From contig JAFKJB010000007.1 of assembly GCA_017306155.1 (NCBI GenBank), positions 109,016 through 173,015 of the forward strand: 64,000 bases of DNA, written 5' to 3'. This document shows positions 1-64,000 of this stretch, piece by piece (position 1 is the first letter of the stretch; each line of letters begins with the position of its first letter). Source of the DNA: Nitrosospira multiformis (GTDB taxonomy: Bacteria; Pseudomonadota; Gammaproteobacteria; Burkholderiales; Nitrosomonadaceae). The notes under the pieces are model-generated. The model was not told where the DNA came from. It did not search any database and saw only the letters and a list, made by a program, of their open reading frames with translations. A program made the translations under genes and the position numbers.

Positions 1-366
1 CCCCATGGGGCCTGCCATGTCGAAGAGCCCACCCAGACCGATGGTCGAATTGACCGCAAAGCGCAGGGTGTCCTGGAATCCCTGCCGTACTTTACCTTGC
101 AGGAAGTCATTCAGAATAACATTGGGATATGCAAGGTTGTCGTAGAAATTACCGATCGAGCGCTGCATGCGGTCTGGCACATGCTTTATATAAGCATCCG
201 CAACCGGCGCCAGAACGGCGCGGTCCACCGTGTCGGTAAAATTGTAAAACTGTCGATTGGCTCTTTCATTCGGATCGATCGTGTCGATACTCGCATCGTT
301 CTTATGCAGCGTCGAACAACCGGTAAACAGTGAGATGCATGCCAACAACAAGAAAGAAGTTCGCAT
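1..366 (-). CDS. mlaA: MlaA/VacJ-family outer-membrane lipoprotein, 3' part cut by window edge
   Basis: The first 122 codons are present and the gene runs off the window start. The N-terminus is a lipoprotein signal with lipobox L-F-T-G-C, so Cys17 would be the acylated residue. The sequence then follows the MlaA family closely: R-Q-F-Y-N-F-T-D, S-I-G-N-F-Y-D-N-L and the N-S-T-I-G-L-G-G-L-F-D stretch. MlaA forms an outer-membrane channel that removes mislocalised phospholipid and passes it to the periplasmic carrier MlaC. It lies downstream of hpnN and an mlaC/hpnM-type gene on the same strand, which fits a lipid-trafficking operon. The ATG at 364-366 is chosen because it directly precedes the signal peptide. 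Family is certain; the symbol rests on homology only. Confidence 0.92.
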   Translation of the reverse strand, partial: MRTSFLLLACISLFTGCSTLHKNDASIDTIDPNERANRQFYNFTDTVDRAVLAPVADAYIKHVPDRMQRSIGNFYDNLAYPNVILNDFLQGKVRQGFQDTLRFAVNSTIGLGGLFDMAGPMG

Positions 367-489
367 ATTTGCCACCATCCATAAAGGGAAGGCTATGCCC
401 CTGTTAATCTGTCCGTCAGAATCAGAATCCGCATGGAATGGGAATGTCCGCAAACCGCTACAGGTGCAAAGTATACAATTATTGCCGGG

Positions 490-3162
490 CTAGCGCACAA
501 ATTGAGCCTTTGCCCCTGCGCCCGGCGCGCGCAGTAACGCCGGGAGTATCACCAGCGTACAGATAAGCGTAAAAGCCAATCCCACGGTAAGCATTATTCC
601 CATACTCGCAGTGCCCCTGTGCGATGAGAACATCAGGCTTGCGAAATCCACCAGCGCCGTCAGCGCGCTGTAAAAAATCGCACGTGCAGTGCTGGTGTGG
701 ATCAGAATCTCGCTTACCAGTTCATTATTCAGGCTGCGATGCACCATATGCAGGCTGCTATCGATCCCCAGGCCAAGCAAAAGCGGGAGGGCAATGATAT
801 TGGCAAAATTGAACGGAACATCCAGAAGGATTGTGAACGCAGCGGTGAACAGGCTGGACAGCAGCAGCGGGAGCAGGACCAGCAGCGTGTACTTTACACT
901 GCGCAACAGCACCAGCAGGGCGACGATAATTCCAGCGAGCGCAAGCAAAAACGCCTGCGCGAATGCGTGCACCACCGCCTCGCCTGCTTCAAGGGTCACC
1001 ACTGGCGCTCCCGTCACCTCGGGCGCCACTTTCTGTACGCTTCGCACGAAGCGCCGCAATGCATCATTGTCGTTCAGGTCTTCTGACGGATAAATCGCCA
1101 GGCGATATTCCCCTGACTGGGCGTGCCAGCGACTGCTCAATGATGCCGGCAGATCCTGCTCGCCAAACAGGTTGGCTTCCGTCGCGGTGCGCAGGTTCTT
1201 CAGCGCGGCAGGTAATGTAACCAGCAGATCTCCCTCCACGGATCTCAGCAAAGCGCCCTGCTCGGCAGGGCTGGCTGTACCCAGCTGTTCAAACAGGGAA
1301 CTTAAGGATGACCTGAGCTTGCGTGCGGCCGGCACTGACGCATGCTCCGGACGCGCGGCAATAAAACTGTCCAATGCGGCAGCCAATGCGTCGAGCGCCT
1401 CACGCTGTTTCCAGATGGAACTGTCCACGTGGCGACCCTGCGCCACCATTTCGATCGGCCCCACGGTCAACGTCATTTCCTCGATGAGTTGCAGCTTTTC
1501 TTCCTGATCCGCCGGCACGAAATCGGGCAGACTGACTACCTTCTCCACCTCGGGAAGCTTGCTCAATGCGTGCGTCAGACGCGCCAGTTCCTTCTGGTCT
1601 TCTGCCAGCACAACGGAATGCCACGGCGAAAGATCGGGCTCCGCCAGGAGCTCACGAAAGGCCTGTATCGCTTTTCCTTTCTGATCCTGCAAATTCAGGA
1701 GATTGTAGTCGAACCGTACTTGAGGCAGCAGAAGAAGAGCGCCAATCGACGCGGCGAGCGTGACGGCGTAGGTCAGCCTGTGCCATTTCAGGGATAACTC
1801 CAGAACTCTGCCAACCGACGCTTTCGGTGGAGCAATTGCTTTGGCTTCACGCCGGGTTGGAAGGTAGCGCAGCAGGGCAGGCGCAACCGTAAGGGTTACC
1901 AGAAGGCTGATAATCATGCCTGTGCCGGAAATCAACCCCAATTCCGCCACGCCGCTGTAATCCGTCGGGATGAATGCGTAAAAGCCGATTGCGTTAGTGA
2001 TGGTGCAAGCGGTAAGGGCGGCGCCAGCGTCCCCACCCGAAACATGCAGGGCCTCGGTAGGCGGGTTGCCGCTTTCCAGAATTTCGCGATAACGCAGCAG
2101 AAAGTGAATTGCGAAGTCGGCGCCCAGACCGATGTACAACACGGCAAACGCAATGGAGATCAGGTTGACATGTCCCACCGCGGCGGTGGCAAATGTCGCC
2201 GTTAGAATCAGGCCCATGGCGAGACACACCAGGACGTTGATGATCAGCCCGGCCGCTCGCATCGCAAAATAAAGAACCACAGCGACCAGGATAAAGGTGA
2301 TTATTCCCGCGTATTCCATACCGAGCAGCGAGCTGCTCAGTTCGTCATGCGCTAACGCCACTTCCCCGGTAATATGCAGGCGGACTGCTCCATCCTCCGT
2401 AATTCCGGCAGCGTCTGCCGCAGCGGATAGCGCCTTGATGGCCTGCTCCCCGGGAAACATCTGATCATAATTGAGCTTCGGCGTGACCAGGATCAGTTCC
2501 CGGTATTTGCTTTTTTGCGGTTCGCCGCTGAAGAGGGCCTGCCACGACAATGCACGCGGCGATCCTTCCAATCTCGCTCCCAGCGTATCGCTCACTGCGC
2601 CCAGCACCGGGCTGAGCTCCAGAGCGCGGCCCTTCTGTAATTCCTCTACCGCCTCCTTCAGTACATCGGCGAAAGCTGCGAGGGTAGGGTTTCCGGCAAT
2701 ATGGGCCATCAAAGGCTGTGCTGCCGCGACGCGATCGGTTACCTGCTGCAGTTCCGGAACGCTTTCATAGAGCAGGCCATTGCGTGTGAAGAAGTCGCCT
2801 CCCGTCGGGGAATAGACATCCTCGAAATTGAAAGTGTCTTTTTTCAGGCGCGCGGCAAGGCGTTCGGTTGCCTGACGGACCTGCTCGGGCGTCGGCGCTT
2901 CCAGCACTACCAGAAGCGTGTCGACATCCTGCGGAAATGTCTCGTTGTAGTGGGTGATATTGACACGAAACGGCAAATCCCGTGAGAGCATGTCGGTTGT
3001 GTCGGTATTGATGCCGAGATTGCGCGAGACGTAGATGCTGCATCCTGCGGAAATCAGCAGTGCTGCAAAAAGAACCCAGGCGCCATGGCGATAGCAGACG
3101 GTGGCCCAGGCTGCAAAAATGCGGTAAACGCGGCTTTCTGAATCGTTGTTTGTCGTGGTCAT
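490..3162 (-). CDS. hpnN: Hopanoid-associated RND transporter HpnN
   Basis: The protein is 890 residues, the usual HpnN size. It has the MMPL/RND layout: a membrane segment near residues 28-48, a large periplasmic loop, a block of helices around 280-450, a second loop, then a second helical block from about 740 to the end. The motif G-L-G-A-D-F-A-I-H-F in the first block and G-L-G-I-D-S-S-L-H-M in the second are the paired RND signatures with membrane acidic residues. HpnN moves hopanoids from the inner to the outer membrane. Its neighbours are an MlaC/HpnM-like periplasmic protein, HpnH and MlaA, which supports this role over a drug-efflux one. The start lacks a clear Shine-Dalgarno. About 200 bases separate it from the upstream gene, and that gap holds a small hairpin repeat. 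Confidence 0.93.
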   Translation of the reverse strand: MTTTNNDSESRVYRIFAAWATVCYRHGAWVLFAALLISAGCSIYVSRNLGINTDTTDMLSRDLPFRVNITHYNETFPQDVDTLLVVLEAPTPEQVRQATERLAARLKKDTFNFEDVYSPTGGDFFTRNGLLYESVPELQQVTDRVAAAQPLMAHIAGNPTLAAFADVLKEAVEELQKGRALELSPVLGAVSDTLGARLEGSPRALSWQALFSGEPQKSKYRELILVTPKLNYDQMFPGEQAIKALSAAADAAGITEDGAVRLHITGEVALAHDELSSSLLGMEYAGIITFILVAVVLYFAMRAAGLIINVLVCLAMGLILTATFATAAVGHVNLISIAFAVLYIGLGADFAIHFLLRYREILESGNPPTEALHVSGGDAGAALTACTITNAIGFYAFIPTDYSGVAELGLISGTGMIISLLVTLTVAPALLRYLPTRREAKAIAPPKASVGRVLELSLKWHRLTYAVTLAASIGALLLLPQVRFDYNLLNLQDQKGKAIQAFRELLAEPDLSPWHSVVLAEDQKELARLTHALSKLPEVEKVVSLPDFVPADQEEKLQLIEEMTLTVGPIEMVAQGRHVDSSIWKQREALDALAAALDSFIAARPEHASVPAARKLRSSLSSLFEQLGTASPAEQGALLRSVEGDLLVTLPAALKNLRTATEANLFGEQDLPASLSSRWHAQSGEYRLAIYPSEDLNDNDALRRFVRSVQKVAPEVTGAPVVTLEAGEAVVHAFAQAFLLALAGIIVALLVLLRSVKYTLLVLLPLLLSSLFTAAFTILLDVPFNFANIIALPLLLGLGIDSSLHMVHRSLNNELVSEILIHTSTARAIFYSALTALVDFASLMFSSHRGTASMGIMLTVGLAFTLICTLVILPALLRAPGAGAKAQFVR

Positions 3163-3318
3163 GCTTGGGAAGCAATGTCGGAGAATCGATCCGTGCTCAG
3201 AGAATGGCTTCGGGAGTTAACAGCGAGTTAAAAAAGAATCCCGGGCGTTGGCGAGTCAGGATGCAAAAAGGAAAACTTGAAGTGGCGGTTTTCCTCGGGC
3301 CCATCAGGATGCCGTCAT

Positions 3319-3334
3319 ACCCGCGAAAGCGGGT
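3319..3334. repeat. Short palindromic repeat unit in the hpnM-hpnN gap
   Basis: The sequence ACCCGC-GAAA-GCGGGT is a perfect 6-bp stem with a GAAA tetraloop, preceded by GTCAT. A near copy, ACCCGC-GCAA-GCGGGT, occurs at 22708-22723. The flanking GTCAT and this stem resemble dispersed REP-like units common in betaproteobacteria. It lies between two genes of the hopanoid operon and could also act as an mRNA stability hairpin. No U-run follows on the minus strand, so it is not a strong terminator. Confidence 0.6.
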
Positions 3335-3363
3335 TCAAAGATTTGTAGTGAGATTTGCAGTGT

Positions 3364-3990
3364 TCAGTCTTTTCCTGCCTGCTCGATCTTCTGCTTGAGC
3401 ATGTCGACAAGCTTTGGAAAACCATCACGCTGAAGAATGGCACGATACTCGACACGCTTTAATGCCAGATCGCTGACCCCGTCGGCCATAATATTCACTA
3501 TATGCCATCCATCCTTTCCCTGCCGCAATATATAGTCGAACCGCACCGGCTCGCCGCTCGCCTGGATCAATTTGCTGCGTATCATTACCTGCTCGCGGGG
3601 CATGGATTGACGCTCGAGAAATTCGAACTGCTCGCCAGCGTATTCCTTGAACTGACTTGCGTAAGTAGCTATGCTGAGCTTGCGGAAAGTATCTGTAAAG
3701 GTTCGCTGCTGTTCAGCATTCAATTGCGTCCAGTTCCCTCCCAGCGAGGTGCGCGCAATGAAGTCGAGATCATGGGTCTGATTGATGATGGGAGCCAGCA
3801 ATTCGTAGCGTCCCTCGTAGCCGAGTTCCGGGCCCTCACGCATCGCTTTGATGAGCACTTCCTGCAACTGCTCGACAACTTGCTCCGGCGTTCCCGGCTC
3901 CTGGGCCTGACTCCAGGAGGAAGATGCCAGAAGCATCAGGGTAATTATTTGAAGTTGCAGCAGTGACTTCAGTGCAGTCAGGATCTTCAT
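3364..3990 (-). CDS. hpnM: MlaC/Ttg2D-family periplasmic lipid carrier, HpnM-type
   Basis: The product is 208 residues with a signal peptide (hydrophobic core L-L-Q-L-Q-I-I-T-L-M-L-L-A, cleavage after S-Q-A). It matches the Tol_Tol_Ttg2 / MlaC fold: the D-F-x-x-I-A-R-x-x-L-G-G-N-W segment, then T-F-R-K-L-S-I-A-T-Y-A-S-Q-F, then the V-R-F-D-Y-I-L-R-Q-G-K-D-G-W-H-I-V-N-I region typical of the family. Such proteins ferry lipids through the periplasm. Position between hpnH and hpnN makes the hopanoid-associated HpnM version likely, but a plain MlaC role with the nearby MlaA is also possible. The reading frame stays open for 100 codons upstream, but the ATG at 3988-3990 is preferred because the signal peptide begins there. 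Confidence 0.85.
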   Translation of the reverse strand: MKILTALKSLLQLQIITLMLLASSSWSQAQEPGTPEQVVEQLQEVLIKAMREGPELGYEGRYELLAPIINQTHDLDFIARTSLGGNWTQLNAEQQRTFTDTFRKLSIATYASQFKEYAGEQFEFLERQSMPREQVMIRSKLIQASGEPVRFDYILRQGKDGWHIVNIMADGVSDLALKRVEYRAILQRDGFPKLVDMLKQKIEQAGKD

Positions 3991-4344
3991 GTTGATAATT
4001 TTATAGCAGTTCGTTTCATGCACGTGATCGACAGGGTGTCGCATCCGGCAATATTCGTTGTGATATCCGACCACGCGGTCTTGCATCGAGCGGGACGATA
4101 TTTTCCAATGCTTCGGAAATCCGACACCCCATCGTGACACTTCTATAATTACATCCACATCCCGAACCGCTTTAGCGGTTTTGCCGGGTATTTGACAGGA
4201 TCGGACGGATCCAGCCATGATCCGATCGACCCGCTCCTGTAAAGTGGTCAAGTTGTCTCGACCAGACTCAGCATCAAACCCAGCGCGCATTGACTTTTAT
4301 GGTTGCCGATCAACGCAGTATCGCCGTTTCGGCAACAGGCAACG
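3991..4344. other. Gap between hpnH and hpnM with a small stem-loop
   Basis: This gap of about 350 bases holds no recognisable gene. A stem AACCGC-TTTA-GCGGTT lies at 4165-4180, followed on the plus strand by TTTT. The minus-strand frame of hpnM remains open through most of the gap, but the translation shows no family features. The size suggests that hpnM and hpnN may have their own promoter, separate from hpnH. Confidence 0.5.
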
Positions 4345-5454
4345 CTATCGCTCTATTTTGACCGGAATTCCTGCAAGCGTCGCCGGGGTTTTCAATTCCT
4401 CTCGCGCCCATTTCGGTGTAGGCTCCGCCACCATCGGTCCCGTTGTTTTCGGTCCCCTGATGGATGTGATCAATGCTTTCAGCGGATGCTGCAGCATATC
4501 TTCCACCGCTGTGGCTTCATAACCGCAATGCGCCATGCATTGAGCGCACTTCGGATTGCTGCTATTGCCGTATTTATCCCACGGAGTATCATCCAGCAGT
4601 TCCTGGAAACTGGATGCATATCCTTCATCCGGAAGCAGATAGCAAGGCTTTTGCCAACCGAAAATATTGCGTGTCGGATTTCCCCAGGGCGTGCACTGAT
4701 AGTTCTGGTTGCCCGCGAGAAAATCGAGATAAAGCGACGAGTGATTCAGCTTCCATTTGCGGGTCTTGCCTATCTTGAAAATGCCTCTGAAGAGATTCTT
4801 GGTATCCTTTCCTTTAATGAAGATATCCTGCCTGGGGGCGCGCTCATAACTGAAACCGGGCGCAATCGTCGCACCCTCGACCCCCAGGTCCATTGCATAG
4901 TCGAGGAATTCCGCAACATCTTCCGGTGTCTCGCCCTGGAACAAGGTGCAGTTGACGGTAACCCTGAATCCCTTTGCAACCGCCAGTTTTATAGCCTCGA
5001 CCGCACGGTCGAACACCCCGTCCTGACAGACAGAAGCGTCATGCCTTTCCTTCAGGCCATCCAGATGGATGGAAAAGGTCAAATAAGGAGAAGGAGTATA
5101 GTCGTCGATCTTCTTTTTCAGCAAAAGCGCATTGGTACACAGGTAAACATATTTCCTGCGCGCAACGATGCCTCTGACGATCTCTGGCATTTCCTTATGT
5201 ATCAATGGCTCCCCACCCGGGATGGAAACCATGGGCGCTCCGCACTCATCGACCGCCTCCATACATTCATCATATGACATCCGCTTGTCGAGGATGTGAT
5301 CTGGGTAATCGATCTTACCGCAGCCGGCGCAGGCCAGATTACACCGGAACAGGGGTTCCAGCATCAAGACCATAGGATATTTTTTCACTCCTCCCAACTT
5401 TTGCTTGAGCAGGTAGGTGCCGATAGCTATCTGTTGACGTAAAGGAACTCCCAT
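4345..5454 (-). CDS. hpnH: Adenosyl-hopene transferase HpnH (radical SAM)
   Basis: HpnH adds the adenosyl group of S-adenosylmethionine to diploptene, the first step in making extended C35 hopanoids. The protein is 369 residues. The radical-SAM cluster motif C-N-L-A-C-A-G-C gives Cys38, Cys42 and Cys45. A G-G-E-P motif follows, and a C-terminal cysteine-rich SPASM-like region (C-A-Q-C-M-A-H-C) comes near residue 310. Start: a TTG lies 15 bases further upstream, but the ATG at 5452-5454 has GGAGG about 8 bases before it and begins with the family's M-G-V-P-L-R-Q. It is the first gene of a minus-strand hopanoid and lipid-transport set. The cyclase itself (shc) is not in the window. Confidence 0.95.
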   Translation of the reverse strand: MGVPLRQQIAIGTYLLKQKLGGVKKYPMVLMLEPLFRCNLACAGCGKIDYPDHILDKRMSYDECMEAVDECGAPMVSIPGGEPLIHKEMPEIVRGIVARRKYVYLCTNALLLKKKIDDYTPSPYLTFSIHLDGLKERHDASVCQDGVFDRAVEAIKLAVAKGFRVTVNCTLFQGETPEDVAEFLDYAMDLGVEGATIAPGFSYERAPRQDIFIKGKDTKNLFRGIFKIGKTRKWKLNHSSLYLDFLAGNQNYQCTPWGNPTRNIFGWQKPCYLLPDEGYASSFQELLDDTPWDKYGNSSNPKCAQCMAHCGYEATAVEDMLQHPLKALITSIRGPKTTGPMVAEPTPKWAREELKTPATLAGIPVKIER

Positions 5455-5835
5455 GTATAAATCCTCCAAAAAACTTCCGTAAACTTTATTAAAGTCAGGT
5501 TGGGATCACCCTGATCTTTCCTGTTGTTTTGCAGGTGCTGAAGTTGTCTGAAATTGCGCCCAGGCACTTCAATCCTGGTTCGTTTTTGCGAAATCTCGAA
5601 AAAAATGATCTGGGCCCGTCACTCGAAATAGGGCAGTCAGGCGACGAGCTTTGCTGAAACCAGCTGTATTTTTCCCTTCTATTACTTGCATCCCGTCTTT
5701 CGATCTGACAGTTATTTGTCATTCTTCCTGGCCGGATTGCTGTGATGTTTTATCCTGTAAGCATGTTAACACGTATATTTCCCAAACTAAACTCACAACT
5801 CATCCAGGGTTAAACCGCACGGAGGACCATAACTT

Positions 5836-5886
5836 ATGACCACTTTTCCTGGAAAGGGCTGTAATCCCAGCAAGGTTGCTCAGTGA
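5836..5886 (+). CDS. Possible 16-residue peptide ORF
   Basis: ATG at 5836 and TGA at 5884-5886 enclose 16 codons, giving M-T-T-F-P-G-K-G-C-N-P-S-K-V-A-Q. GGAGGA at 5821-5826 is spaced 9 bases from the ATG, and a terminator hairpin with a T-run follows at 5955-5976 on the same strand. No homologue is known to me. It could be a leader peptide, a small secreted peptide or chance. Confidence 0.25.
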   Translation: MTTFPGKGCNPSKVAQ

Positions 5887-5943
5887 TCGATCAACCGGGC
5901 TCATCAGAAGTCGCGGCTCGATGCAGTTGGCATTTAATCGAAG

Positions 5944-5976
5944 GTGGAAAAAAAGGGCGCCGAAGCGCCCTTTTTT
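5944..5976. terminator. Bidirectional rho-independent terminator
   Basis: The stem GGGCGC-CGAA-GCGCCC at 5955-5970 is flanked by an A-run on the left and a run of T on the right, so it can stop transcription from either side. It would terminate the porin gene, whose stop codon is about 15 bases away, on the minus strand. It would also stop anything transcribed rightward from the hpnH-porin gap. Confidence 0.85.
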
Positions 5977-5990
5977 CTGTTGGACGACAA

Positions 5991-7268
5991 TCAGAAATTG
6001 TGGCGAAGACCGATGGTGAAGGTACTCCGGTTGGCGCCGGGAGGTGCATAGCCGGGTGCGGTGTAGTTCACCGTTGCGCCGGGAGCGGTAGCCAGGTCAT
6101 TTATAGCTGCGGCATTCGGATTGGTTACGTACACATGCTGATAGCCACCGAACACGCTGGTGCGCTTGCTCAGGTTGTGAATTGCGCCGACGGTAAAGCT
6201 GTCGGCCTTGCGTGCCTGCGCGTTGTTGACGCCGCCAGCGTGGGCCTTGGTCATACCGCCCTGCGCCACCAGCGTGGTGTTGCCCCATCTGTATTGGGCA
6301 CTGGCAAACCAGAGATTTCCGTCTCCGCCCCAGTTCATGGCGGAGTTGCACTGACCGGAAACGAGTCCCGAATCGAGCGGATTCGCCGTCAGGGAGGCAG
6401 CAGTGCTACAAGTGGCGGCTCCCAGTGCATTGTTGACATCTTCATACTGGCCGCTCAGCTTGAAATTTTCCCAGGCCCAGGAAGCGCCGACACGCCATAT
6501 TTCTTCTGATCTGAGACCCATGCTTTTCTGGAGGCCGCTGGCATTATCCCGCGAATAGCCACCAAAGATATCGAGGCCCATGCCCATGAAATCGGCATGG
6601 TATTTGGCCGCCGCCTGTCCATCGAATTCGCCGTTGCGTCCGCCAGTATTGCCATTGCTGCCCAGGCCGCCAGGAAGGAGACCGGAAATGATGCTGCCGT
6701 TCTGGAGAGGATTGAGGGAATTGGCATCACCGGGCATCAAAATACCCGAGAAAGTGAATCCTTCGATGCTTGCGGAGTCATAACGAATGGCGCTGTTGAC
6801 GAAAGTATTCGCACCGGAACCCATGCCATTGGCTGAACCGGTCATGGTACCGCCGGCGCCATTCGCTTGCAGGGTGGTGTAGGCGAACGGATCGATTGTC
6901 ATACCCCCGGCAAAGTCCTTGAAGGGAGACTGGAGGCGGCCAAACCTGACATCGCCCCAATGGCTGTGGGAGAGGCCGACCCACTGCTCACGGGGGGTGG
7001 TGGCGGAACCGGAGCCGGTATTCAGCCCGAATTCGAGGCGGGCATTTGCTTTCAGGCCATTGCCCAGATCTTCTGTAACCTGCAGACCCCAGCGGGAAGA
7101 GCGGGAATTGTCCTGGAGTGCTCCCTGGCTGGGCTGGCTGGCGAAATCAACCAGACTGTATTCAGCTTGTGCCCGACCAAAAAGCGTAACGTTTGTCCCC
7201 TGAGCGGATGCAACCACCGGGGCCGCGAGTGCACCGGCGGCGGCCAGTGCAATCAGTTTCTTTTTCAT
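5991..7268 (-). CDS. Gram-negative general porin (OmpC/porin_4 type)
   Basis: The protein is 425 residues with a signal peptide M-K-K-K-L-I-A-L-A-A-A-G-A-L-A-A-P-V-V-A-S-A-Q. The N-terminus V-T-L-F-G-R-A-Q-A-E-Y, the R-S-S-R-W-G-L-Q and E-D-L-G-N-G-L-K-A-N stretches, and the terminal T-I-G-L-R-H-N-F ending in Phe are all typical of betaproteobacterial 16-strand trimeric porins. It allows passive diffusion of small hydrophilic solutes across the outer membrane. The ATG at 7266-7268 has AAAGGAGA upstream. A longer reading to 7310 is open but lacks a start signal. It is a single-gene unit closed by the terminator at 5944-5976. Several Gly/Asn-rich stretches (residues 150-220) probably form the loops. 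Confidence 0.93.
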   Translation of the reverse strand: MKKKLIALAAAGALAAPVVASAQGTNVTLFGRAQAEYSLVDFASQPSQGALQDNSRSSRWGLQVTEDLGNGLKANARLEFGLNTGSGSATTPREQWVGLSHSHWGDVRFGRLQSPFKDFAGGMTIDPFAYTTLQANGAGGTMTGSANGMGSGANTFVNSAIRYDSASIEGFTFSGILMPGDANSLNPLQNGSIISGLLPGGLGSNGNTGGRNGEFDGQAAAKYHADFMGMGLDIFGGYSRDNASGLQKSMGLRSEEIWRVGASWAWENFKLSGQYEDVNNALGAATCSTAASLTANPLDSGLVSGQCNSAMNWGGDGNLWFASAQYRWGNTTLVAQGGMTKAHAGGVNNAQARKADSFTVGAIHNLSKRTSVFGGYQHVYVTNPNAAAINDLATAPGATVNYTAPGYAPPGANRSTFTIGLRHNF

Positions 7269-7514
7269 GTGGAAAATCTCCTTTAAAGTTGAAACGGTGG
7301 GGCCTCGCACCGACCCTATTTCGGTGGGAGTTTATTCCCGCTGCCTGGACCTCCCGAAAATGAGAGGGTTGAGAGATTGTGCCTAACGTAACAACGCCTA
7401 GCAAGGAAATAAAGAGAGTTTGAGAACTGGATAAGAATATGTGTTGCTTTTTTGCAACAAAAGCACACGGGACCTATGTGGGTCGGGTGCAACCCGGACG
7501 ACCGATAAATTACT

Positions 7515-8348
7515 CTACCCGAACAACCTCGTCAGCTCGGCCCCGGGATCAGGAGCACGCATGAAGGCTTCCCCTACGAGGAAGATGTCTACTCCCTGCC
7601 CGCGCATCAGCGCCACATCGTCGGGTGTGAGTATTCCGCTTTCGGTGATGGTCATGCGGTCTGGCGAAATGCGGTCGAGCAGATGCAGGGTCGTATCCAG
7701 GCGGGTTTCAAATGTATGCAGGTTGCGGTTATTGATACCAATCAGGGGAGACCCCAGCTCCAGCGCGAGTTCCAGTTCCGCACCATCATGAACCTCGACC
7801 AGAACGGCCATCCCGAGCACATGAGCCAGCGATTCCAGCTTGCGCATTTCCGCTACTGCTTCTTCCTCCTGGCGGTGACCCCCGACCGAAATGAAAGGAT
7901 CGCGGAAGGCGGCGACAATGATGAGGATGCAATCCGCGCCCATGAGCCGCGCCTCGGCCACCTGATATTCATTTAGCATAAAATCCTTGCGCAGGAGCGG
8001 CAGATCGCAGGCGCTTCTGGCCTGCTTCAGATATTCCGCGCTGCCACGGAAATATGGCTGGTCCGTCAGAACCGACAGACAGGCCGCGCCATGCTGGGCA
8101 TAGCTCACGGCGATAGCCGCGGGGTCGAACTGTTCGCGCAACACGCCCTTGCTGGGGCTGGCCTTCTTTATTTCCGCAATGACGGCCGGCAATCCCAGGG
8201 CAAGCTTCTTGCGAAGCGCGCCAACGAAATCCCTTGGCGGCGGTAACGCCTCCGCCTGGCGAAGAAGCACGGCAAGAGAACTCCGCGCTTTCAATGCCGC
8301 AATCTCCTGTCGCTTTGTCGCCAGAATCTCCTGAAGAATATTAGCCAT
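7515..8348 (-). CDS. trpC: Indole-3-glycerol phosphate synthase
   Basis: TrpC closes 1-(2-carboxyphenylamino)-1-deoxyribulose-5-phosphate into indole-3-glycerol phosphate. The 277-residue protein shows the family motifs [11 protein letters not shown] near residue 60, L-L-R-K-D-F near 118, V-L-V-E-V-H near 170, [11 protein letters not shown] and S-G-I near the end. One oddity: after I-I-V-A-A-F there is an extra stretch ([15 protein letters not shown] and onward) of about a dozen residues compared with what I recall of other betaproteobacterial TrpC. The ATG at 8346-8348 begins 2 bases after the trpD stop. A TTG at 8352-8354 would overlap trpD instead. Confidence 0.96.
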
Positions 8349-8350
8349 GA

Positions 8351-9403
8351 TCAAACGAGAGAAACCTCGCCGCGGTTCTGCCGGTTTGAGAATTCCACCA
8401 GCTCCTGCAATTTTTCCCTCGCAGCACCGCTTTCTATAACGGCATGCGCTTTTTTTACGCCTTGCGCGAGCGACTCTGCGGCACCTGCCACATAAATCGT
8501 GGCACCCGCATTCAGCAATACGATATCCCGCGGCGGGCCAGGCTGATTATTCAATACCGCTCTCAGCATCTCCGCGGACTGAGCGGTGTCATGCGCCTGT
8601 ATTGTTTCAATGGCAGCTGTTTTCATGCCGAAATCTTCAGGCCTGAGGGTATATTCGAGGACCTCTCCATGCCTGAGTTCGCCTACCAGCGTCTCGCCGG
8701 CTATCGTGATCTCATCCAGCCCGCCCTGGTTGCTGGTGCCATGAACCACCATGACGTGACGGCTGCCCAGGCGATGCAAAACGCGTGGGATGATACCCAC
8801 GAGATCGGGATGAAATACGCCCAGCAGTTGATTTTTTGCTCCTGCGGGATTCGTCAGCGGCCCGAGGATATTAAACAGGGTGCGCACCCCCAGCTCGCGC
8901 CGTACGGGGCCAGCATGTTTCATGGCACTGTGAAAATTGGGCGCGAACATGAAACCGAGACCGATTTCACTTATGTTCTCCGCTATTTGCGCCGGTGTCT
9001 GGTCGAGGTTGACGCCCAATGCTTCGAGCACATCGGCACTTCCCGATTTGCTGGAAACAGAGCGCCCCCCATGTTTCGCCACCCGCGCGCCGGCAGCCGC
9101 GGCGACGAAAGCGGCGGTGGTGGAAATATTGAAAGTATGGGCGCTATCGCCTCCCGTTCCACATGTATCGACGAGGTGGCGGTCATCCCGCACTTCCACA
9201 CGGGTGGCAAATTCGCGCATCACCTGTGCCGCAGCAGCGATCTCGCCCACGGTTTCCTTCTTCACACGCAAGCCGGTTATAATCGCTGAAATCAACGTGG
9301 GGGAGAGTTCTCCGCGCATGATCTGCCGCATGAGCGACAGCATTTCATCATGAAAGATTTCACGGTGCTCGATGAGGCGCGTCAGTGCTTCCTGTGGGCT
9401 CAC
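8351..9403 (-). CDS. trpD: Anthranilate phosphoribosyltransferase
   Basis: TrpD transfers phosphoribose from PRPP to anthranilate. The 350-residue protein has the PRPP loop D-T-C-G-T-G-G-D-S around residue 80, the [15 protein letters not shown] segment near 110, and the N-I-L-G-P-L-T-N-P motif near 175, all in the expected order. The start is GTG at 9401-9403, sharing GTGA with the trpG stop, a sign of translational coupling. It is the middle gene of trpG-trpD-trpC. trpE is not adjacent; the next gene upstream is an unrelated DNA-binding-like protein, so the first enzyme's large subunit must be encoded elsewhere. Confidence 0.96.
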
Positions 9404-10035
9404 AATGGCCCGCTGCTGAGTGATACCGTCCCTTCAGCCCTTTCAGCCGTCTGGCCGGGATTCATGCTTCGTTCAGATTTCAGGAAATTCCCGAGCAATG
9501 TGTGTCCATGCTCGGTCAGAATGGATTCCGGGTGAAACTGCACCCCTTCGATGGGCAGAGTCTTGTGACGCACCCCCATGATTTCTCCGTCTTCAGTCCA
9601 GGCGGTGATTTCCAGGCAGTCGGGCAGGGTTTCCCGTTCAATGACAAGAGAGTGGTAACGGATTGCGGTGAACGGATTGGGCAAACCACGAAACACTCCT
9701 GCCCCGTCATGAAAGATAAACGAGGTCTTGCCATGCATGGGTTGCGTTGCATGGACAATTTTGCCGCCGAAGGCCTGGCCTATGCTCTGATGACCGAGAC
9801 AGACACCCAGCAGGGGAACCTGCTCATTGTAGTGCTCGATCAGGGGTATGGATATTCCAGCCTTGCTCGGCGTGCACGGGCCGGGCGAAATCACGATGCG
9901 CTCAGGCTTTAACTGTGCAACTTCCTGAGGCGTGATTTCATCGTTGCGAAACACTTTCACTTCCTCGCCCAGTTCGCCAAAATACTGAACCAGGTTATAA
10001 GTGAAGGAATCGTAATTATCGATCATCAACAGCAT
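9400..10035 (-). CDS. trpG: Anthranilate synthase glutamine amidotransferase subunit
   Basis: This class I glutamine amidotransferase supplies ammonia to TrpE for anthranilate synthesis, and possibly also to PabB for aminodeoxychorismate. The triad is visible: Cys in L-G-V-C-L-G-H-Q, and His and Glu in V-Q-F-H-P-E-S. The product is 211 residues, about 20 longer than most TrpG because of a C-terminal tail ([11 protein letters not shown] and onward). The ATG at 10033-10035 gives the family N-terminus [11 protein letters not shown]. Upstream in-frame codons add a non-family stretch and are rejected. It leads the trpGDC operon, overlapping trpD by four bases. Confidence 0.95.
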
Positions 10036-10320
10036 AGCAAGAAACCCACCCGATGAAGTCCACCCTGACATGCAGGTGCCGCTCATATCTTATTTTACGC
10101 TGAAGCTGGGGGGATAAAACAGGATAGCGAAGAAACTTGCATTATCTCTTCTCCCAATCCGGGAGGCAAGGCCAACAGAAAGAAGTTTGGCACGCCGACT
10201 CTTTCAAACAAAGGACCGAGCGTCCATGGGGTGGAAAGAGATAGGAAGAAATTCCCTGTTGCCCGAGTCGACGTGGGGCAGCGATCGATGAGAAACCGCT
10301 GATGAGAAGTCGCTATGTGG

Positions 10321-10791
10321 TCACTCGATCCGTTCCATGGCAGCGAGAAGTCCGGCATCGTCCATTTGCGCCAGCACGAGAATGCCAGCCCGCAAAATCT
10401 CGCTCTTCTTCGCCGGCCGGCCCTGATCCAGGCAACGTTTCTTGAGCACGGAAATCTGCTTGTGCTCGCTCTCGGGAATAGAATAACTGTCGCGTATCCG
10501 TTTATTTTTCTTCGGCCTCGCGGTATTGGAAAATTCTTCCGCATTCTCGCCCGTTTCCTTCTCTGATCTTGACTTTGCCGGGCGCTTCCGCGGCTTGTCC
10601 TCTTTCGGGCTGTGCGGGCTGGTCTTGTCCGATGCCGGCGATCTGCGAGGACTGACAACTTCCGCTGGTGTTCCTGTCAGAAGGACGGGAATTTGCCCGG
10701 CGTTTTGTGATACTGCCGCTTCCTTTGCTGTCCGGCCGGTTTTTTTTGAATTCTGTGTTCTTGAATTCTGCTTGCGCGCTGCTGGCGTCAT
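10321..10791 (-). CDS. Basic protein with C-terminal ribbon-helix-helix-like domain
   Basis: The product is 156 residues. The first 95 or so are low-complexity and rich in Lys, Arg, Ser and Pro, probably disordered. The last 60 (R-D-S-Y-S-I-P-E-S-E-H-K-Q-I-S-V-L-K-K-R-C-L-D-Q-G and onward, then K-K-S-E-I-L-R-A-G-I-L-V-L) look like a beta strand followed by two helices, as in ribbon-helix-helix DNA-binding proteins. The ATG at 10789-10791 has AGGAG six bases before it. It stands between trpG and the ExbB/TonB operon, with about 285 bases to trpG. I infer DNA binding from the basic tail and fold pattern; no target is known. Confidence 0.72.
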   Translation of the reverse strand: MTPAARKQNSRTQNSKKTGRTAKEAAVSQNAGQIPVLLTGTPAEVVSPRRSPASDKTSPHSPKEDKPRKRPAKSRSEKETGENAEEFSNTARPKKNKRIRDSYSIPESEHKQISVLKKRCLDQGRPAKKSEILRAGILVLAQMDDAGLLAAMERIE

Positions 10792-10965
10792 GATTTCTCC
10801 TGAAGAGGTTCAATGGAAATGGAATATGCAGGATATGCGCCCTAAAGTCATGAACAAACAATAGTGCTTTCCCTTGATGCAGTATTTACTGGTCGAACAC
10901 GACTGCTGACAGGTGTGGTACCTGCCTGGAACACCGGAAAACATAAGGCTCCTGTGATCGCTTTC

Positions 10966-11661
10966 CTATGGTAGCAGATGCCCGTGGATCTCGCGGCTCT
11001 CGCGGCTGATGGAAGGCTCCAGATGCCGGGTTTCAAGCTTTTCGCGATAATTTTCGAGCAGATTTTCCATTTCGACGCTCTTCATCCCGGTGAAGGGTTC
11101 GGCCTCCAGAATCGCATTCAAAGGCCCCTTGCTGGCATACCAGTCCACCAGTTCGCGCCCGATGCGATAGAGCTCGCCGTTATTCGTTTCACACAGGTTT
11201 CTTTGCTCCCCCTCCTTTGCCAGCGACGCTGACTTGACCTTCAGGTCCTGTTCCAGCCGTTTGCGTTGGAGGTCGAGTTCCTGGTTCTGTTTCTGCGCTT
11301 CCTTGAGTTGAGCGCTCAGTTCCGCTTTTTCCCGGCCTGCCGCTTCAATGTCCTTTTCGAGCCGTGATGCCCTGGCTGCGGCACCGGCCGCAGACTTTTT
11401 ATGAGACTCCGTTTCCTTGCCGGCATTCTTCAGCGTTTCTTCCAGCGCTGTCTTCTCCTGATCGAGTGCCGATTTCTGCTGCTGCACTTCGTTCAGCTGC
11501 TGTTGCATGCGCCGCAGCATCTGCCGCTCTTTCTTCACATTCCTGTCGGTGGCGCCGCCCGCGGCGCTGGCAGAGGGGGCGGAAGGCCAGGAGCCTGCCA
11601 GCAGGGCAACGATCGTCCCCTGGGCCAGGAGCGGTAGAATCTTTTTTTTTCGACGGCTCAT
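10966..11661 (-). CDS. Exported coiled-coil protein of the ExbBD-TonB-porin operon
   Basis: The 231-residue product has a signal peptide or N-terminal anchor (K-K-K-I-L-P-L-L-A-Q-G-T-I-V-A-L-L-A, likely cleavage after A-S-A). A long coiled coil with heptads rich in Glu, Lys, Gln and Leu follows from about residue 40 to 145. The compact C-terminus includes E-L-Y-R-I-G-R-E-L-V-D-W-Y. It is the last gene of a five-gene minus-strand unit and starts 13 bases after the putative porin, with AAAGGAA before its ATG. A periplasmic structural partner linking TonB or ExbB to the porin is a reasonable guess. No enzymatic motif is visible. Confidence 0.82.
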   Translation of the reverse strand: MSRRKKKILPLLAQGTIVALLAGSWPSAPSASAAGGATDRNVKKERQMLRRMQQQLNEVQQQKSALDQEKTALEETLKNAGKETESHKKSAAGAAARASRLEKDIEAAGREKAELSAQLKEAQKQNQELDLQRKRLEQDLKVKSASLAKEGEQRNLCETNNGELYRIGRELVDWYASKGPLNAILEAEPFTGMKSVEMENLLENYREKLETRHLEPSISRESREIHGHLLP

Positions 11662-11674
11662 GATATTCCTTTCT

Positions 11675-13357
11675 TCAGAATCTGGCGTTCAGATCCAGAT
11701 TGACGGAATCGATCGACAACGGCAATCCGCTGATATTGTCGTATGACATATAGCGAAGCCCCAGCCAGGTATTGTGGGCTATGCCATAGAAGCCCTGGAG
11801 GGTATAACCCTTGTGATTGGTGCCGCCAAGGAGGTAATTGGAATCGGTAAAGGCGTCCAGCATCGAATCCCGCTCCGACCGGCGGTAAAACCCGAGAACC
11901 TGCCACTGATGCCGCTCGGAAATAACTGGATAACCGATAGTGAGGCGGGCCTGGTATGCGTTGATTTCCGGCCTGATATTCTGGCCGGTGCGGGCAAGAA
12001 TCCTGCCCTGGTCATAACCCACATTACGCGCATAATCCAGCGTTCCGATTACATGAATCGGCTTGAACCTGGAGTAGTCCGCCACCATGGTCGCGTTCGC
12101 GATCTTGTAATCCGCAGCCAGGGCCCATAAGTTCGTGGTCGGATCGCCATCGTTGTCGATGTTGAAAAGACTGTTGCCCTTTTGACGGAATAACGGGGCA
12201 GTCTGGTTGAACAGGGTATCGCCAAAGTCGGGATTGCGGACACCGGCGATATTTTGAAAATCATAATAGGCTGCCCCCAGCCGGATTTTGGTGTCGGCAC
12301 CTTCCGGAGTCCACTCTACGCCTGCCTGGGCCCCATAAAACCATTTATCCTTGGCTTTGACCGTCTCGCTCTGATTCACCTTCTGCAACGGAAATATGCC
12401 TGCATTGAAGAACGGCTTGATCGCTCGCTCCTGCTTCTTCCACGGGTGGAGATTGACTGCGAGCCCCTCGAAGTTCACGTCCACGTCCCATATCAGGTCC
12501 GTATGCACCACGCCTGCGGTGGGTATGGTGTGGGGCGCTTTTCCGATGATACCGGTGTATAGATTGCCAACCGTGCCCACGAAGAAAGGATTGGCGAAAC
12601 GTCCGCCGCTGACAGTCAGCCAGTCCCAGGGGGAAAGCTTGAGATAAGCCTGATCCAGCACAAAGCTGAATTTACTGTTGAAAGTACCCAGCGTCTGCAG
12701 AGTGGAGGTGGGGGATCCGCCCATCAAGTTTCCCGTGACGGCCGGTCCGTTGACGTTACCGGTGGCCAGGCGCAATCCCATATCTATCCCGTTCGCGACT
12801 TTGGCATTGATGCCAAGGCGCATGCGGATGCGCTCGCGGTGATGACTATCTTCGGTCGTATTGTCGATTTGCTGTCCGATCGCCTGGAAATTGGCTGCGG
12901 GCGCGTTGCGGTCACCGAAGAAATCTGCCTGCTCGCGCAGCCGTATATCCCCTTCCAGGGTAAAGCGGTCCAGCCACTCAGGAGTGGCATTGACGTTGCC
13001 CCAGCGCTCCTGCTTGGCCTGACCCACCACTTCCTCGCGCAACTGATCACGAATCTCTTTCTTGATGTGCTCGGGAACGTAGGTAACCCGTACCTCGCCT
13101 TTTTTCGGCTCCCCGGCCTGCGGCTGCCCGCTCTGTTCCCGTGCCTGCTGAGAGGCCTTCGCCTTCAGTTCCGCTTTCCGGATCATTTCATCAGCGACCT
13201 CCTGCTTGATGACACCCTGCTCCACCAGGAGATGAATCAGGTTCAGGGTAGTCTCATACAGGACTTCTATCTTTTCGTGCTCGTCGGTTTTTGCGTCGGC
13301 GCCGCCTATGACCGCTAGTGTCATGGCTGCGCCTGCGAGCATCGCAGGGATGTTCAT
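11675..13357 (-). CDS. Large putative porin (Porin_5 type) with coiled N-terminal region
   Basis: The 560-residue protein has a signal peptide ending A-D-A. A helical segment (residues 25-75, L-L-V-E-Q-G-V-I-K-Q-E-V-A-D-E-M-I) and a charged linker follow, then a beta-barrel from about 120 to the end. The barrel shows alternating hydrophobic strands and closes with S-V-N-L-D-L-N-A-R-F, ending in Phe as expected for BamA-assembled proteins. This matches the putative porin family that includes the segment F-T-L-E-G-D-I-R-L-R. The ATG at 13355-13357 has GGAG upstream. It sits 16 bases after a TonB gene, so the barrel may be energised even though no TonB-dependent receptor plug domain is visible. 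Confidence 0.88.
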   Translation of the reverse strand: MNIPAMLAGAAMTLAVIGGADAKTDEHEKIEVLYETTLNLIHLLVEQGVIKQEVADEMIRKAELKAKASQQAREQSGQPQAGEPKKGEVRVTYVPEHIKKEIRDQLREEVVGQAKQERWGNVNATPEWLDRFTLEGDIRLREQADFFGDRNAPAANFQAIGQQIDNTTEDSHHRERIRMRLGINAKVANGIDMGLRLATGNVNGPAVTGNLMGGSPTSTLQTLGTFNSKFSFVLDQAYLKLSPWDWLTVSGGRFANPFFVGTVGNLYTGIIGKAPHTIPTAGVVHTDLIWDVDVNFEGLAVNLHPWKKQERAIKPFFNAGIFPLQKVNQSETVKAKDKWFYGAQAGVEWTPEGADTKIRLGAAYYDFQNIAGVRNPDFGDTLFNQTAPLFRQKGNSLFNIDNDGDPTTNLWALAADYKIANATMVADYSRFKPIHVIGTLDYARNVGYDQGRILARTGQNIRPEINAYQARLTIGYPVISERHQWQVLGFYRRSERDSMLDAFTDSNYLLGGTNHKGYTLQGFYGIAHNTWLGLRYMSYDNISGLPLSIDSVNLDLNARF

Positions 13358-13373
13358 TTCGTTCTCCGGACCA

Positions 13374-14051
13374 TCAGGCGCGCGAGGTCACACGTATTTT
13401 TAACGGCTGCGGCATATCTGCCGGCGGACCTTCGCGCAACGCCTTCAAGTTCTGCAATACATCTTCCAGCAATTCATCAACCTTCGGGTTGCCGGTTTTG
13501 TCAATCAGCGCAACCCGCGCCACTTTCCCACCGGTATCGATCCACACTTTCACGACTATCCGGTATGTCTTGTCCTTGAGCGCCTGTTCCCGCGACAGCG
13601 CATCCTGAAAGGCGGAATTCACCGCCTCGTTTACTATGGCGTCATACCAGGCCCAGGGGTTTCCCCTGGCGCCGCCTATCAGATCGGCGCCACCTTTTTT
13701 CCCGACAAGGCCGAATCCATCGCCGTCGCCCGTCCCTTCGGCATCGACACCCAGATCCGGGCCAGGCGGCGGCTCCTCCGCTTCCTTCATGGGTTCGGGG
13801 GCAGGGTCCGGCAGCTTCACCTCTTCCTTTACTACAGGTTCGGGCGGCTTCTGCTCCGGGGGCGGAGGTGGAGGAGGCGGTGGCTTGATCAGCGTGATCT
13901 GCTGTAGCGAACGCTTGGGGGGTGGCTCATCGCTTCCCAAAAGCTCCTTCAGCCATAGTCCCAGCATGATCGCCGCAGCCAGGCCAAGCACAGCAACTCC
14001 CCATCGTGCCCAGCCTGACCAAGCGGGCGAATCTGGCTTAGATGCCTCCAT
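13374..14051 (-). CDS. tonB: TonB-family energy-coupling protein
   Basis: The 225-residue product has one membrane segment near residues 18-40. A proline-rich spacer follows (nine consecutive Pro near residue 58, then P-E-P and P-D-P repeats), then a glycine-rich patch, and a C-terminal TonB domain from about 150 (T-Y-R-I-V-V-K-V-W-I-D-T-G-G-K-V). TonB spans the periplasm and transmits the proton-driven movement of ExbB/ExbD to outer-membrane proteins. The gene lies 14 bases after exbD and 16 bases before the porin gene. The dedicated setting suggests it serves only this porin rather than siderophore receptors. The spacer is short compared with E. coli TonB. Confidence 0.9.
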   Translation of the reverse strand: MEASKPDSPAWSGWARWGVAVLGLAAAIMLGLWLKELLGSDEPPPKRSLQQITLIKPPPPPPPPPEQKPPEPVVKEEVKLPDPAPEPMKEAEEPPPGPDLGVDAEGTGDGDGFGLVGKKGGADLIGGARGNPWAWYDAIVNEAVNSAFQDALSREQALKDKTYRIVVKVWIDTGGKVARVALIDKTGNPKVDELLEDVLQNLKALREGPPADMPQPLKIRVTSRA

Positions 14052-14065
14052 CAGCCGTCATGCCA

Positions 14066-14470
14066 TTACTTCACCAGGCGCTGGGTGACGAGGCCCAGCT
14101 GCGTTATATCCAGTTGCCCGAGCAATTCGAGCACTTCCATCACCTTGCCGTACTGCACCACCGTATCTCCCTTGACTACGACCGGCAGCTCCGGGTTGGC
14201 TGCTTTCAACTGGCCCAGCCGGGTTCTCAATTCATCCAGTGTTACCGGGTAGGCATCCAGAAAAATCTGTCCACTCTCGTTGATCGTGATCGCCTTGGTT
14301 TGCGGCTTGGCCAGGCTGGGAGAATTGCTGGCCTTGGGCAGGTTGACCTTTATCCCCTGGACAGATGCTGTTGTCATGATGATGAAAATCACCAGCAAGA
14401 CGTAGGCAAGATCCAGCATGGGAACGACATTGATCTCGTCGTAAAGCTCGTTTTCTTCCTGAAGCTTCAT
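14066..14470 (-). CDS. exbD: ExbD/TolR-family biopolymer transport protein
   Basis: The 134-residue product has the normal ExbD plan. A short cytoplasmic N-terminus (E-L-Y-D-E-I-N-V-V-P-M-L-D) leads into one membrane helix, whose Asp (in M-L-D-L-A-Y-V-L-L-V-I-F) is the conserved proton-carrying residue. A periplasmic ExbD domain ends at T-Q-R-L-V-K. With ExbB it forms the proton channel that powers TonB. The ATG at 14468-14470 lies 9 bases after the ExbB stop. It is the second gene of the operon. Confidence 0.95.
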   Translation of the reverse strand: MKLQEENELYDEINVVPMLDLAYVLLVIFIIMTTASVQGIKVNLPKASNSPSLAKPQTKAITINESGQIFLDAYPVTLDELRTRLGQLKAANPELPVVVKGDTVVQYGKVMEVLELLGQLDITQLGLVTQRLVK

Positions 14471-14479
14471 GTCAATCCG

Positions 14480-16135
14480 TCAGCGGCTGTAGTTTTCGGC
14501 AAGCTTGGTGATGAATTCATCCACGAAAATATGCATTCTGGATACTATGGTCTTGATGCGCGAGGCAAGATAGTTGTAGCCAAAGAGGGATGGAATCGCC
14601 ACGCCCATGCCGGCGACGGTTGCCGCAAGCGCGGCGGCGATGCCGGGCGCGATGGCGTTGACATTGACGTCCCCAGCTGCCGCAATGGCCGCAAAGGTGA
14701 TCATTACTCCCATCACAGTTCCCAGGAGGCCGATGAAAGGGCCGCCGGAAATGGCAATGGTCAACAGCACCATGAACCTGTTCATGCGCTGGATTTCTTC
14801 CACCAGCCCGGCATCCAGGCTTGCACGGATGGCGTCGAGGGACTGGGGTGTCAGCGACTTGTCGGTATGCGCGGCATCGGTATCCTGGAAACGATGCGCC
14901 AGTTCAACCGCGCCAATGTGATAGATTCGATAAAGAGAGGAATGCTCGAAATCCCTTCCCAGCCCCTCGGCTTTGTCTATCATGGCCAGATCGGTCGACA
15001 GCTCGCGGAATTTATTCATGAAACGATGGTTGGACTTATCCACGCGATTGATGTAGACCGCCTTGCTGTACATCACCCATATCGCAATCAGCAGCATCAC
15101 CGTCAGAAGGCCGATCGCAACCCAGCCATCCACGGTCAGCGATTTCAGGATGATGCCCATGTGCGAGGCATCGGAGCCGCCTTCGATGGTCTCCTCTTCG
15201 CCCATCACAACCAGCTTGCCATCCGGCCCCAGCGCGGCCTGAACCGCAAACCATCCGGCTACCCGCGCAAGCCCAGACACTTGCGCCTCGTCCATCTCGC
15301 CCTTGAATCTTCCGCCCAGCGTCACGCTGCCGACAGGCAATACCACGTCCCGGGCTTCGCCAGCCGCCTTGCCATCTATATACAGGCGTAGCGCATCCGC
15401 AATCGTGAAACCGATGTGATGCCATTGTCCCGAGGTGAGAGGCTTGTCGGAGACCACGCTCGCTCCGCCTGATTGCGCCCTGATCAAGCCACCGTCAAAC
15501 GAGACGCTCGCGTTATCGGACTGATAAATGATGCCGCCGGGGGAGGCAGGCTTGACCCATACGCTGAAGCTGTAACCCCCTGCTGCCTGTACCGTGGGGA
15601 GAATCAGGCTTTGTGCGCCGTCGAACCCCGCGCCTCCATTCGAAAATGATGCCGCCACATGCTGCGCAGAGGATTGTGCGTGCAGGTTGTTGGGTCCACT
15701 ATCCTGAGGACTTCCCTGCGATTCGGCAAAATGATAGATCGCGCTGCCGGCATCGTACGTCCCCTTGGGATCGGCTGCCGATGTCGCATTTTCATTGCCG
15801 TAGTAGAGGAAAATCTCGGTCTGGGCCGAAAGTCCGGGTACTTTCACCCAGATGAGCGCCAGTTCGTTTGCGACATCCCATTTTTCAAAATGGAACTTGA
15901 GCTCGGTCTTGTCATCTCCCGCGATCAGGCGTATATCGCCGCCATTATCGTTTGCCGAGAAAAAATCGAAGTTGCCTGTGTGCAGACGGATCAATACGGG
16001 TACGTCCGCTACCTCGCCTGATGGGCCTGTCAGCGTGATTTTCTTGCGGCTTGTCCAGTCCTCATTCCACCACGCGTAACTGGAAAAAGACCACGTCGAC
16101 AACACAAAGGCGAGCAGAAACGGCAGAAAACGCAT
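14480..16135 (-). CDS. ExbB/TolQ-type protein fused to periplasmic DUF2341 and lectin-like domains
   Basis: The product is 551 residues, over twice the usual ExbB length. After a signal peptide ending S-S-Y-A come a DUF2341-like domain (starting W-W-N-E-D-W-T-S-R-K-K-I-T) and a concanavalin A/LamG-like domain (about residues 140-310, with S-F-S-V-W-V-K-P and W-H-H-I-G-F-T-I-A-D-A-L-R-L-Y-I-D-G). A membrane helix at about 330-355 leads into the MotA/TolQ/ExbB core, which has the G-L-L-G-T-V-M-G-V-M motif and two further helices. The core would form the proton channel; the lectin-like half would lie in the periplasm and may bind glycan or a partner. A TTG 15 bases upstream is rejected in favour of the ATG at 16133-16135. 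It opens the five-gene operon. Confidence 0.92.
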   Translation of the reverse strand: MRFLPFLLAFVLSTWSFSSYAWWNEDWTSRKKITLTGPSGEVADVPVLIRLHTGNFDFFSANDNGGDIRLIAGDDKTELKFHFEKWDVANELALIWVKVPGLSAQTEIFLYYGNENATSAADPKGTYDAGSAIYHFAESQGSPQDSGPNNLHAQSSAQHVAASFSNGGAGFDGAQSLILPTVQAAGGYSFSVWVKPASPGGIIYQSDNASVSFDGGLIRAQSGGASVVSDKPLTSGQWHHIGFTIADALRLYIDGKAAGEARDVVLPVGSVTLGGRFKGEMDEAQVSGLARVAGWFAVQAALGPDGKLVVMGEEETIEGGSDASHMGIILKSLTVDGWVAIGLLTVMLLIAIWVMYSKAVYINRVDKSNHRFMNKFRELSTDLAMIDKAEGLGRDFEHSSLYRIYHIGAVELAHRFQDTDAAHTDKSLTPQSLDAIRASLDAGLVEEIQRMNRFMVLLTIAISGGPFIGLLGTVMGVMITFAAIAAAGDVNVNAIAPGIAAALAATVAGMGVAIPSLFGYNYLASRIKTIVSRMHIFVDEFITKLAENYSR

Positions 16136-16397
16136 GCAAATTAACCCCAATAAACAGCGGAGAATTATCCATGCATCTGATTACAGGCATTGGTAATGAA
16201 CCGTGAGCCGAACGGATCATGTGACTGCCATGTGACTGCCATGTGGCGACCATATAGCGGCCAGTGGCGGCATATGGGGAAAGTGGAGGTCATGATCCAG
16301 GTTTAACAAATCTCTCATCAAAATGAAAAGGAAGGCGGCTAACGTTTGCGCAATTCACCCCCCGGCTGAGTCCGTCCCGAAACAAAGGAGAAATGAC

Positions 16398-17723
16398 ATG
16401 ATCCACCGAACATCCTTCCACCCTGTGCTGACAATCTTATTTTTCTTCCTTGCCTTACTGGTTATTGCGCCTGCCCTGGCCAGCGAAAAAAATGGCGCCA
16501 CGGAAAGAACCCGGTTCCATGACGCTTCTCCTGATAATTCCAGCGGCAATATTCAACTCGGCCCTCGTCCTTTTTTCCTTGTCGAGGATATGGAGCCCGG
16601 CGAACTCAAGAGCAAGCTCGCGCGTTGCGATAGCGGTCCGTTCAGGAAAACGTCCTTCTCCATCGGTCATCGCGGCGCGCCGCTGCAGTTTCCCGAACAT
16701 ACGGCAGAGTCCTATCGGGCAGCCGCTCGCATGGGTGCCGGCATTCTTGAGTGCGATGTAACATTTACCAGGGACAAGGAACTGGTATGCCGCCATTCGC
16801 AGTGCGATCTGCACACCACCACGAATATTCTGGAAACGCCCCTTGCCGAAAAATGCACGCAGCCTTTTACGCCTGCCGAGTTCGATGCTTCGGGGAACCT
16901 GATTCAGGAAGCTTCCGCCCGCTGCTGCGCGAGCGACATCACCCTGGATGAATTCAAGAGCCTGAGGGGCAAAATGGATGCCTTCAACCCCGGCGCAAGG
17001 AACGTGGCGGAATACATGCGCGGCACACCGGCATGGCGCACCGATTTGTACGCTGGCCCTACCAGCGGAACCCTGCTCAGCCACCGGGAGAGTATCGAGC
17101 TCTTCAGCAAGCTGGGGGCAAAAATGACACCCGAACTCAAGAGCGCGGAAGTAGCGATGCCTTATGACAGCGATGGGGATGGAGTCGGCGACTACACGCA
17201 GGAACATTATGCTCAGCAGATGATCGACGAGTACAAGGCTGCCGATATCAAACCTCGCGATGTCTTTCCGCAGTCCTTCGATATCCGCGATATCCGTTAC
17301 TGGATCGCCAAGGAGCCCGAGTTTGGAAGGCAGGCGGTTTATCTGGACGATGCCAATACGGTCGCCGATCTTCCCAAGGCCGGTGAACTGGCCGCTTATA
17401 AGGCCGAGGGCATCAATATTGTCGCCCCTCCCCTGTTCGCGTTGCTGGACGTCGACGGGAGCGGCAATATCGTCCCGTCCAGCTACGCCATGCAGGCCAG
17501 GGCCGCAGGACTGGACCTCATCACCTGGAGCCTGGAGCGCTCCGGAATACTGGCTGACGGCAATAACGGCTTTTATTACCAGACTTTCGATTCGGCGATA
17601 AGGCGCGAAGGCGATGTGATGAAAGTGCTGGATGCTTTGAACAGGAAAGTGGGCATTATCGGCATCTTCAGCGACTGGCCCGCCACCGTGACCTACTATG
17701 CTAATTGCATGAAGCTGAGGTAG
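16398..17723 (+). CDS. Exported glycerophosphodiester phosphodiesterase
   Basis: The 441-residue product has a signal peptide ([20 protein letters not shown]). The catalytic start [15 protein letters not shown] is followed by [13 protein letters not shown], the HRG...E.D signature of GDPD enzymes, and by C-R-H-S-Q-C-D-L. It splits glycerophosphodiesters into glycerol-3-phosphate and an alcohol in the periplasm. Two Asp-rich stretches (D-S-D-G-D-G-V-G-D and D-V-D-G-S-G-N) look like calcium loops. It has many Cys, probably forming disulfides. The ATG at 16398 has AAAGGAG upstream; the in-frame ATG at 16323 does not. A PhoX phosphatase follows on the same strand 500 bases later, suggesting phosphate scavenging. 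Confidence 0.9.
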
Positions 17724-18222
17724 CATGGCTTTCCGGGATCTGATCTGATACTTTCCTCGCACTCGGCCCTCCGGGACGCATCAAGGAGCATGCATCCGAA
17801 AAACCGGAATCGGCATTCTCCTGACATCCCGGACGGAAACGGGCACACCCTGCTTGATCTGCTTGCCCGAGCTGATTCCGTCGCGCGAGGCCGCGTCAGT
17901 TGCAGCTTTCCCTGGACCGGCACCACCCATAAATTCCGGTCAGGCAACCCGCTTTCCCTTATGCATCACCTTTCCCCTGTGGCCCGGCACTTTGACTTAA
18001 GGATACTGTTCCGGACCGGACACCGGCTGCCGATGGCGGCTGCATCGAAGCGACTGATCCGTTCGGCTCAGTATCGAGCCGTGCGTCCATGCAAATCCTG
18101 TAGCACGAACTCATGAAAATAGGCTCGTTCGACAGAGTTCATTCCGGCAACCATCTGCATATACATACCTCGAAGCTCGAAGCAGAACCACCAGTTACAA
18201 CGTACTGAAACAAGGAGATATG
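17724..18222. other. Gap between the GDPD and PhoX genes
   Basis: About 500 bases with no convincing gene. A 108-codon plus-strand frame at 17790-18116 has no family features and its AAGGAG is too close to the ATG. I looked for a clear Pho box and did not find one. The gap probably holds the phoX promoter. Confidence 0.45.
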
Positions 18223-20316
18223 ATGAGTAGTGCCCTCCATCCCGACAGGAAAAACAATCCTGATCGCGCCAGCAGCAACGAATCCGGCAATGCATCCCTG
18301 CATGATCTGATCGAAGCTGGCAGGCTTTCCCGCCGAGCCTTCCTCCAACGCTCGCTGGGCCTTACGGCTGCCGCATTCAGCGGCTCCCTGCTCGATGGCC
18401 TGGTAAAGTTTGCTTACGCAGCACCGGCGCCTGTGAATGGCATCGGCTTCGATTCAGTGCCTGCCAACCTGTATCTTTCACCTGGAGATGACGCCGTTAC
18501 CGTTCCCGCCGGCTATACCGCACGCGTACTGGTCGCCTGGGGAGATTCCCTCACCCTGGGGCCGCACTGGAATCCGGGGAGCGCAATGACCGAGACGACA
18601 CAGCTGCACACCTTCGGGGCCCATATCGATGGGATGCATCTGTTTCCCTTCCCGCCCATGGGATCATCCGGATCACCCGGCGTTGCCAATATCCGCGGTC
18701 TGCTGGTGACGAACCACGAGTATGTCGATCCTCCGCTGGTCAATAACATCACCCCCGCATCCAGCTATGCGACTACCTCGATCACTTTCGAGATGGTGCG
18801 CGCACAGCAGGCTGCGCACGGCATCAGCGTGGTCGAGGTATGGAAAAAAAACGGCATGTGGGAAGTCAAGCGCACCTCCGCCTTCAACCGCCGCATTACC
18901 AGCAACTCTCTCTGCAAGCTGAGCGGACCTGCCGCCGGCCATGATCTGATGAAAACGGCCGCGGACCCCAGCGGCATGAATGTTCTGGGCACTCTCAACA
19001 ACTGCGCCAACGGCCACACCCCCTGGGGCACTTATCTCACGTGCGAGGAAAACTGGAACGGCTATTTCTCCAACGAGACAGGAGAGGTGGCAGGCGCAAA
19101 CGATCCTGAACAGAAGCGTCAGGTTCTGGTCGGGCAAACGCGCTATGGTATCGGCAAGGGCGGGTCCGGTTACCGCTGGCACGAAGTGGATGCGCGTTTC
19201 CGCGCCGACCTCAACCCGAATGAACCGCATCGCTTCGGCTGGGTTGTGGAAATCGATCCCTGGGATCCAAGAAGCACGCCGATGAAGCGCACCGCGCTAG
19301 GACGTTTCAAGCACGAAAACGCCAGTTGCGTCGTGGATCCCGATAATACGGTCGTCATATATATGGGTGATGATGAGCGCAACGAGTACCTTTACAAGTT
19401 TGTCTGCGCTGACAAATACAATCCCCGCAACCGCGCAGCCAATCGCGGTCTGCTGGATTCCGGCACGCTTTTCGTAGCAAGGTTCAATGCGGATGGCGGC
19501 GGGGAGTGGCTGCCGCTGATCTGGAACCAGAATGGACTGACGCCGGAAAACGGCTTTGCCGATCAGGCCGAAGTATTGATCAAGGCGCGGCAGGCGGCGG
19601 ATCGGCTGGGCGCCACGATGATGGATCGTCCGGAATGGATTGCAGCCCACCCTGTCTCGCGTGAAGTCTATATGACGCTTACCAACAACAACCGCCGTGG
19701 AAGCAACCCGCCATCCGGCAACAACGCCGATGGAAGTACGCGCGCCGGCAATGCGCGTCCCCCCGTAGATGCCGCGAATCCCAGGCCGGACAACCGTTAT
19801 GGTCACATCATCCGCTGGCGCGAAAACATGGGCAAGGTCGATGCCATGGATTTCGAGTGGGACATTTTCGTTGAATGCGGTGATAAGCTGGATCCGCAGC
19901 CGCACCATCGAGGCAATATAAAGGGTGACGATTACGGCGCTCCGGACGGCCTCTGGTTCGATCAGGATGGCCGCCTGTGGATACAGACCGATCAGGCAGG
20001 CGATGCCACCGGCGACTGGGCCAATATCGGGGGAAACGTCATGCTGTGCGCGGATCCTTCCACGGGCGAGACACGCAGGTTCCTCACCGCGCCGAAGTAC
20101 TGCGAGGTTACCGGGGTTACGAGTTCCCCGGATGGCAAAACCCTGTTCGTCGGCATCCAGCACCCCGGAGAGGATTGGGAAACACATTTCACCCAGAACT
20201 CGACCTGGCCTGACAGCGGTCAAAACGGTCCCACTACGGCCAGCGGTTCCCCCTCCAAGCCACGTTCCGCTGTGGTGGTCATTACTAAAGATGATGGCGG
20301 CGTAATTGGCACTTGA
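18223..20316 (+). CDS. phoX: Tat-exported PhoX-family phosphatase (DUF839)
   Basis: The 697-residue product starts with a twin-arginine signal, S36-R-R-A-F-L-Q, followed by a hydrophobic stretch, so it is exported folded. The rest matches PhoX/DUF839: V-P-A-G-Y-T-A-R-V-L near residue 100, V-T-N-H-E-Y near 165, T-C-E-E-N-W-N-G-Y-F near 280, G-R-F-K-H-E-N-A near 360, and a C-terminal F-V-G-I-Q-H-P-G-E. PhoX enzymes are calcium- and iron-dependent phosphomonoesterases with a propeller fold. The start is ATG 18223, chosen over 18220 because AAGGAG at 18212-18217 is better spaced. Physiological substrate is inferred; with the GDPD upstream, organic-phosphate use is likely. Confidence 0.9.
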   Translation: MSSALHPDRKNNPDRASSNESGNASLHDLIEAGRLSRRAFLQRSLGLTAAAFSGSLLDGLVKFAYAAPAPVNGIGFDSVPANLYLSPGDDAVTVPAGYTARVLVAWGDSLTLGPHWNPGSAMTETTQLHTFGAHIDGMHLFPFPPMGSSGSPGVANIRGLLVTNHEYVDPPLVNNITPASSYATTSITFEMVRAQQAAHGISVVEVWKKNGMWEVKRTSAFNRRITSNSLCKLSGPAAGHDLMKTAADPSGMNVLGTLNNCANGHTPWGTYLTCEENWNGYFSNETGEVAGANDPEQKRQVLVGQTRYGIGKGGSGYRWHEVDARFRADLNPNEPHRFGWVVEIDPWDPRSTPMKRTALGRFKHENASCVVDPDNTVVIYMGDDERNEYLYKFVCADKYNPRNRAANRGLLDSGTLFVARFNADGGGEWLPLIWNQNGLTPENGFADQAEVLIKARQAADRLGATMMDRPEWIAAHPVSREVYMTLTNNNRRGSNPPSGNNADGSTRAGNARPPVDAANPRPDNRYGHIIRWRENMGKVDAMDFEWDIFVECGDKLDPQPHHRGNIKGDDYGAPDGLWFDQDGRLWIQTDQAGDATGDWANIGGNVMLCADPSTGETRRFLTAPKYCEVTGVTSSPDGKTLFVGIQHPGEDWETHFTQNSTWPDSGQNGPTTASGSPSKPRSAVVVITKDDGGVIGT

Positions 20317-20596
20317 GTTATCGCGCATCCGTGACCGGTCGCATCCGCAGCATCGCGGAGCGGAGCGCGCACAAACTGATCGACACCGGCCTTCGTCCAT
20401 GAAAAATCGGCTGCCTGCCCCCCTGGCGAAGGTGCGGTATCGAACATATCTTTTACCTGAGGATTGTCAAAATGCCTCTCCATGTACAAGCGGTTCGCAG
20501 ACTTTATCGGAGATCCAGGCTTATCAGAGATTCCTTTTCTAAAATCGCGGTCCTCTCTGGAGGACATGTTTTTCCATCTCGAAAGAAATACTGAAT

Positions 20597-20800
20597 ATGA
20601 AAAAACGAAGATATATTGATCTGTACGGCTACACCCAGGATGAGTTTGATCACTGGCTGGAAAAAGGTATCAACAAAAAGCTCCGTTCTGCCGGAAAATC
20701 CAGGTCGGAACTGGACATGCGCACTATCTTTGCGGTTTATCATGATGAAACCCGCAAACTTCCTCGCCGCAGACTCCGCGAAATGCGCACTGCCACCTGA
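20597..20800 (+). CDS. Small basic hypothetical protein
   Basis: The product is 67 residues, M-K-K-R-R-Y-I-D-L-Y-G-Y-T-Q-D-E-F-D and onward. It is basic, predicted helical, with no signal peptide or membrane segment. AAAGAAA lies upstream of the ATG, a weak ribosome-binding site. I do not recognise a family. It stands alone between phoX and a repeat-bearing gap, and could be a real small gene or chance. The regular amino-acid composition favours a real gene. Confidence 0.45.
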   Translation: MKKRRYIDLYGYTQDEFDHWLEKGINKKLRSAGKSRSELDMRTIFAVYHDETRKLPRRRLREMRTAT

Positions 20801-21467
20801 TCTCCGGCTTCCCAGACCGCCTGCTGACCCAGTGGAGTTCCTGGGCGGCTTTCAAGACATTCAGGATCAATAGTCGTCCCTGAATAATCCCACAGCTTTC
20901 TGATTTTATTTTATAAATTTCTGAACTTGCGAACTTGCCTGTTTTTGTAAAATTACTGCAATTTCCTTGCAAATTCAGGGATTGTGTTGGGACTGAAAGT
21001 CAAGCATGCCGAAGGCAATGATCTGTTTGGCCAACAATTACGCTGGAATGGGTTTCTTAGTTTAACCATCACCGCCTGTTGCACCCATAGCGCATATTCC
21101 ACCCGCGGAGGCCGAAGAAAATTATTATCGGCAACTGGCCCAAAAGGCCACGGTAGAAGTTTAATCTCTTCGGGTTTAATTCCCCGCCTGGGGCGAAGGC
21201 TGGCTGAAAGCCAGCGAATTGTAAAAGCGCAGTCAATACTCCGCTGCTTGCGGCGGGGTGCTTTATCTTGAACCAAAAAGCCCCCATGAAAACCGGGGCG
21301 ATTCAGTCAGACATACGTGTGAGCAGGAGGTATTTTCGAAGATCGAAAACACCGTATGCGAGTGGAAGTTGCTCTCAGCGTCCGCTTGCTGTGATGAACG
21401 CAAGTTCTCCAGCATCAAGACTACTTTCTCCTTCTTCTCCTTTCATCTACACGACCAACACTCCTGT
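20801..21467. other. Gene-poor gap with hairpins
   Basis: About 670 bases without a recognisable gene. It contains an AT-rich tract near 20895-20950 and a stem CTGGCT-GAA-AGCCAG near 21200-21215. A 9-bp stem with CTTG loop (one or two G-T pairs) lies at 21238-21259, followed by GCTTTAT, resembling dispersed hairpin repeats or a weak terminator. Overlapping short frames on both strands look non-coding. Confidence 0.5.
21238..21259. repeat. GC-rich hairpin, dispersed-repeat-like
   Basis: The sequence folds as ACTCCGCTG-CTTG-CGGCGGGGT, nine pairs including G-T pairs, with GCTTTATC following. It could be a weak terminator for plus-strand transcription or a dispersed palindromic repeat. No second copy was found in this window. 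Confidence 0.4.
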
Positions 21468-22484
21468 TCAGGGTGTTGGCACCTCACGTACCAGACGCAT
21501 TCCGACCAGCGTGTAGCGCGAACTCGGCGTAATCCAGTTGCGATAGGATGAGCGCGCGTACAAGGCCCAGGTATGCCAAGATCCCCCTCGCCGCACTCGC
21601 ACGCTGCCATCGGTTGGTCCTTGCGGATTATCGACTGGCGATCTCGCGTAATAGTCGTCCGCATACCAATCAGAGACCCATTCCCACACGTTGCCATGCA
21701 TATCGTAAAGTCCCCAGGCATTTGGCGCAACGCTGCCAACGGGTGAAGTGAAGGCAAAGCCGTCATGACCTGATAGCGCAAATTGTGCCCAGCGTAGCCA
21801 ATACTCCCCGGCATCAAGATCGAAGATATTCGCTATCTTGAGCAGGGACAATGAGTTATCACCAGATGCATAGCGTGTTCGCGTATCGGCACGGCAGGCA
21901 TATTCCCATTCCGCCTCAGTCGGTAAACGATATTTTACTCGCTCCCTCTCACTAAGCCATTTCGCCAGTGCCACCGCATCGTTCCAAGTTACGTTTACGA
22001 CCGGATGATTATCTCCTTGGACAAAACCTGGGCTGCGCCAAGAGTACTTCGGCTTACGTCCCTCGAAAGCATCGCCACTAACGGATTGTGTAGGGTCATA
22101 GTTCATGTTGTATCCGTAACCTCCCGTTCCGTCTGCCACCGACTCCGGGATATAACCTGAAGCTTCTATAAATTTACGAAACTGCCCGACAGTCACCTCA
22201 AACTGGCTCAAGTAGAAAGCTTGCGTGATACGTACCCGATGCACTGGTGCTTCGTCTCCCAGTTCCAGAATACGACCGCGCTCGTACTGGGGGTAGGCCT
22301 TTGACAACACCTCGTGTGATTCATCGCTGCCCATTGAGAATTCACCAGCGGGCACCAGTACAAACTTCATCCCTAGAGAGTTCTCAATTACCGCACGTGG
22401 CGCATCTTGATCAACAGCAAAGATTGATGCGGATATTGTTAAGGTAAGAACAAAAACTAGCGTTGCAGACAACAGATGTCGCAC
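21468..22484 (-). CDS. Exported FGE/SUMF1-fold protein lacking the catalytic cysteines
   Basis: The 338-residue product has a signal peptide (L-L-S-A-T-L-V-F-V-L-T-L-T-I-S-A-S-I-F-A) and the full FGE-sulfatase fold. The fold shows G-M-K-F-V-L-V-P-A-G-E-F-S-M-G-S, H-P-V-V-N-V-T-W-N-D-A, Y-R-L-P-T-E-A-E-W-E-Y-A-C-R-A, G-L-Y-D-M-H-G-N-V-W-E-W and R-V-R-R-G-G-S-W. In true formylglycine-generating enzymes two cysteines follow the R-G-G-S segment; here the stretch reads H-T-W-A-L-Y-A-R-S-S-Y-R and has none. It is therefore unlikely to make formylglycine and may be a binding or structural member, as in many bacterial paralogues. The start is GTG at 22482-22484 with GGAG about 8 bases before it. Confidence 0.86.
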   Translation of the reverse strand: MRHLLSATLVFVLTLTISASIFAVDQDAPRAVIENSLGMKFVLVPAGEFSMGSDESHEVLSKAYPQYERGRILELGDEAPVHRVRITQAFYLSQFEVTVGQFRKFIEASGYIPESVADGTGGYGYNMNYDPTQSVSGDAFEGRKPKYSWRSPGFVQGDNHPVVNVTWNDAVALAKWLSERERVKYRLPTEAEWEYACRADTRTRYASGDNSLSLLKIANIFDLDAGEYWLRWAQFALSGHDGFAFTSPVGSVAPNAWGLYDMHGNVWEWVSDWYADDYYARSPVDNPQGPTDGSVRVRRGGSWHTWALYARSSYRNWITPSSRYTLVGMRLVREVPTP

Positions 22485-22921
22485 AAGGCGTCTCCGCTAA
22501 TATAGGAATAATATTAAGGTTTTATTGTGACCGGCAGCTTTGTATCAGACATAGTGCTCACGGCAATATGCCCCATTGCACTTACATCAGATGCTCACAT
22601 TGGGAATTATCTAATATAAATCCGGTAGTTGATTACAACCTGGGCAGCCACAAGGTCGCCTGGATGCGTCAACGCAAAAGGTAGCTTTCCGTTTTTGTAC
22701 GCCACAAACCCGCGCAAGCGGGTGTGTATTTTGAAAGAAACGGACTGGTCTGCGGATGTTGCATTGGACTGGTTCATCGGGCTGATTGCTGCCGCTCGAT
22801 TCCTCCGCTTGAGCCAGACATTAACCTCATGGCTCCGTCAAAGCGGACGTGCACCCGCCCGTTCTTGAATCCGGCTTTCTCCGTACTTTTACCGTGAGCT
22901 GAGAAGCACGTGTTGAGAATC
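22485..22921. other. Gap with a hairpin repeat
   Basis: About 435 bases lacking a recognisable gene. It holds the promoter region of the FGE-like gene and the stem repeat at 22708-22723. The minus-strand frame near 22774-22977 shows no known family. Confidence 0.45.
22708..22723. repeat. Short palindromic repeat unit, second copy
   Basis: ACCCGC-GCAA-GCGGGT is a perfect 6-bp stem with a GCAA tetraloop. It is the same as the unit at 3319-3334 apart from one loop base. GTGTGTATTTT follows, so it may also act as a weak plus-strand terminator. Confidence 0.55.
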
Positions 22922-23140
22922 TCACATATGGGATTTCTCTGCCTCGCGCAATATGTCATGCACTTTCTTGCTTGCAAGCAATGTCAAGAAGTTCTTGATT
23001 CGAGCTCCTGAATGCAGGCGTGCAAGCACAACGACATAAATTCTCTTTACTTTTTCCGCAGGCTGCCCCGTTTTCTGTGCCAGCTGGTCAATAGCGTAAA
23101 GATCCTCGGATGCCAATAGCACGCGATCAGTAGTGTCCAT
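22922..23140 (-). CDS. Small DUF3562-like protein
   Basis: The product is 72 residues. It shows the pattern of the small DUF3562 family found in betaproteobacteria: I-D-Q-L-A-Q-K-T-G-Q-P-A-E-K-V-K-R-I-Y near residue 17, A-R-I-K-N-F-L-T-L-L-A-S-K-K-V near 46, then R-E-A. It is all helical, has no signal peptide, and its function is unknown to me. Flanking regions are repeat-bearing gaps, so it appears to be a stand-alone gene. The family match is from memory of the motif spacing. Confidence 0.68.
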   Translation of the reverse strand: MDTTDRVLLASEDLYAIDQLAQKTGQPAEKVKRIYVVVLARLHSGARIKNFLTLLASKKVHDILREAEKSHM

Positions 23141-23342
23141 GAAATCTTATTTCATCATCAGGCTTCCATAGTTACCCTAAGGAACCGCTGGACAAACCCT
23201 CCACAGGGCGCATTGCTGCAAGACCGGGATGATCGGGATGAGCTTTCGCGCGACCTATCGAGGAGATCCTGAATTATTTATAGGCCTGGATAATTGCAAC
23301 TGCAAGTTCACGCTACTAATCCGGGGAGCAAACGGTACAAAC

Positions 23343-23428
23343 GCCATACCGGCGGAAGCTGGGATTCAGTTACGTTCAAAGTACGGCATTATTAATTTGA
23401 CTGGATTCCAGGTCAAGCCCGGAATGAC
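23343..23428. repeat. MITE-like element with terminal inverted repeats
   Basis: The left arm at 23343-23370 (GCCATACCGGCGGAAGCTGG and onward to CAGT) and the right arm at 23400-23428 are imperfect inverted repeats. The reverse complement of the right arm reads GTCATTCCGGGCTTGACCTG and onward to CCAGT. Ends of this GTCATTCC...CCAGT type are common as dispersed elements in betaproteobacteria. The 29-base centre cannot encode anything. Confidence 0.6.
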
Positions 23429-23559
23429 GATTCATAGTATTTTCCCGCCGGATCAATAAGAGAATGAAAGATGATTTCTGCCTTCTGTCTTCTGCATCAG
23501 GAACGAACCAGACAAAGCCGGGAAGAAAAGCTTAAAAGGGAATCCAGGTCTCTTCCTCC

Positions 23560-23625
23560 CCTCCTCGAAAGCATCTGTGCAATAACTGATCTTTCGATGT
23601 CTGAGCAAGCAAGCTTTCGAGGAGG
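23560..23625 (-). terminator. Long inverted repeat downstream of tpsA, possible terminator
   Basis: CCTCCTCGAAAGC at 23560-23572 and GCTTTCGAGGAGG at 23613-23625 are a perfect 13-bp inverted repeat with a 40-base loop. It begins 7 bases after the tpsA stop. No U-run follows immediately on the minus strand, so 3' end protection of a long mRNA is as likely as intrinsic termination. Confidence 0.5.
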
Positions 23626-23631
23626 CTGCTA

Positions 23632-26600
23632 TTATTCCCCATGCCCGATCACCTCGGTCGAAATAAAGGTGGGCCTGAGTTTCTTCATCTCATCGGATGT
23701 TCGCGCTGCTTCCGACAGATTTTGCGATAAGGCGGCCGTTGCCTTGGAAACGTCATCCCCCTGCTGGGTAGCGCCGGAGGTGGTAGCTGTGACTGCGCTG
23801 GCATCGGCTACCGGGGTACCGGTGGAAGTACCTGCCACCGCGATATTATCCGCACCCAGCACGACCTGTGCCGCAATATTGAGGTTATTGGCGCGAATGC
23901 CGGCATCTCCCGCGTTCACCGTCCCTCTGGGGGCAATCAGATCGATGTCGCCCGCCCTGACGCCCCCGCTGGAGAGCGCGCCAATTCCGCTACCGGAAGC
24001 GGCACCTTGCAGTTCCTGGGTTACGTTACCTTGGGCATCCACTTTGATGAGCGGGGGCGGCACAGCCGTCGCTGTTTTCTTGCCTTTGCCGGCATCGATA
24101 TCCCCCTCACTCGACCACAGCAGGACATCGCCCCCCCCTACCGTCAGAATACGCGACTGGTTGACGAGAATGTGGTCGCGGGCAAATCCGCGCACGTTGC
24201 CTTTTGCCACCGTCAGCATACCAAGGACATCATTGCCCGTATTGACCAGCACTTCCGGCGTATTACTGAGGCCGACGACCACGCCTCCCCCCGGCACCAT
24301 GAACTCGATATTTCCGCCGCGCTCGGTCTTGATGCGGCTGGCAAACAGATTGATTTCCCCCTGATAATTCTTGAAGCTCCCATCCTCGTTTTTCTCGCGC
24401 AAGCCCGGAAATAGCCGTTCCAGCGTCGCATAACCGCGTTCATAGTTTCCGGCATAGGCGCTATTCGGATTGTTGAAGTCGCGCCCTGTGGTACGCAGTG
24501 CGGAATAGACCATTTCGCGCACCATGATGCGCTGGGTATCCGCATCCAGAGCGCGCACCTCCCTGACTGCCTGGAGCGCATCGGCGCCATCCAGATCATT
24601 GTTGCCTACCAGCCAGCGTGCCTGCCACAGGAGGATATCGTTCGGGCTCCCCTCCGTTTTTTCCAGATCGGCAATCAACCGGTCCAAGGCGCCGGTGTAA
24701 TCGATTCCCTTCGCACCCACTCCCGCCGCGACATCGATATCGACGCCTCCTGCCGGTAATTCAGCATTGTCGAGGTCTCCCCGGCTGACGATCCCCGCGG
24801 ATGTAGCAAGATCGATATTGCGTCCGGCTGTCACCTCCAGCCGTCCCAAACCCCCGACCCAGATTTTTGCCAGGCCCGCGCGGTCGTTTCCTGCGGTAAA
24901 AGCGATATCCCGGCCCGCTGTCACCCGGCTGACGTCGGAAGGGTTGGCATGCTGCGCCAGGATGCCTACATCGCGCACGTCCTGCCCGGCGCGTAGCCAA
25001 AATGCCTTGGACAGATCCAGGGAGAGTTCGAAAGGATTGCCCTTGACATCCCCGGCTACCGCATATACACGCGCCGGTTGGGTATCACCCCTATGAACGG
25101 GAACGGCAGCATGCAAAAGATCGAGGTCAGCAGCGCTCACCGCCGTATTCGGAAACTGACTGGATTCCCTGCCTGGCCGGACCGCGCCGGGGATCAGCGC
25201 AGGGTCCCTGTCGCTCATGGATACAACGGTTGGAATATTGATCGAATTTGCGGCCAGCAACGTGAGCTGACCACCGGTAGCTGGACTCAGAACGATATCG
25301 TCCACGGCGCTCAGCGCGATATTGCTGCGAAACGCGGTAATGGAAAGGCTGGGCGGCAGGAGGGAAAGCAGCGCTGGCTTGTAGCTTCCCGAACTGATGT
25401 TGAAGTTGAGCGACGTCCTGTATGCATTCTGCATACTTGCGCCTGCCCCCCCGCCATTCTGGAGCGCCACGTTGCCATGCAGGCTCTGCAGGCTCGCACC
25501 GCTGCGCGGGCTATAGGTGGAAAACAGGCTCCAGGTCGGGCTGGTGACATTTCTGACGTTGAATGCCGTACTGTTGCCGGATGACTGAACCACCAGGTGC
25601 GGATTCAATACGGTCTGGATATTGACGTCTTCCCGCGCCTGAACCTTCGCCTGCGCGTCGCCCACGGCCAGAATGGTGTAGAGCGGGCTGCCATTCACAT
25701 TCTGCCCGCTGTCCACCTTGCCGCCCGCCTTCAGATCCAGACCCCCCCGGTCTGCATAATACTGCCCACCCAGTAAATCCGCTCCGGCTTCCACCTGCAC
25801 ATCGCCGCCGCCAGTCTTGAGCAATCTGGCTGCATCCGGGCCCATCGCTGCCATGCGCGCCTGCGTGGGCGCGCTGGCCGAAACATTCTCGATATTGCCA
25901 CCGGCAGTCAATGTAACATCACCCCCTCCCAGAGCGCCAACGCCTTGCTGGAACTGGTCGAAACGCACCCACCAGGCAGGCTGAAGCGTATATGCGCCGG
26001 TGGAATCATTCAACCTGCCCTGCCGGAACAGCCAGTTGGAGTAGAGCTGGGCCGAAGGTATTCCGACTATATTCCTTAAGGCTGCCAGACTGACATTACC
26101 GCCATCCTGGCTGAACTGAGCATTTGCAGGTATGGCAAAACCATCCACTGCGTCGGCTATGCGTCCGGCCGTATAAATTGCCGATTTACCATCGGCAAGT
26201 TTGATATCCCCTCCCGCCGCAATGTGGATATCACCTGTGCCCGTGCGCACGAGCTTGCCGGCCGCCAGTGCGACATCACCTCCATCGGCCTTGACTGCCA
26301 TGGGATCGGCTGCATCGATATCTGCCCCTCCGACCAGCCGGTAACCCCACGAATCTCCGGCCAGCAGCGCAGCAGGCGTGATTCCGCCGCTGAATGGCGT
26401 CGCTGCATTGAAACCATCGGAAAGATTGCTGTTCAGTTTGAGATCCCCCGCTGCCCGCAAGGTGAGCATGCCGGGCTCACCCGCAGGGCGGCTGGCTCCC
26501 AGATTCCAGTCATTGGCGAGCGTGAGGTCGCCTGTCGAGCGTATCTCTACGCCAGGACGCAAATGGAAACTGCTCTCTCCCGCCTTGCCCAGGCGCGACA

Positions 26601-29600
26601 GGATTGTTCCGGCATGGGACGCAAAGCTGGTATTGTCGGCGTTGACAGCAGCCAGGCTCAGTGTGCCGCCGCTTCCACCATTCGTGCCGCTGGCGGTGAG
26701 CGCATCGACGCCATCATAGATTTTGACTGCCTCGATCACGACCGATTTGGCACCGCTGATACTGCTGTTTATGTTGTCCAGGGCGACCTCGTCACCGGCG
26801 CCGCTACCGAGACGGGGCGCGCGCAGGAGAATCTTGCCGCCTTCTCCATCATGGCCGCCATGCACATCGATCACACTGCCCTCAGCCAGGTTCAACCTGC
26901 CCTCTGCGGTCCCGATTTCCACTTCACCGCCATTTTTTCCATTGCCGGTGGAATAGGCGTCGAGCTTCGTGCCCGCCAGCACGTTGACATCATTCCTTGC
27001 ATGAAGATCGATGCGGCCCGCGTCGTCGCCTGATACATCGATACGCCCGGCCAGATCGAGCTTGCCGTTATCCACCGCAATATGGACCTCTCTTGCCCTG
27101 ACCGTATCGGATGCGGAGAGGCTGACATCGCCAGTACGAACACGGAATGTTCTCGCGCCATCGAACACACCTTGGTTGAGAGTCTTGTTAAGCGTGGAAA
27201 AATCCGGCAGCGCCGCCACATCCAGATCAAAACCTGCGCCATTGCCTCTTTTGCCACCTGCCCCCGTCCCATTTGCCATGGCGGAACCCAGCAGACTGCC
27301 TGCGGCAATCGCCGCCGTACCTTTGCCGGCGCGCACGATCACCTTGCCCGCGTCTCCACCGGGTGCGGCAGAAACGTTTACCTGCGCGCCAGGCTGCACC
27401 ACCACGCTGCCCTCTTCACTTGCGAGCTCAACGATGCCGCCGGGCGATGCGCGCTCTACATCGAAGAATGCCACGGAGCGGCCTGCCACATTCGCTACCG
27501 CATTCGCGCCCAACTCAAGATTGCCCGTAGTCGCCGCGAGCTTAAGTTGTCCCGAAGGCAGGTCGGCCTCCGTATCGAACATCACCTCCGTACCGGAGAG
27601 CGTCCACTTCGCTCCCAGCGTATCCCTGTCCGCGAACGCGCGATCCGCTTCCTTTCCGGTGGCATCGAGCCTGCCTGCTGCGGCAAGAGCCTGGCTGGCG
27701 CCTTGCTCGCCGCTTATTCTCGCCACATCCAGCTTTGTCTCAGCCGCGGCAATATCGGCACTGCCGGAACCGCGTCCGACTATTTCATTTGCGCTGATAG
27801 CCACCTGGGAGAACCCTTCGACGGATTTGGCGCCTTCGCCCAATATCAGCGTGTCGGCCTGTATTGCCAGCGCCCCATTGCCGGGTGTTCCGCTCGTCGT
27901 AAACGCCGCCGCCCCCGGATTGGAGAGGAGCAGGCTGGTTGCGTGCAGGGTAGCGGTTTTACCGTTGTTATTCACGCCGTCTAATCCCGCACCCAGCAGA
28001 TTCAAGGCTTGCAGTGTCGGCTTACCCTGGGCGTTCACGCCACCAACGCTCACGTCGCCATAAAGATCAAAAGTGGAATAACTCGTCAGCGTCAGCGAAT
28101 TAAGACTGTTCAAGCCATCAAGTTCGCTCTGGCCGAGAGTCAGGCCTTCGGAACCTGCCGGAGCTTCGCCGAAGTTGACACGCATGGCGCCGATCGTCAG
28201 GTTTCCGGCGACCGGATTATTCCCGCGGTCAGCAAAAACAGGCGTACCTGCAAAAGTGTTCTGCCTGGTGGCATCCAGCGTGATCGAATTTCCAGACCGG
28301 ATAACGCTGCCTGCTTCGCCGATCAGGGTCCCCTGGCTCCTGTCGGGGCTTCCGGTGCGCGAAAACGCGGCAAAAGCCGATGCTGCCCGTACCAGCGCTC
28401 CATTACCGGCTGTATTGTAGCTCCCGCTGGCGCTGGCATTGCCCTGGGCTTCGATAGCGCTGCCCGATTTCAGGATGAGCGAATCCTTTGCCGCCAGAAT
28501 GACTTCATCTCCCTTCAGTGCGTGATTGATATCATTGGCCAATGTTACCTCTTCAGCGCCCACCACCAGCGCAGTGCTATCACTTGCGGTGTCGCCGCGG
28601 CTGCGTGTGCCGCCGATGAGCAGGCTTGACGCACCCAGTGCATTGAGCGCACTGGCTGAAATTCGTGTAGCGAGCGGATCGACGCCGCCTGTTCCCGAAG
28701 AGGTATCGCTGGTGATTGCAATTCTGGGAGCACTGATATCTACTGCGGCGCCTCGCCCTCCCGTACCTGCCGCCAGTTTGAAAAGGGCATCCAGCTTGAG
28801 ATTGGCGGTGGTATCCATGGAAAGGAGCCCCGCGTCCTGCGGCCGGCTGTTACTGGTCGTAAAAAAATCCGAGGCGCGCGTGAGCGTGATTTCCGATCGT
28901 TGCAAGACCTGTTCGCGGCTGAGCACTTCAAAACCGCTCCAGATTGCATCACGCGGTGCCTCCACCCAATCCCGGGCCCGGCTGTCAGTGACGTAGCCTG
29001 GCACGACCTGGGTCCCATCCTGCTTGCTGTATGCTTGCCCTGGCAGCAGATTGTGCGCATCAGTGTTGAGCCTGATGGCATAGGCCCCAGGCAGCAGCGC
29101 ATAGTGGGCGGGTAGCAGCGTATAAACGCCTGCCGGCAGTCCCGGTATGCCGGAAAGATACACCGCATCTCCCGGTGCGCGATCGAAACCGGTATTCTCC
29201 TGCCTGTCGCCCGGCGCAAATCCGCTCGTATAGCCGGGCAGGATGGCATAGGTGCCGGCAACGCCGAGAATATCACGCGACCCCCCCGGCCCCACGCTGA
29301 ACTCATAAGCCTGCAAATCTCCCCCGCCTGCCAGATCGACTGTCGCTCCCGCCTGCATATCGATATTCGCCGCCTGCGCGCGCACTGATTTTTCTGGCAA
29401 TGCAAGCTGCGGGATCTCGAAGGCGTCCGGTTTATAAAGCCAGCTGCGGCCATTCGCGAGCACGCCAAACGGAATGAGAGCCCCGGATCCCCCGGCAACC
29501 GAGGTCAGGCTGCCGTCCTTGAACGTAAGCGTATCGGTCGCGCTGAAGGTCAACTGGCCGAACGGAGCCCATATATTGCCATCCTGGACGATATTTGCGG

Positions 29601-32600
29601 CTGTCACTGTCAGGCTGCCGAGCGCGGAAAGCGGTTGTACCGGGTGCGTCGTACTGCTGCCGAACGCCACTGTCCGGTCCGGCGCCAGAATGCTGACCTG
29701 GCTATAAGTCGTGGGGGCGATCACGGCGCCGCTAAAAACCAGGTCGGCCGCACTTGAAAAGGTGCCCACCGGACGCGGTGAACCGCCGCTGCTTATACCC
29801 GAAAACCTTACTTCCTGAGAACCGGTGAACTCAGCACGTGACATCCCGCTGAGCGTCAGGTTGCCTGCCAGTTCCAGCAGTTGTGCCTCCGCCTTGAAAC
29901 CGCCGGCACCGGCAAGCGGCGTATTGACCGCATCCACGCGATTGGCATCGAAATTGCCAAGCCGCAAGGCTTCCGCTTTAAGCGCGGCTTCGCCTCCTGC
30001 CATTTCGATGCGTGGCGTGTCCAGCACCACTTCTTTCAAGGGCAGCGGTCGGCTGGCGCCGAGATTCAGACCATTTTCCAGCCGGATCGCATCCCGGCTT
30101 TTCAGGGCGATACGGTCAAACCCCGCTGCTTCGAGTGCCGCGGCGCCAATCGTGGCTTTCCCGTTGAGTCCAGCCGGAATGATGGAGCCGGGAGCCAGAC
30201 CTGCCGTCTGCGATGCTCCCGTCGGCCCCAGGCTCAATACGCGCTCTTCGAGCGGAAAACCTTTATTCTGGGCATCGTCCACATCCAGAAGTCCCAGAAC
30301 GACATCAAGCGCTCCCGCGCGATTCGACGTGCCACCCGGCTGCGCCGTAATGCTGCCCTCCAGCAGTATGCCTTCGCGCGCTATGACACTCAGTCTTCCT
30401 GCATCGCTGCCTACCCACTGCCCCAGGCCTCCGGCCTGGTTCTGGATATCCAGGCGGACGGGTGCGGCGCCGGCCAGATTGATATGAGAGCCGGACTCGG
30501 CCACGATATGCCCGAACTGGGCGTTCAGCATCACTGTCCCACCGCTCAGCACCTCCCCCTGGGTGAGGCGCTGACTGTCGAGGTACGTGAGAGCCTTGCC
30601 GGACACATCGAGTAACGCCTGCTTGCCCAGCCAGAGACTGTTGCTTGGATTGAAGTTGAAGCTGTGACTATGATCGAGCGTTGCCGTAATGCTGCCGCCG
30701 GGGGCGGTGATACGTCCTTGTATGTTCATCGAACGCGCTGCTGCCAGCGTGATTTGTGCTCTGGGATCCGCCTCGATATGCGCGCCCGCTCCGATCACCA
30801 CATCGGCTGCGCCCCGCTCGTCGGGATTTTCTGCTGTAAGACTCAAATTGGCTGACTCGCGCACGAGATCGTCGAGTTTGACCGGGCGCGTAAAATCTTC
30901 CATTCTGCTGCCGCTTGGCCTCAGGCTGTAGTCAGGCTGCAATTCGAGGCTGAGGACGGTGGGTTTGATTTTCACACCCTCGGATAACGTGACGCTCTCA
31001 TTTCCCGTCAGATTGATATCACCAAACCCGCCCCGCTCGAAAAACCCGGAATCGAGATTCACCGCGCCGGTGGTGCTGTCCGGCGTGCCGCCAATCTGGA
31101 TTCTATTGCTCGAAACCGAGAAAGTACCGCCTTTGCCAATCCCGTAACCGCGTACATTGTCAGCCAGACCGGAAACGGCATTGCCGGACAGGCTGATGTC
31201 GCCACCGTTACCGGCAATCACGCTGCCTCGGCTATCCACCTTGAGCCTGCCGCCTCCAGTGACATCCAGCAGCGTATTTTTCCCGAGAGCGAGATCATCA
31301 ACGGCCGAGAGGGCTATCCTGCCGCCGTTTACCAGGCCCACTTCGCCAGACCCTGCGGGCACTCCACGCAATTCGTTTACCCACGCACCGCGCGCGGATA
31401 ACTTGACTCCTTCCGCTACAGCAAGATTCAGCGGACCGGATGAACGCCCCGGAAGATCGTTTCTGTTTGCATGGAGCATGATTGAGCCGGCCGGGGCGTC
31501 AATGTCCGCTTCGACCTTTACTCCCTGCGCCGTGATATGCACGCTGCCGCCTTGCGGCACTCGCAAGGCCTCGCGCACCTCCGTTGCCTGGTTACTGAAA
31601 ATTTCCAGATTGGCAACTTTGTCCCTGCCTAGCAGGGCCGGGTTGAGGCGCAGTTTATTGACGAGATCGGATGACAGCGTGTCGCCGAATTTGAAACTTC
31701 CCGGCAACAAAGGTCCTTCGCTGCTCAGCACGGTCTGCTGGTTATGCTTGTAATCCAGGCCATTGATATTGTTCGCTATCGGATCGCTGCCAAGAATCAA
31801 CCGCGCGCCCTCCGGCATGATGCCCTTGTCGCGCTGCACCTCTCCCACGACCGTGCGTCCCTGCACATCCCCCTGCATGACCACCGCGCGCAGGCCCATG
31901 ACTTCCAGGGCACCCGCATTCTTGCCTTCGGTATAACCCGGGTCATAGTTGAAGGTCTGTCCGAGGTCGATCACTTCCTTCACGTTCCAGCGCCCGAAAT
32001 CCTGCACGTAACGGGTGGCAACGCCGTCGTAACGCACATCGGCGCGGGCATTCGCGATATCGGTCAATATTCCCCGGGACATGAGCAAGGTCGTTTTCAC
32101 GCTGGAAGGCGTGTAGCTCAAGCTGCCGCCGGATATATCGATCATCGCGCCGGGAGCGATGATGGCTTCCCCCTGAGAGTTCACGCGCACCACGCCGCCC
32201 TCCGTGGATCTTTCCGCCACCGTACGCTCAAGACGCGCCTGGTAGGCTTGCAGACTATCCTTCGCGATCAGTGTGGGAGTGCCGGAGTCGGCGCTGGCCA
32301 GTGCGCGGTTGATGTCCACATAAACTTTCTGGCTGCGCAGCGGGCCATCCCGGTTGACGGGAGAATCTTTCAGTTCGTCTCCGCGCAATTCCACTTCCAC
32401 CGCGTTTCGTGCCGCGGAAACCTTTACATTTTCCAGTCCGGCGACATTGATAAGAGCGCCGTTGTCAATGTGAATGCGGGCGGTATTGGAAGCAGGAGCA
32501 TCGAATGCCTGCCTGAACGGATCGCCGGGCTGAAAAAGCAAACTCGGGTTATCCAGCGCGAAAAAATCCACTTTGCCTGCGGGCGCGTTGATCACGGCCC

Positions 32601-33846
32601 CCCTTTCCATGCGCACGTCCTGTCCCAGCACTCTCACTTGGGAGGAGAGCACCAGGCCAGTACCGGTCACTCCATCCAGCACGCCGGCCTGATCGGATAC
32701 ATCCGGCAATACCTCCGTCAGGCTGCCGGCGCCGAGTGTTGCGCGGCCGCCGCGCATCGAGCTGTCCTGAGCCGTGGCGGCATCTTTCGCCAGCAGGTAT
32801 ACGGAGCCATTGGCAATCACCGAGGTGGTGGCGCGGGCGATCCCCTGCTGATTGACGGCATAACCCACCATGGTGATATTGCCGCGCGGCGTGCTCAATT
32901 CACCCAGATTGGTCACATGGCCGAGTTTGTCCAGTGCCGCATCCTTCAGTGCAACTGCCTTGCCATCGAGCTTGCCGTCTCTGATGTCCGTGTTTGGGGT
33001 CTCGAAATCACTCAGTCCCGCCGGACTGTCGACTTCGACCAGAAGTCCGCGCACATTGGCATCCACTGGCTCGGCCGAGGCGGAACGCAGGAATACCTTG
33101 GTGCCCGCGGCGGCAATCACCTGCCCATCGGGCGCTTCCACCGTGCCTTTATTGATCACTGTCGGTGCGATCAACATAATCCGTCCCTGACTGCCGGCCG
33201 TGATCCGCGCGCCTTCGAAAACCTTGATGAAACCGCCTGAACCTTCGAACTGCGGAACCGTCTTCTCGGTAGTGAGAAAGGCATTGAGGATGAAGTTGTC
33301 GTGGATATCCAGACTGCTGGCGGTAAAGCTGTTGAGATTTACTTGAGAGGAACCCATGAAGGCAATACCATTGGTATTGACTAAAATGACATTTGCATTC
33401 TGCCCGACGGCCTGGCTCAGGATGCCTGCGATCACGCTCGGATCGTTGTCCCAGACGCGGTTCAGTGTCGTAAAATTCGCACCCTGCACCAGGTTCTGCG
33501 CAGCAAGACTTTCCACCTGCTGGAACTGAACCGAATGACCGGGGCTGACATTGAAGCTTTCCCAGTTGAGGATGGCTTTATCCCCCACCTGGTTGACCAC
33601 TGCATCGGGGCCATGAACATGATAATTCGCCTGGCCGGCGCTGACGAAATCAGGAACGGCGCCGCCACAACTGCCTCCTGCACAGGGCACGGGCAGTTCC
33701 GCCTGTGCAGTTGTCGCCAGCAGCCCGGTCATGAGCAGAACCGTACCACTTTTAGCCTTGCCACTGCGGCGCCGCGTGGTTTCTGCAACGGGAATCAACA
33801 TACCCAGAGTCTTGTTGAAAATAAGCCGGTAGATATTCTGATTCAT
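23632..33846 (-). CDS. Giant TpsA-type filamentous haemagglutinin family adhesin
   Basis: The product is 3404 residues. It starts with an extended signal peptide (M-N-Q-N-I-Y-R-L-I-F-N-K-T-L-G-M), typical of very large two-partner secreted proteins. A TPS domain follows from about residue 55: P-D-F-V-S-A-G-Q-A-N-Y, I-L-N-W-E-S-F-N-V, and V-N-T-N-G-I-A-F as a variant of the usual NPNGI. The rest is beta-helix-type repeat sequence with many G-G-x-I/V-x-L and A-G-x-x-I-x-L units. It includes a region around residues 1510-1600 rich in L-P-G/L-P-A-G-x-Y motifs, as in DUF3739 haemagglutinin-family proteins. It would be secreted by the adjacent TpsB as a surface adhesin. AAGGAAT precedes the ATG. 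Confidence 0.93.
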   Translation of the reverse strand: MNQNIYRLIFNKTLGMLIPVAETTRRRSGKAKSGTVLLMTGLLATTAQAELPVPCAGGSCGGAVPDFVSAGQANYHVHGPDAVVNQVGDKAILNWESFNVSPGHSVQFQQVESLAAQNLVQGANFTTLNRVWDNDPSVIAGILSQAVGQNANVILVNTNGIAFMGSSQVNLNSFTASSLDIHDNFILNAFLTTEKTVPQFEGSGGFIKVFEGARITAGSQGRIMLIAPTVINKGTVEAPDGQVIAAAGTKVFLRSASAEPVDANVRGLLVEVDSPAGLSDFETPNTDIRDGKLDGKAVALKDAALDKLGHVTNLGELSTPRGNITMVGYAVNQQGIARATTSVIANGSVYLLAKDAATAQDSSMRGGRATLGAGSLTEVLPDVSDQAGVLDGVTGTGLVLSSQVRVLGQDVRMERGAVINAPAGKVDFFALDNPSLLFQPGDPFRQAFDAPASNTARIHIDNGALINVAGLENVKVSAARNAVEVELRGDELKDSPVNRDGPLRSQKVYVDINRALASADSGTPTLIAKDSLQAYQARLERTVAERSTEGGVVRVNSQGEAIIAPGAMIDISGGSLSYTPSSVKTTLLMSRGILTDIANARADVRYDGVATRYVQDFGRWNVKEVIDLGQTFNYDPGYTEGKNAGALEVMGLRAVVMQGDVQGRTVVGEVQRDKGIMPEGARLILGSDPIANNINGLDYKHNQQTVLSSEGPLLPGSFKFGDTLSSDLVNKLRLNPALLGRDKVANLEIFSNQATEVREALRVPQGGSVHITAQGVKVEADIDAPAGSIMLHANRNDLPGRSSGPLNLAVAEGVKLSARGAWVNELRGVPAGSGEVGLVNGGRIALSAVDDLALGKNTLLDVTGGGRLKVDSRGSVIAGNGGDISLSGNAVSGLADNVRGYGIGKGGTFSVSSNRIQIGGTPDSTTGAVNLDSGFFERGGFGDINLTGNESVTLSEGVKIKPTVLSLELQPDYSLRPSGSRMEDFTRPVKLDDLVRESANLSLTAENPDERGAADVVIGAGAHIEADPRAQITLAAARSMNIQGRITAPGGSITATLDHSHSFNFNPSNSLWLGKQALLDVSGKALTYLDSQRLTQGEVLSGGTVMLNAQFGHIVAESGSHINLAGAAPVRLDIQNQAGGLGQWVGSDAGRLSVIAREGILLEGSITAQPGGTSNRAGALDVVLGLLDVDDAQNKGFPLEERVLSLGPTGASQTAGLAPGSIIPAGLNGKATIGAAALEAAGFDRIALKSRDAIRLENGLNLGASRPLPLKEVVLDTPRIEMAGGEAALKAEALRLGNFDANRVDAVNTPLAGAGGFKAEAQLLELAGNLTLSGMSRAEFTGSQEVRFSGISSGGSPRPVGTFSSAADLVFSGAVIAPTTYSQVSILAPDRTVAFGSSTTHPVQPLSALGSLTVTAANIVQDGNIWAPFGQLTFSATDTLTFKDGSLTSVAGGSGALIPFGVLANGRSWLYKPDAFEIPQLALPEKSVRAQAANIDMQAGATVDLAGGGDLQAYEFSVGPGGSRDILGVAGTYAILPGYTSGFAPGDRQENTGFDRAPGDAVYLSGIPGLPAGVYTLLPAHYALLPGAYAIRLNTDAHNLLPGQAYSKQDGTQVVPGYVTDSRARDWVEAPRDAIWSGFEVLSREQVLQRSEITLTRASDFFTTSNSRPQDAGLLSMDTTANLKLDALFKLAAGTGGRGAAVDISAPRIAITSDTSSGTGGVDPLATRISASALNALGASSLLIGGTRSRGDTASDSTALVVGAEEVTLANDINHALKGDEVILAAKDSLILKSGSAIEAQGNASASGSYNTAGNGALVRAASAFAAFSRTGSPDRSQGTLIGEAGSVIRSGNSITLDATRQNTFAGTPVFADRGNNPVAGNLTIGAMRVNFGEAPAGSEGLTLGQSELDGLNSLNSLTLTSYSTFDLYGDVSVGGVNAQGKPTLQALNLLGAGLDGVNNNGKTATLHATSLLLSNPGAAAFTTSGTPGNGALAIQADTLILGEGAKSVEGFSQVAISANEIVGRGSGSADIAAAETKLDVARISGEQGASQALAAAGRLDATGKEADRAFADRDTLGAKWTLSGTEVMFDTEADLPSGQLKLAATTGNLELGANAVANVAGRSVAFFDVERASPGGIVELASEEGSVVVQPGAQVNVSAAPGGDAGKVIVRAGKGTAAIAAGSLLGSAMANGTGAGGKRGNGAGFDLDVAALPDFSTLNKTLNQGVFDGARTFRVRTGDVSLSASDTVRAREVHIAVDNGKLDLAGRIDVSGDDAGRIDLHARNDVNVLAGTKLDAYSTGNGKNGGEVEIGTAEGRLNLAEGSVIDVHGGHDGEGGKILLRAPRLGSGAGDEVALDNINSSISGAKSVVIEAVKIYDGVDALTASGTNGGSGGTLSLAAVNADNTSFASHAGTILSRLGKAGESSFHLRPGVEIRSTGDLTLANDWNLGASRPAGEPGMLTLRAAGDLKLNSNLSDGFNAATPFSGGITPAALLAGDSWGYRLVGGADIDAADPMAVKADGGDVALAAGKLVRTGTGDIHIAAGGDIKLADGKSAIYTAGRIADAVDGFAIPANAQFSQDGGNVSLAALRNIVGIPSAQLYSNWLFRQGRLNDSTGAYTLQPAWWVRFDQFQQGVGALGGGDVTLTAGGNIENVSASAPTQARMAAMGPDAARLLKTGGGDVQVEAGADLLGGQYYADRGGLDLKAGGKVDSGQNVNGSPLYTILAVGDAQAKVQAREDVNIQTVLNPHLVVQSSGNSTAFNVRNVTSPTWSLFSTYSPRSGASLQSLHGNVALQNGGGAGASMQNAYRTSLNFNISSGSYKPALLSLLPPSLSITAFRSNIALSAVDDIVLSPATGGQLTLLAANSINIPTVVSMSDRDPALIPGAVRPGRESSQFPNTAVSAADLDLLHAAVPVHRGDTQPARVYAVAGDVKGNPFELSLDLSKAFWLRAGQDVRDVGILAQHANPSDVSRVTAGRDIAFTAGNDRAGLAKIWVGGLGRLEVTAGRNIDLATSAGIVSRGDLDNAELPAGGVDIDVAAGVGAKGIDYTGALDRLIADLEKTEGSPNDILLWQARWLVGNNDLDGADALQAVREVRALDADTQRIMVREMVYSALRTTGRDFNNPNSAYAGNYERGYATLERLFPGLREKNEDGSFKNYQGEINLFASRIKTERGGNIEFMVPGGGVVVGLSNTPEVLVNTGNDVLGMLTVAKGNVRGFARDHILVNQSRILTVGGGDVLLWSSEGDIDAGKGKKTATAVPPPLIKVDAQGNVTQELQGAASGSGIGALSSGGVRAGDIDLIAPRGTVNAGDAGIRANNLNIAAQVVLGADNIAVAGTSTGTPVADASAVTATTSGATQQGDDVSKATAALSQNLSEAARTSDEMKKLRPTFISTEVIGHGE

Positions 33847-33881
33847 TCTTTCAATTCCTTGAGGGGTCAGGAGGGAACGGC

Positions 33882-33907
33882 CATACTGCGAGCATGGCGG
33901 CAGTATG
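33882..33907 (-). other. Stem-loop in the tpsB-tpsA gap
   Basis: CATACTGC and GCAGTATG form a perfect 8-bp stem around a 10-base loop, 36 bases before the tpsA start. No U-run follows. It may set the ratio of TpsB to TpsA by slowing transcription or protecting mRNA. Confidence 0.45.
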
Positions 33908-33979
33908 TTTATTCCTCAACCTTGTTTCAGAAAAATCGTCGTTATCCGGTTATACGGATCGTTACAGCAGCAGGCAGGA

Positions 33980-35548
33980 TCACCACGCGTGCCGGAAAAG
34001 AAAGTGCACGCGCTTGTCTCCTGCCTTCGTTCTTCCAACCTCTTCGAGCGCCACGGCCCAGGCCACGTCGGCCGACAGGCTCTTCCAGCCCTTGAGACGA
34101 AAACCCATCCCGGTACCTGCAAGATCAAAGCGATCCGTCTGCCCGGGCAAGGGCTGCTGCACTCGCACGATGCCTGCATCAATAAAAGCCAGAAGACGGA
34201 ACTCATCCAGTCCCTGGAGCAGGTATGTGGCGTAATTGGGCGTAAAGACCTCGAGCCCTCCCGTAACGCTGTCGTCACCCAGAGCAGAAACCTCGCGGTA
34301 ACCGCGCACGGTATTGACGCCGCCCACGATGGACTGCTCATTCGAGATGAGCGGCTGTCCTGCGATCTGCCAGCTCGCCCGGCCGGCCAGTCCCCAACCC
34401 TGGGGCCACGTTTCCGTGTGGGAAAAATTGCCACGCAGATAGATGTAACTGGCGCTGCCTTTAAAGCGCTTGTTGGCAAATTCCTGTTCGTCCCCAACCA
34501 GTCCGCGCACGTGGAAATTCACCGATAACCCGAGCCTAGTCGTTCTTCCTTCTCCCAGCCAGCTTCCATCCCAGCCCACGGTGAATGGAAGATAGGTGAT
34601 CGGCGTATTGAAGTTGCCACCCGCGATGAGGTTTACCGTTTGGGTAAAATCCTTGTAATCCAGTCCCAGGGTTGCCGTGTGGAAGAATTTTTCACTTCCC
34701 GGCAGCGGCAGAATGTAGCGCCCCCCCACGATCAGGCCGTTGCCGAGCACATTGAGCGTACCCAGTGAAGCCACGTTCGAAGCGGAATAGACGCTGTATA
34801 AGGCGAGAAAACCGCCGAACGGCAACGGCAGGGTGTAATTGGCGGAAATGACCCTGCTCTCGTCCGGATTCTCGGGAGCAACCAATCCTGTCACCCCCAG
34901 GCTGTGCTGCCGGTGCCACAGATTATCCCAGCTCAGGTTCGCGCTCAGCCGGGTCAAGGACGTATTGGGAATCTGGCGGCTGTTTAACTCCACGCTCCCA
35001 TGGAGAGGCAACTGATCCTTCACTTTCAGATCCACCTCGACCGTGCCGGGTGTCTTCCCCGCCCTTAAAACGGGTGTAATCCTGCGATCAGCCGAGCGGT
35101 TCAGGCTTTCCAGCTGCTTCTGCATTTCGGGAAAGTTAGGCACTTTGCCTTCTGCCAGTTCCGGTATCGCCGCCTTGATATCCGCCGGACTGAAATAACG
35201 GGACTCCACCACGCGCAGACGCTTCACCGGCGCTTCGGTCACCTGCAGCCTGACCACCGCCTCGTCGACTTTCTGCTGGGGAATGCTCACGAGCACGGTC
35301 AGATAGCCCGCATCATGATAGGCGCGCTCGAGCGCGTCACGCGCCTGCTCCACATCCTCCAGGCTCTTGTTTTCGCCGAGATGCGGATAAACCGCCTGTT
35401 CCACCATTGTGACGGACAACAATGTGGCGCCTTCCACTCGATACTCGAATACATCGAAACGGGCTTCCTGCGCGTGAGACGAATGGATCCAGCCCGCAAG
35501 GCAAAGCAGCCCTCCCACCCGCAGCAATTTATTTAATAGTTGCAACAT
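33980..35548 (-). CDS. TpsB outer-membrane transporter (ShlB/FhaC/HecB family)
   Basis: The product is 522 residues after choosing the ATG at 35546-35548, where the signal peptide M-L-Q-L-L-N-K-L-L-R-V-G-G-L-L-C-L-A-G begins. Two POTRA domains follow (F-D-V-F-E-Y-R-V-E-G-A-T-L-L at about 30, then P-V-K-R-L-R-V-V near 105). A 16-strand barrel carries G-G-V-N-T-V-R-G-Y-R-E, the family's conserved VRGY lid motif, and ends F-L-F-R-H-A-W. TpsB recognises the TPS domain of its partner in the periplasm and moves it across the outer membrane. A longer reading to 35617 would overlap a hairpin and lacks a ribosome site. The gap to tpsA is 133 bases. Confidence 0.93.
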   Translation of the reverse strand: MLQLLNKLLRVGGLLCLAGWIHSSHAQEARFDVFEYRVEGATLLSVTMVEQAVYPHLGENKSLEDVEQARDALERAYHDAGYLTVLVSIPQQKVDEAVVRLQVTEAPVKRLRVVESRYFSPADIKAAIPELAEGKVPNFPEMQKQLESLNRSADRRITPVLRAGKTPGTVEVDLKVKDQLPLHGSVELNSRQIPNTSLTRLSANLSWDNLWHRQHSLGVTGLVAPENPDESRVISANYTLPLPFGGFLALYSVYSASNVASLGTLNVLGNGLIVGGRYILPLPGSEKFFHTATLGLDYKDFTQTVNLIAGGNFNTPITYLPFTVGWDGSWLGEGRTTRLGLSVNFHVRGLVGDEQEFANKRFKGSASYIYLRGNFSHTETWPQGWGLAGRASWQIAGQPLISNEQSIVGGVNTVRGYREVSALGDDSVTGGLEVFTPNYATYLLQGLDEFRLLAFIDAGIVRVQQPLPGQTDRFDLAGTGMGFRLKGWKSLSADVAWAVALEEVGRTKAGDKRVHFLFRHAW

Positions 35549-35583
35549 CAAACCAAACCAAACCAGTTCCTGTACGTGCGAAT

Positions 35584-35608
35584 GGGACAGCCCTGAAAGA
35601 GCTGTCCC
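35584..35608 (-). other. Stem-loop between the 498-residue gene and tpsB
   Basis: GGGACAGC-CCTGAAAGA-GCTGTCCC gives an 8-bp perfect stem. No U-run follows on the minus strand, so it looks like an attenuating or processing hairpin within an operon rather than a full terminator. Confidence 0.5.
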
Positions 35609-35656
35609 GAGCAGCATATTGGAGACGGCGTTGCACCGCCTCCGTAAGTGACAGGC

Positions 35657-37153
35657 CTATTGGCCAGCAGGTAAGCAGGAATTGCCGAAGCGCATGCCTT
35701 TGGAGGTAGGACCGCTGGCTCCCGCCACTGGCGTGGCGAAGATTCCCCTCAGGTCGCTTTCACCCAGGGTGGCAGCAACCGCGGTGATCAAGGCAGCAGC
35801 ACTTGGGCTGGCGGGACTGATGGAGCCGCCGGCAGTGAACGCCGCCAGTTCGTACCAGAAGTTATAGGAACCATCCATCGCCTCGGCACGGTGCTGGGCA
35901 TCGGTATTAGGAGATACGCGATCCAGCCTGACGAATGCCCACCGGTCGGTCGTAGCAGTAGGTGCTGGCGTGTTTTCCATGGATACCACGCCCAGAGCGA
36001 GCTGGCTTGCCCCGGTGGCGGTATTCAAGGCGCTCTTCACGCCCCCGGTGCTGGATTGTTCGCTCACAATGGCCGTTGCCGTGCTGTCGGTTGCGCGCGC
36101 CGGTTCCAGTGCGCCCTGCGATATCCCGGTTGAACAGGGCTTGTTGAGGAAGCGCATATTGGAGGCAGACTGCGTGCCGGAGGTAGGCACGCGACGCACC
36201 AGATTGACTATCGAACCTGCCGGACCGCCGAACAGGCTGCCATCCACGCTACTGATCGAATCCCTGCTGGCAATAGTGGTATAGCGCTGTGCCGGCAGGC
36301 TGGGCTGACAGGCAGGCGTGAGATTGGGCGCGGTCGGAGAACCGTCATCGCAGGTCGCGGCCAGAATGCCGGCGGTAACGTCGTTCTTCTGCAACTGAAG
36401 ATAGAGCGGATAGCTCACGGCTACGCCAAAGGCCTGCCCAATGTTGGTCGCCACTTCCTCGCCAAGGGAGCTCAGGTTCAGTGCAATATCCAGGTTCTGC
36501 TTGTTGATCAGGTATTCCGTATCCGAAAAACCGCCATCCGGATAACTTTGGCCCGGACGTCCGGCAGCATCGCCCTTGAGCGAAGCGGTAAAGGTCTTGG
36601 TAATGGTATCGCCGCAGTTGTTGTAGCGGGCAATGGGGTAGGACACGCCACTCAGGGTGACGTTGGTTGAGGCAGCGGCGCCCGCTGCGCACTTGCCGCC
36701 GCCGCCAAGCAAGGCGACATCATTGATGCGCTTCAGGTTGCCGGGCAGATATCCGTTGGGGTTCGGCTCTCCCGCCATGCTGAGATGGGGCGCATAGGCG
36801 TTGAAAGACCCGCCTTCAACCGTATGATAGACCACCACTTTCTTGCCAGCCAGCGCACCGGCGGCGGAACTCATGGTGCAGGCATAGGCGACGCGGTCAC
36901 CGCTGCTCTTGCCGGGCTCAGCACCACTGCCTTCCAGGTACATATGAGCGTCATTGGTACCGCCATTCCCTGCCAGGCCATTGCACAGCGACATGACGCT
37001 GCGAAATACGGCATTGGTAGGCGCGGATGCACCCGACAGCCAGACGTAGGTAGTGGGGCCGGCAGCGACCTGAGCGGGGGTCAGGGCGAAAGCAGCCGGG
37101 GTCGTGCCGAGTGCCGCGATGGACAGCGCTATTTTGCTCAGCTTCATTTTCAT
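35657..37153 (-). CDS. Exported protein of unknown function, PEP-CTERM/TPS locus
   Basis: The 498-residue product has a signal peptide (M-K-M-K-L-S-K-I-A-L-S-I-A-A-L-G, cleavage after A-F-A). The mature start T-Y-V-W-L-S-G-A-S-A-P-T-N-A-V-F is reminiscent of periplasmic substrate-binding folds, but I cannot place it in a family. Eight or more Cys are spread through it, likely paired as disulfides. It lacks a PEP-CTERM tail, a lipobox and TPS features. AAAGGA precedes the first ATG. It sits between a PEP-CTERM gene and tpsB, all on one strand with gaps near 100 bases, so a surface or matrix role alongside the adhesin is inferred. Confidence 0.85.
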   Translation of the reverse strand: MKMKLSKIALSIAALGTTPAAFALTPAQVAAGPTTYVWLSGASAPTNAVFRSVMSLCNGLAGNGGTNDAHMYLEGSGAEPGKSSGDRVAYACTMSSAAGALAGKKVVVYHTVEGGSFNAYAPHLSMAGEPNPNGYLPGNLKRINDVALLGGGGKCAAGAAASTNVTLSGVSYPIARYNNCGDTITKTFTASLKGDAAGRPGQSYPDGGFSDTEYLINKQNLDIALNLSSLGEEVATNIGQAFGVAVSYPLYLQLQKNDVTAGILAATCDDGSPTAPNLTPACQPSLPAQRYTTIASRDSISSVDGSLFGGPAGSIVNLVRRVPTSGTQSASNMRFLNKPCSTGISQGALEPARATDSTATAIVSEQSSTGGVKSALNTATGASQLALGVVSMENTPAPTATTDRWAFVRLDRVSPNTDAQHRAEAMDGSYNFWYELAAFTAGGSISPASPSAAALITAVAATLGESDLRGIFATPVAGASGPTSKGMRFGNSCLPAGQ

Positions 37154-37203
37154 CTTGGTATCCTTTATTTTCAGATTGATATTTCAGGCTGAAGCCCGCC
37201 TTT

Positions 37204-37222
37204 CCCGGCCTCCCTGGCCGGG
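37204..37222 (-). other. GC-rich stem-loop after the PEP-CTERM gene
   Basis: CCCGGCC-TCCCT-GGCCGGG is a perfect 7-bp stem, 23 bases after the PEP-CTERM stop. A U-run is absent on the minus strand. It could partially terminate or stabilise the upstream message. Confidence 0.5.
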
Positions 37223-37244
37223 CGTAAGCAGCTCATTGCGAGTC

Positions 37245-38129
37245 TCAGACGCCGGCGCGGCGGCGGACGATCATGCCCAGCATGCCCAGCCCTGCCAGCA
37301 GCATGGCCCAGGTATCCGCTTCGGGAATAGGAGAGACGGACGGGCTCGTGAAGGTGAGCATCCCATTCTCGGTCAACCTGAATTTGCTGAACTCGCCTTC
37401 GCCAATGCTGCCATCATTATTCAGATCGACACCAAACGGGGTCTTGACGGCCTGAGCGTAACTTGAGAGAGAGGATGTGGTCAGTAACCAGAAATTCTGG
37501 TCCGTACCCAGAGGCTGGGTGGTATCAGCAGTGGTATTCGCCAGCCAATTGTCGCCCTGGCCAAAACCATTAATTGCGCCGAAGAAGGTATCAGGATCAT
37601 CTGTGGGCGTGGCAACGCTGGCACCATTTGCATCGGTGGCATGCGTACCGCGACTGTTATTGGCATCGATGTACTTTTCCATGTTCTGGAATGCCACCAA
37701 TGGACGAGTTGCCAGCTTCGGAGCAGTGTCCGTGTTCATCGTGGTGAGATAACGCGAACCGCCGATAGTGCCAAAATCCGTGTTATCCAGTGCGATAACG
37801 CTGAACTCGACGAGGGGCGCGTTGGCAGGGCCGACGAAGTTCATCAGTTGATTCCAGGAAGCGCCATAGGCGCCACTCGTCAAGTCCCAGCTTTTGTTGA
37901 AGCCCGCCTGTCCGTTCTGGGCAAGCATGTCATTCATTCTGAAACCGAGATCGAACAGACCTGAAATGTCATCACCACCGGAAGTGGCGGAACTGCCGCC
38001 GTAATAACGGACGTTGAGCAGCAGTTCGCCATTGCCGGTGGCGCCGCCCTCGATAGCAGCAAGCGCCGGACCGGAAAGGACCGCGGCGGCGGCAACAGCG
38101 AGCGCCTTGAGTCTGAAGTTTGTTTTCAT
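37245..38129 (-). CDS. PEP-CTERM sorted exported protein with an EF-hand-like loop
   Basis: The 294-residue product has a signal peptide ending P-A-L-A. The C-terminus reads P-I-P-E-A-D-T-W-A-M-L-L-A-G-L-G-M-L-G and then R-R-R, the PEP-CTERM tail recognised by an exosortase: PEP motif, hydrophobic helix, basic end. A D-L-N-N-D-G-S-I-G-E-G-E-F stretch near residue 245 fits a calcium EF-hand loop. PEP-CTERM proteins are exported and linked to exopolysaccharide or biofilm matrix. The ATG at 38127-38129 has CGGAG about 9 bases upstream. It is the first gene after the c-di-GMP riboswitch. No exosortase gene is in the window. Confidence 0.92.
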   Translation of the reverse strand: MKTNFRLKALAVAAAAVLSGPALAAIEGGATGNGELLLNVRYYGGSSATSGGDDISGLFDLGFRMNDMLAQNGQAGFNKSWDLTSGAYGASWNQLMNFVGPANAPLVEFSVIALDNTDFGTIGGSRYLTTMNTDTAPKLATRPLVAFQNMEKYIDANNSRGTHATDANGASVATPTDDPDTFFGAINGFGQGDNWLANTTADTTQPLGTDQNFWLLTTSSLSSYAQAVKTPFGVDLNNDGSIGEGEFSKFRLTENGMLTFTSPSVSPIPEADTWAMLLAGLGMLGMIVRRRAGV

Positions 38130-38163
38130 GCGGGATACTCCGTAGGTAATTAATGGTTGCACC

Positions 38164-38208
38164 AAAAAAATCCGGCTGACTGATCCTTGAAGCTTCGCTT
38201 CATCTGAT
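38164..38208 (-). terminator. Stem-loop and U-run after the riboswitch (candidate expression platform)
   Basis: On the minus strand TGATC...TGAAGC-GAA-GCTTCA...GATCA forms a two-part stem. About ten bases later comes a run of seven T, at 38164-38170. The distance between stem and T-run is longer than in a standard terminator, so the mechanism (termination or translation control) is uncertain. Confidence 0.45.
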
Positions 38209-38214
38209 CAACCG

Positions 38215-38290
38215 TCCTGGAGCAACCCGGCTACCTCCGCTTGCTTGGAGACCCGCAGCTTTCCGTCCCCGCCTCGCAACGGGTTTGGCT
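38215..38290 (-). promoter_or_regulatory. Cyclic-di-GMP-I (GEMM) riboswitch
   Basis: The minus-strand RNA begins GCCAAACCCG and continues with CGGGGACGGAAAGC, then GCGGGUCUCC, and ends GGAGGUAGCCGGGUUGC. The order CAAACC, GGGACGNAAAGC, then GGUAGCNGGGUU is that of class I c-di-GMP aptamers such as Vc2. It lies about 85 bases before the PEP-CTERM start, a known setting for this class. It would tie expression of this gene, and possibly of the 498-residue protein and tpsBA behind it, to c-di-GMP level. The P2 loop is GUUGCGAGGC rather than the common GAAA tetraloop. Confidence 0.85.
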
Positions 38291-38598
38291 TTGTTCCTGA
38301 CCGGCTAGAACGCCTGTACCTGTTACCGGACGTGGGTCACTATATGTGACAGCCGTGAACCGTCTGTGAAACACAATCGGTATTTTCGTGGTACTTTCTG
38401 CCTATTCTTTTGGTCTGCGCGGTGGAGACTCATCATTCGCGCGTACCGGATGTGATGGAGTATGGGCAGCAGGAGCACTGTTTCCCCGCTTTTCATGGAG
38501 CGCCAGGATACCTCGCAGGAGTAGCTGCGAGGAATGACGGCGGATACGATGAAGAATCCGGTGCGCAAACTCTGGATCGGGGAGATCGACGGGGGGAT

Positions 38599-39372
38599 TC
38601 AAAGCGTGATTTTCAGTGCCATCGCCTTGGCTACGGCATGGGCCCGGTTATTGACCCCCAGCTTTCGCAGGATCTTCTGGATATGGTTTTTGACGGTAAG
38701 CGGGCTGATATGTAGCAGCTGGGCTATTTCCTGATTGCTTTTGCCCGCCTGAACATGACGCAGAATTTCCGTCTCGCGGTCTGTGATGAGTTTTCTGCTT
38801 TTTTCCCGCACGACACCCTGATTGTGATGGCGTTCATGAAACAGCATGCGCACCAGTGCCATATGCATGTGCGGCATCAACAGCTCGAGGAAATAAGCAT
38901 GACGCTCGCTCAGCGTCGTGGAAATCTGGGTAAAGGTAAAGAAGCTGGTGGTCCGGCCATTGGCATCGAACATCCCGTGCGCTGCAATACGCTGCAGATT
39001 TTCACGTTTGAGGTCGTGCGCAAAACGCTTGTAGGTGAGTGCATGCGGATTATTTGGGCAAACCAGAAGCGGCTGGTTTCTGCCCGCGCTCCACGCAGAC
39101 ATGGCGCGAAATACAATCCCGCCATCGGGACGGCAAAGCTCTGAAAACCGGATTTCGTCCATATCCGTCCGGCTGAATCTTTCAGTACTCACAACCTGAC
39201 CATTGCCCTCGTCAAACAGGCATATGAGCATGCCATGCGGCAGGAGGCCCTGCAGTTCACCCTGCGCCCATAAAAAAAACTGATGACGGCGGAATATATT
39301 GATCGATGAATCGATAATCCGGAACAGGTATTCCGCCTCCCGCTCCGTCAGCGTAAACTCTCCCCCCATCAT
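38599..39372 (-). CDS. epsA: EpsA-type LuxR-family regulator linked to PEP-CTERM systems
   Basis: The 257-residue product has a C-terminal LuxR helix-turn-helix (L-I-T-D-R-E-T-E-I-L-R-H-V-Q-A-G-K-S-N-Q-E-I-A near residue 195, then S-P-L-T-V-K-N-H-I-Q-K-I). A 180-residue N-terminal domain lacks receiver or autoinducer motifs. The N-terminus (L-T-E-R-E-A-E-Y-L-F-R-I-I-D-S-S) and overall size match EpsA, the regulator found with exosortase/PEP-CTERM and exopolysaccharide genes in betaproteobacteria. It lies between the PEP-CTERM gene and the secretion operon, both on the same strand, and may control one or both. The sensed signal is unknown. Confidence 0.85.
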   Translation of the reverse strand: MMGGEFTLTEREAEYLFRIIDSSINIFRRHQFFLWAQGELQGLLPHGMLICLFDEGNGQVVSTERFSRTDMDEIRFSELCRPDGGIVFRAMSAWSAGRNQPLLVCPNNPHALTYKRFAHDLKRENLQRIAAHGMFDANGRTTSFFTFTQISTTLSERHAYFLELLMPHMHMALVRMLFHERHHNQGVVREKSRKLITDRETEILRHVQAGKSNQEIAQLLHISPLTVKNHIQKILRKLGVNNRAHAVAKAMALKITL

Positions 39373-39658
39373 TCCTTATGCCCTGATTATTCGTATCGTT
39401 TCCGGGCTGTAACGGTTTTCCCGATATTATTTTTTAGCTTCGCGTCTTAGCTTCGCGCAATTGCGTATTTTCGGGCCGGCATATGACTGAATCATTAAGA
39501 TCCCGTGTCAGATTCATGAATTCGATGTAGGCAGAAAGGACTACGCAAACGCCAGGAGGAAACGCAGGACGCCTTTTCACAGCCATGAAACATGCACTCG
39601 TGAAGAGACCGGTGGAGACAGGATTCCCGGAAACTTCCAGCCCTGAACTTCAGGACCT

Positions 39659-40405
39659 CTAATATTGAATGTTCTGCGGGGAGGAACCGGATTGCGAAGA
39701 CCTCGGGTCCTCTTGATCCGATGGACTCGGGGAGAGCGAGAAAGGCGAGGACGGTGATGAAGCGCCTCTTTCCGATTCGGGTCGGGGTTGGGAACCGAAG
39801 GCTCCCGGCTGCGGCTGGGAACCGGCTTCTGTCTGCGGCCGAATATCTCCTGCCGGCCCCTCAGATGGAGATTGCAGTGGAGTAGCGGGTGGATCGGCCG
39901 GCGCAGCTTGTGTTTGGGGTGGGCTGATGGCAGGATCTCCGGGCAGGTAGATGAACTTCCAGTCGCGATAATCCTTCGCTTCCGCAAAATCCGCATAGCG
40001 TTCCGGAAAATTGGCGCGCCTGAGCGGAATCTCCTTTGAAAGGCTGTACACGCCGATTATTCCGGCATTCGGTTGTCTGGCCAGACCCCACTCGCTTGAG
40101 CTTGTCATCGGATCGAAGAATATCTTCCGGAGATGCCGTTTGACCGTGGGAAAGCGTTTATCCAGGAGCAATTTTTCCAGTGAGTCGGGGTAGCGCTTCG
40201 GCAGGCCGGGCGAATTTTCGTAATAGGAGCCGATCGCCTGCCTGAACTGTTCTCCGGCAAACATCAGTTCTTTTTCTTTCTCCCGCCGCACCTCGGTACG
40301 CCACACCTGTACGGCGCCTCCCAGCGCAATGCTGGTCAACGCCACCACGAACAGGACCCAGATATAGGTAAAACCCTTTTGCCCTGTGCTCCTGCCACGC
40401 CCCAT
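39659..40405 (-). CDS. Pseudopilin-like protein without Glu5, type II-like secretion operon
   Basis: The 248-residue product has an N-terminal prepilin-like segment, K-G-F-T-Y-I-W-V-L-F-V-V-A-L. The Gly before Phe would be the peptidase site, but position +5 is Trp instead of the usual Glu, as in tip-type minor pseudopilins. The helix continues into a globular region (E-K-E-L-M-F-A-G-E-Q-F-R-Q-A-I-G-S-Y-Y) of the kind seen in GspG-like proteins. Then comes a Pro/Ser/Gln-rich tail of about 80 residues, probably disordered. It is the last gene of the secretion operon, 20 bases after the preceding pseudopilin. A tip or adaptor role is inferred. Confidence 0.85.
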   Translation of the reverse strand: MGRGRSTGQKGFTYIWVLFVVALTSIALGGAVQVWRTEVRREKEKELMFAGEQFRQAIGSYYENSPGLPKRYPDSLEKLLLDKRFPTVKRHLRKIFFDPMTSSSEWGLARQPNAGIIGVYSLSKEIPLRRANFPERYADFAEAKDYRDWKFIYLPGDPAISPPQTQAAPADPPATPLQSPSEGPAGDIRPQTEAGSQPQPGAFGSQPRPESERGASSPSSPFSLSPSPSDQEDPRSSQSGSSPQNIQY

Positions 40406-40425
40406 TCCTTACCCTCCACTCCCGG

Positions 40426-40854
40426 CTACCAGGTCGCGTAAGAGGTTCCATCCTTTGACTCTTCCTCCGCGCCGCTATGCACATCATAGAGGCCTTCGGC
40501 TGAATCAGGGGGAGGGAGAGCGACCCAGGTTTCGGAACTTTCGGTCAAGGGATCAACCGGAATGGCGCGCAAATACCGCTTCTCGACCAGCTCTGCCAGA
40601 TTGCGGGGATAGCTTCCCGTATCGCCGTAGAACTTGTCGATGGCATCCCGCATGACATTCAGGTCCTGACGCAATACTGCTTCCTTTGATCTTTCCACGG
40701 AGTTGAAATACCGCGGAGCGGCAATAGTGAGAAGAACGGCGATGATAGCCATGACAACCAGCAACTCGACCAGGGTGAATCCGGAACGGAACGAATCGCC
40801 CGGACTGCTTCCCGAACCAAACCTGTCCCTGGTTTTTCGCATTCTGGTCACCAT
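40426..40854 (-). CDS. Pseudopilin (GspG/H-like)
   Basis: The 142-residue product has a 24-residue leader ending R-S-G, then F-T-L-V-E-L-L-V-V-M-A-I-I, a standard type IV prepilin motif with Glu at +5. The globular part (R-Q-D-L-N-V-M-R-D-A-I-D-K-F-Y-G-D-T-G-S-Y-P) resembles GspG pseudopilins, which build the secretion piston. It overlaps the preceding gene by seven bases (ATGGTGA), indicating coupled translation. No prepilin peptidase is in the window, so one must be supplied elsewhere. Confidence 0.9.
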   Translation of the reverse strand: MVTRMRKTRDRFGSGSSPGDSFRSGFTLVELLVVMAIIAVLLTIAAPRYFNSVERSKEAVLRQDLNVMRDAIDKFYGDTGSYPRNLAELVEKRYLRAIPVDPLTESSETWVALPPPDSAEGLYDVHSGAEEESKDGTSYATW

Positions 40855-41360
40855 TTATCGTAGGCAATGCCGTTCATGCCGATCCGCGGTGAACGGGAAT
40901 ACACATCGAAAACATCATTCCCCTCCTGCGGGTTATCCGGGGAACTCTCGTAGGAACGCTTGCCCCAGGTGTCGGCATCGGGCAATGCAGGGTCATCCGC
41001 CATCGGATCCCTTGGCAGCCGCCGCAGGAAGTATATCTTGCGCTTGGCGGGATGCTTGATATCCGGTATGCCCTGCACCAGATCTTCCAGTTTGCGCGGG
41101 TATTCCGATTCATCGGCCTGCCGCGTGATCCTTCCTTCGGTCACCGCGTGCTTGTATGCGTCCAGCGCTTCGCGGATCTGGCGTAATCCCACCCGCAGCT
41201 CCTGTTCTTTTTCACGCTTTACCGTGAGTTCATATAACGGTATCGCTGCAGAAGCGAGCACTGCTGTAATGGCTACGACGACGGTCAGTTCCACCAGGGT
41301 AAATCCCTGTCCGCCTGCTTTTTTTACCAGCACCGTGCTCGCGGCAAAAATACGTTTCAT
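40848..41360 (-). CDS. Pseudopilin (GspG-like)
   Basis: The 170-residue product has leader Q-G followed by F-T-L-V-E-L-T-V-V-V-A-I, a normal prepilin cleavage site with Glu5. The globular domain begins Y-E-L-T-V-K-R-E-K-E-Q-E-L-R-V-G-L-R-Q-I-R-E-A-L-D-A-Y-K and has the D-P-M-A-D-D-P and W-G-K-R-S-Y segments seen in pseudopilins related to GspG. The start is ATG at 41358-41360, six bases after the secretin stop. Three pseudopilins in a row plus GspG at the other end of the operon suggest a short pseudopilus with distinct major and minor subunits. Confidence 0.9.
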   Translation of the reverse strand: MKRIFAASTVLVKKAGGQGFTLVELTVVVAITAVLASAAIPLYELTVKREKEQELRVGLRQIREALDAYKHAVTEGRITRQADESEYPRKLEDLVQGIPDIKHPAKRKIYFLRRLPRDPMADDPALPDADTWGKRSYESSPDNPQEGNDVFDVYSRSPRIGMNGIAYDKW

Positions 41361-41366
41361 GTCAGC

Positions 41367-43628
41367 TCAACGAATGTCCACATTGACAGCCGGTGGCAAA
41401 GGCACCGGAACGGGCAGGGGCCCGCTTTCGTCCCTGAAGCTGGCATTCCCGATACTGATCTGCGTCGTGACCGGCTTTTGCGCCAGTATCCTGAATCGCA
41501 CATCCACGGCGCCGCCACCCTTGCCCAGTTTCAACACGCGCGTTCCGGATTTATCACCCTCGTCCACCGGTTCAACCGCCGCAGGGTCGTAATTCAGTTC
41601 CAGTTCGCCAGGGGGGAGCGCCTCTGCGTCGGCGACGGCCACGCTCACCGCAAATTCCTGTCCTGCGGGCACCTGCTCCGGCGCAGCCAGTGTCACAACC
41701 GGCGTCCCCTCCGCAGGAGGAGGCGGCGGTGGCGGCCGGGTCTCCTCCCTGGGAGGCGCAGATGGCCACTGCCGACTGGCGTCAGCACCGGAGGTCGGGG
41801 AAGAAGAAGCCATCGCCAGCGCTCGCGGCGCCACCTTGCCGATCATCAGCGGCGAAACCGATATCGCGTTTTCCGTGCCGAAGTGCACTTCGCTGGCCGC
41901 TTTCGGCGGACGCGCAATGTTGCGCACGATGCGCGGCGTGATCAGAAGCGCGATTTCAGTCTTGTTTCGGATAACGTTCTTACTGATGAAGAGCTTTCCG
42001 ATCCATGGCAATTCTGCCAGGCCGGGAACCTTGGAAAGCGTGGTGCGCTCGTCGTCGCTGATCAGCCCTGCCAGAACCTGGGTTTCGCCATCCCTCAACG
42101 CCAGCGTGGTCGCTGCGGTGCGCGTACCCACCTGATAGGCAAGCCCGCCACTTTGGAGGGGGACTTCCTTTACAATATTACTGACTTCAAGGCTGACTTT
42201 CATGGAAACCTCATCCTGCAGGGAGACGGTGGACTCCACGTCCAATTTGAGTCCCACGTCGAGATAACTGACTGAAGAGGCCACACCCACGTTGGCGGCT
42301 GCGGTCGTGGTGACGACCGGAACCTTGTCGCCGATCAGGACTTTGGCTTTCTCCCGGTTCTTGACGCGGATGCGCGGATTGGCAAGCACGTTGATAAGGC
42401 CGTCCTGCTGCTTCAAATTGATGATCAGGGCAGGGTTGGCGACGAATCCGATCAGATTGTCGAGATTGGAACCATTGCCGTTAATGCCCGCGCTGCTGAT
42501 CTGGAAGGGCGGGAAAGGAGCCACGCCGGCGGCGGCGCTGGCTGCGGTAAGGTAATTTACATTGATCTTCTCGGGATACTGCAATCCGAGGTTGAGCAGT
42601 TTGTTGCGCCCGATTTCCAGCACCTCCACTTCCAGCATGACTTCGGGATCGGCCAGATCATTCAGCGCAACCAGCCGCTCGACCAGCCGGATCGCCTCCG
42701 GCGTGTCTTTCATGACGAACAGATTCAGCTTTTCGTCGACGTGCATGTCCTTGGTTTTGATCAACCCCTTGACCATCGCGACCATCTGCTTCACATCGGT
42801 ATTCGTGACAAAGAAACTGCGCACCATCAATTCCTGGTATTCCTTCTGCTTGGCCGGGGTATTCGGATAGATCAGCACCGAATTTTCGTTGAGCACCTTG
42901 TGTGCGAGCTGGTTCGTCACCAGCAGGAGCTTGAATACATCCTCGATATTGGTCTCGCGCACAAAAATGGTGGTCTTGCTGTCCTGCTTGACGTCCTTGT
43001 CAAAGACCACGTTGATGCCGCCGGTACGCGCCAGGATTTCGAATACCGATTTCAGCCCCGTGTCGCGAAACTCAAGCGTGATAGGTTTTTTGAACGCGGT
43101 TTTCAGGATAGGGCCCGCTTGCGCAGCCTGCACTTCCATCTCGGTGATACGCTGAATGAGCCTGCGCCCATCCCGCTGCATCGGATTTTCCTGCAGCACG
43201 GAGCGGACCTCGTTCGAGGCAGCCGCATACTCCCCCCGCTCCAGCAATTCTTCCGCGCGTTTTACTGCCGCTGTATGGCGGCGATCCATATTGATCGTCT
43301 CCAGCCCGGCGAGCGCGCGTTCATGGCGTGGATTTATTTCAAGCGCCCGGTGAAAACTTCGCTCAGCCGCTTCCAGATCACCTGCCGACCTGGCGGCTTC
43401 CGCCTCGAATACGAAACGCGCGATTACAGCCTCGCGCTGACGCGCGAGCACTGCACGAATTTCGAGGTTATCCGGATTTTCTCGTGCCGCCTGTTCGAGG
43501 CTGGCAAGTCCGGTGTCGAGCTTGCCCTCGGCTATGAGACGCTTGCCCTCCACGAATGCATTGTTTGTCGCGCATCCTGCAGCCCCGGCAAGAACCAGGG
43601 CAAGCAGAACGTGTTTGCCAGTTTTCAT
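41367..43628 (-). CDS. gspD: Lipoprotein secretin with N-terminal repeats and C-terminal cohesin-like domain
   Basis: The product is 753 residues. Lipobox A-G-A-A-G-C makes Cys19 the lipid site. Helical TPR-like repeats run from about 25 to 165. Secretin N-domains come next (I-T-L-E-F-R-D-T-G-L-K-S-V-F-E-I-L-A at about 185), then the secretin core (V-L-A-N-P-R-I-R-V-K-N-R-E-K-A-K-V-L-I-G-D near 415 and G-E-T-Q-V-L-A-G-L-I near 510). After a run of seven Pro near residue 640 there is a beta-rich domain with V-P-A-G-Q-E-F-A-V-S-V-A-V and L-E-L-N-Y-D-P-A-A-V, which fits the cohesin pattern. It would form the outer-membrane exit channel. It overlaps the preceding gene by ATGA. Confidence 0.9.
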   Translation of the reverse strand: MKTGKHVLLALVLAGAAGCATNNAFVEGKRLIAEGKLDTGLASLEQAARENPDNLEIRAVLARQREAVIARFVFEAEAARSAGDLEAAERSFHRALEINPRHERALAGLETINMDRRHTAAVKRAEELLERGEYAAASNEVRSVLQENPMQRDGRRLIQRITEMEVQAAQAGPILKTAFKKPITLEFRDTGLKSVFEILARTGGINVVFDKDVKQDSKTTIFVRETNIEDVFKLLLVTNQLAHKVLNENSVLIYPNTPAKQKEYQELMVRSFFVTNTDVKQMVAMVKGLIKTKDMHVDEKLNLFVMKDTPEAIRLVERLVALNDLADPEVMLEVEVLEIGRNKLLNLGLQYPEKINVNYLTAASAAAGVAPFPPFQISSAGINGNGSNLDNLIGFVANPALIINLKQQDGLINVLANPRIRVKNREKAKVLIGDKVPVVTTTAAANVGVASSVSYLDVGLKLDVESTVSLQDEVSMKVSLEVSNIVKEVPLQSGGLAYQVGTRTAATTLALRDGETQVLAGLISDDERTTLSKVPGLAELPWIGKLFISKNVIRNKTEIALLITPRIVRNIARPPKAASEVHFGTENAISVSPLMIGKVAPRALAMASSSPTSGADASRQWPSAPPREETRPPPPPPPAEGTPVVTLAAPEQVPAGQEFAVSVAVADAEALPPGELELNYDPAAVEPVDEGDKSGTRVLKLGKGGGAVDVRFRILAQKPVTTQISIGNASFRDESGPLPVPVPLPPAVNVDIR

Positions 43629-44164
43629 GGAATGATTGCCGCCCCCGCGGTAGCCAGCATCTGCCTGGCGTTAAGGGGAAGATAGGTGAACGTGATGCCA
43701 TGGTCGCTCACCTCATCCAGTCGATACTGGTTATTGATGCTCTCACCGGGCCTGACGATATAGTTGCGTTCTCCCAGGGCGAGAAACACGCGTGTTTCAT
43801 CCCCTTCGACAACCTTGCCCAGATACCTGAATTGCATCGGCGGCGGAGAGGGTGGCCTTGGCGGCTCCGGGCGGGGCGGTGGCACCCACGACTTCTGTCC
43901 GAAAATGTCACCGGCCCGGGCGCTGAATTTTCTGCGCTCCAGCCGCTCGAGATCCAGCTCGCCGACTTCATTTCCGCCGGCTTCATTTTCAGTGGCATTT
44001 CTGCCTGCGGGCGCTTCCTTCCCGAAATTCCGCGCTTCAGCAGGTTCCGGAAGCGCTTCCGGACCTGCTTCGCCTTCTTCTCCGCTCACCCATTGGGCCG
44101 CGAGAAGCGTAGCCAGCAACGCTCCAGCCAGCCATAACTTGCGCGCCTTCTCTGTCGGTTTCAA
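43625..44164 (-). CDS. GspC/PilP-like periplasmic secretion component
   Basis: The 179-residue product has an N-terminal membrane segment (L-W-L-A-G-A-L-L-A-T-L-L-A) and an acidic, Pro-rich linker. A small C-terminal beta domain (F-R-Y-L-G-K-V-V-E-G-D-E-T-R-V-F-L-A-L, then R-P-G-E-S-I-N-N-Q-Y-R-L-D-E-V) resembles the HR domain of GspC and PilP, which touches the secretin. The start is TTG at 44162-44164, embedded in the stop of the preceding gene (TTGA), and no better start exists. It overlaps gspD by four bases. Similar proteins are sometimes annotated as a secretion system X component. Confidence 0.8.
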   Translation of the reverse strand: MKPTEKARKLWLAGALLATLLAAQWVSGEEGEAGPEALPEPAEARNFGKEAPAGRNATENEAGGNEVGELDLERLERRKFSARAGDIFGQKSWVPPPRPEPPRPPSPPPMQFRYLGKVVEGDETRVFLALGERNYIVRPGESINNQYRLDEVSDHGITFTYLPLNARQMLATAGAAIIP

Positions 44165-44739
44165 CGCTTGCCTTCGCCCAGATAGAGATTGAATTTGATA
44201 TTCGCTTCCAGCAGTTCCGCGTGCACCCCTTCGCGCCGGATGACAACATCAACCAGCGCCAGTGCCGGCACCGTATGCAAGACATCGGCAATGAAACCCC
44301 GCAATTGGGAATAATTTCCGCGGACTGGCACCATCATTTCGTAGCGCGCCAGTTCCAGATCTTTCTCACGTACCATGCGGTATTCAGTGCCGCTGATTTC
44401 CACACCTCGTTCTCCTGCAATCCGTACCAGTTCTCCAATCCAGAACGGGGAAGAATCCAGCTTCGGAAAAAATGCGTAGAACGCCGGCAATGCCTGGTCG
44501 CCTTGCAGCCTCCGCCTGGGATTCCCGCTCCCGGCGGAAGGCTCCTTTCTTATCCTTGTTTCCAGCGCCTCGGCTTCAGCCCTGAGTGCCTTCGATTCCT
44601 CCTGTCTCGGCAGCACGGCTACCAGAAAAAATACAGCGGAGAATACAAGCAGCCCGAAACCAAGTTTTCCCGCGGGACCAAGCCGCTCCGTTTGCCAGCG
44701 CACCCGCAGCCATACCGTTTTAATGGAATTCAAGTCCAT
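44161..44739 (-). CDS. PilO/GspM-like inner-membrane assembly protein
   Basis: The 192-residue product has one membrane helix (G-F-G-L-L-V-F-S-A-V-F-F-L-V-A-V-L) near residue 28, a short coiled segment, and a ferredoxin-like periplasmic domain with Y-E-M-M-V-P-V-R-G-N-Y-S-Q-L-R-G-F-I, the PilO-type signature. PilO/GspM pair with PilN/GspL to form the inner-membrane platform that links the ATPase to the secretin. It overlaps the preceding PilN-like gene by ten bases and the next by four, so the block is translationally coupled. Confidence 0.85.
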   Translation of the reverse strand: MDLNSIKTVWLRVRWQTERLGPAGKLGFGLLVFSAVFFLVAVLPRQEESKALRAEAEALETRIRKEPSAGSGNPRRRLQGDQALPAFYAFFPKLDSSPFWIGELVRIAGERGVEISGTEYRMVREKDLELARYEMMVPVRGNYSQLRGFIADVLHTVPALALVDVVIRREGVHAELLEANIKFNLYLGEGKR

Positions 44740-45254
44740 GACGCCGTCAGAAAAAAAACCACTGGCCGCTGGGGGTCATCCCGTTTGACTTCATACTTGA
44801 GCAAATAAGCATCCTTGATAGCGGACTGGCGCTCCAGTGCACTGACAAAATCAAGCATGGCCGACATATTCTTTGCTTCCCCACCGATACGGACTGTGCG
44901 GCCAAAAATATCCGGTTGAAACGACAGCAAGGCCACCTCCTGGCTCGCCGCATGCTCGACTGAATCAAAAAGTGTTTCCCATGGCAAATCGATCTCGCTC
45001 ATCACCGCATTGGCTTTCTTGAGCTCGTTTTTTATTTCGCGCCCGCCCTGCGCTGACCAGATACGGGGCGTGGTCTTGCGTTGCACTCGCCGATCCATGC
45101 TGGCGATGCGCAAATCCCAGTAAGCCACCTCGTCCATGGCCGCTTTGAACTGATGCAGTACGCCTGCCAGGGCAAGAGCGCCCAGCAAGACGAGGAAGTA
45201 ACCCGCACTCCGCGCCTCCCCCTGGGGAGGGAATCTCAGCTTCAATCTACGCAT
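44730..45254 (-). CDS. PilN/GspL-C-like inner-membrane assembly protein
   Basis: The 174-residue product has a short basic N-terminus, a membrane helix (Y-F-L-V-L-L-G-A-L-A-L-A-G-V-L), a coiled stretch and a periplasmic domain containing V-A-L-L-S-F-Q-P-D-I-F-G-R-T-V-R-I-G-G-E-A-K-N, the pattern of PilN-type proteins (Fimbrial_PilN). It would pair with the PilO-like protein encoded next. It overlaps the PilM-like gene at ATGCGTAG. In classical type II systems this part is the C-terminal half of GspL; here it is a separate gene, as in type IV pili. Confidence 0.85.
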   Translation of the reverse strand: MRRLKLRFPPQGEARSAGYFLVLLGALALAGVLHQFKAAMDEVAYWDLRIASMDRRVQRKTTPRIWSAQGGREIKNELKKANAVMSEIDLPWETLFDSVEHAASQEVALLSFQPDIFGRTVRIGGEAKNMSAMLDFVSALERQSAIKDAYLLKYEVKRDDPQRPVVFFLTASWT

Positions 45255-46077
45255 CAGGTGTTGCGGCTTGGATCACGTCATTGAAAGGGTAATGGGCCGG
45301 AGCAGGGCGCGCTTTATCCTCCAATGGAACAATTTGCCAGCCACTGCCTTCCGGCAAGGTCAGATCGGGATGTTCCGGCGCGAAAAGACGCACCTGGCCG
45401 GCGGTTCCGGCGGGCGCGGAAAAAAGAAGCGCTTCACGCTCGAGCGCGACCAGAAGTTCCTCTTCCACATCCTCCAGTATTCTCTGGTTCAGGATTCGCA
45501 GCCAGGCGCCCCCCTCCAGCAGCGCCAGGCAAAGCCGCCCGGTTTCGATCAGTGCGAACCATGTACGTCCATTGTCGAAGCTGCCATGCCAGTGGTCGAA
45601 TACGCTCGTGAAATAGGGCTCCACGTATTTGAGCTTCATCCGCTGACTGGCGGCGAGTTCTTCCAGTTCTTGCAGAAAGCTGCGCTCTACCGCTGCGCAA
45701 ACAGCCCCGGTAGCCGGGTCCCAGGAACTTATGCTGAGCTCCCACTCCGCCGCCCGCTCCCCGTAGATTTCCTGCATCTGGAAAGCTGCATAAGTCTGCA
45801 ACTCCGCCGGCGTCTCGATCTTTGATTGGGGCGGTATCACGGCGTAGCGGACAAAATGGTTGGACAGGAGGATATGGATATCAGCGCCGGTTTCTGCCGG
45901 AAGCATCCGTTTCAGCTGGACAAGCGTTGCTCCCCAGGTGGTTCCCTCGTCAGCGCGTTCGCATGCTGCCATCTGTCTCTCGGCCTGACCTGGCTTTACG
46001 TGACGCTGCAAGCGGACGAGCTCGACCCGGTACGGAGACAAAAAAGCGCTGACCCGGTTACGCCACGATAGTGACAC
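45247..46077 (-). CDS. PilM/GspL-N-like cytoplasmic assembly protein
   Basis: The product is 276 residues, an actin-like-fold candidate: I-L-L-S-N-H-F-V-R-Y-A-V-I-P at about 70, a middle segment C-A-A-V-E-R-S-F-L-Q-E-L-E, and W-F-A-L-I-E-T-G-R-L-C-L-A-L-L near 180. No membrane segment is present, as in PilM or the N-terminal part of GspL, which bind the ATPase. Start: the frame is open to 46131, but the GTG at 46075-46077 has AGGAGG six bases upstream and a short overlap with gspE, so it is preferred. Sequence is divergent from well-studied members. Confidence 0.8.
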   Translation of the reverse strand: MSLSWRNRVSAFLSPYRVELVRLQRHVKPGQAERQMAACERADEGTTWGATLVQLKRMLPAETGADIHILLSNHFVRYAVIPPQSKIETPAELQTYAAFQMQEIYGERAAEWELSISSWDPATGAVCAAVERSFLQELEELAASQRMKLKYVEPYFTSVFDHWHGSFDNGRTWFALIETGRLCLALLEGGAWLRILNQRILEDVEEELLVALEREALLFSAPAGTAGQVRLFAPEHPDLTLPEGSGWQIVPLEDKARPAPAHYPFNDVIQAATPDA

Positions 46078-47854
46078 GGTTTGCCTCCTGTAAACTCGTC
46101 TGCCCGCTCCTGACCATGGCCAAAGCGGCATCCCGCAGGAACAGGGTGCCTCCCCGCCGCGCGGCTTCCTTTATACGGCGTACAGGTTCTTTCGCTACGA
46201 TGAGTTCGCGGATTTCATCATTCAATACCAGAATTTCTGCGATTGCGTTTCGTCCACGATAGCCGCTTCCCCGGCAATGGCCGCATCCTTTGCCGCTGCG
46301 GAATCTGAACGTGGCGATCTGCTCAGGATCGATTCCGGATTCCGCAATCAGCTGACTGTCGGGTTGTTCTTCCACCGCGCAATGCACACAAAGCACGCGC
46401 ACCAGTCTTTGCGCGGCAACCCCATTCAGGGCCGAGACGAAACTGTAGGGATCCACTCCCATGTGAGTAAAACGGCCGATGACATCAAAAACGCTATTGG
46501 CATGCACGGTGGTAAATACGAGGTGCCCGGTCAAAGCGGCCTGAATGGCAATCTGCGCCGTTTCCGGATCGCGGATTTCGCCCACCATGATCTTGTCGGG
46601 GTCGTGGCGCAGGATGGAGCGAAGGCCGCGCACGAAAGTCAGTCCTTTTTTCTCGTTGACGGGTATCTGCAATACGCCAGGCAATTGATACTCGATCGGG
46701 TCCTCGATGGTAATGATCTTATCGTGGCCCTGGTTGACTTCCGAAATCGCCGCATAAAGTGTCGTAGTCTTGCCGCTGCCGGTGGGGCCTGTTACCAGCA
46801 GCATTCCATAGGGTTCCGAGCTCAGGCGCCGCAGGGCGGATATGGCAACTCGATCGAATCCAAGATGATCGAGCGTCAGGCCTTTGACATGATCGGCCAG
46901 CGCCTGGCGGTCGAGAATGCGCAGTACCGCATCTTCTCCGAAAGCACTGGGCATGATCGAAACACGAAAGTCGATCTCCCGCCCCTGAATGGAAATCTTG
47001 AAGCGGCCATCCTGCGGGACCCGCCGCTCAGCTATATCCAGATCGGACATCACCTTGATACGGGAAATGACCTGTTCCGCCAGATCAGCCCCCTGCACCA
47101 CCCCGATCATGGACAGTACACCGTCAATGCGATATTTGATCGACAAGGCACCGGGAACGACTTCCAGGTGAATATCGCTCGCCTGCGACTTATGGGCGTC
47201 ATACAACGTCGAATGCACCAAACGGACCACCTGGCTGGTGCCTTCGTTGATTGTCTTCAGCGAAAGATCTTCCTCGCCCGATTGCCTGATACCTCGCTCT
47301 GCCGCAGGCAGCACGCTGTCCATGGCACGCATGGTCTGTTCCTGCTGGCTGAAAAAGGCTGCCAGATCGGCGGGGTGAACCAGGTGCCATAGCGCGGGAA
47401 TATCGATATATTCTTCCGCCCAGGCCCTCAGGCTGGAGGAAAAGGGATTGCTGACGGCAAGGATGTGTCTCCCCTGCTGGCGAAGCAATACGCACTCCTT
47501 TTTAGTGGCTTCGCTGAAAGGCAGTATTTCAAACGCCGGAGTTGACGCTCGCAACTTCTCCATCGTCAATACCGGCATTCTGAGCAGGCGGCCGAGTTCT
47601 GCAATCAACTGCTCCGGCTCACATCCCAATGTTTCCTCCAGGATGCTGATCACCGGAACAGCCCGGCTGGCGGCCTCGCTGCGCGCTGCGGCCAACCGGT
47701 GCATATCCAGCAGGATCGGGGACGGCGGCTGGGACGCTTGCGCGTCTACCGGATGCTCATCCCGGGAATATTCTTCCTGGAGCGCAAGAGACGGCCGCCC
47801 TGTCTGCTCGGAATTCTCCCTGCGCTCGCTGATGAGTACGGAGGATGCATTCAT
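46058..47854 (-). CDS. gspE: Type II secretion ATPase GspE
   Basis: The 598-residue product has an N-terminal MshEN-like domain (about 70-170) and then the ATPase core. The core shows A-S-D-I-H-L-E-V-V near 235, Walker A G-P-T-G-S-G-K-T-T near 350, Asp box I-T-I-E-D-P-I-E-Y, Walker B I-L-R-H-D-P-D-K-I-M-V-G-E-I-R-D, and His box L-V-F-T-T-V-H-A-N. The zinc cysteine pairs C-V-H-C and C-G-H-C are present near 480-520. It powers pseudopilus assembly. ATG 47852-47854 starts the protein. It is followed with overlap by the PilM-like gene. Confidence 0.96.
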   Translation of the reverse strand: MNASSVLISERRENSEQTGRPSLALQEEYSRDEHPVDAQASQPPSPILLDMHRLAAARSEAASRAVPVISILEETLGCEPEQLIAELGRLLRMPVLTMEKLRASTPAFEILPFSEATKKECVLLRQQGRHILAVSNPFSSSLRAWAEEYIDIPALWHLVHPADLAAFFSQQEQTMRAMDSVLPAAERGIRQSGEEDLSLKTINEGTSQVVRLVHSTLYDAHKSQASDIHLEVVPGALSIKYRIDGVLSMIGVVQGADLAEQVISRIKVMSDLDIAERRVPQDGRFKISIQGREIDFRVSIMPSAFGEDAVLRILDRQALADHVKGLTLDHLGFDRVAISALRRLSSEPYGMLLVTGPTGSGKTTTLYAAISEVNQGHDKIITIEDPIEYQLPGVLQIPVNEKKGLTFVRGLRSILRHDPDKIMVGEIRDPETAQIAIQAALTGHLVFTTVHANSVFDVIGRFTHMGVDPYSFVSALNGVAAQRLVRVLCVHCAVEEQPDSQLIAESGIDPEQIATFRFRSGKGCGHCRGSGYRGRNAIAEILVLNDEIRELIVAKEPVRRIKEAARRGGTLFLRDAALAMVRSGQTSLQEANRVTIVA

Positions 47855-47949
47855 AATGTATATCCCGTCGCCCTTATCGAGCGATTCGGCTTCGGCACTG
47901 GATCAACGAAAGAAAATTCCGAGGTAACCGGAGGACAGCAACAACAGGC

Positions 47950-49134
47950 TCAGCCCACACTTCCCGCCAGCTGAAAGATAGGCATATACATGAGGATGAT
48001 GATCCCGCCGATGACTGCGCCGATCACGGCCATCAGCACCGGTTCGATCAGCTTCGTCAGCCATTCGACCCATCGCGCAATTTCTTCATCATGAAAATTG
48101 CCGATGCGCTCCATCATTTCACCCATGAGGCCGGTTCTCTCGCCGACTCTCAGCATCCGGTTTCCCACTGCGGTGGTCAATCCTTGCGCTTCCATCGCGC
48201 TTGAAATGGGTTTTCCTTCACGGATAAGAACCGCGGCTGCCTCGACCTTTGGCCGAAAGTGCGGCTGAAGCAGACCGGTAACCATTTCCAGGGCTTTTGC
48301 AACCGGAATGCCTCCGCGCAACAGCATGCCCAGCGTCCGGTAAAAACGCGCAAGCTGGTAAACGCGCATGCGTTCCCCGATGGCTGGAATACGCCATAAC
48401 TGCTTTGCCGCATGCATCTTGAAAGAAGGACGTGTGACTCCGTACAGGATGACGCTGGTGACTGCCGCCACGAGGACTGCCAGCTGCCCCCCCTGCTCAT
48501 GTACGAAATGCCCCCATTGAATCAGCAGTACGGAAAGAAAGGGCAGATCCGCTCCGGCATCTTCGTAAATGGCGCTGAACTTCGGTACTACAAAAATCAG
48601 CAGGAAGATAGCAACCAGCAATCCGATTATCAGCAGGAGCACGGGGTAAATGGATGCGCCGATCAGCTTCTTTCGAACCAGATCCATCTGCGTCTGATAG
48701 GCGATGAAACGCGTCAACGCTTCGGGCAGATCACCCGTGCGTTCGCTCGCGCGTGCAGTGGCGATATAGAGCGGCGGGAAAGCCTGGGGAAAAGATTCGA
48801 GCGCCCGCGAAAGCGTCACCCCTTCGTAGAGCCGCGCCAGAAGACCTTCGATAATCTTGCGCGTGCCATTATCCTGCTCCTTATCAGCCAGTGTCTCGAT
48901 ACTCTCCACCAGGCTGAGCCCGGCGACCAGCAGGGAAAGCAGTTCCTGGCTGAAATGTGCGAGTGGAAAACGCGATTTCGGCCTGGGCATCCAACCTGTA
49001 AACCTTCGCCTGACATGCAGGACCATTCCGCCCTGCGAAGCGATCTGGAGACGGGCATCCTCCTCGCTATCGGCCTCGAGTTCAAGAAGTACTGCGCCCC
49101 GTCCGGCGAGCACAGCTTTTACCTCGTACCGCAT
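47950..49134 (-). CDS. gspF: Type II secretion inner-membrane platform protein GspF
   Basis: The 394-residue product has two GspF cytoplasmic domains (about 55-175 and 260-380). Membrane helices lie near 165-190 (Y-P-V-L-L-L-I-I-G-L-L-V-A-I-F-L-L), 220-240 and at the C-terminus (V-L-M-A-V-I-G-A-V-I-G-G-I-I-I-L-M-Y-M-P-I-F). Motifs F-S-Q-E-L-L-S-L-L and G-E-R-T-G are typical. It organises the pseudopilus assembly platform with GspE. GGAAGG precedes the ATG, and the gspG stop is 18 bases away. Confidence 0.95.
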   Translation of the reverse strand: MRYEVKAVLAGRGAVLLELEADSEEDARLQIASQGGMVLHVRRRFTGWMPRPKSRFPLAHFSQELLSLLVAGLSLVESIETLADKEQDNGTRKIIEGLLARLYEGVTLSRALESFPQAFPPLYIATARASERTGDLPEALTRFIAYQTQMDLVRKKLIGASIYPVLLLIIGLLVAIFLLIFVVPKFSAIYEDAGADLPFLSVLLIQWGHFVHEQGGQLAVLVAAVTSVILYGVTRPSFKMHAAKQLWRIPAIGERMRVYQLARFYRTLGMLLRGGIPVAKALEMVTGLLQPHFRPKVEAAAVLIREGKPISSAMEAQGLTTAVGNRMLRVGERTGLMGEMMERIGNFHDEEIARWVEWLTKLIEPVLMAVIGAVIGGIIILMYMPIFQLAGSVG

Positions 49135-49152
49135 TGCAGCCTTCCAGCTCGC

Positions 49153-49623
49153 CTACCAGTTCGTAATGTCGGCTGCTTCACCTGTACCCCCGGGTTGGCC
49201 GTCCTTGCCGTAGGAAAACAGGTCGTACTCCCCATGTTCACCGGGATATCTATAAACGTAGGCCCGTCCCCAGGGATCTGGCGGCGATGTTTTTTTCAGG
49301 TAGGGACCCTGCCATTTCGGCTCGCTGGATGGACGCATCGTCAATGCCACAAGACCCTGCTCGGAATTCGGGTAGTGTCCGGTATCCAGCCGATACTGGT
49401 CCAGCGCTTTTTCCAGGGAATCAATCTGGGCCTGAGCCACTTTCACTTCGGATTTCCCTACCTGGGAAAAATACTTGGGCGCCACATAACCTGCCAGCAA
49501 GCCAATGATGACCATCACGACGAGCAATTCAAGTAACGTGAATCCGCCAGCCGTTTTAGGCCGGCGCAGCGCGTTTGACTCCCTCATTTCAGTATTCTGA
49601 TTTTGATTTTGATATCTGCTCAT
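49153..49623 (-). CDS. gspG: Major pseudopilin GspG
   Basis: The 156-residue product has leader ending A-G-G before F-T-L-L-E-L-L-V-V-M-V-I-I-G-L-L-A, Glu5 present. The T2SG core is complete: A-Q-I-D-S-L-E-K-A-L-D-Q-Y-R-L-D-T-G-H-Y-P, then E-Q-G-L-V-A-L, W-Q-G-P-Y-L-K, D-P-W-G-R-A-Y-V-Y-R-Y-P-G, and G-K-D-G-Q-P-G-G-T-G with calcium-site Asp residues. It is the main subunit of the pseudopilus and opens the eleven-gene operon. The ATG at 49621-49623 has GGAAG upstream; an internal ATG 36 bases later lacks one. Confidence 0.95.
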   Translation of the reverse strand: MSRYQNQNQNTEMRESNALRRPKTAGGFTLLELLVVMVIIGLLAGYVAPKYFSQVGKSEVKVAQAQIDSLEKALDQYRLDTGHYPNSEQGLVALTMRPSSEPKWQGPYLKKTSPPDPWGRAYVYRYPGEHGEYDLFSYGKDGQPGGTGEAADITNW

Positions 49624-50088
49624 GGACTTCCACAGCCAAGTGTAAGCATCTTACATGACAAAACTATTACTAAGAACGAGCAAGGAGAGCTAGAAAAGGC
49701 TGATTGATTAGCGGATAAAACCGCGCGAATCATATTAGCTTCCCCGTAATTCCGCAAGTCCATTGTGGGAAATAACATCATTCCCTTTGATGTCACGTAA
49801 AGTATTTTCGAAGATATTTATTTCAGCAGACCGCCTGAGATATTCCTCCCGCAGATCCGAGCCGCCACTCCTTCATTGCCGGCGAAATCGGCGGACTTCA
49901 AGCGCTTCCGCTTCCACGCCATGCTATTCTTAAACATATCCAGGTAACTAAAAGGGGGAAGAAACAGGATGCCAGGGGCGATACCCCCGCTTGCGCCACA
50001 GGAAAAGCTGTATTATCCTTCGCGCGCCGGCAGGCGCTCTACCCCATTTCAAGCGTTTGGCATCTATTGCGCTCATTTCCATTTATCC
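49624..50088. other. Divergent promoter region between gspG and the response regulator
   Basis: About 465 bases with no gene recognised, expected to hold divergent promoters for the secretion operon and the response regulator. The frame at 49969-50088 is open in phase with the regulator and has GGGGGAAG before an ATG at 49969, so part of it may be coding (see the regulator). Confidence 0.5.
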
Positions 50089-50808
50089 ATGTCGATACGA
50101 GTTCTGCTAGCTGTCAATCACCCGATCGTTCTTTGGGGATTGGAAAAATTCATAAACGAGTCTCCGCAAATACAGGTTGTCGGCAAGGCAACGAATGGCG
50201 CGGAAGCACTCCATCTGGCCAGAGAGCAACAACCCCACATCCTTCTGCTCGATCCATCTCTAGGCAGGGAAAACGGAGTGGATCTCATCCCCGGACTGCT
50301 GGCTGAAGGGAATTTTCACATCATCATCTTTACGGAGATTCGCGATCGGACCGCTGTTGATACAGCCGTGCTCAACGGAGCACGGGGAGTGGTCTATAAA
50401 GAGGAACCTGTCGAAACCATTCTCAAAGCTATCGAGAAGGTTCACAAGGGGGAACTATGGCTGGATCGAAGCACTACCGGTCGTGTCTTTATCAGCTTAT
50501 TGCGCTCCGGTAAAAACACCGCGTGCCCCATAACAGACAAAATTACCACTCTCACGCCGAAGGAGCGGGCCATTGTCAACGTCTTTGCGGAGGAAGCAGG
50601 TGCGTCAAACAAGAAGATCGCCCGAACCCTGTGCATCAGCGAACAGACCCTGAGAAACCACCTTACGTCCATCTTCAGCAAACTCGACATTACCAACCGT
50701 TTCGACCTCTTCATGTTTGCAAAGCTTCATCGGCAGCAAATCGGCCCACCTCTGAATCCCTTAAGTCAATCCGTCCGTCAATCCACCCCTTTCAAGAGCA
50801 GTTTGTAG
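50089..50808 (+). CDS. NarL/FixJ-type response regulator with degenerate acidic pocket
   Basis: The 239-residue product has a receiver domain (1-120) and a LuxR helix-turn-helix (about 150-210, L-T-P-K-E-R-A-I-V-N-V-F-A, then S-N-K-K-I-A-R-T-L-C-I-S-E-Q-T-L-R-N-H). The phosphoacceptor Asp55 (I-L-L-L-D-P-S), the Thr of I-I-I-F-T and the Lys of V-V-Y-K are present. The usual Asp-Asp pair near residue 9 is V-N (L-A-V-N-H-P), so magnesium binding and phosphorylation may be weak. This start matches the family. An ATG at 49969 with a strong Shine-Dalgarno would add 40 residues of no family likeness. No sensor kinase is adjacent. Confidence 0.85.
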   Translation: MSIRVLLAVNHPIVLWGLEKFINESPQIQVVGKATNGAEALHLAREQQPHILLLDPSLGRENGVDLIPGLLAEGNFHIIIFTEIRDRTAVDTAVLNGARGVVYKEEPVETILKAIEKVHKGELWLDRSTTGRVFISLLRSGKNTACPITDKITTLTPKERAIVNVFAEEAGASNKKIARTLCISEQTLRNHLTSIFSKLDITNRFDLFMFAKLHRQQIGPPLNPLSQSVRQSTPFKSSL

Positions 50809-51367
50809 CCACTTTCATCCAGCAGCAGCCTGCACTGCCATCCTGACTCTTTCCCTGAGTTTCTCGCCCCCCGCTACTCCTCCAAAGAACGCCTTGCGCA
50901 ACCCTCGCCAGGTTCGATCTTGAATCTTTTCCAGTTGCTCTGCTGATTCGAGAACCTGCGTGCAAGTGTAGCCTCCACCAACCTTTCAGGCTGTCGTCCC
51001 GGTACTAATGTACTGACTTATTTAAACAAAATTGGTACATGCACCCTATCAAAAAAGTACACTCTTCCCATGGCTGCATCCCTGCTGTTTGCCCATAATC
51101 CGGTTGCCATAAAAACAAAACAGTGGGCTGTTGAGCGCAAAACTGGTCATCTTGCTGGATGTCATGACATGCGTCATGACATCTATCGAACCGCACGCTG
51201 TTCCACTTGATCCCGTAGAACACTGAACAGGTCTTGCGCGAAAGACGCAGGAATTGTTCAGAAGCCCTTCTAAAAAAACTCAACAATCACAGTTTTGGAC
51301 TGGCAAGGCCGCTTCGGCCCGGAGCCTCATTCGTTCAAAAATCACAATTCTAGAGGAACTTCAAAAA
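50809..51367. other. Upstream region of the split multicopper oxidase genes
   Basis: About 560 bases without a gene. Contains the 26-bp double palindrome at 51158-51183. An imperfect hairpin spans about 51223-51261 (CTGAACA...TGTTCAG with inner GTCTT/AAGAC pairing). It presumably holds the promoter and 5' leader of the oxidase genes. Confidence 0.55.
51158..51183. promoter_or_regulatory. Double palindrome, candidate operator
   Basis: GATGTCATGAC-ATGC-GTCATGACATC is a perfect 11-bp inverted repeat around four bases. Each half contains TCATGA, and the left half with its neighbour reads TGTCATGACA, itself a palindrome. It lies 185 bases before the start of the multicopper oxidase gene. A dimeric regulator could bind it; the identity is unknown. 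Confidence 0.5.
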
Positions 51368-52396
51368 ATGAAGTATCAACATAGCGATGCTATGAGGAAT
51401 TTCTTTGCTTCCGATCCCCTCCGGCATTCCTCAATTGCTTTTTCCTGCAAGCGTTTTTGCGGTGGCCTGGCTCTTCCGTCCGTGCTCTGTCTGACTCTGC
51501 TTTCTTTACCCGCGGAAGAAAGCGCTGCGGCTGAGCATCGGATTGAAATGACCGCAGAGCAACTCGAAGATGGTGTACTGGCGTATCGCATGGTTGCACA
51601 CCAGGTAGACAAGGTAAATATTACTTCCCGTTACAGCAAGCAGGCGACAGTGCCCGGGCCCACGATCGTCCTGACTGAAGGTGACAAGGTCAGGCTGACT
51701 ATACGCAACGGCATCAGCATGAGCTCAGACCAGCAGATCAGCGTCCATGTGCACGGAGTTCACTACAACATCCTGAGCGACGGCTCGCTCAAGATCATCA
51801 ACAAGATCGACAACGAAGGCGCCTATCCCGACTATGGCGGCCACTTCTATACCTATATCTGGGATGTTGCCCCTGGCACTGCCGGCACCTGGCCTTATCA
51901 TGACCATAACTTCGAAACCCACAACGGCGCGGAAGACAGGGGGCTTTATGGTGCTGTCATCGTCAATCCGGCATCGGGCACGGTAACGGCCAGTAACGGC
52001 AGCAGCATCTCAAGCATACCGGTTGCAGGCATCAAAAAAGATTATGTGCTCTATCTGAGCGACGATGCGTTCTGGGGGATGGAAATTGACGGCGCCACCC
52101 GGCAGCAGACCCCGCTCGGCGCAAATCCCCTGCTCAGCGCAAACAGCGGCGACAACGTCAGGTTTCACCTGATCGCGATGGGCACCTATCTGAACCGATT
52201 CCAGCTGGAAGGCTATCAATGGGTGGAGCCGGGTACGGCCAGGCTGATCAGTTCGAAAGATATCGGTCCTCTCGAAAACCACGCATTCACGATCAAGGCA
52301 TTGGGCAGTGCCAATTACATGAATGCAAACTTCTCACGCAAATTGATGGGTATGAAGGGCAGTTTCGTCGTCACCAGCAATGCAACCTCCCAGTGA
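51368..52396 (+). CDS. Multicopper oxidase half A: cupredoxin pair with copper motifs 1 and 2 only
   Basis: The 342-residue product is exported (hydrophobic core G-L-A-L-P-S-V-L-C-L-T-L-L-S-L, cleavage near A-A-A). The first cupredoxin domain carries H127-V-H129-G and W-P-Y-H178-D-H180-N-F, motifs 1 and 2 that hold half of a multicopper oxidase trinuclear centre. The second cupredoxin domain is intact in fold, but motif 3 reads T-Y-L-N-R-F-Q-L-E-G-Y-Q-W and motif 4 reads N-Y-M-N-A-N-F-S-R-K-L-M-G-M, with no His or Cys. It therefore cannot form a complete site alone. The gene 29 bases downstream has the opposite motif content. The ATG at 51368 has GAGGAAC upstream; the open frame before it looks non-coding. 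Confidence 0.88.
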   Translation: MKYQHSDAMRNFFASDPLRHSSIAFSCKRFCGGLALPSVLCLTLLSLPAEESAAAEHRIEMTAEQLEDGVLAYRMVAHQVDKVNITSRYSKQATVPGPTIVLTEGDKVRLTIRNGISMSSDQQISVHVHGVHYNILSDGSLKIINKIDNEGAYPDYGGHFYTYIWDVAPGTAGTWPYHDHNFETHNGAEDRGLYGAVIVNPASGTVTASNGSSISSIPVAGIKKDYVLYLSDDAFWGMEIDGATRQQTPLGANPLLSANSGDNVRFHLIAMGTYLNRFQLEGYQWVEPGTARLISSKDIGPLENHAFTIKALGSANYMNANFSRKLMGMKGSFVVTSNATSQ

Positions 52397-52425
52397 ACCG
52401 GTAAAGATAAAAAGGAAAAAATTAA

Positions 52426-55215
52426 ATGAACAAAACTATTCTTGGGCTGAAGGCAGCATCGGTGGCGGCGGCGCTTGCGCTGCTTGCAGCCTCGCTGCTG
52501 GCTTCGCAGGCAGCGCTCGCTGCGGTCCATGACATTTCGTTGACTGCCGAGATATTACCCAATGGCCAGTATGGTTACAAAAGGGGAGATAAGGCGGTAA
52601 TTCCAGGACCCACCCTCTTCGTGAAACAAGGCGATACTGTCAATATCACGGTTACCAACAACACCGACAAACCTGCCGGTTTCAAAGTGCCCGGTCTTTC
52701 AACCGCCACCGCCGCACAGGCAGCGCCGAATGGCGGAACGCTGAGCTACACGTTCACCGCCACCAGAACCGGAGCCTATCCATATTACGGAGAAGGGCAG
52801 CAGCTTCTCGGGCTGTTTGGCGCTGTAGTTGTGGATAGCGCGGATGGCAAGGCGGAAAGCTTCGTGGATGGCGGCGGTGCCGTCAAATCGGTTCGCACCA
52901 CGGATCTCTCCAAGCAATTCGTCCTGTTCATGGTGGGATCGACTTTCTGGGCCACCGAGATATCCAAAACGGGGATGGAGACTCCCTTGTGGACCAATCC
53001 CACTCTTGGCGCTGTCGAGAACGAGATTGTCCGGTTCCACGTCCTGTCGGTGGGGCCGGGCCATACTTTCCACCTGCATGCGCACCGCTGGCTCGAGCAA
53101 GGAACAACCAGCGTGATCGACACGAGATTAATGGCGGACGTGGCTGACAGCCATACCTTCACCGTCAAGGCAGGTACCGGTGTCGGGGCTGGCGACTGGC
53201 AGTACCACTGCCATCTGTTCTCACACATGGAAGCCGGCATGCATGGCAGTTTCAAGGTTTACTCCACCAATGATCCGAACAGGGGAACAGGTAACAGTAT
53301 TGCCGGAGCTTCTCCCTACGGGGCCATTTTCGGGAATACGAGCAACGATCCTGGCCTGGTTACTTTCGTAATCTCCGACGAACCGGGCATGTGGTTCAGG
53401 AGCGCGCGCAGCGAAACCATTTTCGGCGTTACCGGCAGCACCCGCTCTCTGGAAGTGATTCCTCCCGGCAGCAGCGTCAACTTCATCATGGCGGACACCA
53501 ACACGGTGCACAGCATGACCAGCCTGCTATGGCCCAGTGGCGCGGGAAACCCGTCGAATGGACACCACTCCAATAACGGCAACGGTAAAAGCAGGGGACG
53601 CGGCACTGCCCATACCGAACACGCATCCATGCCGTTTGACCAGACCCGGGCATACAAGGGCGGCGGCATCGTCAAACTGACGACACCTGGTCTGTATGTA
53701 TTCACCTGCAAAGTGCATCCCTATATGTTTGGCGCGGTAATCGTCGATGACCCGGATACCCAGGGGCTTGACCTGGGCGACACCATCAATCTGGCGACAG
53801 GCATCGTGAATCTTCCCACCAGCAGCGATCTGGCTACCCGATTGCTGAGAACCTTCTTCATTGCCACGGCACCCAACAACTGGCAGAAATTTAATTCTCC
53901 CACGCCCTGGAAGATAACTTATCCCGGCGTTCCCGTCCGGATTACCGGTGGGGCTGTTGCCAACCTGGCGGAGGTCCTGACAGCCAGATACGGCAACGAT
54001 GTGGCGTTGACGCCCCAGTTTTCGCCCGCTGTTCCCGGTGTGGGGGAAGTATGGGTGGATACCCAGTTCGAAAAAACTGCCGGCAAGACCAAGCCCGGCA
54101 CTATTACCGTTGTGGATACGAGCAACTGGAAAGTGTCGCGCAAGATCGCCCTGCCGCAGATCAATATGAACAATCCGCACAACATGTGGACCAACAGGGA
54201 TCAGTCGGTCGTTTATCAAACCCAATGGTTTGACAACAAATTAACCCTGATCAACCAGAAAACGGGGGCGCTGATCAAAAATATCCGCGTAGGCGAAGCT
54301 CCGGCTCACGTGATGACCCGTCCCGACAACGACGACATCACCGTGACCAATAATGGCGAAGACGGAATTTCTCTCATCCCGGCAGGAACGACGGAAGTCA
54401 GCCAGATGCTGCCTACGCAAAAATCCGGACAGCAGGCAACCAATCCGCATGGGCACTGGATCAGCGCGGATGGCACCCAGGTGGTCACGCCCAACATCTT
54501 TACCAGTGATGTAGGTTTCTATGATCTCAACAGCGGGGCTATTCTGGAAAGAACTCCTACCGGGGAAAACGCTCCGGGCGCCCATCCCATTGCCATTGCA
54601 ATGATGCCTGATTCCAGCAAATACTATGCCGCCAACCTCCTGCATCACAGTGTGAGCGTGCTCGACGGAAACGGGACATTGAAGAAAACGATCGATCTCA
54701 TCGCAGACTATAACCCCATTGACGGAACCATACAGGATCGTGACGGAGATGGTCAGGCAACTGTGGGCATACTCCCCATCCAGTTGCCCGTCTCTCCGGA
54801 TGGCCGTTCGGTAGTGGTTGCAAATATGGGTGAATCCATCATTGTCATCGATACGATGACTGATCGGGTCGTCAAAATGCTGCCCTGTGACGCGGGTTGC
54901 CATGGGGCGAATTTTGGCGCCAAGAAAGGCGGGGGATATTATGCCTATGTCACCAGCAAGTTCTCCAATGAGCTTATCGTGGTGGACACCGATCCCAACA
55001 ATGATGGAAACCTGTCAGATGCAATGATAGCGGGACGCGTTTCCCTGGTGGGCGATTCCAGCGTTTCCGCCGATGACCGGATCAGCAGCCTGGCGGGTTA
55101 CGGCGGCCAGGGAGTGCTTGCTATTCCCAATGTATACAATAGCTGGGTCAAGAACCTTCCCGGGGAATGGAAGGAACAGTTGACCGCGGCGCAGCAGGAC
55201 CCCTCTCTGCGCTAA
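52426..55215 (+). CDS. Multicopper oxidase half B: cupredoxins with motifs 3 and 4, extra blue-copper domain and YVTN propeller
   Basis: The 929-residue product has a signal peptide ending A-L-A-A. Cupredoxin domain 1 (35-135) lacks His at motifs 1 and 2 (F-K-V-P-G-L and Y-P-Y-Y-G-E-G). Domain 2 (to about 285) carries motif 3, H213-T-F-H216-L-H218-A-H220, and motif 4, H261-C262-H263-L-F-S-H267-M-E-A-G-M272, including a type 1 copper set. A third cupredoxin has H362, C428, H431 and M434 in plastocyanin spacing. From about residue 545 comes a YVTN-type beta propeller (I-T-V-V-D-T-S-N-W-K-V-S) with P-C821-D-A-G-C825-H826 near its end. AAGGAAAAAA precedes the ATG. It is co-transcribed with half A and closed by a terminator. 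Confidence 0.9.
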   Translation: MNKTILGLKAASVAAALALLAASLLASQAALAAVHDISLTAEILPNGQYGYKRGDKAVIPGPTLFVKQGDTVNITVTNNTDKPAGFKVPGLSTATAAQAAPNGGTLSYTFTATRTGAYPYYGEGQQLLGLFGAVVVDSADGKAESFVDGGGAVKSVRTTDLSKQFVLFMVGSTFWATEISKTGMETPLWTNPTLGAVENEIVRFHVLSVGPGHTFHLHAHRWLEQGTTSVIDTRLMADVADSHTFTVKAGTGVGAGDWQYHCHLFSHMEAGMHGSFKVYSTNDPNRGTGNSIAGASPYGAIFGNTSNDPGLVTFVISDEPGMWFRSARSETIFGVTGSTRSLEVIPPGSSVNFIMADTNTVHSMTSLLWPSGAGNPSNGHHSNNGNGKSRGRGTAHTEHASMPFDQTRAYKGGGIVKLTTPGLYVFTCKVHPYMFGAVIVDDPDTQGLDLGDTINLATGIVNLPTSSDLATRLLRTFFIATAPNNWQKFNSPTPWKITYPGVPVRITGGAVANLAEVLTARYGNDVALTPQFSPAVPGVGEVWVDTQFEKTAGKTKPGTITVVDTSNWKVSRKIALPQINMNNPHNMWTNRDQSVVYQTQWFDNKLTLINQKTGALIKNIRVGEAPAHVMTRPDNDDITVTNNGEDGISLIPAGTTEVSQMLPTQKSGQQATNPHGHWISADGTQVVTPNIFTSDVGFYDLNSGAILERTPTGENAPGAHPIAIAMMPDSSKYYAANLLHHSVSVLDGNGTLKKTIDLIADYNPIDGTIQDRDGDGQATVGILPIQLPVSPDGRSVVVANMGESIIVIDTMTDRVVKMLPCDAGCHGANFGAKKGGGYYAYVTSKFSNELIVVDTDPNNDGNLSDAMIAGRVSLVGDSSVSADDRISSLAGYGGQGVLAIPNVYNSWVKNLPGEWKEQLTAAQQDPSLR

Positions 55216-55244
55216 GATCAACAATCCTGTCAAAGCTATAAAGG

Positions 55245-55273
55245 CGGCCATCCATTGTGATGGCCGTTTTTTT
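55245..55273 (+). terminator. Rho-independent terminator after the oxidase genes
   Basis: CGGCCATC-CATTGT-GATGGCCG is a perfect 8-bp stem followed by seven T, 30 bases after the stop of half B. It ends the two-gene unit before the SOS operon. Confidence 0.92.
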
Positions 55274-55327
55274 GCCCGTAGCTTCAATTTTTAAAATAAT
55301 TGGATTGATTCCTGAATCCCGGTCAGC

Positions 55328-55370
55328 TTGAATTCAGAACAATCGTTCTCTATAATAAGAACAACTGTTC
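55328..55370 (+). promoter_or_regulatory. Sigma-70 promoter with two LexA-type boxes (GAAC-N4-GTTC)
   Basis: TTGAAT at 55328-55333 and TATAAT at 55351-55356 are spaced 17 bases, a strong promoter. One box, GAACAATCGTTC, at 55337-55348 lies between the two elements. A second, GAACAACTGTTC, at 55359-55370 covers the expected transcription start. Box centres are 22 bases apart, about two helical turns, so two dimers could bind one face. This is a self-regulating SOS promoter for the operon that follows. Confidence 0.88.
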
Positions 55371-55387
55371 TCAATTTCACCCTGGTC

Positions 55388-56020
55388 ATGCAACCGCTCG
55401 ACATTTCTTCTTACCTTGGCAGGCTTCAGGATTACTATGCCAGGGAAAGAATCATTCCCTCCACCACTCAGTTATCCACGCTATGGAATGTAAAGGCGCG
55501 CTCCTGGACGCATCAGATCGTTCAGCGTTTAAAGGAGGAAAATTTTCTTGAAAATGCGCCTGGCAGCCGTCTTCGCCCCGGGCCCCGCTTTTTCGAACGG
55601 ACGCTGGGGCCGGGGGTTCGAGCGGGAAGACCTCAGCAGGCTGCCGATGTTCAGCCTGAACTGTTGCGCATAGACGACTACCTGATCGAAAAACCTTCCC
55701 AGACCATTCTGTTTCCGGTCAAAGGCGATTCCATGACTGATCTGGGAATACTCGAAGGCGACATGGTGGTCATTGAACGCAGCGATTCGGCTTCGCCTGG
55801 AGAGGTGGTATTGGCGATTGTGGATAACGAACTCACGCTCAAGGTCCTCGCCAGGGATAAGGAGGGCTACTACCTGGAAGCCCGCAACGAGGCGCGAAGC
55901 AAGGAATATCCGCCTATCCGCCCCCGTCATAAACTGGAAATCTACGGATTTTATGTCGGTCTGTTCCGGAAAACCCAGGTTCCGGGACATCGCCTCCATC
56001 GCCCCGGTTTCGGCCGGTGA
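55388..56020 (+). CDS. lexA2: LexA-family SOS repressor of the imuAB-dnaE2 operon
   Basis: The 210-residue product has an N-terminal winged-helix region (I-P-S-T-T-Q-L-S-T-L-W-N-V-K-A-R-S-W-T-H-Q-I-V-Q-R-L) and a C-terminal S24 domain. The S24 domain has the serine-lysine dyad, S115 in K-G-D-S-M-T-D and K152 in L-T-L-K-V-L. It would cleave itself when RecA is active and so release the operon. No obvious Ala-Gly bond precedes the dyad, so the cleavage site may differ. The start is the ATG at 55388; the earlier TTG at 55328 is the -35 element. It is the first gene of lexA2-imuA-imuB-dnaE2, with imuA 21 bases after its stop. Confidence 0.9.
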   Translation: MQPLDISSYLGRLQDYYARERIIPSTTQLSTLWNVKARSWTHQIVQRLKEENFLENAPGSRLRPGPRFFERTLGPGVRAGRPQQAADVQPELLRIDDYLIEKPSQTILFPVKGDSMTDLGILEGDMVVIERSDSASPGEVVLAIVDNELTLKVLARDKEGYYLEARNEARSKEYPPIRPRHKLEIYGFYVGLFRKTQVPGHRLHRPGFGR

Positions 56021-56041
56021 ATCAATGGAACGTGTATTTCC

Positions 56042-56764
56042 ATGCCTGCTTCTCCGCCTTCAATGCCCCCGGCGCCCCTGTCGCTCTCGCAAATTGAAGC
56101 CCGTTTCAAGAGCAGGATATGGCGAGGAAATGCATGGGGCGCCTCCGATGATCCCGTCATTTCCAGTGGCTTTCAGGAGCTGGATAAGGAACTGCCCGGA
56201 GGGGGCTGGCCTACCCGCAACCTGATGGAACTGCTGTTATCAGCAGAGGGGCTGGGGGAAATAAGGCTGTTGAGTCGCGCTCTGGGGGAAATTACCCGAA
56301 GCGAAAGAAACATTCTGCTGGTTGCGCCACCTTATATTCCCTACATGCATGCCTGGGAGCATCAGGGAATCGATAGTCACCGTGTCGTGCTGGTCAGGGC
56401 TTGCAAGCCTGCCGAGCGATTATGGGCGCTTGAGCAGGGCATCAGGAGTGCCGCCTTTGGGGCCATTATCGGTTGGCTGCCGGAAGCAAGTCAGCAAGCA
56501 ACGCGAAAGCTGCAAATTCTTTCCCGGACTGCGGCAGGCCTCGTTTTCCTGTTCAGGCCGGCGAGAGCACAATTCGAATCCTCCGCAGCCCCGCTGAGGA
56601 TACTGCTCAATCCCGTGCGAGGGCATTCCCACACGCTTTCCTTGTATCTGTTGAAACGCCGCGGCGCTCCATTCGTCCTGCCTGTTCGCATCCCCCCGCC
56701 TCAAGCCGCCATCTTTTCCCGCCCCGCTGAATTAAAGCCCGTCCTCGCTCCTCTCACTAACTGA
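56042..56764 (+). CDS. imuA: ImuA, translesion synthesis accessory protein
   Basis: The 240-residue product is RecA-like in fold. It carries S-S-G-F-Q-E-L-D-K-E-L-P-G-G-G-W-P near residue 40, L-M-E-L-L, and I-L-L-V-A-P-P-Y-I-P-Y-M-H-A-W near 95, the ImuA/SulA-type signature. It lacks a full Walker A lysine motif at the loop. ImuA links RecA to ImuB during damage-induced mutagenesis. It follows lexA2 by 21 bases and precedes imuB by 3, within one SOS-controlled operon. Confidence 0.92.
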   Translation: MPASPPSMPPAPLSLSQIEARFKSRIWRGNAWGASDDPVISSGFQELDKELPGGGWPTRNLMELLLSAEGLGEIRLLSRALGEITRSERNILLVAPPYIPYMHAWEHQGIDSHRVVLVRACKPAERLWALEQGIRSAAFGAIIGWLPEASQQATRKLQILSRTAAGLVFLFRPARAQFESSAAPLRILLNPVRGHSHTLSLYLLKRRGAPFVLPVRIPPPQAAIFSRPAELKPVLAPLTN

Positions 56765-56767
56765 ATC

Positions 56768-58288
56768 ATGCTGTGGATTGCCCTTTACTTTCCGGCATTA
56801 TCGCTTGACTGGATTGAACGCCGGTTTCCGAAGATGCTCATTCCCGCAATTGCCGTGACTGTCCGCAAAAGGAACCAGACCTCTATTCAACAAGCCAATA
56901 AGCCGGCGCAGGAGCGGGGGGTCATGGCCGGTCAGCCTCTGGCCAGTGCTTTGGCTGTTTTCCCGGATCTGGTGATCATGGAACAGGACCCGCATGAAGA
57001 AAGAAAAGCCTTGCAGCAAGCCGTATATGCTGCATTACGCTTTACGCCCAATATAGCAATGCAGAACAACGGCCTGATTGCCGAAGTCTCCGGAAGCCTG
57101 AAATTGTTTGGTGGCCTGAAAAAGCTCTGCCAGTCACTCAACCGGGCAGTGACTGCGCAAGGTTTGCAGTTCAGCGCCGGGATTGCGCCCACGGCAACGG
57201 GAGCAGGGCTGCTGGCGCGTTCCGCCCAGCCGGGCACTGTCATCAATGGAAAGGGTGAGGAATTCCGGATATTGCTCGACGCTCTGCCTGTCAATCTGCT
57301 GGAATCGGCCCAGCTTCATCTTGATGTCATTCGCGGCATCGGCTGTAAAACACTGGCTGATTTACGACGATTGCCTCGCGGCGGGATAGCGCGCCGATTT
57401 GACCCGGACCTGCCAGCAGAGCTCGACCGTGCCTACGGCGACTCGCCCGATCCGCAAAAGTGGTTCGAGGCGCCGGAAGATTTTCAGCAAAAAATGAAAA
57501 TGATGGGGCTGGTTGAAAATACCGCATTGCTGCTGGTTCCCGCACGACGAATGGTCGAACAGATGTGCGGCTGGCTGGCTTCGCGTCATGCGGCGGTATC
57601 GGCCTTTTCATTCATTCTGCATCACGAGCATTCCTTGCGGCAACCCCATAAATTCACCCCGGTAAACATACGCCTTTCCGAGCAAGGCAGCGACCCGGCT
57701 CATTTAATGCTGTTGCTGCGTGCACGCCTGGAACGTACAAAAATAGTGGCGCCGGTGTGTGAACTGGAATTGACGGCAGATGAAATAGCGGCGGGAGCAG
57801 ACAGCAATCTGGAATTGTTCCCCACCGTGCAATCCGAGGCCACTTCGCTCAATCGCTTCATCGAGAAACTTTCTTCCCGCCTGGGACCGGAAGCCATCAC
57901 CGGTTTAAAGGTTGTTTCCGATCATCGTCCCGAATGCAGCCAAAGATTGGAACTTTCAGCGATGGGCGGCTTGAATCGCTTTTCGAAGCGAGAGGCAAAG
58001 GCGCAAATCATCCAGCCGGAATCGCCCCGTCCAGCCTGGCTGATGGAAACTCCGCTGGAACTGAAAGTGCAACGTGGCCAACCGATATATGGTTCACCGC
58101 TGAAACTGCTTGCAGGACCCGAGCGAATCGAAGCCGGCTGGTGGGATGATGCCGCAGTTGCGCGGGATTATTTCATTGCGGAGAACGACCAGGGCCAGTT
58201 GTTATGGATTTACCGCGAACGCAACCCGGTGGAAAAAGATAAGGGGAACAAAGGCGGAAACTGGTATCTGCAAGGGCTGTTTGGATAG
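56768..58288 (+). CDS. imuB: ImuB, inactive Y-family polymerase-like protein
   Basis: The 506-residue product follows the Y-family fold: M-L-W-I-A-L-Y-F-P-A-L-S-L-D-W at the start, E-V-S-G-S-L-K-L-F-G-G near residue 106, G-I-A-P-T-A-T-G-A-G-L-L-A near 138, and a helix-hairpin-helix region near 185 (G-I-G-C-K-T-L-A-D-L). Active-site acidic residues seen in true polymerases are missing, as is usual for ImuB. It bridges DnaE2 to the beta clamp. The dnaE2 ATG begins 6 bases after its stop. Confidence 0.93.
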   Translation: MLWIALYFPALSLDWIERRFPKMLIPAIAVTVRKRNQTSIQQANKPAQERGVMAGQPLASALAVFPDLVIMEQDPHEERKALQQAVYAALRFTPNIAMQNNGLIAEVSGSLKLFGGLKKLCQSLNRAVTAQGLQFSAGIAPTATGAGLLARSAQPGTVINGKGEEFRILLDALPVNLLESAQLHLDVIRGIGCKTLADLRRLPRGGIARRFDPDLPAELDRAYGDSPDPQKWFEAPEDFQQKMKMMGLVENTALLLVPARRMVEQMCGWLASRHAAVSAFSFILHHEHSLRQPHKFTPVNIRLSEQGSDPAHLMLLLRARLERTKIVAPVCELELTADEIAAGADSNLELFPTVQSEATSLNRFIEKLSSRLGPEAITGLKVVSDHRPECSQRLELSAMGGLNRFSKREAKAQIIQPESPRPAWLMETPLELKVQRGQPIYGSPLKLLAGPERIEAGWWDDAAVARDYFIAENDQGQLLWIYRERNPVEKDKGNKGGNWYLQGLFG

Positions 58289-58293
58289 CTTCC

Positions 58294-61200
58294 ATGCACT
58301 CTTCCGCTCCGGATTACGCTGAGCTACATTGCTGTTCCAGCTTCAGCTTCCTCAAAGGCGCTTCCATGCCGGAAGAGCTGGTCGAACGTGCCGCGGACTT
58401 GGGTTACAGCGCCCTCGCCATTACGGACGGATGCTCCGTGGCAGGAGTGGTAAGAGCGCATGCGGAAGCCAGAAAAACGGCGCTGCATCTTCTGATCGGC
58501 AGCGAATTCATGCTGGAGGATGGGCTGCGGCTGGTGTGTCTCGCCATGAACCGGGAAGGCTACGGCAATCTGTGCGAACTGATCACGCTGGCCAGGCAGC
58601 GCAGTGCGAAAGGAGCCTACCGCATTACCCGCGCGGACTTTGAAAGCTGCACGGATGCGCCTCATCTTGCCCGCTTGCCCGATTGCCTGGTGCTGCTGAT
58701 TCCCTGCAGGGATCAAGTGGAGAGTTCCTTGACTGAGGATATGCGCTGGACGCAGTCCCTGTTTCCCGGCCGCTGCTGGACTGCTGTCGAACGGCTGCTT
58801 CATGCCGGGGAAGAGGTGCTGTTTGAGAGAATACGGCAGGCGGCTGAAACCATGGGCATGCCGCTGGTGGCGGCAGGCGATGTGCATATGCACGATCCTG
58901 CCCACAAGCCCTTGCAGGATACGATGACCGCAATTCGGCTGGGCCGCCCGCTGGCGGAATGCGGTTATGCGTTGCAGCCTAATGCGGAACAGCATCTGCG
59001 CACCCGATCGGAACTGGCGCAACTCTATCCATCGGAACTCCTGCAGGAAACCGTTTCCATTGCCGCGCGCTGCACCTTTTCGCTGGATGAACTGCGCTAT
59101 GAATATCCCGATGAATTAACCGGAACTAATGAAACTTATACCGGCTATCTGCGGCGCATGGTCGAAAATGGCATGAGGTGGCGTTTTCCCAAAGGCGCCT
59201 CAATCAAGATAAGAAAGCAGATCGAGCATGAATTGAAGCTGATTGCCGATCTCAAGTATGAACCTTATTTCCTGACGGTATTCGATATCGTAAGCTTTGC
59301 CCGGTCGCAAGGAATTTTGTGCCAGGGGCGCGGATCAGCGGCAAATTCCGCGGTCTGCTATTGCCTGGGCATTACCGAGATCGATCCGGAGCGCAGCAAT
59401 CTGCTGTTCGAACGCTTTATTTCCAGGGAACGCAACGAACCTCCCGACATCGATGTCGATTTCGAGCACCAGCGTCGCGAGGAAGTCATTCGGTACATCT
59501 ACCAGAGATATGGCCGTGATCGGGCCGCCATTGCCGCAACAGTCGTCACTTATCGTACCCGCTCGGCAGTTCAGGATGTGGGCAAAGCGCTGGGGCTCGA
59601 TATCGAGCGTATCAGACGCCTATCCACCTCCCTTGCCTGGTGGGATAAAGGTTCGGATATCAATAAGCGCCTGAGCGAGAACGGCTTCGATCCCGGCAGC
59701 CCGGTAATCCGCAAGCTGATTCTGCTGACCACCCTCCTGTATGGCTATCCGCGCCATCTGTCCCAGCACGTGGGCGGGTTTGTGCTGACACGCGACAAAC
59801 TCTGCCGCATCGTTCCCATCGAAAATGCCGCCATGCCGGATCGCCGCATCATCCAATGGGATAAGGACGACCTGGCGGAGGTGGGATTGATGAAAGTCGA
59901 CGTGCTCGCGCTCGGAATGCTATCGGCAATACACCGCGCGCTTGATCTGATTTCGAACCGTCGCGGTGTGCCATTCCAGATGCAGGATATACCTCCGGAA
60001 GACGAAAAGACGTACGACATGATCTGCAGGGCGGACACGATTGGCGTCTTCCAGATCGAATCCCGTGCGCAGATGTCCATGCTGCCGCGCCTGAAGCCGC
60101 GAGTTTTCTACGATCTGGTAGTGGAAGTCGCCATCGTCCGTCCCGGTCCGATTCAGGGCGACATGGTGCATCCTTATCTGCGCCGCAGGCAGGGACTGGA
60201 AAAGGTCGATTATCCGGGCGGTGAAGTGGAAGCTGCATTGGGGCGGACTTATGGCGTCCCAATCTTCCAGGAACAGGTGATGCAGGTGGCCATGCTTGCC
60301 GCCGGTTTCTCTTCGGGCGAAGCAGACCAGTTAAGACGTTCCATGGCTGCCTGGAAAAGAAAAGGAGGCCTGGGTCCCTTCCATGAGAAGCTGATCGATG
60401 GGATGACAAGCCGGGGTTATTCAAAAGAGTTTGCCGAGCGCATCTTCCGGCAGATCGAAGGCTTTGGCGAATACGGGTTTCCGGAATCCCACGCTGCAAG
60501 CTTTGCATTGCTGGTATATGTCTCCGCCTGGCTCAAATGCCATGAGCCCGCCGCTTTCCTTTGCGCCATGCTGAACAGCCTGCCCATGGGCTTCTATAGC
60601 GCATCACAACTGATCCAGGATGCCAGGCGACATGAGGTTGTCATTAACCCGGTAGACATCACTGCCAGCAACTGGGAGTGCATGCTGGAGGAACAGAAGG
60701 ATAAAGCGCTTCAACCGATTGTCCGGCTGGGCTTGAACCGGGTGAAAGGGATGGGACTGGAAACCGCCACCCGCATTGCTGAAGCAAGAGAAATCGCACC
60801 TTTTGAAGACCCCGACGACCTCGCAAACCGCGCCTCCTTGAATACCATTGAAATACGTGCGCTTGCCAGTGCAGATGCCTTGCGAACCTTGTCGGGTCAT
60901 CGGCGCCAGACGCTGTGGACTGTCGCATCCCACATAAGACAGCGGGACCTGATGCGGCATGCTCCGGTGAAGGAAACCTTGCCATCCATCCCCGCCGCGG
61001 CGGGGGAAAAGGAAATCGCAGCCGATTACGCCAGCACCGGGCTTACCCTGCGCAGACACCCCCTGGCGCTGCTGCGGCCGAAGCTGGCAAGAATGAATCT
61101 GCGCTCGGCAATGGAGCTATCTGATTACCCTACCGGGCAGCTGGTCCGGACCACCGGCATCGTGACCTGCCGACAACGCCCTGGCACCGCCAGCGGCGTC

Positions 61201-61419
61201 ATGTTCGTCACGCTCGAAGACGAAACCGGGATAACGAATGTGGTGCTGTGGAACCGGATCATCCTGAAGCACCGCCGCGAAGTCTTGAACTCAAAGCTCC
61301 TGACAGTGTATGGCGTATGGCAGTCCGAAAGCGGCGTCAAACACCTTATCGCCAAACGGCTGGTAGATCACAGCCATCTGCTGGGCAATCTCGCAGTGGA
61401 AAGCAGGGATTTTCATTAG
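58294..61419 (+). CDS. dnaE2: Error-prone DNA polymerase DnaE2
   Basis: The product is 1041 residues, a normal DnaE2 length. An N-terminal PHP domain (Y-A-E-L-H-C-C-S-S-F-S-F-L-K-G-A-S) leads to the polymerase core, with the catalytic R-N-E-P-P-D-I-D-V-D-F-E-H near 385 and G-R-G-S-A-A-N-S-A-V-C-Y near 345. Downstream are Q-H-V-G-G-F-V-L-T near 490, F-G-E-Y-G-F-P-E-S-H-A-A-S-F-A near 725, and an OB-like C-terminus (R-Q-R-P-G-T-A-S-G-V-M-F-V-T-L-E-D-E-T-G). It replaces the normal alpha subunit at lesions and is mutagenic. It is the last gene of the SOS operon. Confidence 0.95.
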   Translation: MHSSAPDYAELHCCSSFSFLKGASMPEELVERAADLGYSALAITDGCSVAGVVRAHAEARKTALHLLIGSEFMLEDGLRLVCLAMNREGYGNLCELITLARQRSAKGAYRITRADFESCTDAPHLARLPDCLVLLIPCRDQVESSLTEDMRWTQSLFPGRCWTAVERLLHAGEEVLFERIRQAAETMGMPLVAAGDVHMHDPAHKPLQDTMTAIRLGRPLAECGYALQPNAEQHLRTRSELAQLYPSELLQETVSIAARCTFSLDELRYEYPDELTGTNETYTGYLRRMVENGMRWRFPKGASIKIRKQIEHELKLIADLKYEPYFLTVFDIVSFARSQGILCQGRGSAANSAVCYCLGITEIDPERSNLLFERFISRERNEPPDIDVDFEHQRREEVIRYIYQRYGRDRAAIAATVVTYRTRSAVQDVGKALGLDIERIRRLSTSLAWWDKGSDINKRLSENGFDPGSPVIRKLILLTTLLYGYPRHLSQHVGGFVLTRDKLCRIVPIENAAMPDRRIIQWDKDDLAEVGLMKVDVLALGMLSAIHRALDLISNRRGVPFQMQDIPPEDEKTYDMICRADTIGVFQIESRAQMSMLPRLKPRVFYDLVVEVAIVRPGPIQGDMVHPYLRRRQGLEKVDYPGGEVEAALGRTYGVPIFQEQVMQVAMLAAGFSSGEADQLRRSMAAWKRKGGLGPFHEKLIDGMTSRGYSKEFAERIFRQIEGFGEYGFPESHAASFALLVYVSAWLKCHEPAAFLCAMLNSLPMGFYSASQLIQDARRHEVVINPVDITASNWECMLEEQKDKALQPIVRLGLNRVKGMGLETATRIAEAREIAPFEDPDDLANRASLNTIEIRALASADALRTLSGHRRQTLWTVASHIRQRDLMRHAPVKETLPSIPAAAGEKEIAADYASTGLTLRRHPLALLRPKLARMNLRSAMELSDYPTGQLVRTTGIVTCRQRPGTASGVMFVTLEDETGITNVVLWNRIILKHRREVLNSKLLTVYGVWQSESGVKHLIAKRLVDHSHLLGNLAVESRDFH

Positions 61420-61564
61420 TGTCAATCAAGCACAATCTTGTGAAACTTTGTTGCAATCACCAGGACGCAATATTTGCAAAAACATTTTTCACCAGGATTT
61501 GCTATAAATCATATGCTACATTGCAGGCTGGAATATCTGATTCAAATAACCCGGAGAAAAATCC

Positions 61565-62014
61565 ATGAATATTTTCAGACGTCATTCCTTGTTATTGAGT
61601 TGCGGCATTGGATTCGCCGTATTTTCGGGCGCCCTTGCAGCCCAGGGTTTCGATCAGTTGAAAGACATCACAGGAGGCAGTCTCGGCGGCGCAGCCTCGT
61701 CATTGGGACTGTCATCCATAACGTCCGGCAGCGCTGGCAATGCCGCGGGAATCATTGAGTATTGCATGAAAAACAACTACCTGGGTGGCGACAACGCTTC
61801 TTCGGTCAGGGATCAGTTGATGGGAAAGATTACCGGCAGCGGAGATCAACCAGCCCAGAATAATCCAGACTATATCAACGGCGCGCAGGGTATCGTGAGC
61901 GGCAGTACTGGCCAGAACGTGAATTTGAGCATGGCGGGCATGAAGGCTTCCGCAGTGAAAAAGGTGTGTGAGACGATACTTGAGCAGGGCCAGTCCATGC
62001 TTTCAGGAAACTGA
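61565..62014 (+). CDS. DUF2501-family exported protein
   Basis: The 149-residue product has a signal peptide (L-L-L-S-C-G-I-G-F-A-V-F-S-G-A-L-A) and the family pattern: Q-L-K-D-I-T-G-G-S-L near residue 30, N-A-A-G-I-I-E-Y-C-M-K-N-N-Y-L near 63, and a C-terminal K-K-V-C-E-T-I-L-E-Q-G. Two mature Cys probably pair. It resembles YjjA of E. coli, a small periplasmic protein of unknown role. A spaced GGAGA precedes the ATG. It stands alone after dnaE2. Confidence 0.85.
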   Translation: MNIFRRHSLLLSCGIGFAVFSGALAAQGFDQLKDITGGSLGGAASSLGLSSITSGSAGNAAGIIEYCMKNNYLGGDNASSVRDQLMGKITGSGDQPAQNNPDYINGAQGIVSGSTGQNVNLSMAGMKASAVKKVCETILEQGQSMLSGN

Positions 62015-62177
62015 TCCGGAATGGAACCTGCTTCAGCCTCTCATATTCATATGTTATATATTTTGGGGCCGCTCCCTGCTGACTGTTTCCCGGTTCTCGT
62101 TGCGTGTCCTTACTGTTAACGGTCGCTTTCTTCCAGCCTGCGTAAGCCCTAAACCTTCCCACTCTCAAACCCCGCCG

Positions 62178-63830
62178 ATGAGCAAAGAATTCCATAATTC
62201 CTCTGACTATGGAGCGGCGGGTAAGCCCCGTTTGAGCGTTGAAGCGGTCATCATATTTACGGTCTTCGCTGCGGTGATGTTTGTCACAGCGCCGACAAAC
62301 GGAGATTTTGCATGGAGTGACGCTCCCCGCCACGCGCTGAATGGGGTGTTCCTTCGTGATTTTTTTATCGCAATGCCTTGGGAAGATCCGCGGCAATATG
62401 CGGTCGATTACTATCTCCGTTACCCGGCATTGACCATCCTGTTCTATCCACCGCTCTTCTCCCTGTTCCTCGCGATCGCTTACTCCATCTTTGGATTCTC
62501 ACACGAGGTAGCACAAGCTACCGTAGCATTCTTTCACCTCATATTAGGATTAGCCGGCTATATGCTTGCCCGGCGGTGGATGCCGAATGGTTACGCGATA
62601 GCCGCTTCCTTGCTGCTCGCGGGTGGACCGGAAATCGCGTTCTGGGGACGGCAGGTGATGCTTGATGTTCCTGCCTATGCATGGCTGGCGCTCATGGCAG
62701 TAACCTTTGTGCGCTATATGGACTATGGTGAAACCCGCTATCTCTGGCTTACCGTACTCCTGTTTGTTGCTGCTCTCTACACCAAACAAACGTCCTTATT
62801 CGTCGTTTTTCCCCTCCTGGCCGGTTTGATCTCTGCGCATGGACTTCAGGCGCTCCGCAACCGGCAATTATGGGGCGCGGCAGTCACGCTGCTTCTATTT
62901 GTGATTCCGCTCGCCGTGCTGCATCTGAAGTTCGGCCAGGTTAACATGGCCTCGATGATGGGAAGCCAGCGCTCGGATTTACCTCGGACATCAATTGAAG
63001 CGTGGACGTATTATGCGACCCAACTCCCCGGCCAATTAGGCTGGCCAACAGTAATTCTCTCGATTATCTACCTGGCCGGTGCGACGGTAAGGGCTGACTG
63101 GAGATTGCCTCGCCCACACATGGTATTCCTTATTGTATGGTTTGTCGCCGGCTATCTTTTTTTTTCGTATATCATGGTTCGGGAACCTCGTCACGACCTG
63201 ATGGCTCTGTTACCCCTGCCAATTTTTGCGGTACTGGCGATCAAGAAGATAACGGAGAATCGGCTAAAAAAAACAGGGCTTGCGCTAGCTGGAGCAGTGG
63301 CACTTGGGTCCGTGGCCTGGTCCGTGCTGGCTTATCCCGTTCATTGGGTGACCGGTTATTCGGAAGCTGCGGATTTCGTACTGAAAAGAGCTCCACAAAA
63401 CAGCGTAGTTCTCTTTTCCGGTTATCGTGACGGCAGCTTTGTCTTCAATATCCGCGCGGGAAAACGCACTGACGTAAGTGTTGCGCGAGCAGACAAGCTC
63501 CTGCTTCGAGTGGCAATCGAGCGGGAGCGGGGCGTTCAGGATCGCAATCTGTCAGCGAACAAGATCGAAGATCTGCTCAAGCGCCATGCAATCCGGTATG
63601 TGATAGCCGAAACAGGGTTCTGGCATGATCTTCCTTCCATGGCAGCGTTGACTGCGTTATTGAATGACGCAAGCCGGTTTAAGGTAGTCCAGCGGATTGC
63701 AACTCAAGCCAATTACCATAACACGGATCATGAGCTAGTTATATATGAGTATTTGGGTACGGTTGACACGAACCCGCAGCCGTTGAGCGCAGAATTGGTA
63801 GGAAGTGGTATAACACTTAAGCAAAAGTAA
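62178..63830 (+). CDS. ArnT/PMT-like membrane glycosyltransferase
   Basis: The 550-residue product has about ten or more membrane helices. It follows the GT-C (GT39/ArnT) plan, with an acidic catalytic motif in the first periplasmic loop (D-F-A-W-S-D-A-P-R-H-A-L-N-G near residue 43) and Y-P-P-L-F-S-L near 90. The last 120 residues are soluble (F-V-L-K-R-A-P-Q-N-S-V-V-L-F-S-G-Y-R-D). Such enzymes move a sugar from a polyprenyl carrier to a lipid or protein outside the membrane; the acceptor here is unknown. The start is ATG 62178; the long open frame before it, which would overlap the DUF2501 gene, is rejected. Confidence 0.88.
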   Translation: MSKEFHNSSDYGAAGKPRLSVEAVIIFTVFAAVMFVTAPTNGDFAWSDAPRHALNGVFLRDFFIAMPWEDPRQYAVDYYLRYPALTILFYPPLFSLFLAIAYSIFGFSHEVAQATVAFFHLILGLAGYMLARRWMPNGYAIAASLLLAGGPEIAFWGRQVMLDVPAYAWLALMAVTFVRYMDYGETRYLWLTVLLFVAALYTKQTSLFVVFPLLAGLISAHGLQALRNRQLWGAAVTLLLFVIPLAVLHLKFGQVNMASMMGSQRSDLPRTSIEAWTYYATQLPGQLGWPTVILSIIYLAGATVRADWRLPRPHMVFLIVWFVAGYLFFSYIMVREPRHDLMALLPLPIFAVLAIKKITENRLKKTGLALAGAVALGSVAWSVLAYPVHWVTGYSEAADFVLKRAPQNSVVLFSGYRDGSFVFNIRAGKRTDVSVARADKLLLRVAIERERGVQDRNLSANKIEDLLKRHAIRYVIAETGFWHDLPSMAALTALLNDASRFKVVQRIATQANYHNTDHELVIYEYLGTVDTNPQPLSAELVGSGITLKQK

Positions 63831-63855
63831 CCCCTCTTGAACAGAACTCTCTCTA

Positions 63856-64000
63856 GGGCCTGTTGACGTTTTGATCTAAAGGTTTTGTGATTAGGAAGAA
63901 AACTCGTATTGTTAAAGCTCTCATACAGTAACAACACGAGTTTTCGATGCCCCGATTGCTGCTCAGTGACGAGTATTGGTCGAAGCTGCACAAGATTCTG
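63856..64000 (+). mobile_element. Left end of an IS5-family insertion sequence, cut by window edge
   Basis: The end GGGCCTGTTGACGTTTTGAT is followed by a 15-bp inverted repeat (one mismatch; 63899-63913 and 63930-63944) and the transposase start. Such GGCCTGTTGAC-type ends are found in the IS5 family (IS427 group). The right end is beyond the window. Confidence 0.8.
63947..64000 (+). CDS. IS5-family transposase, N-terminal 18 residues
   Basis: The reading frame M-P-R-L-L-L-S-D-E-Y-W-S-K-L-H-K-I-L begins at the ATG of 63947 and continues past the window. L-L-S-D-E-Y-W-S-K-L is the usual start of IS5-family DDE transposases (DUF4096 region). The start lies 3 bases after a long hairpin that may limit translation from outside transcripts. 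The element sits just after the glycosyltransferase gene. Confidence 0.8.
   Translation, partial: MPRLLLSDEYWSKLHKIL

What the first reader, a model, noticed from the sequence alone, without database searches (positions are those of the whole stretch)
51368..55215. A multicopper oxidase split over two genes with complementary copper motifs
Seen: protein A has HVHG (127-130) and HDH (178-180) but no His in its second cupredoxin domain. Protein B has no His at motifs 1 and 2 but has H-T-F-H-L-H-A-H (213-220) and H-C-H-L-F-S-H...M (261-272). Known: in two-domain multicopper oxidases the trinuclear cluster lies between domain 1 of one subunit and domain 2 of the next, so motifs 1-2 and 3-4 come from different chains. 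Inference: a duplicated two-domain oxidase lost opposite halves and now works only as an A-B heteromer. B adds a blue-copper domain and a YVTN propeller, giving an electron-entry route. I know of no described system with this layout.
Basis: partly seen in the sequence, partly recalled or inferred. Interest (0 to 1): 0.88.

Follow-up and report, generated by a model that had tools for sequence, protein, structure and literature searches.

The report
Copper oxidase split between two genes
In ammonia-oxidizing bacteria and some related archaea, one copper-dependent enzyme appears to have been duplicated and divided so that two neighbouring genes each make only half of its active site, which neither protein should be able to build alone.

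Summary
Window genes A (51368-52396) and B (52426-55215) are both small-laccase-type two-domain multicopper oxidases (MCOs). A keeps only motifs 1-2 (four trinuclear-cluster His); B keeps only motifs 3-4 (four cluster His plus a type 1 copper site), followed by a blue-copper domain and a 7-bladed propeller. In 73 of 73 distinct complete pairs (58 Nitrosomonadaceae, 15 Nitrososphaerales archaea) all four A ligands and all eight B ligands are invariant; no A has motif 3 or 4 and no B a complete motif 1 or 2. Methanotroph-type genomes show the unsplit layout: one MCO with all four motifs (18 of 18 distinct) beside a separate cupredoxin-propeller gene. A tree rooted on small laccases gives one A clade and one B clade, each holding bacteria and archaea, recovered more weakly without motif columns. 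Best explanation: an obligate A-B heteromer with the trinuclear site between A domain 1 and B domain 2. Complex, copper, substrate and O2 use are not shown; no A+B co-fold was possible. Second lead: five near-invariant His in the propeller hub region. Eight relevant searches of an open-licence library listed no description.

The parts
51368..52396 (+). Gene A: two-domain (small-laccase type) MCO chain that keeps only motifs 1-2; export signal inferred from the N-terminus
51746..51757 (+). A motif 1, HVHG (residues 127-130): two trinuclear-cluster His
   Evidence: 73 of 73 pairs
51899..51907 (+). A motif 2, HDH (residues 178-180): two trinuclear-cluster His
   Evidence: 73 of 73 pairs
51983..52381 (+). 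A domain 2 (about residues 206-338): trinuclear His and type 1 Cys of motifs 3-4 replaced
52426..55215 (+). Gene B: two-domain MCO part with motifs 3-4 only, then blue-copper domain and 7-bladed propeller; export signal inferred from the N-terminus
52522..52845 (+). B domain 1 (about residues 33-140): MCO domain 1 without motif 1 and without a complete motif 2
53062..53085 (+). B motif 3, HTFHLHAH (213-220): one type 1 and two trinuclear His (assignment recalled)
   Evidence: 73 of 73 pairs
53206..53241 (+). B motif 4, HCHLFSHMEAGM (261-272): type 1 Cys/His/Met and two trinuclear His (assignment recalled)
   Evidence: 73 of 73 pairs
53347..53760 (+). B third cupredoxin domain, amicyanin-like spacing H362, C428-x2-H431-x2-M434
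   Evidence: unfiltered rows: H362 149 of 149, C428 and H431 150 of 150, M434 148 of 150; fold mostly confident apart from the loop 376-400
54040..55173 (+). B 7-bladed YVTN propeller with conserved His H585, H628, H675, H677, H826 (and, less so, H720)
49969..50808 (+). LuxR-type response regulator upstream; relatives lie in 38 of 64 Nitrosomonadaceae stretches examined plus the window; possible regulator

Best explanation
A and B are the two obligate subunits of one copper oxidase. An ancestral homo-oligomeric two-domain MCO, whose trinuclear copper site lies between domain 1 of one chain and domain 2 of the next, was duplicated next to a cupredoxin-propeller gene; one copy fused to that gene (B). 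The copies then lost opposite halves of the site: A kept the domain-1 ligands, B the domain-2 ligands and the type 1 copper. The working site forms only where A domain 1 meets B domain 2. Electrons enter through B (propeller and/or blue-copper domain 3), pass to the type 1 copper of B domain 2 and reduce O2 at the shared trinuclear site. Shown here: complementary invariant ligand sets, adjacency, the unsplit layout in methanotroph-type genomes, a tree that fits a single split, fusion of the MCO to the propeller protein. Inferred: physical complex, copper loading, electron path, O2 as acceptor. In a three-membered ring of two chain types at most one such A-to-B contact is possible, so one trinuclear site per trimer, as in ceruloplasmin, is the simplest (inferred) stoichiometry.
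For: 73 of 73 distinct complete pairs keep 4/4 ligands in A and 8/8 in B: together the eight trinuclear His and one type 1 set of an MCO. B's four trinuclear-only His are kept, which a mere electron-transfer site would not need. By pattern: bacterial A 59 of 60 with motifs 1+2 (the other is a 188-aa fragment), 0 of 60 with 3 or 4; bacterial B 62 of 62 with 3+4 only; M 18 of 18 with all four; by alignment archaeal A 15 of 15 complete ones and archaeal B 17 of 17. A lies next upstream of B on the same strand in 84 of 86 B genes (83, plus L071 whose 62-base overlap just missed the cut-off); of the other two one starts at a contig end and one is a lone B. The 86 include some genes fetched twice; distinct adjacent pairs with the window are 77. 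One A clade (100/98) and one B clade (99/95), bacterial and archaeal rows apart in both. A and B distances correlate, r = 0.94 over 1653 comparisons among 58 bacterial pairs. Domain 2 of B is more conserved than domain 1 (0.70 vs 0.57 in bacteria, 0.71 vs 0.47 in archaea; in intact M 0.82 vs 0.78). Orthologs with an intact MCO and a separate propeller gene. A folds like small laccase.
Against: No complex, copper or activity data. No A+B structure could be predicted; A stretches 128-156 and 176-185 and nearly all of B 116-272 have pLDDT under 50. A's two domains are about equally conserved (0.62 vs 0.59 in bacteria, 0.552 vs 0.555 in archaea), so A's domain 2 is not simply relaxed. Correlated distances are expected of any co-inherited neighbours. 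One archaeal B (L230) has no A beside it and a motif 3 of HTFHTH. Without motif columns the clades are weaker (A 87/78, B 97/78, archaeal B 73/24). The M clade's place beside A is weak (81/40), so the order of duplication and of the methanotroph split is open. The window's genome also encodes a complete two-domain MCO (contig C17) that could in principle serve one half-site.
Confidence: 0.8

Rival explanations
1. A and B may associate, but no trinuclear site forms: B works through its type 1 and blue-copper domains (or the propeller) as an electron-transfer or catalytic protein, and A's HxH motifs bind a lone copper (chaperone or structural role).
For: No copper data; A's motif loops were poorly modelled; nitrite reductases have single-copper inter-chain sites (recalled).
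Against: B's trinuclear-only His (216, 218, 261, 263) and A's four are invariant in 73 of 73 pairs; without a trinuclear site there is little reason to keep all eight.
Confidence: 0.13
2. Each chain is completed by another MCO encoded elsewhere (for example the intact two-domain MCO on contig C17 of the same genome), not by its neighbour.
For: An intact two-domain MCO exists in the window's genome.
Against: A and B are adjacent, co-inherited members of one family; the C17 protein is distant (34 percent over 108 aa). Whether other pair-bearing genomes have such a third MCO was not checked.
Confidence: 0.04
3. The pattern is decay: two degenerating paralogs on the way to pseudogenes.
For: Half of the ligands are lost in each chain.
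Against: The same set is retained in 73 of 73 complete pairs across bacteria and archaea. Four of 77 distinct pairs had a short A, at least in part through contig ends.
Confidence: 0.02

Closest known systems
Small laccase / two-domain laccase (SLAC; PDB 4m3h, 3cg8, 8aip)
   Same: Same two-domain fold and the same four motifs; best sequence matches of A and of B's first two domains and best fold matches of A. Trinuclear site between chains (recalled).
   Different: SLAC is a homo-oligomer with all four motifs in each chain (recalled); here motifs are divided between two different chains and B carries two more domains.
Methanotroph MCO + cupredoxin-propeller gene pair (Methylocystis, Methylocaldum, Methylomicrobium and others)
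   Same: Homologs of both parts in the same gene order.
   Different: MCO intact in one chain, propeller protein separate. One search found no paper on it.
Ceruloplasmin and other six-domain multicopper proteins
   Same: A repeated two-domain unit has lost all but one trinuclear site, which lies between domains of different repeats (PMC3600357, passages seen).
   Different: All domains in one polypeptide; here in two gene products, with a propeller.
MnxG manganese oxidase complex (MnxEFG)
   Same: Multi-subunit MCO complex (recalled); MnxG is a weak PDB hit of B (E 2.2e-5).
   Different: MnxG holds the full MCO site in one chain and its partners are not MCO half-sites (recalled).
Nitrous oxide reductase, L-NosZ and thiocyanate dehydrogenase (copper propellers)

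Membership tests
Two-domain multicopper oxidase (small-laccase type) | Two cupredoxin domains homologous to SLAC | tested here: met
   sequence, A and B; fold of A; fold of B domains 1-2 not confidently modelled
Two-domain multicopper oxidase (small-laccase type) | All four copper motifs in each chain | tested here: not met
   divided in 73 of 73 pairs; not met by A or B singly, met by the pair together
Two-domain multicopper oxidase (small-laccase type) | Trinuclear copper site formed between chains | not testable with these tools
   no complex prediction offered; the motif division requires it if a site forms at all
Two-domain multicopper oxidase (small-laccase type) | Oxidase activity with O2 as acceptor | not testable with these tools
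   needs purified A+B
Nitrous oxide reductase, clade III (L-NosZ) | Profile score above the NCBIfam cut-off | tested here: not met
   37.4 bits for B, 62.7 bits for the Methylocystis propeller protein, cut-off 700
Amicyanin-like blue-copper domain (B domain 3) | His ... Cys-x2-His-x2-Met ligand set (recalled) | tested here: met
   without any motif filter: H362 149 of 149, C428 and H431 150 of 150, M434 148 of 150; two methanotroph-type rows, L127 and L130, have Val for Met. The 138 of 138 came from a filter that required C, H and M and is not evidence.

The most novel reading that the evidence does not exclude
A heteromeric copper enzyme shared by ammonia-oxidizing bacteria and archaea in which a copper site in the propeller hub of B oxidizes a small nitrogen compound or metal ion and sends electrons through two blue-copper sites to a trinuclear site that exists only at the A-B interface: an unrecognized copper oxidase in nitrogen or copper metabolism of organisms with copper membrane monooxygenases.
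Probability: 0.2. Interest if true: 0.92.

Novelty: new variant of a known kind. Interest (0 to 1): 0.77.

Why it matters
It would be a natural example of complementary loss after duplication cutting a metal active site in two and turning a homo-oligomer into an obligate hetero-oligomer, with the unsplit form still present in methanotroph-type genomes for comparison. That makes the 'duplication, degeneration, complementation' idea testable in one enzyme. It also points to an uncharacterized copper oxidase in ammonia oxidizers, where the roles of multicopper oxidases, above all in archaea, are said to be unclear (passages of PMC7785015, and PMC13003922).

Tried and rejected
Chance or sequencing error: rejected by 73 of 73 complete pairs. 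My first pairing gave 74 pairs but matched one A to the wrong B (73 distinct B); one search pairs by adjacency and replaces its pair counts. Loose patterns left three apparent exceptions (one A with H-x2-H-x-H, two B with H-x-H); one search shows the first is A's own motif 2 and the other two lie in N-terminal leaders. Four distinct pairs with A under 300 aa (206, 228, 188, 146 aa) were dropped before the count. A strict pattern missed 11 of 16 archaeal A proteins (10 complete, one fragment) because flanking letters differ; they were rechecked by alignment. Third MCO copy next to the pair: none among the ORFs that matched. Viral carriers: the scan with A found no relative. Wider Pseudomonadota: in a sample of 398 genomes only the window's own and one other Nitrosomonadaceae genome matched (limits 1e-30 and 1e-20). 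Link to copper monooxygenases: of 25 genomes tested, 15 match PF02461, 2 more PF12942, 4 more PF04896, 21 in all; no match in an Acidobacteria, a Rokubacteria, a Chloracidobacterium and one Nitrososphaerales assembly. So the link is not strict, many are fragments of metagenomes, and the sample is biased because all but the window's own genome were reached through the best 80 of 205 loci. Heme attachment at C821-x3-C-H826: thought unlikely because the motif is also in archaea said to lack canonical c-type cytochromes (passage); not tested. The fold second look effectively tested only the propeller of B. Of the B-type matches listed, 50 regions were fetched; others were not.
Full report
What is there. 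A (51368-52396, 342 aa) and B (52426-55215, 929 aa) are adjacent on the + strand, 29 bases apart. Pfam gives Cu-oxidase_3 for A, and Cu-oxidase_3, Cu-oxidase_2 and Lactonase for B. The closest solved relatives of A and of B's first 280 or so residues are two-domain laccases. In those alignments A's HVHG and HDH fall on the laccase domain-1 ligands and B's HTFHLH and HCH...H...M on the domain-2 ligands. The AlphaFold model of A (mean pLDDT 73.7) matches small laccase 4m3h first (E 1.1e-18, TM 0.56 by query), though the copper-motif loops themselves are of low confidence. In the B model (mean 74.7) domain 3 and the propeller are largely confident and domains 1-2 are not.

Which organism. The window lies in a 3.0-Mb genome. 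Same-genus genomes G402 and G395 have contigs of the same length as named Nitrosospira contigs (329,868 and 473,861 bases), so the genus is Nitrosospira by inference. Its AmoC matches are pieces, at least one at a contig start, which may explain why PF02461 was not found in it.

The split is general and exact. Of 125 genomes of the family, 88 match B, many of them through the cupredoxin-propeller part alone. From 50 fetched B regions plus the window I got 52 A and 52 B. Of the A, 51 of 52 show motif 1 (the other is a 188-aa fragment), 52 of 52 motif 2, none motif 3 or 4; 44 of 52 keep only the first His of motif 3. Of the B, 52 of 52 have motifs 3 and 4 and none a complete motif 1 or 2. A genome-contig scan with the cupredoxin-propeller alignment found 205 relatives and kept the best 80. 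By record title these are methanotrophs, Nitrosomonas, Nitrosospira, Nitrospira, Nitrososphaerales archaea, a few Acidobacteria, Rokubacteria and Chloracidobacterium assemblies, and some assemblies labelled only Gammaproteobacteria or Methyloversatilis that carry the methanotroph-type genes. Three layouts appear. First, an intact four-motif MCO followed by a separate cupredoxin-propeller gene (methanotroph-type loci; two of these, L130 and L131, start at a contig end and show no MCO). Second, A followed by B (Nitrosomonadaceae and two Nitrososphaerales). Third, a stand-alone cupredoxin-propeller gene with no MCO match in the stretch (Nitrospira, others, and paralogs in Nitrosomonas). In the family of one of the archaea, 13 of 70 genomes match A. 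After fetching each listed place, 15 of 15 complete archaeal A have HxHG and HDH and neither motif 3 nor 4, and 17 of 17 archaeal B have motifs 3 and 4 and neither motif 1 nor 2. Over 73 distinct complete pairs (58 bacterial, 15 archaeal) the four A ligands and eight B ligands never vary. A sits next upstream of B in 84 of 86 B genes (83 by the script plus L071; some genes fetched twice).

One origin. A 92-row tree rooted on two Streptomyces laccases gives A (100/98), B (99/95) and intact M (100/99) as clades; in A and in B alike archaea and Nitrosomonadaceae separate. The same groups come out when 171 alignment columns round the motifs are dropped, with lower support (A 87/78, B 97/78, archaeal B 73/24, M 100/100), so shared losses alone do not make the clades. 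Since M and small laccases carry all four motifs, the ancestor most likely did; the losses were opposite in the two copies and, on this tree, happened before the bacterial and archaeal forms parted. Transfer between domains is implied but its direction is open. M's position beside A is weak (81/40).

Results against. A's two domains are about equally conserved, so domain 2 of A is still under constraint, perhaps for assembly. One archaeal B stands alone with an altered motif 3 (L230). No complex could be modelled.

Known or not. Searches of the held library for MCO with Nitrosomonas and YVTN, two-domain MCO and heteromeric (32), Nitrosomonas and YVTN (79), and MCO with methanotroph and beta-propeller (80) listed no paper. 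Small laccase with trinuclear and heterotrimer listed one paper, on fungal oxidases (46). MCO with trinuclear and heterodimer listed 15 papers, by title mainly fungal laccases (88, listing only). One search listed 16 papers and the best 25 of 47; from these I looked only at passages of some. Two more searches concerned copper propellers. [quoted passage not shown] PMC7785015 and PMC11849493 discuss archaeal MCO1 and MCO4 of unclear role (passages); PMC13003922 notes that MCOs are proposed as analogues of hydroxylamine dehydrogenase in archaea (passage). PMC3600357 describes loss of all but one trinuclear site in single-chain six-domain proteins, the nearest evolutionary precedent I saw (passages). 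Two archaeal assemblies with the pair (G818 with 3,430,706 and G816 with 2,836,447 bases in the contig) resemble Nitrosocosmicus genomes in size (recalled, unverified).

Pair counts went from 74 to 73 and the domain-3 counts were redone without the motif filter; neither changes the odds.

Noticed in passing
54040-55173 (B propeller): Five near-invariant His, a sixth less so, and two Cys are kept across split, intact and stand-alone forms of the propeller protein, mostly near the start of inner strands; possible metal site comparable to copper propellers.
   Followed up: partly
L095-L104, L134-L151 and others: Stand-alone about 610-aa cupredoxin-propeller genes without an MCO match nearby in Nitrosomonas, Nitrospira, an ammonia-oxidizing archaeon and a few other assemblies; two in tandem in L102 and L103.
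   Followed up: partly
49969-50808: LuxR-type response regulator; relatives lie in 38 of 64 Nitrosomonadaceae stretches examined. Its receiver reads LLAVNHP where an acidic pair is usual (recalled), so it may not depend on phosphorylation (inference).
   Followed up: partly
L058, L152, L167: Tandem copies of the whole A-B pair in some Nitrosomonas.
   Followed up: no
L230:3067-6213: Lone archaeal B without an A beside it, with motif 3 changed to HTFHTH, in a genome (G869) that has two other A-B pairs.
   Followed up: partly
55328-61419: Downstream genes: S24 peptidase (LexA-like), a gene without Pfam hit (ImuA-like by position, recalled), an IMS-family gene and a DNA polymerase III alpha: looks like a mutagenesis cassette.
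   Followed up: partly
23632-33846 (minus strand): 3404-aa filamentous haemagglutinin-like protein with TPS secretion domain and extended signal peptide.
   Followed up: no
L013, L014: The intact MCO-propeller pair lies on plasmids typed as mobilizable in two Methylocystis rosea strains, next to a sigma factor and a YncE-family gene.
   Followed up: partly
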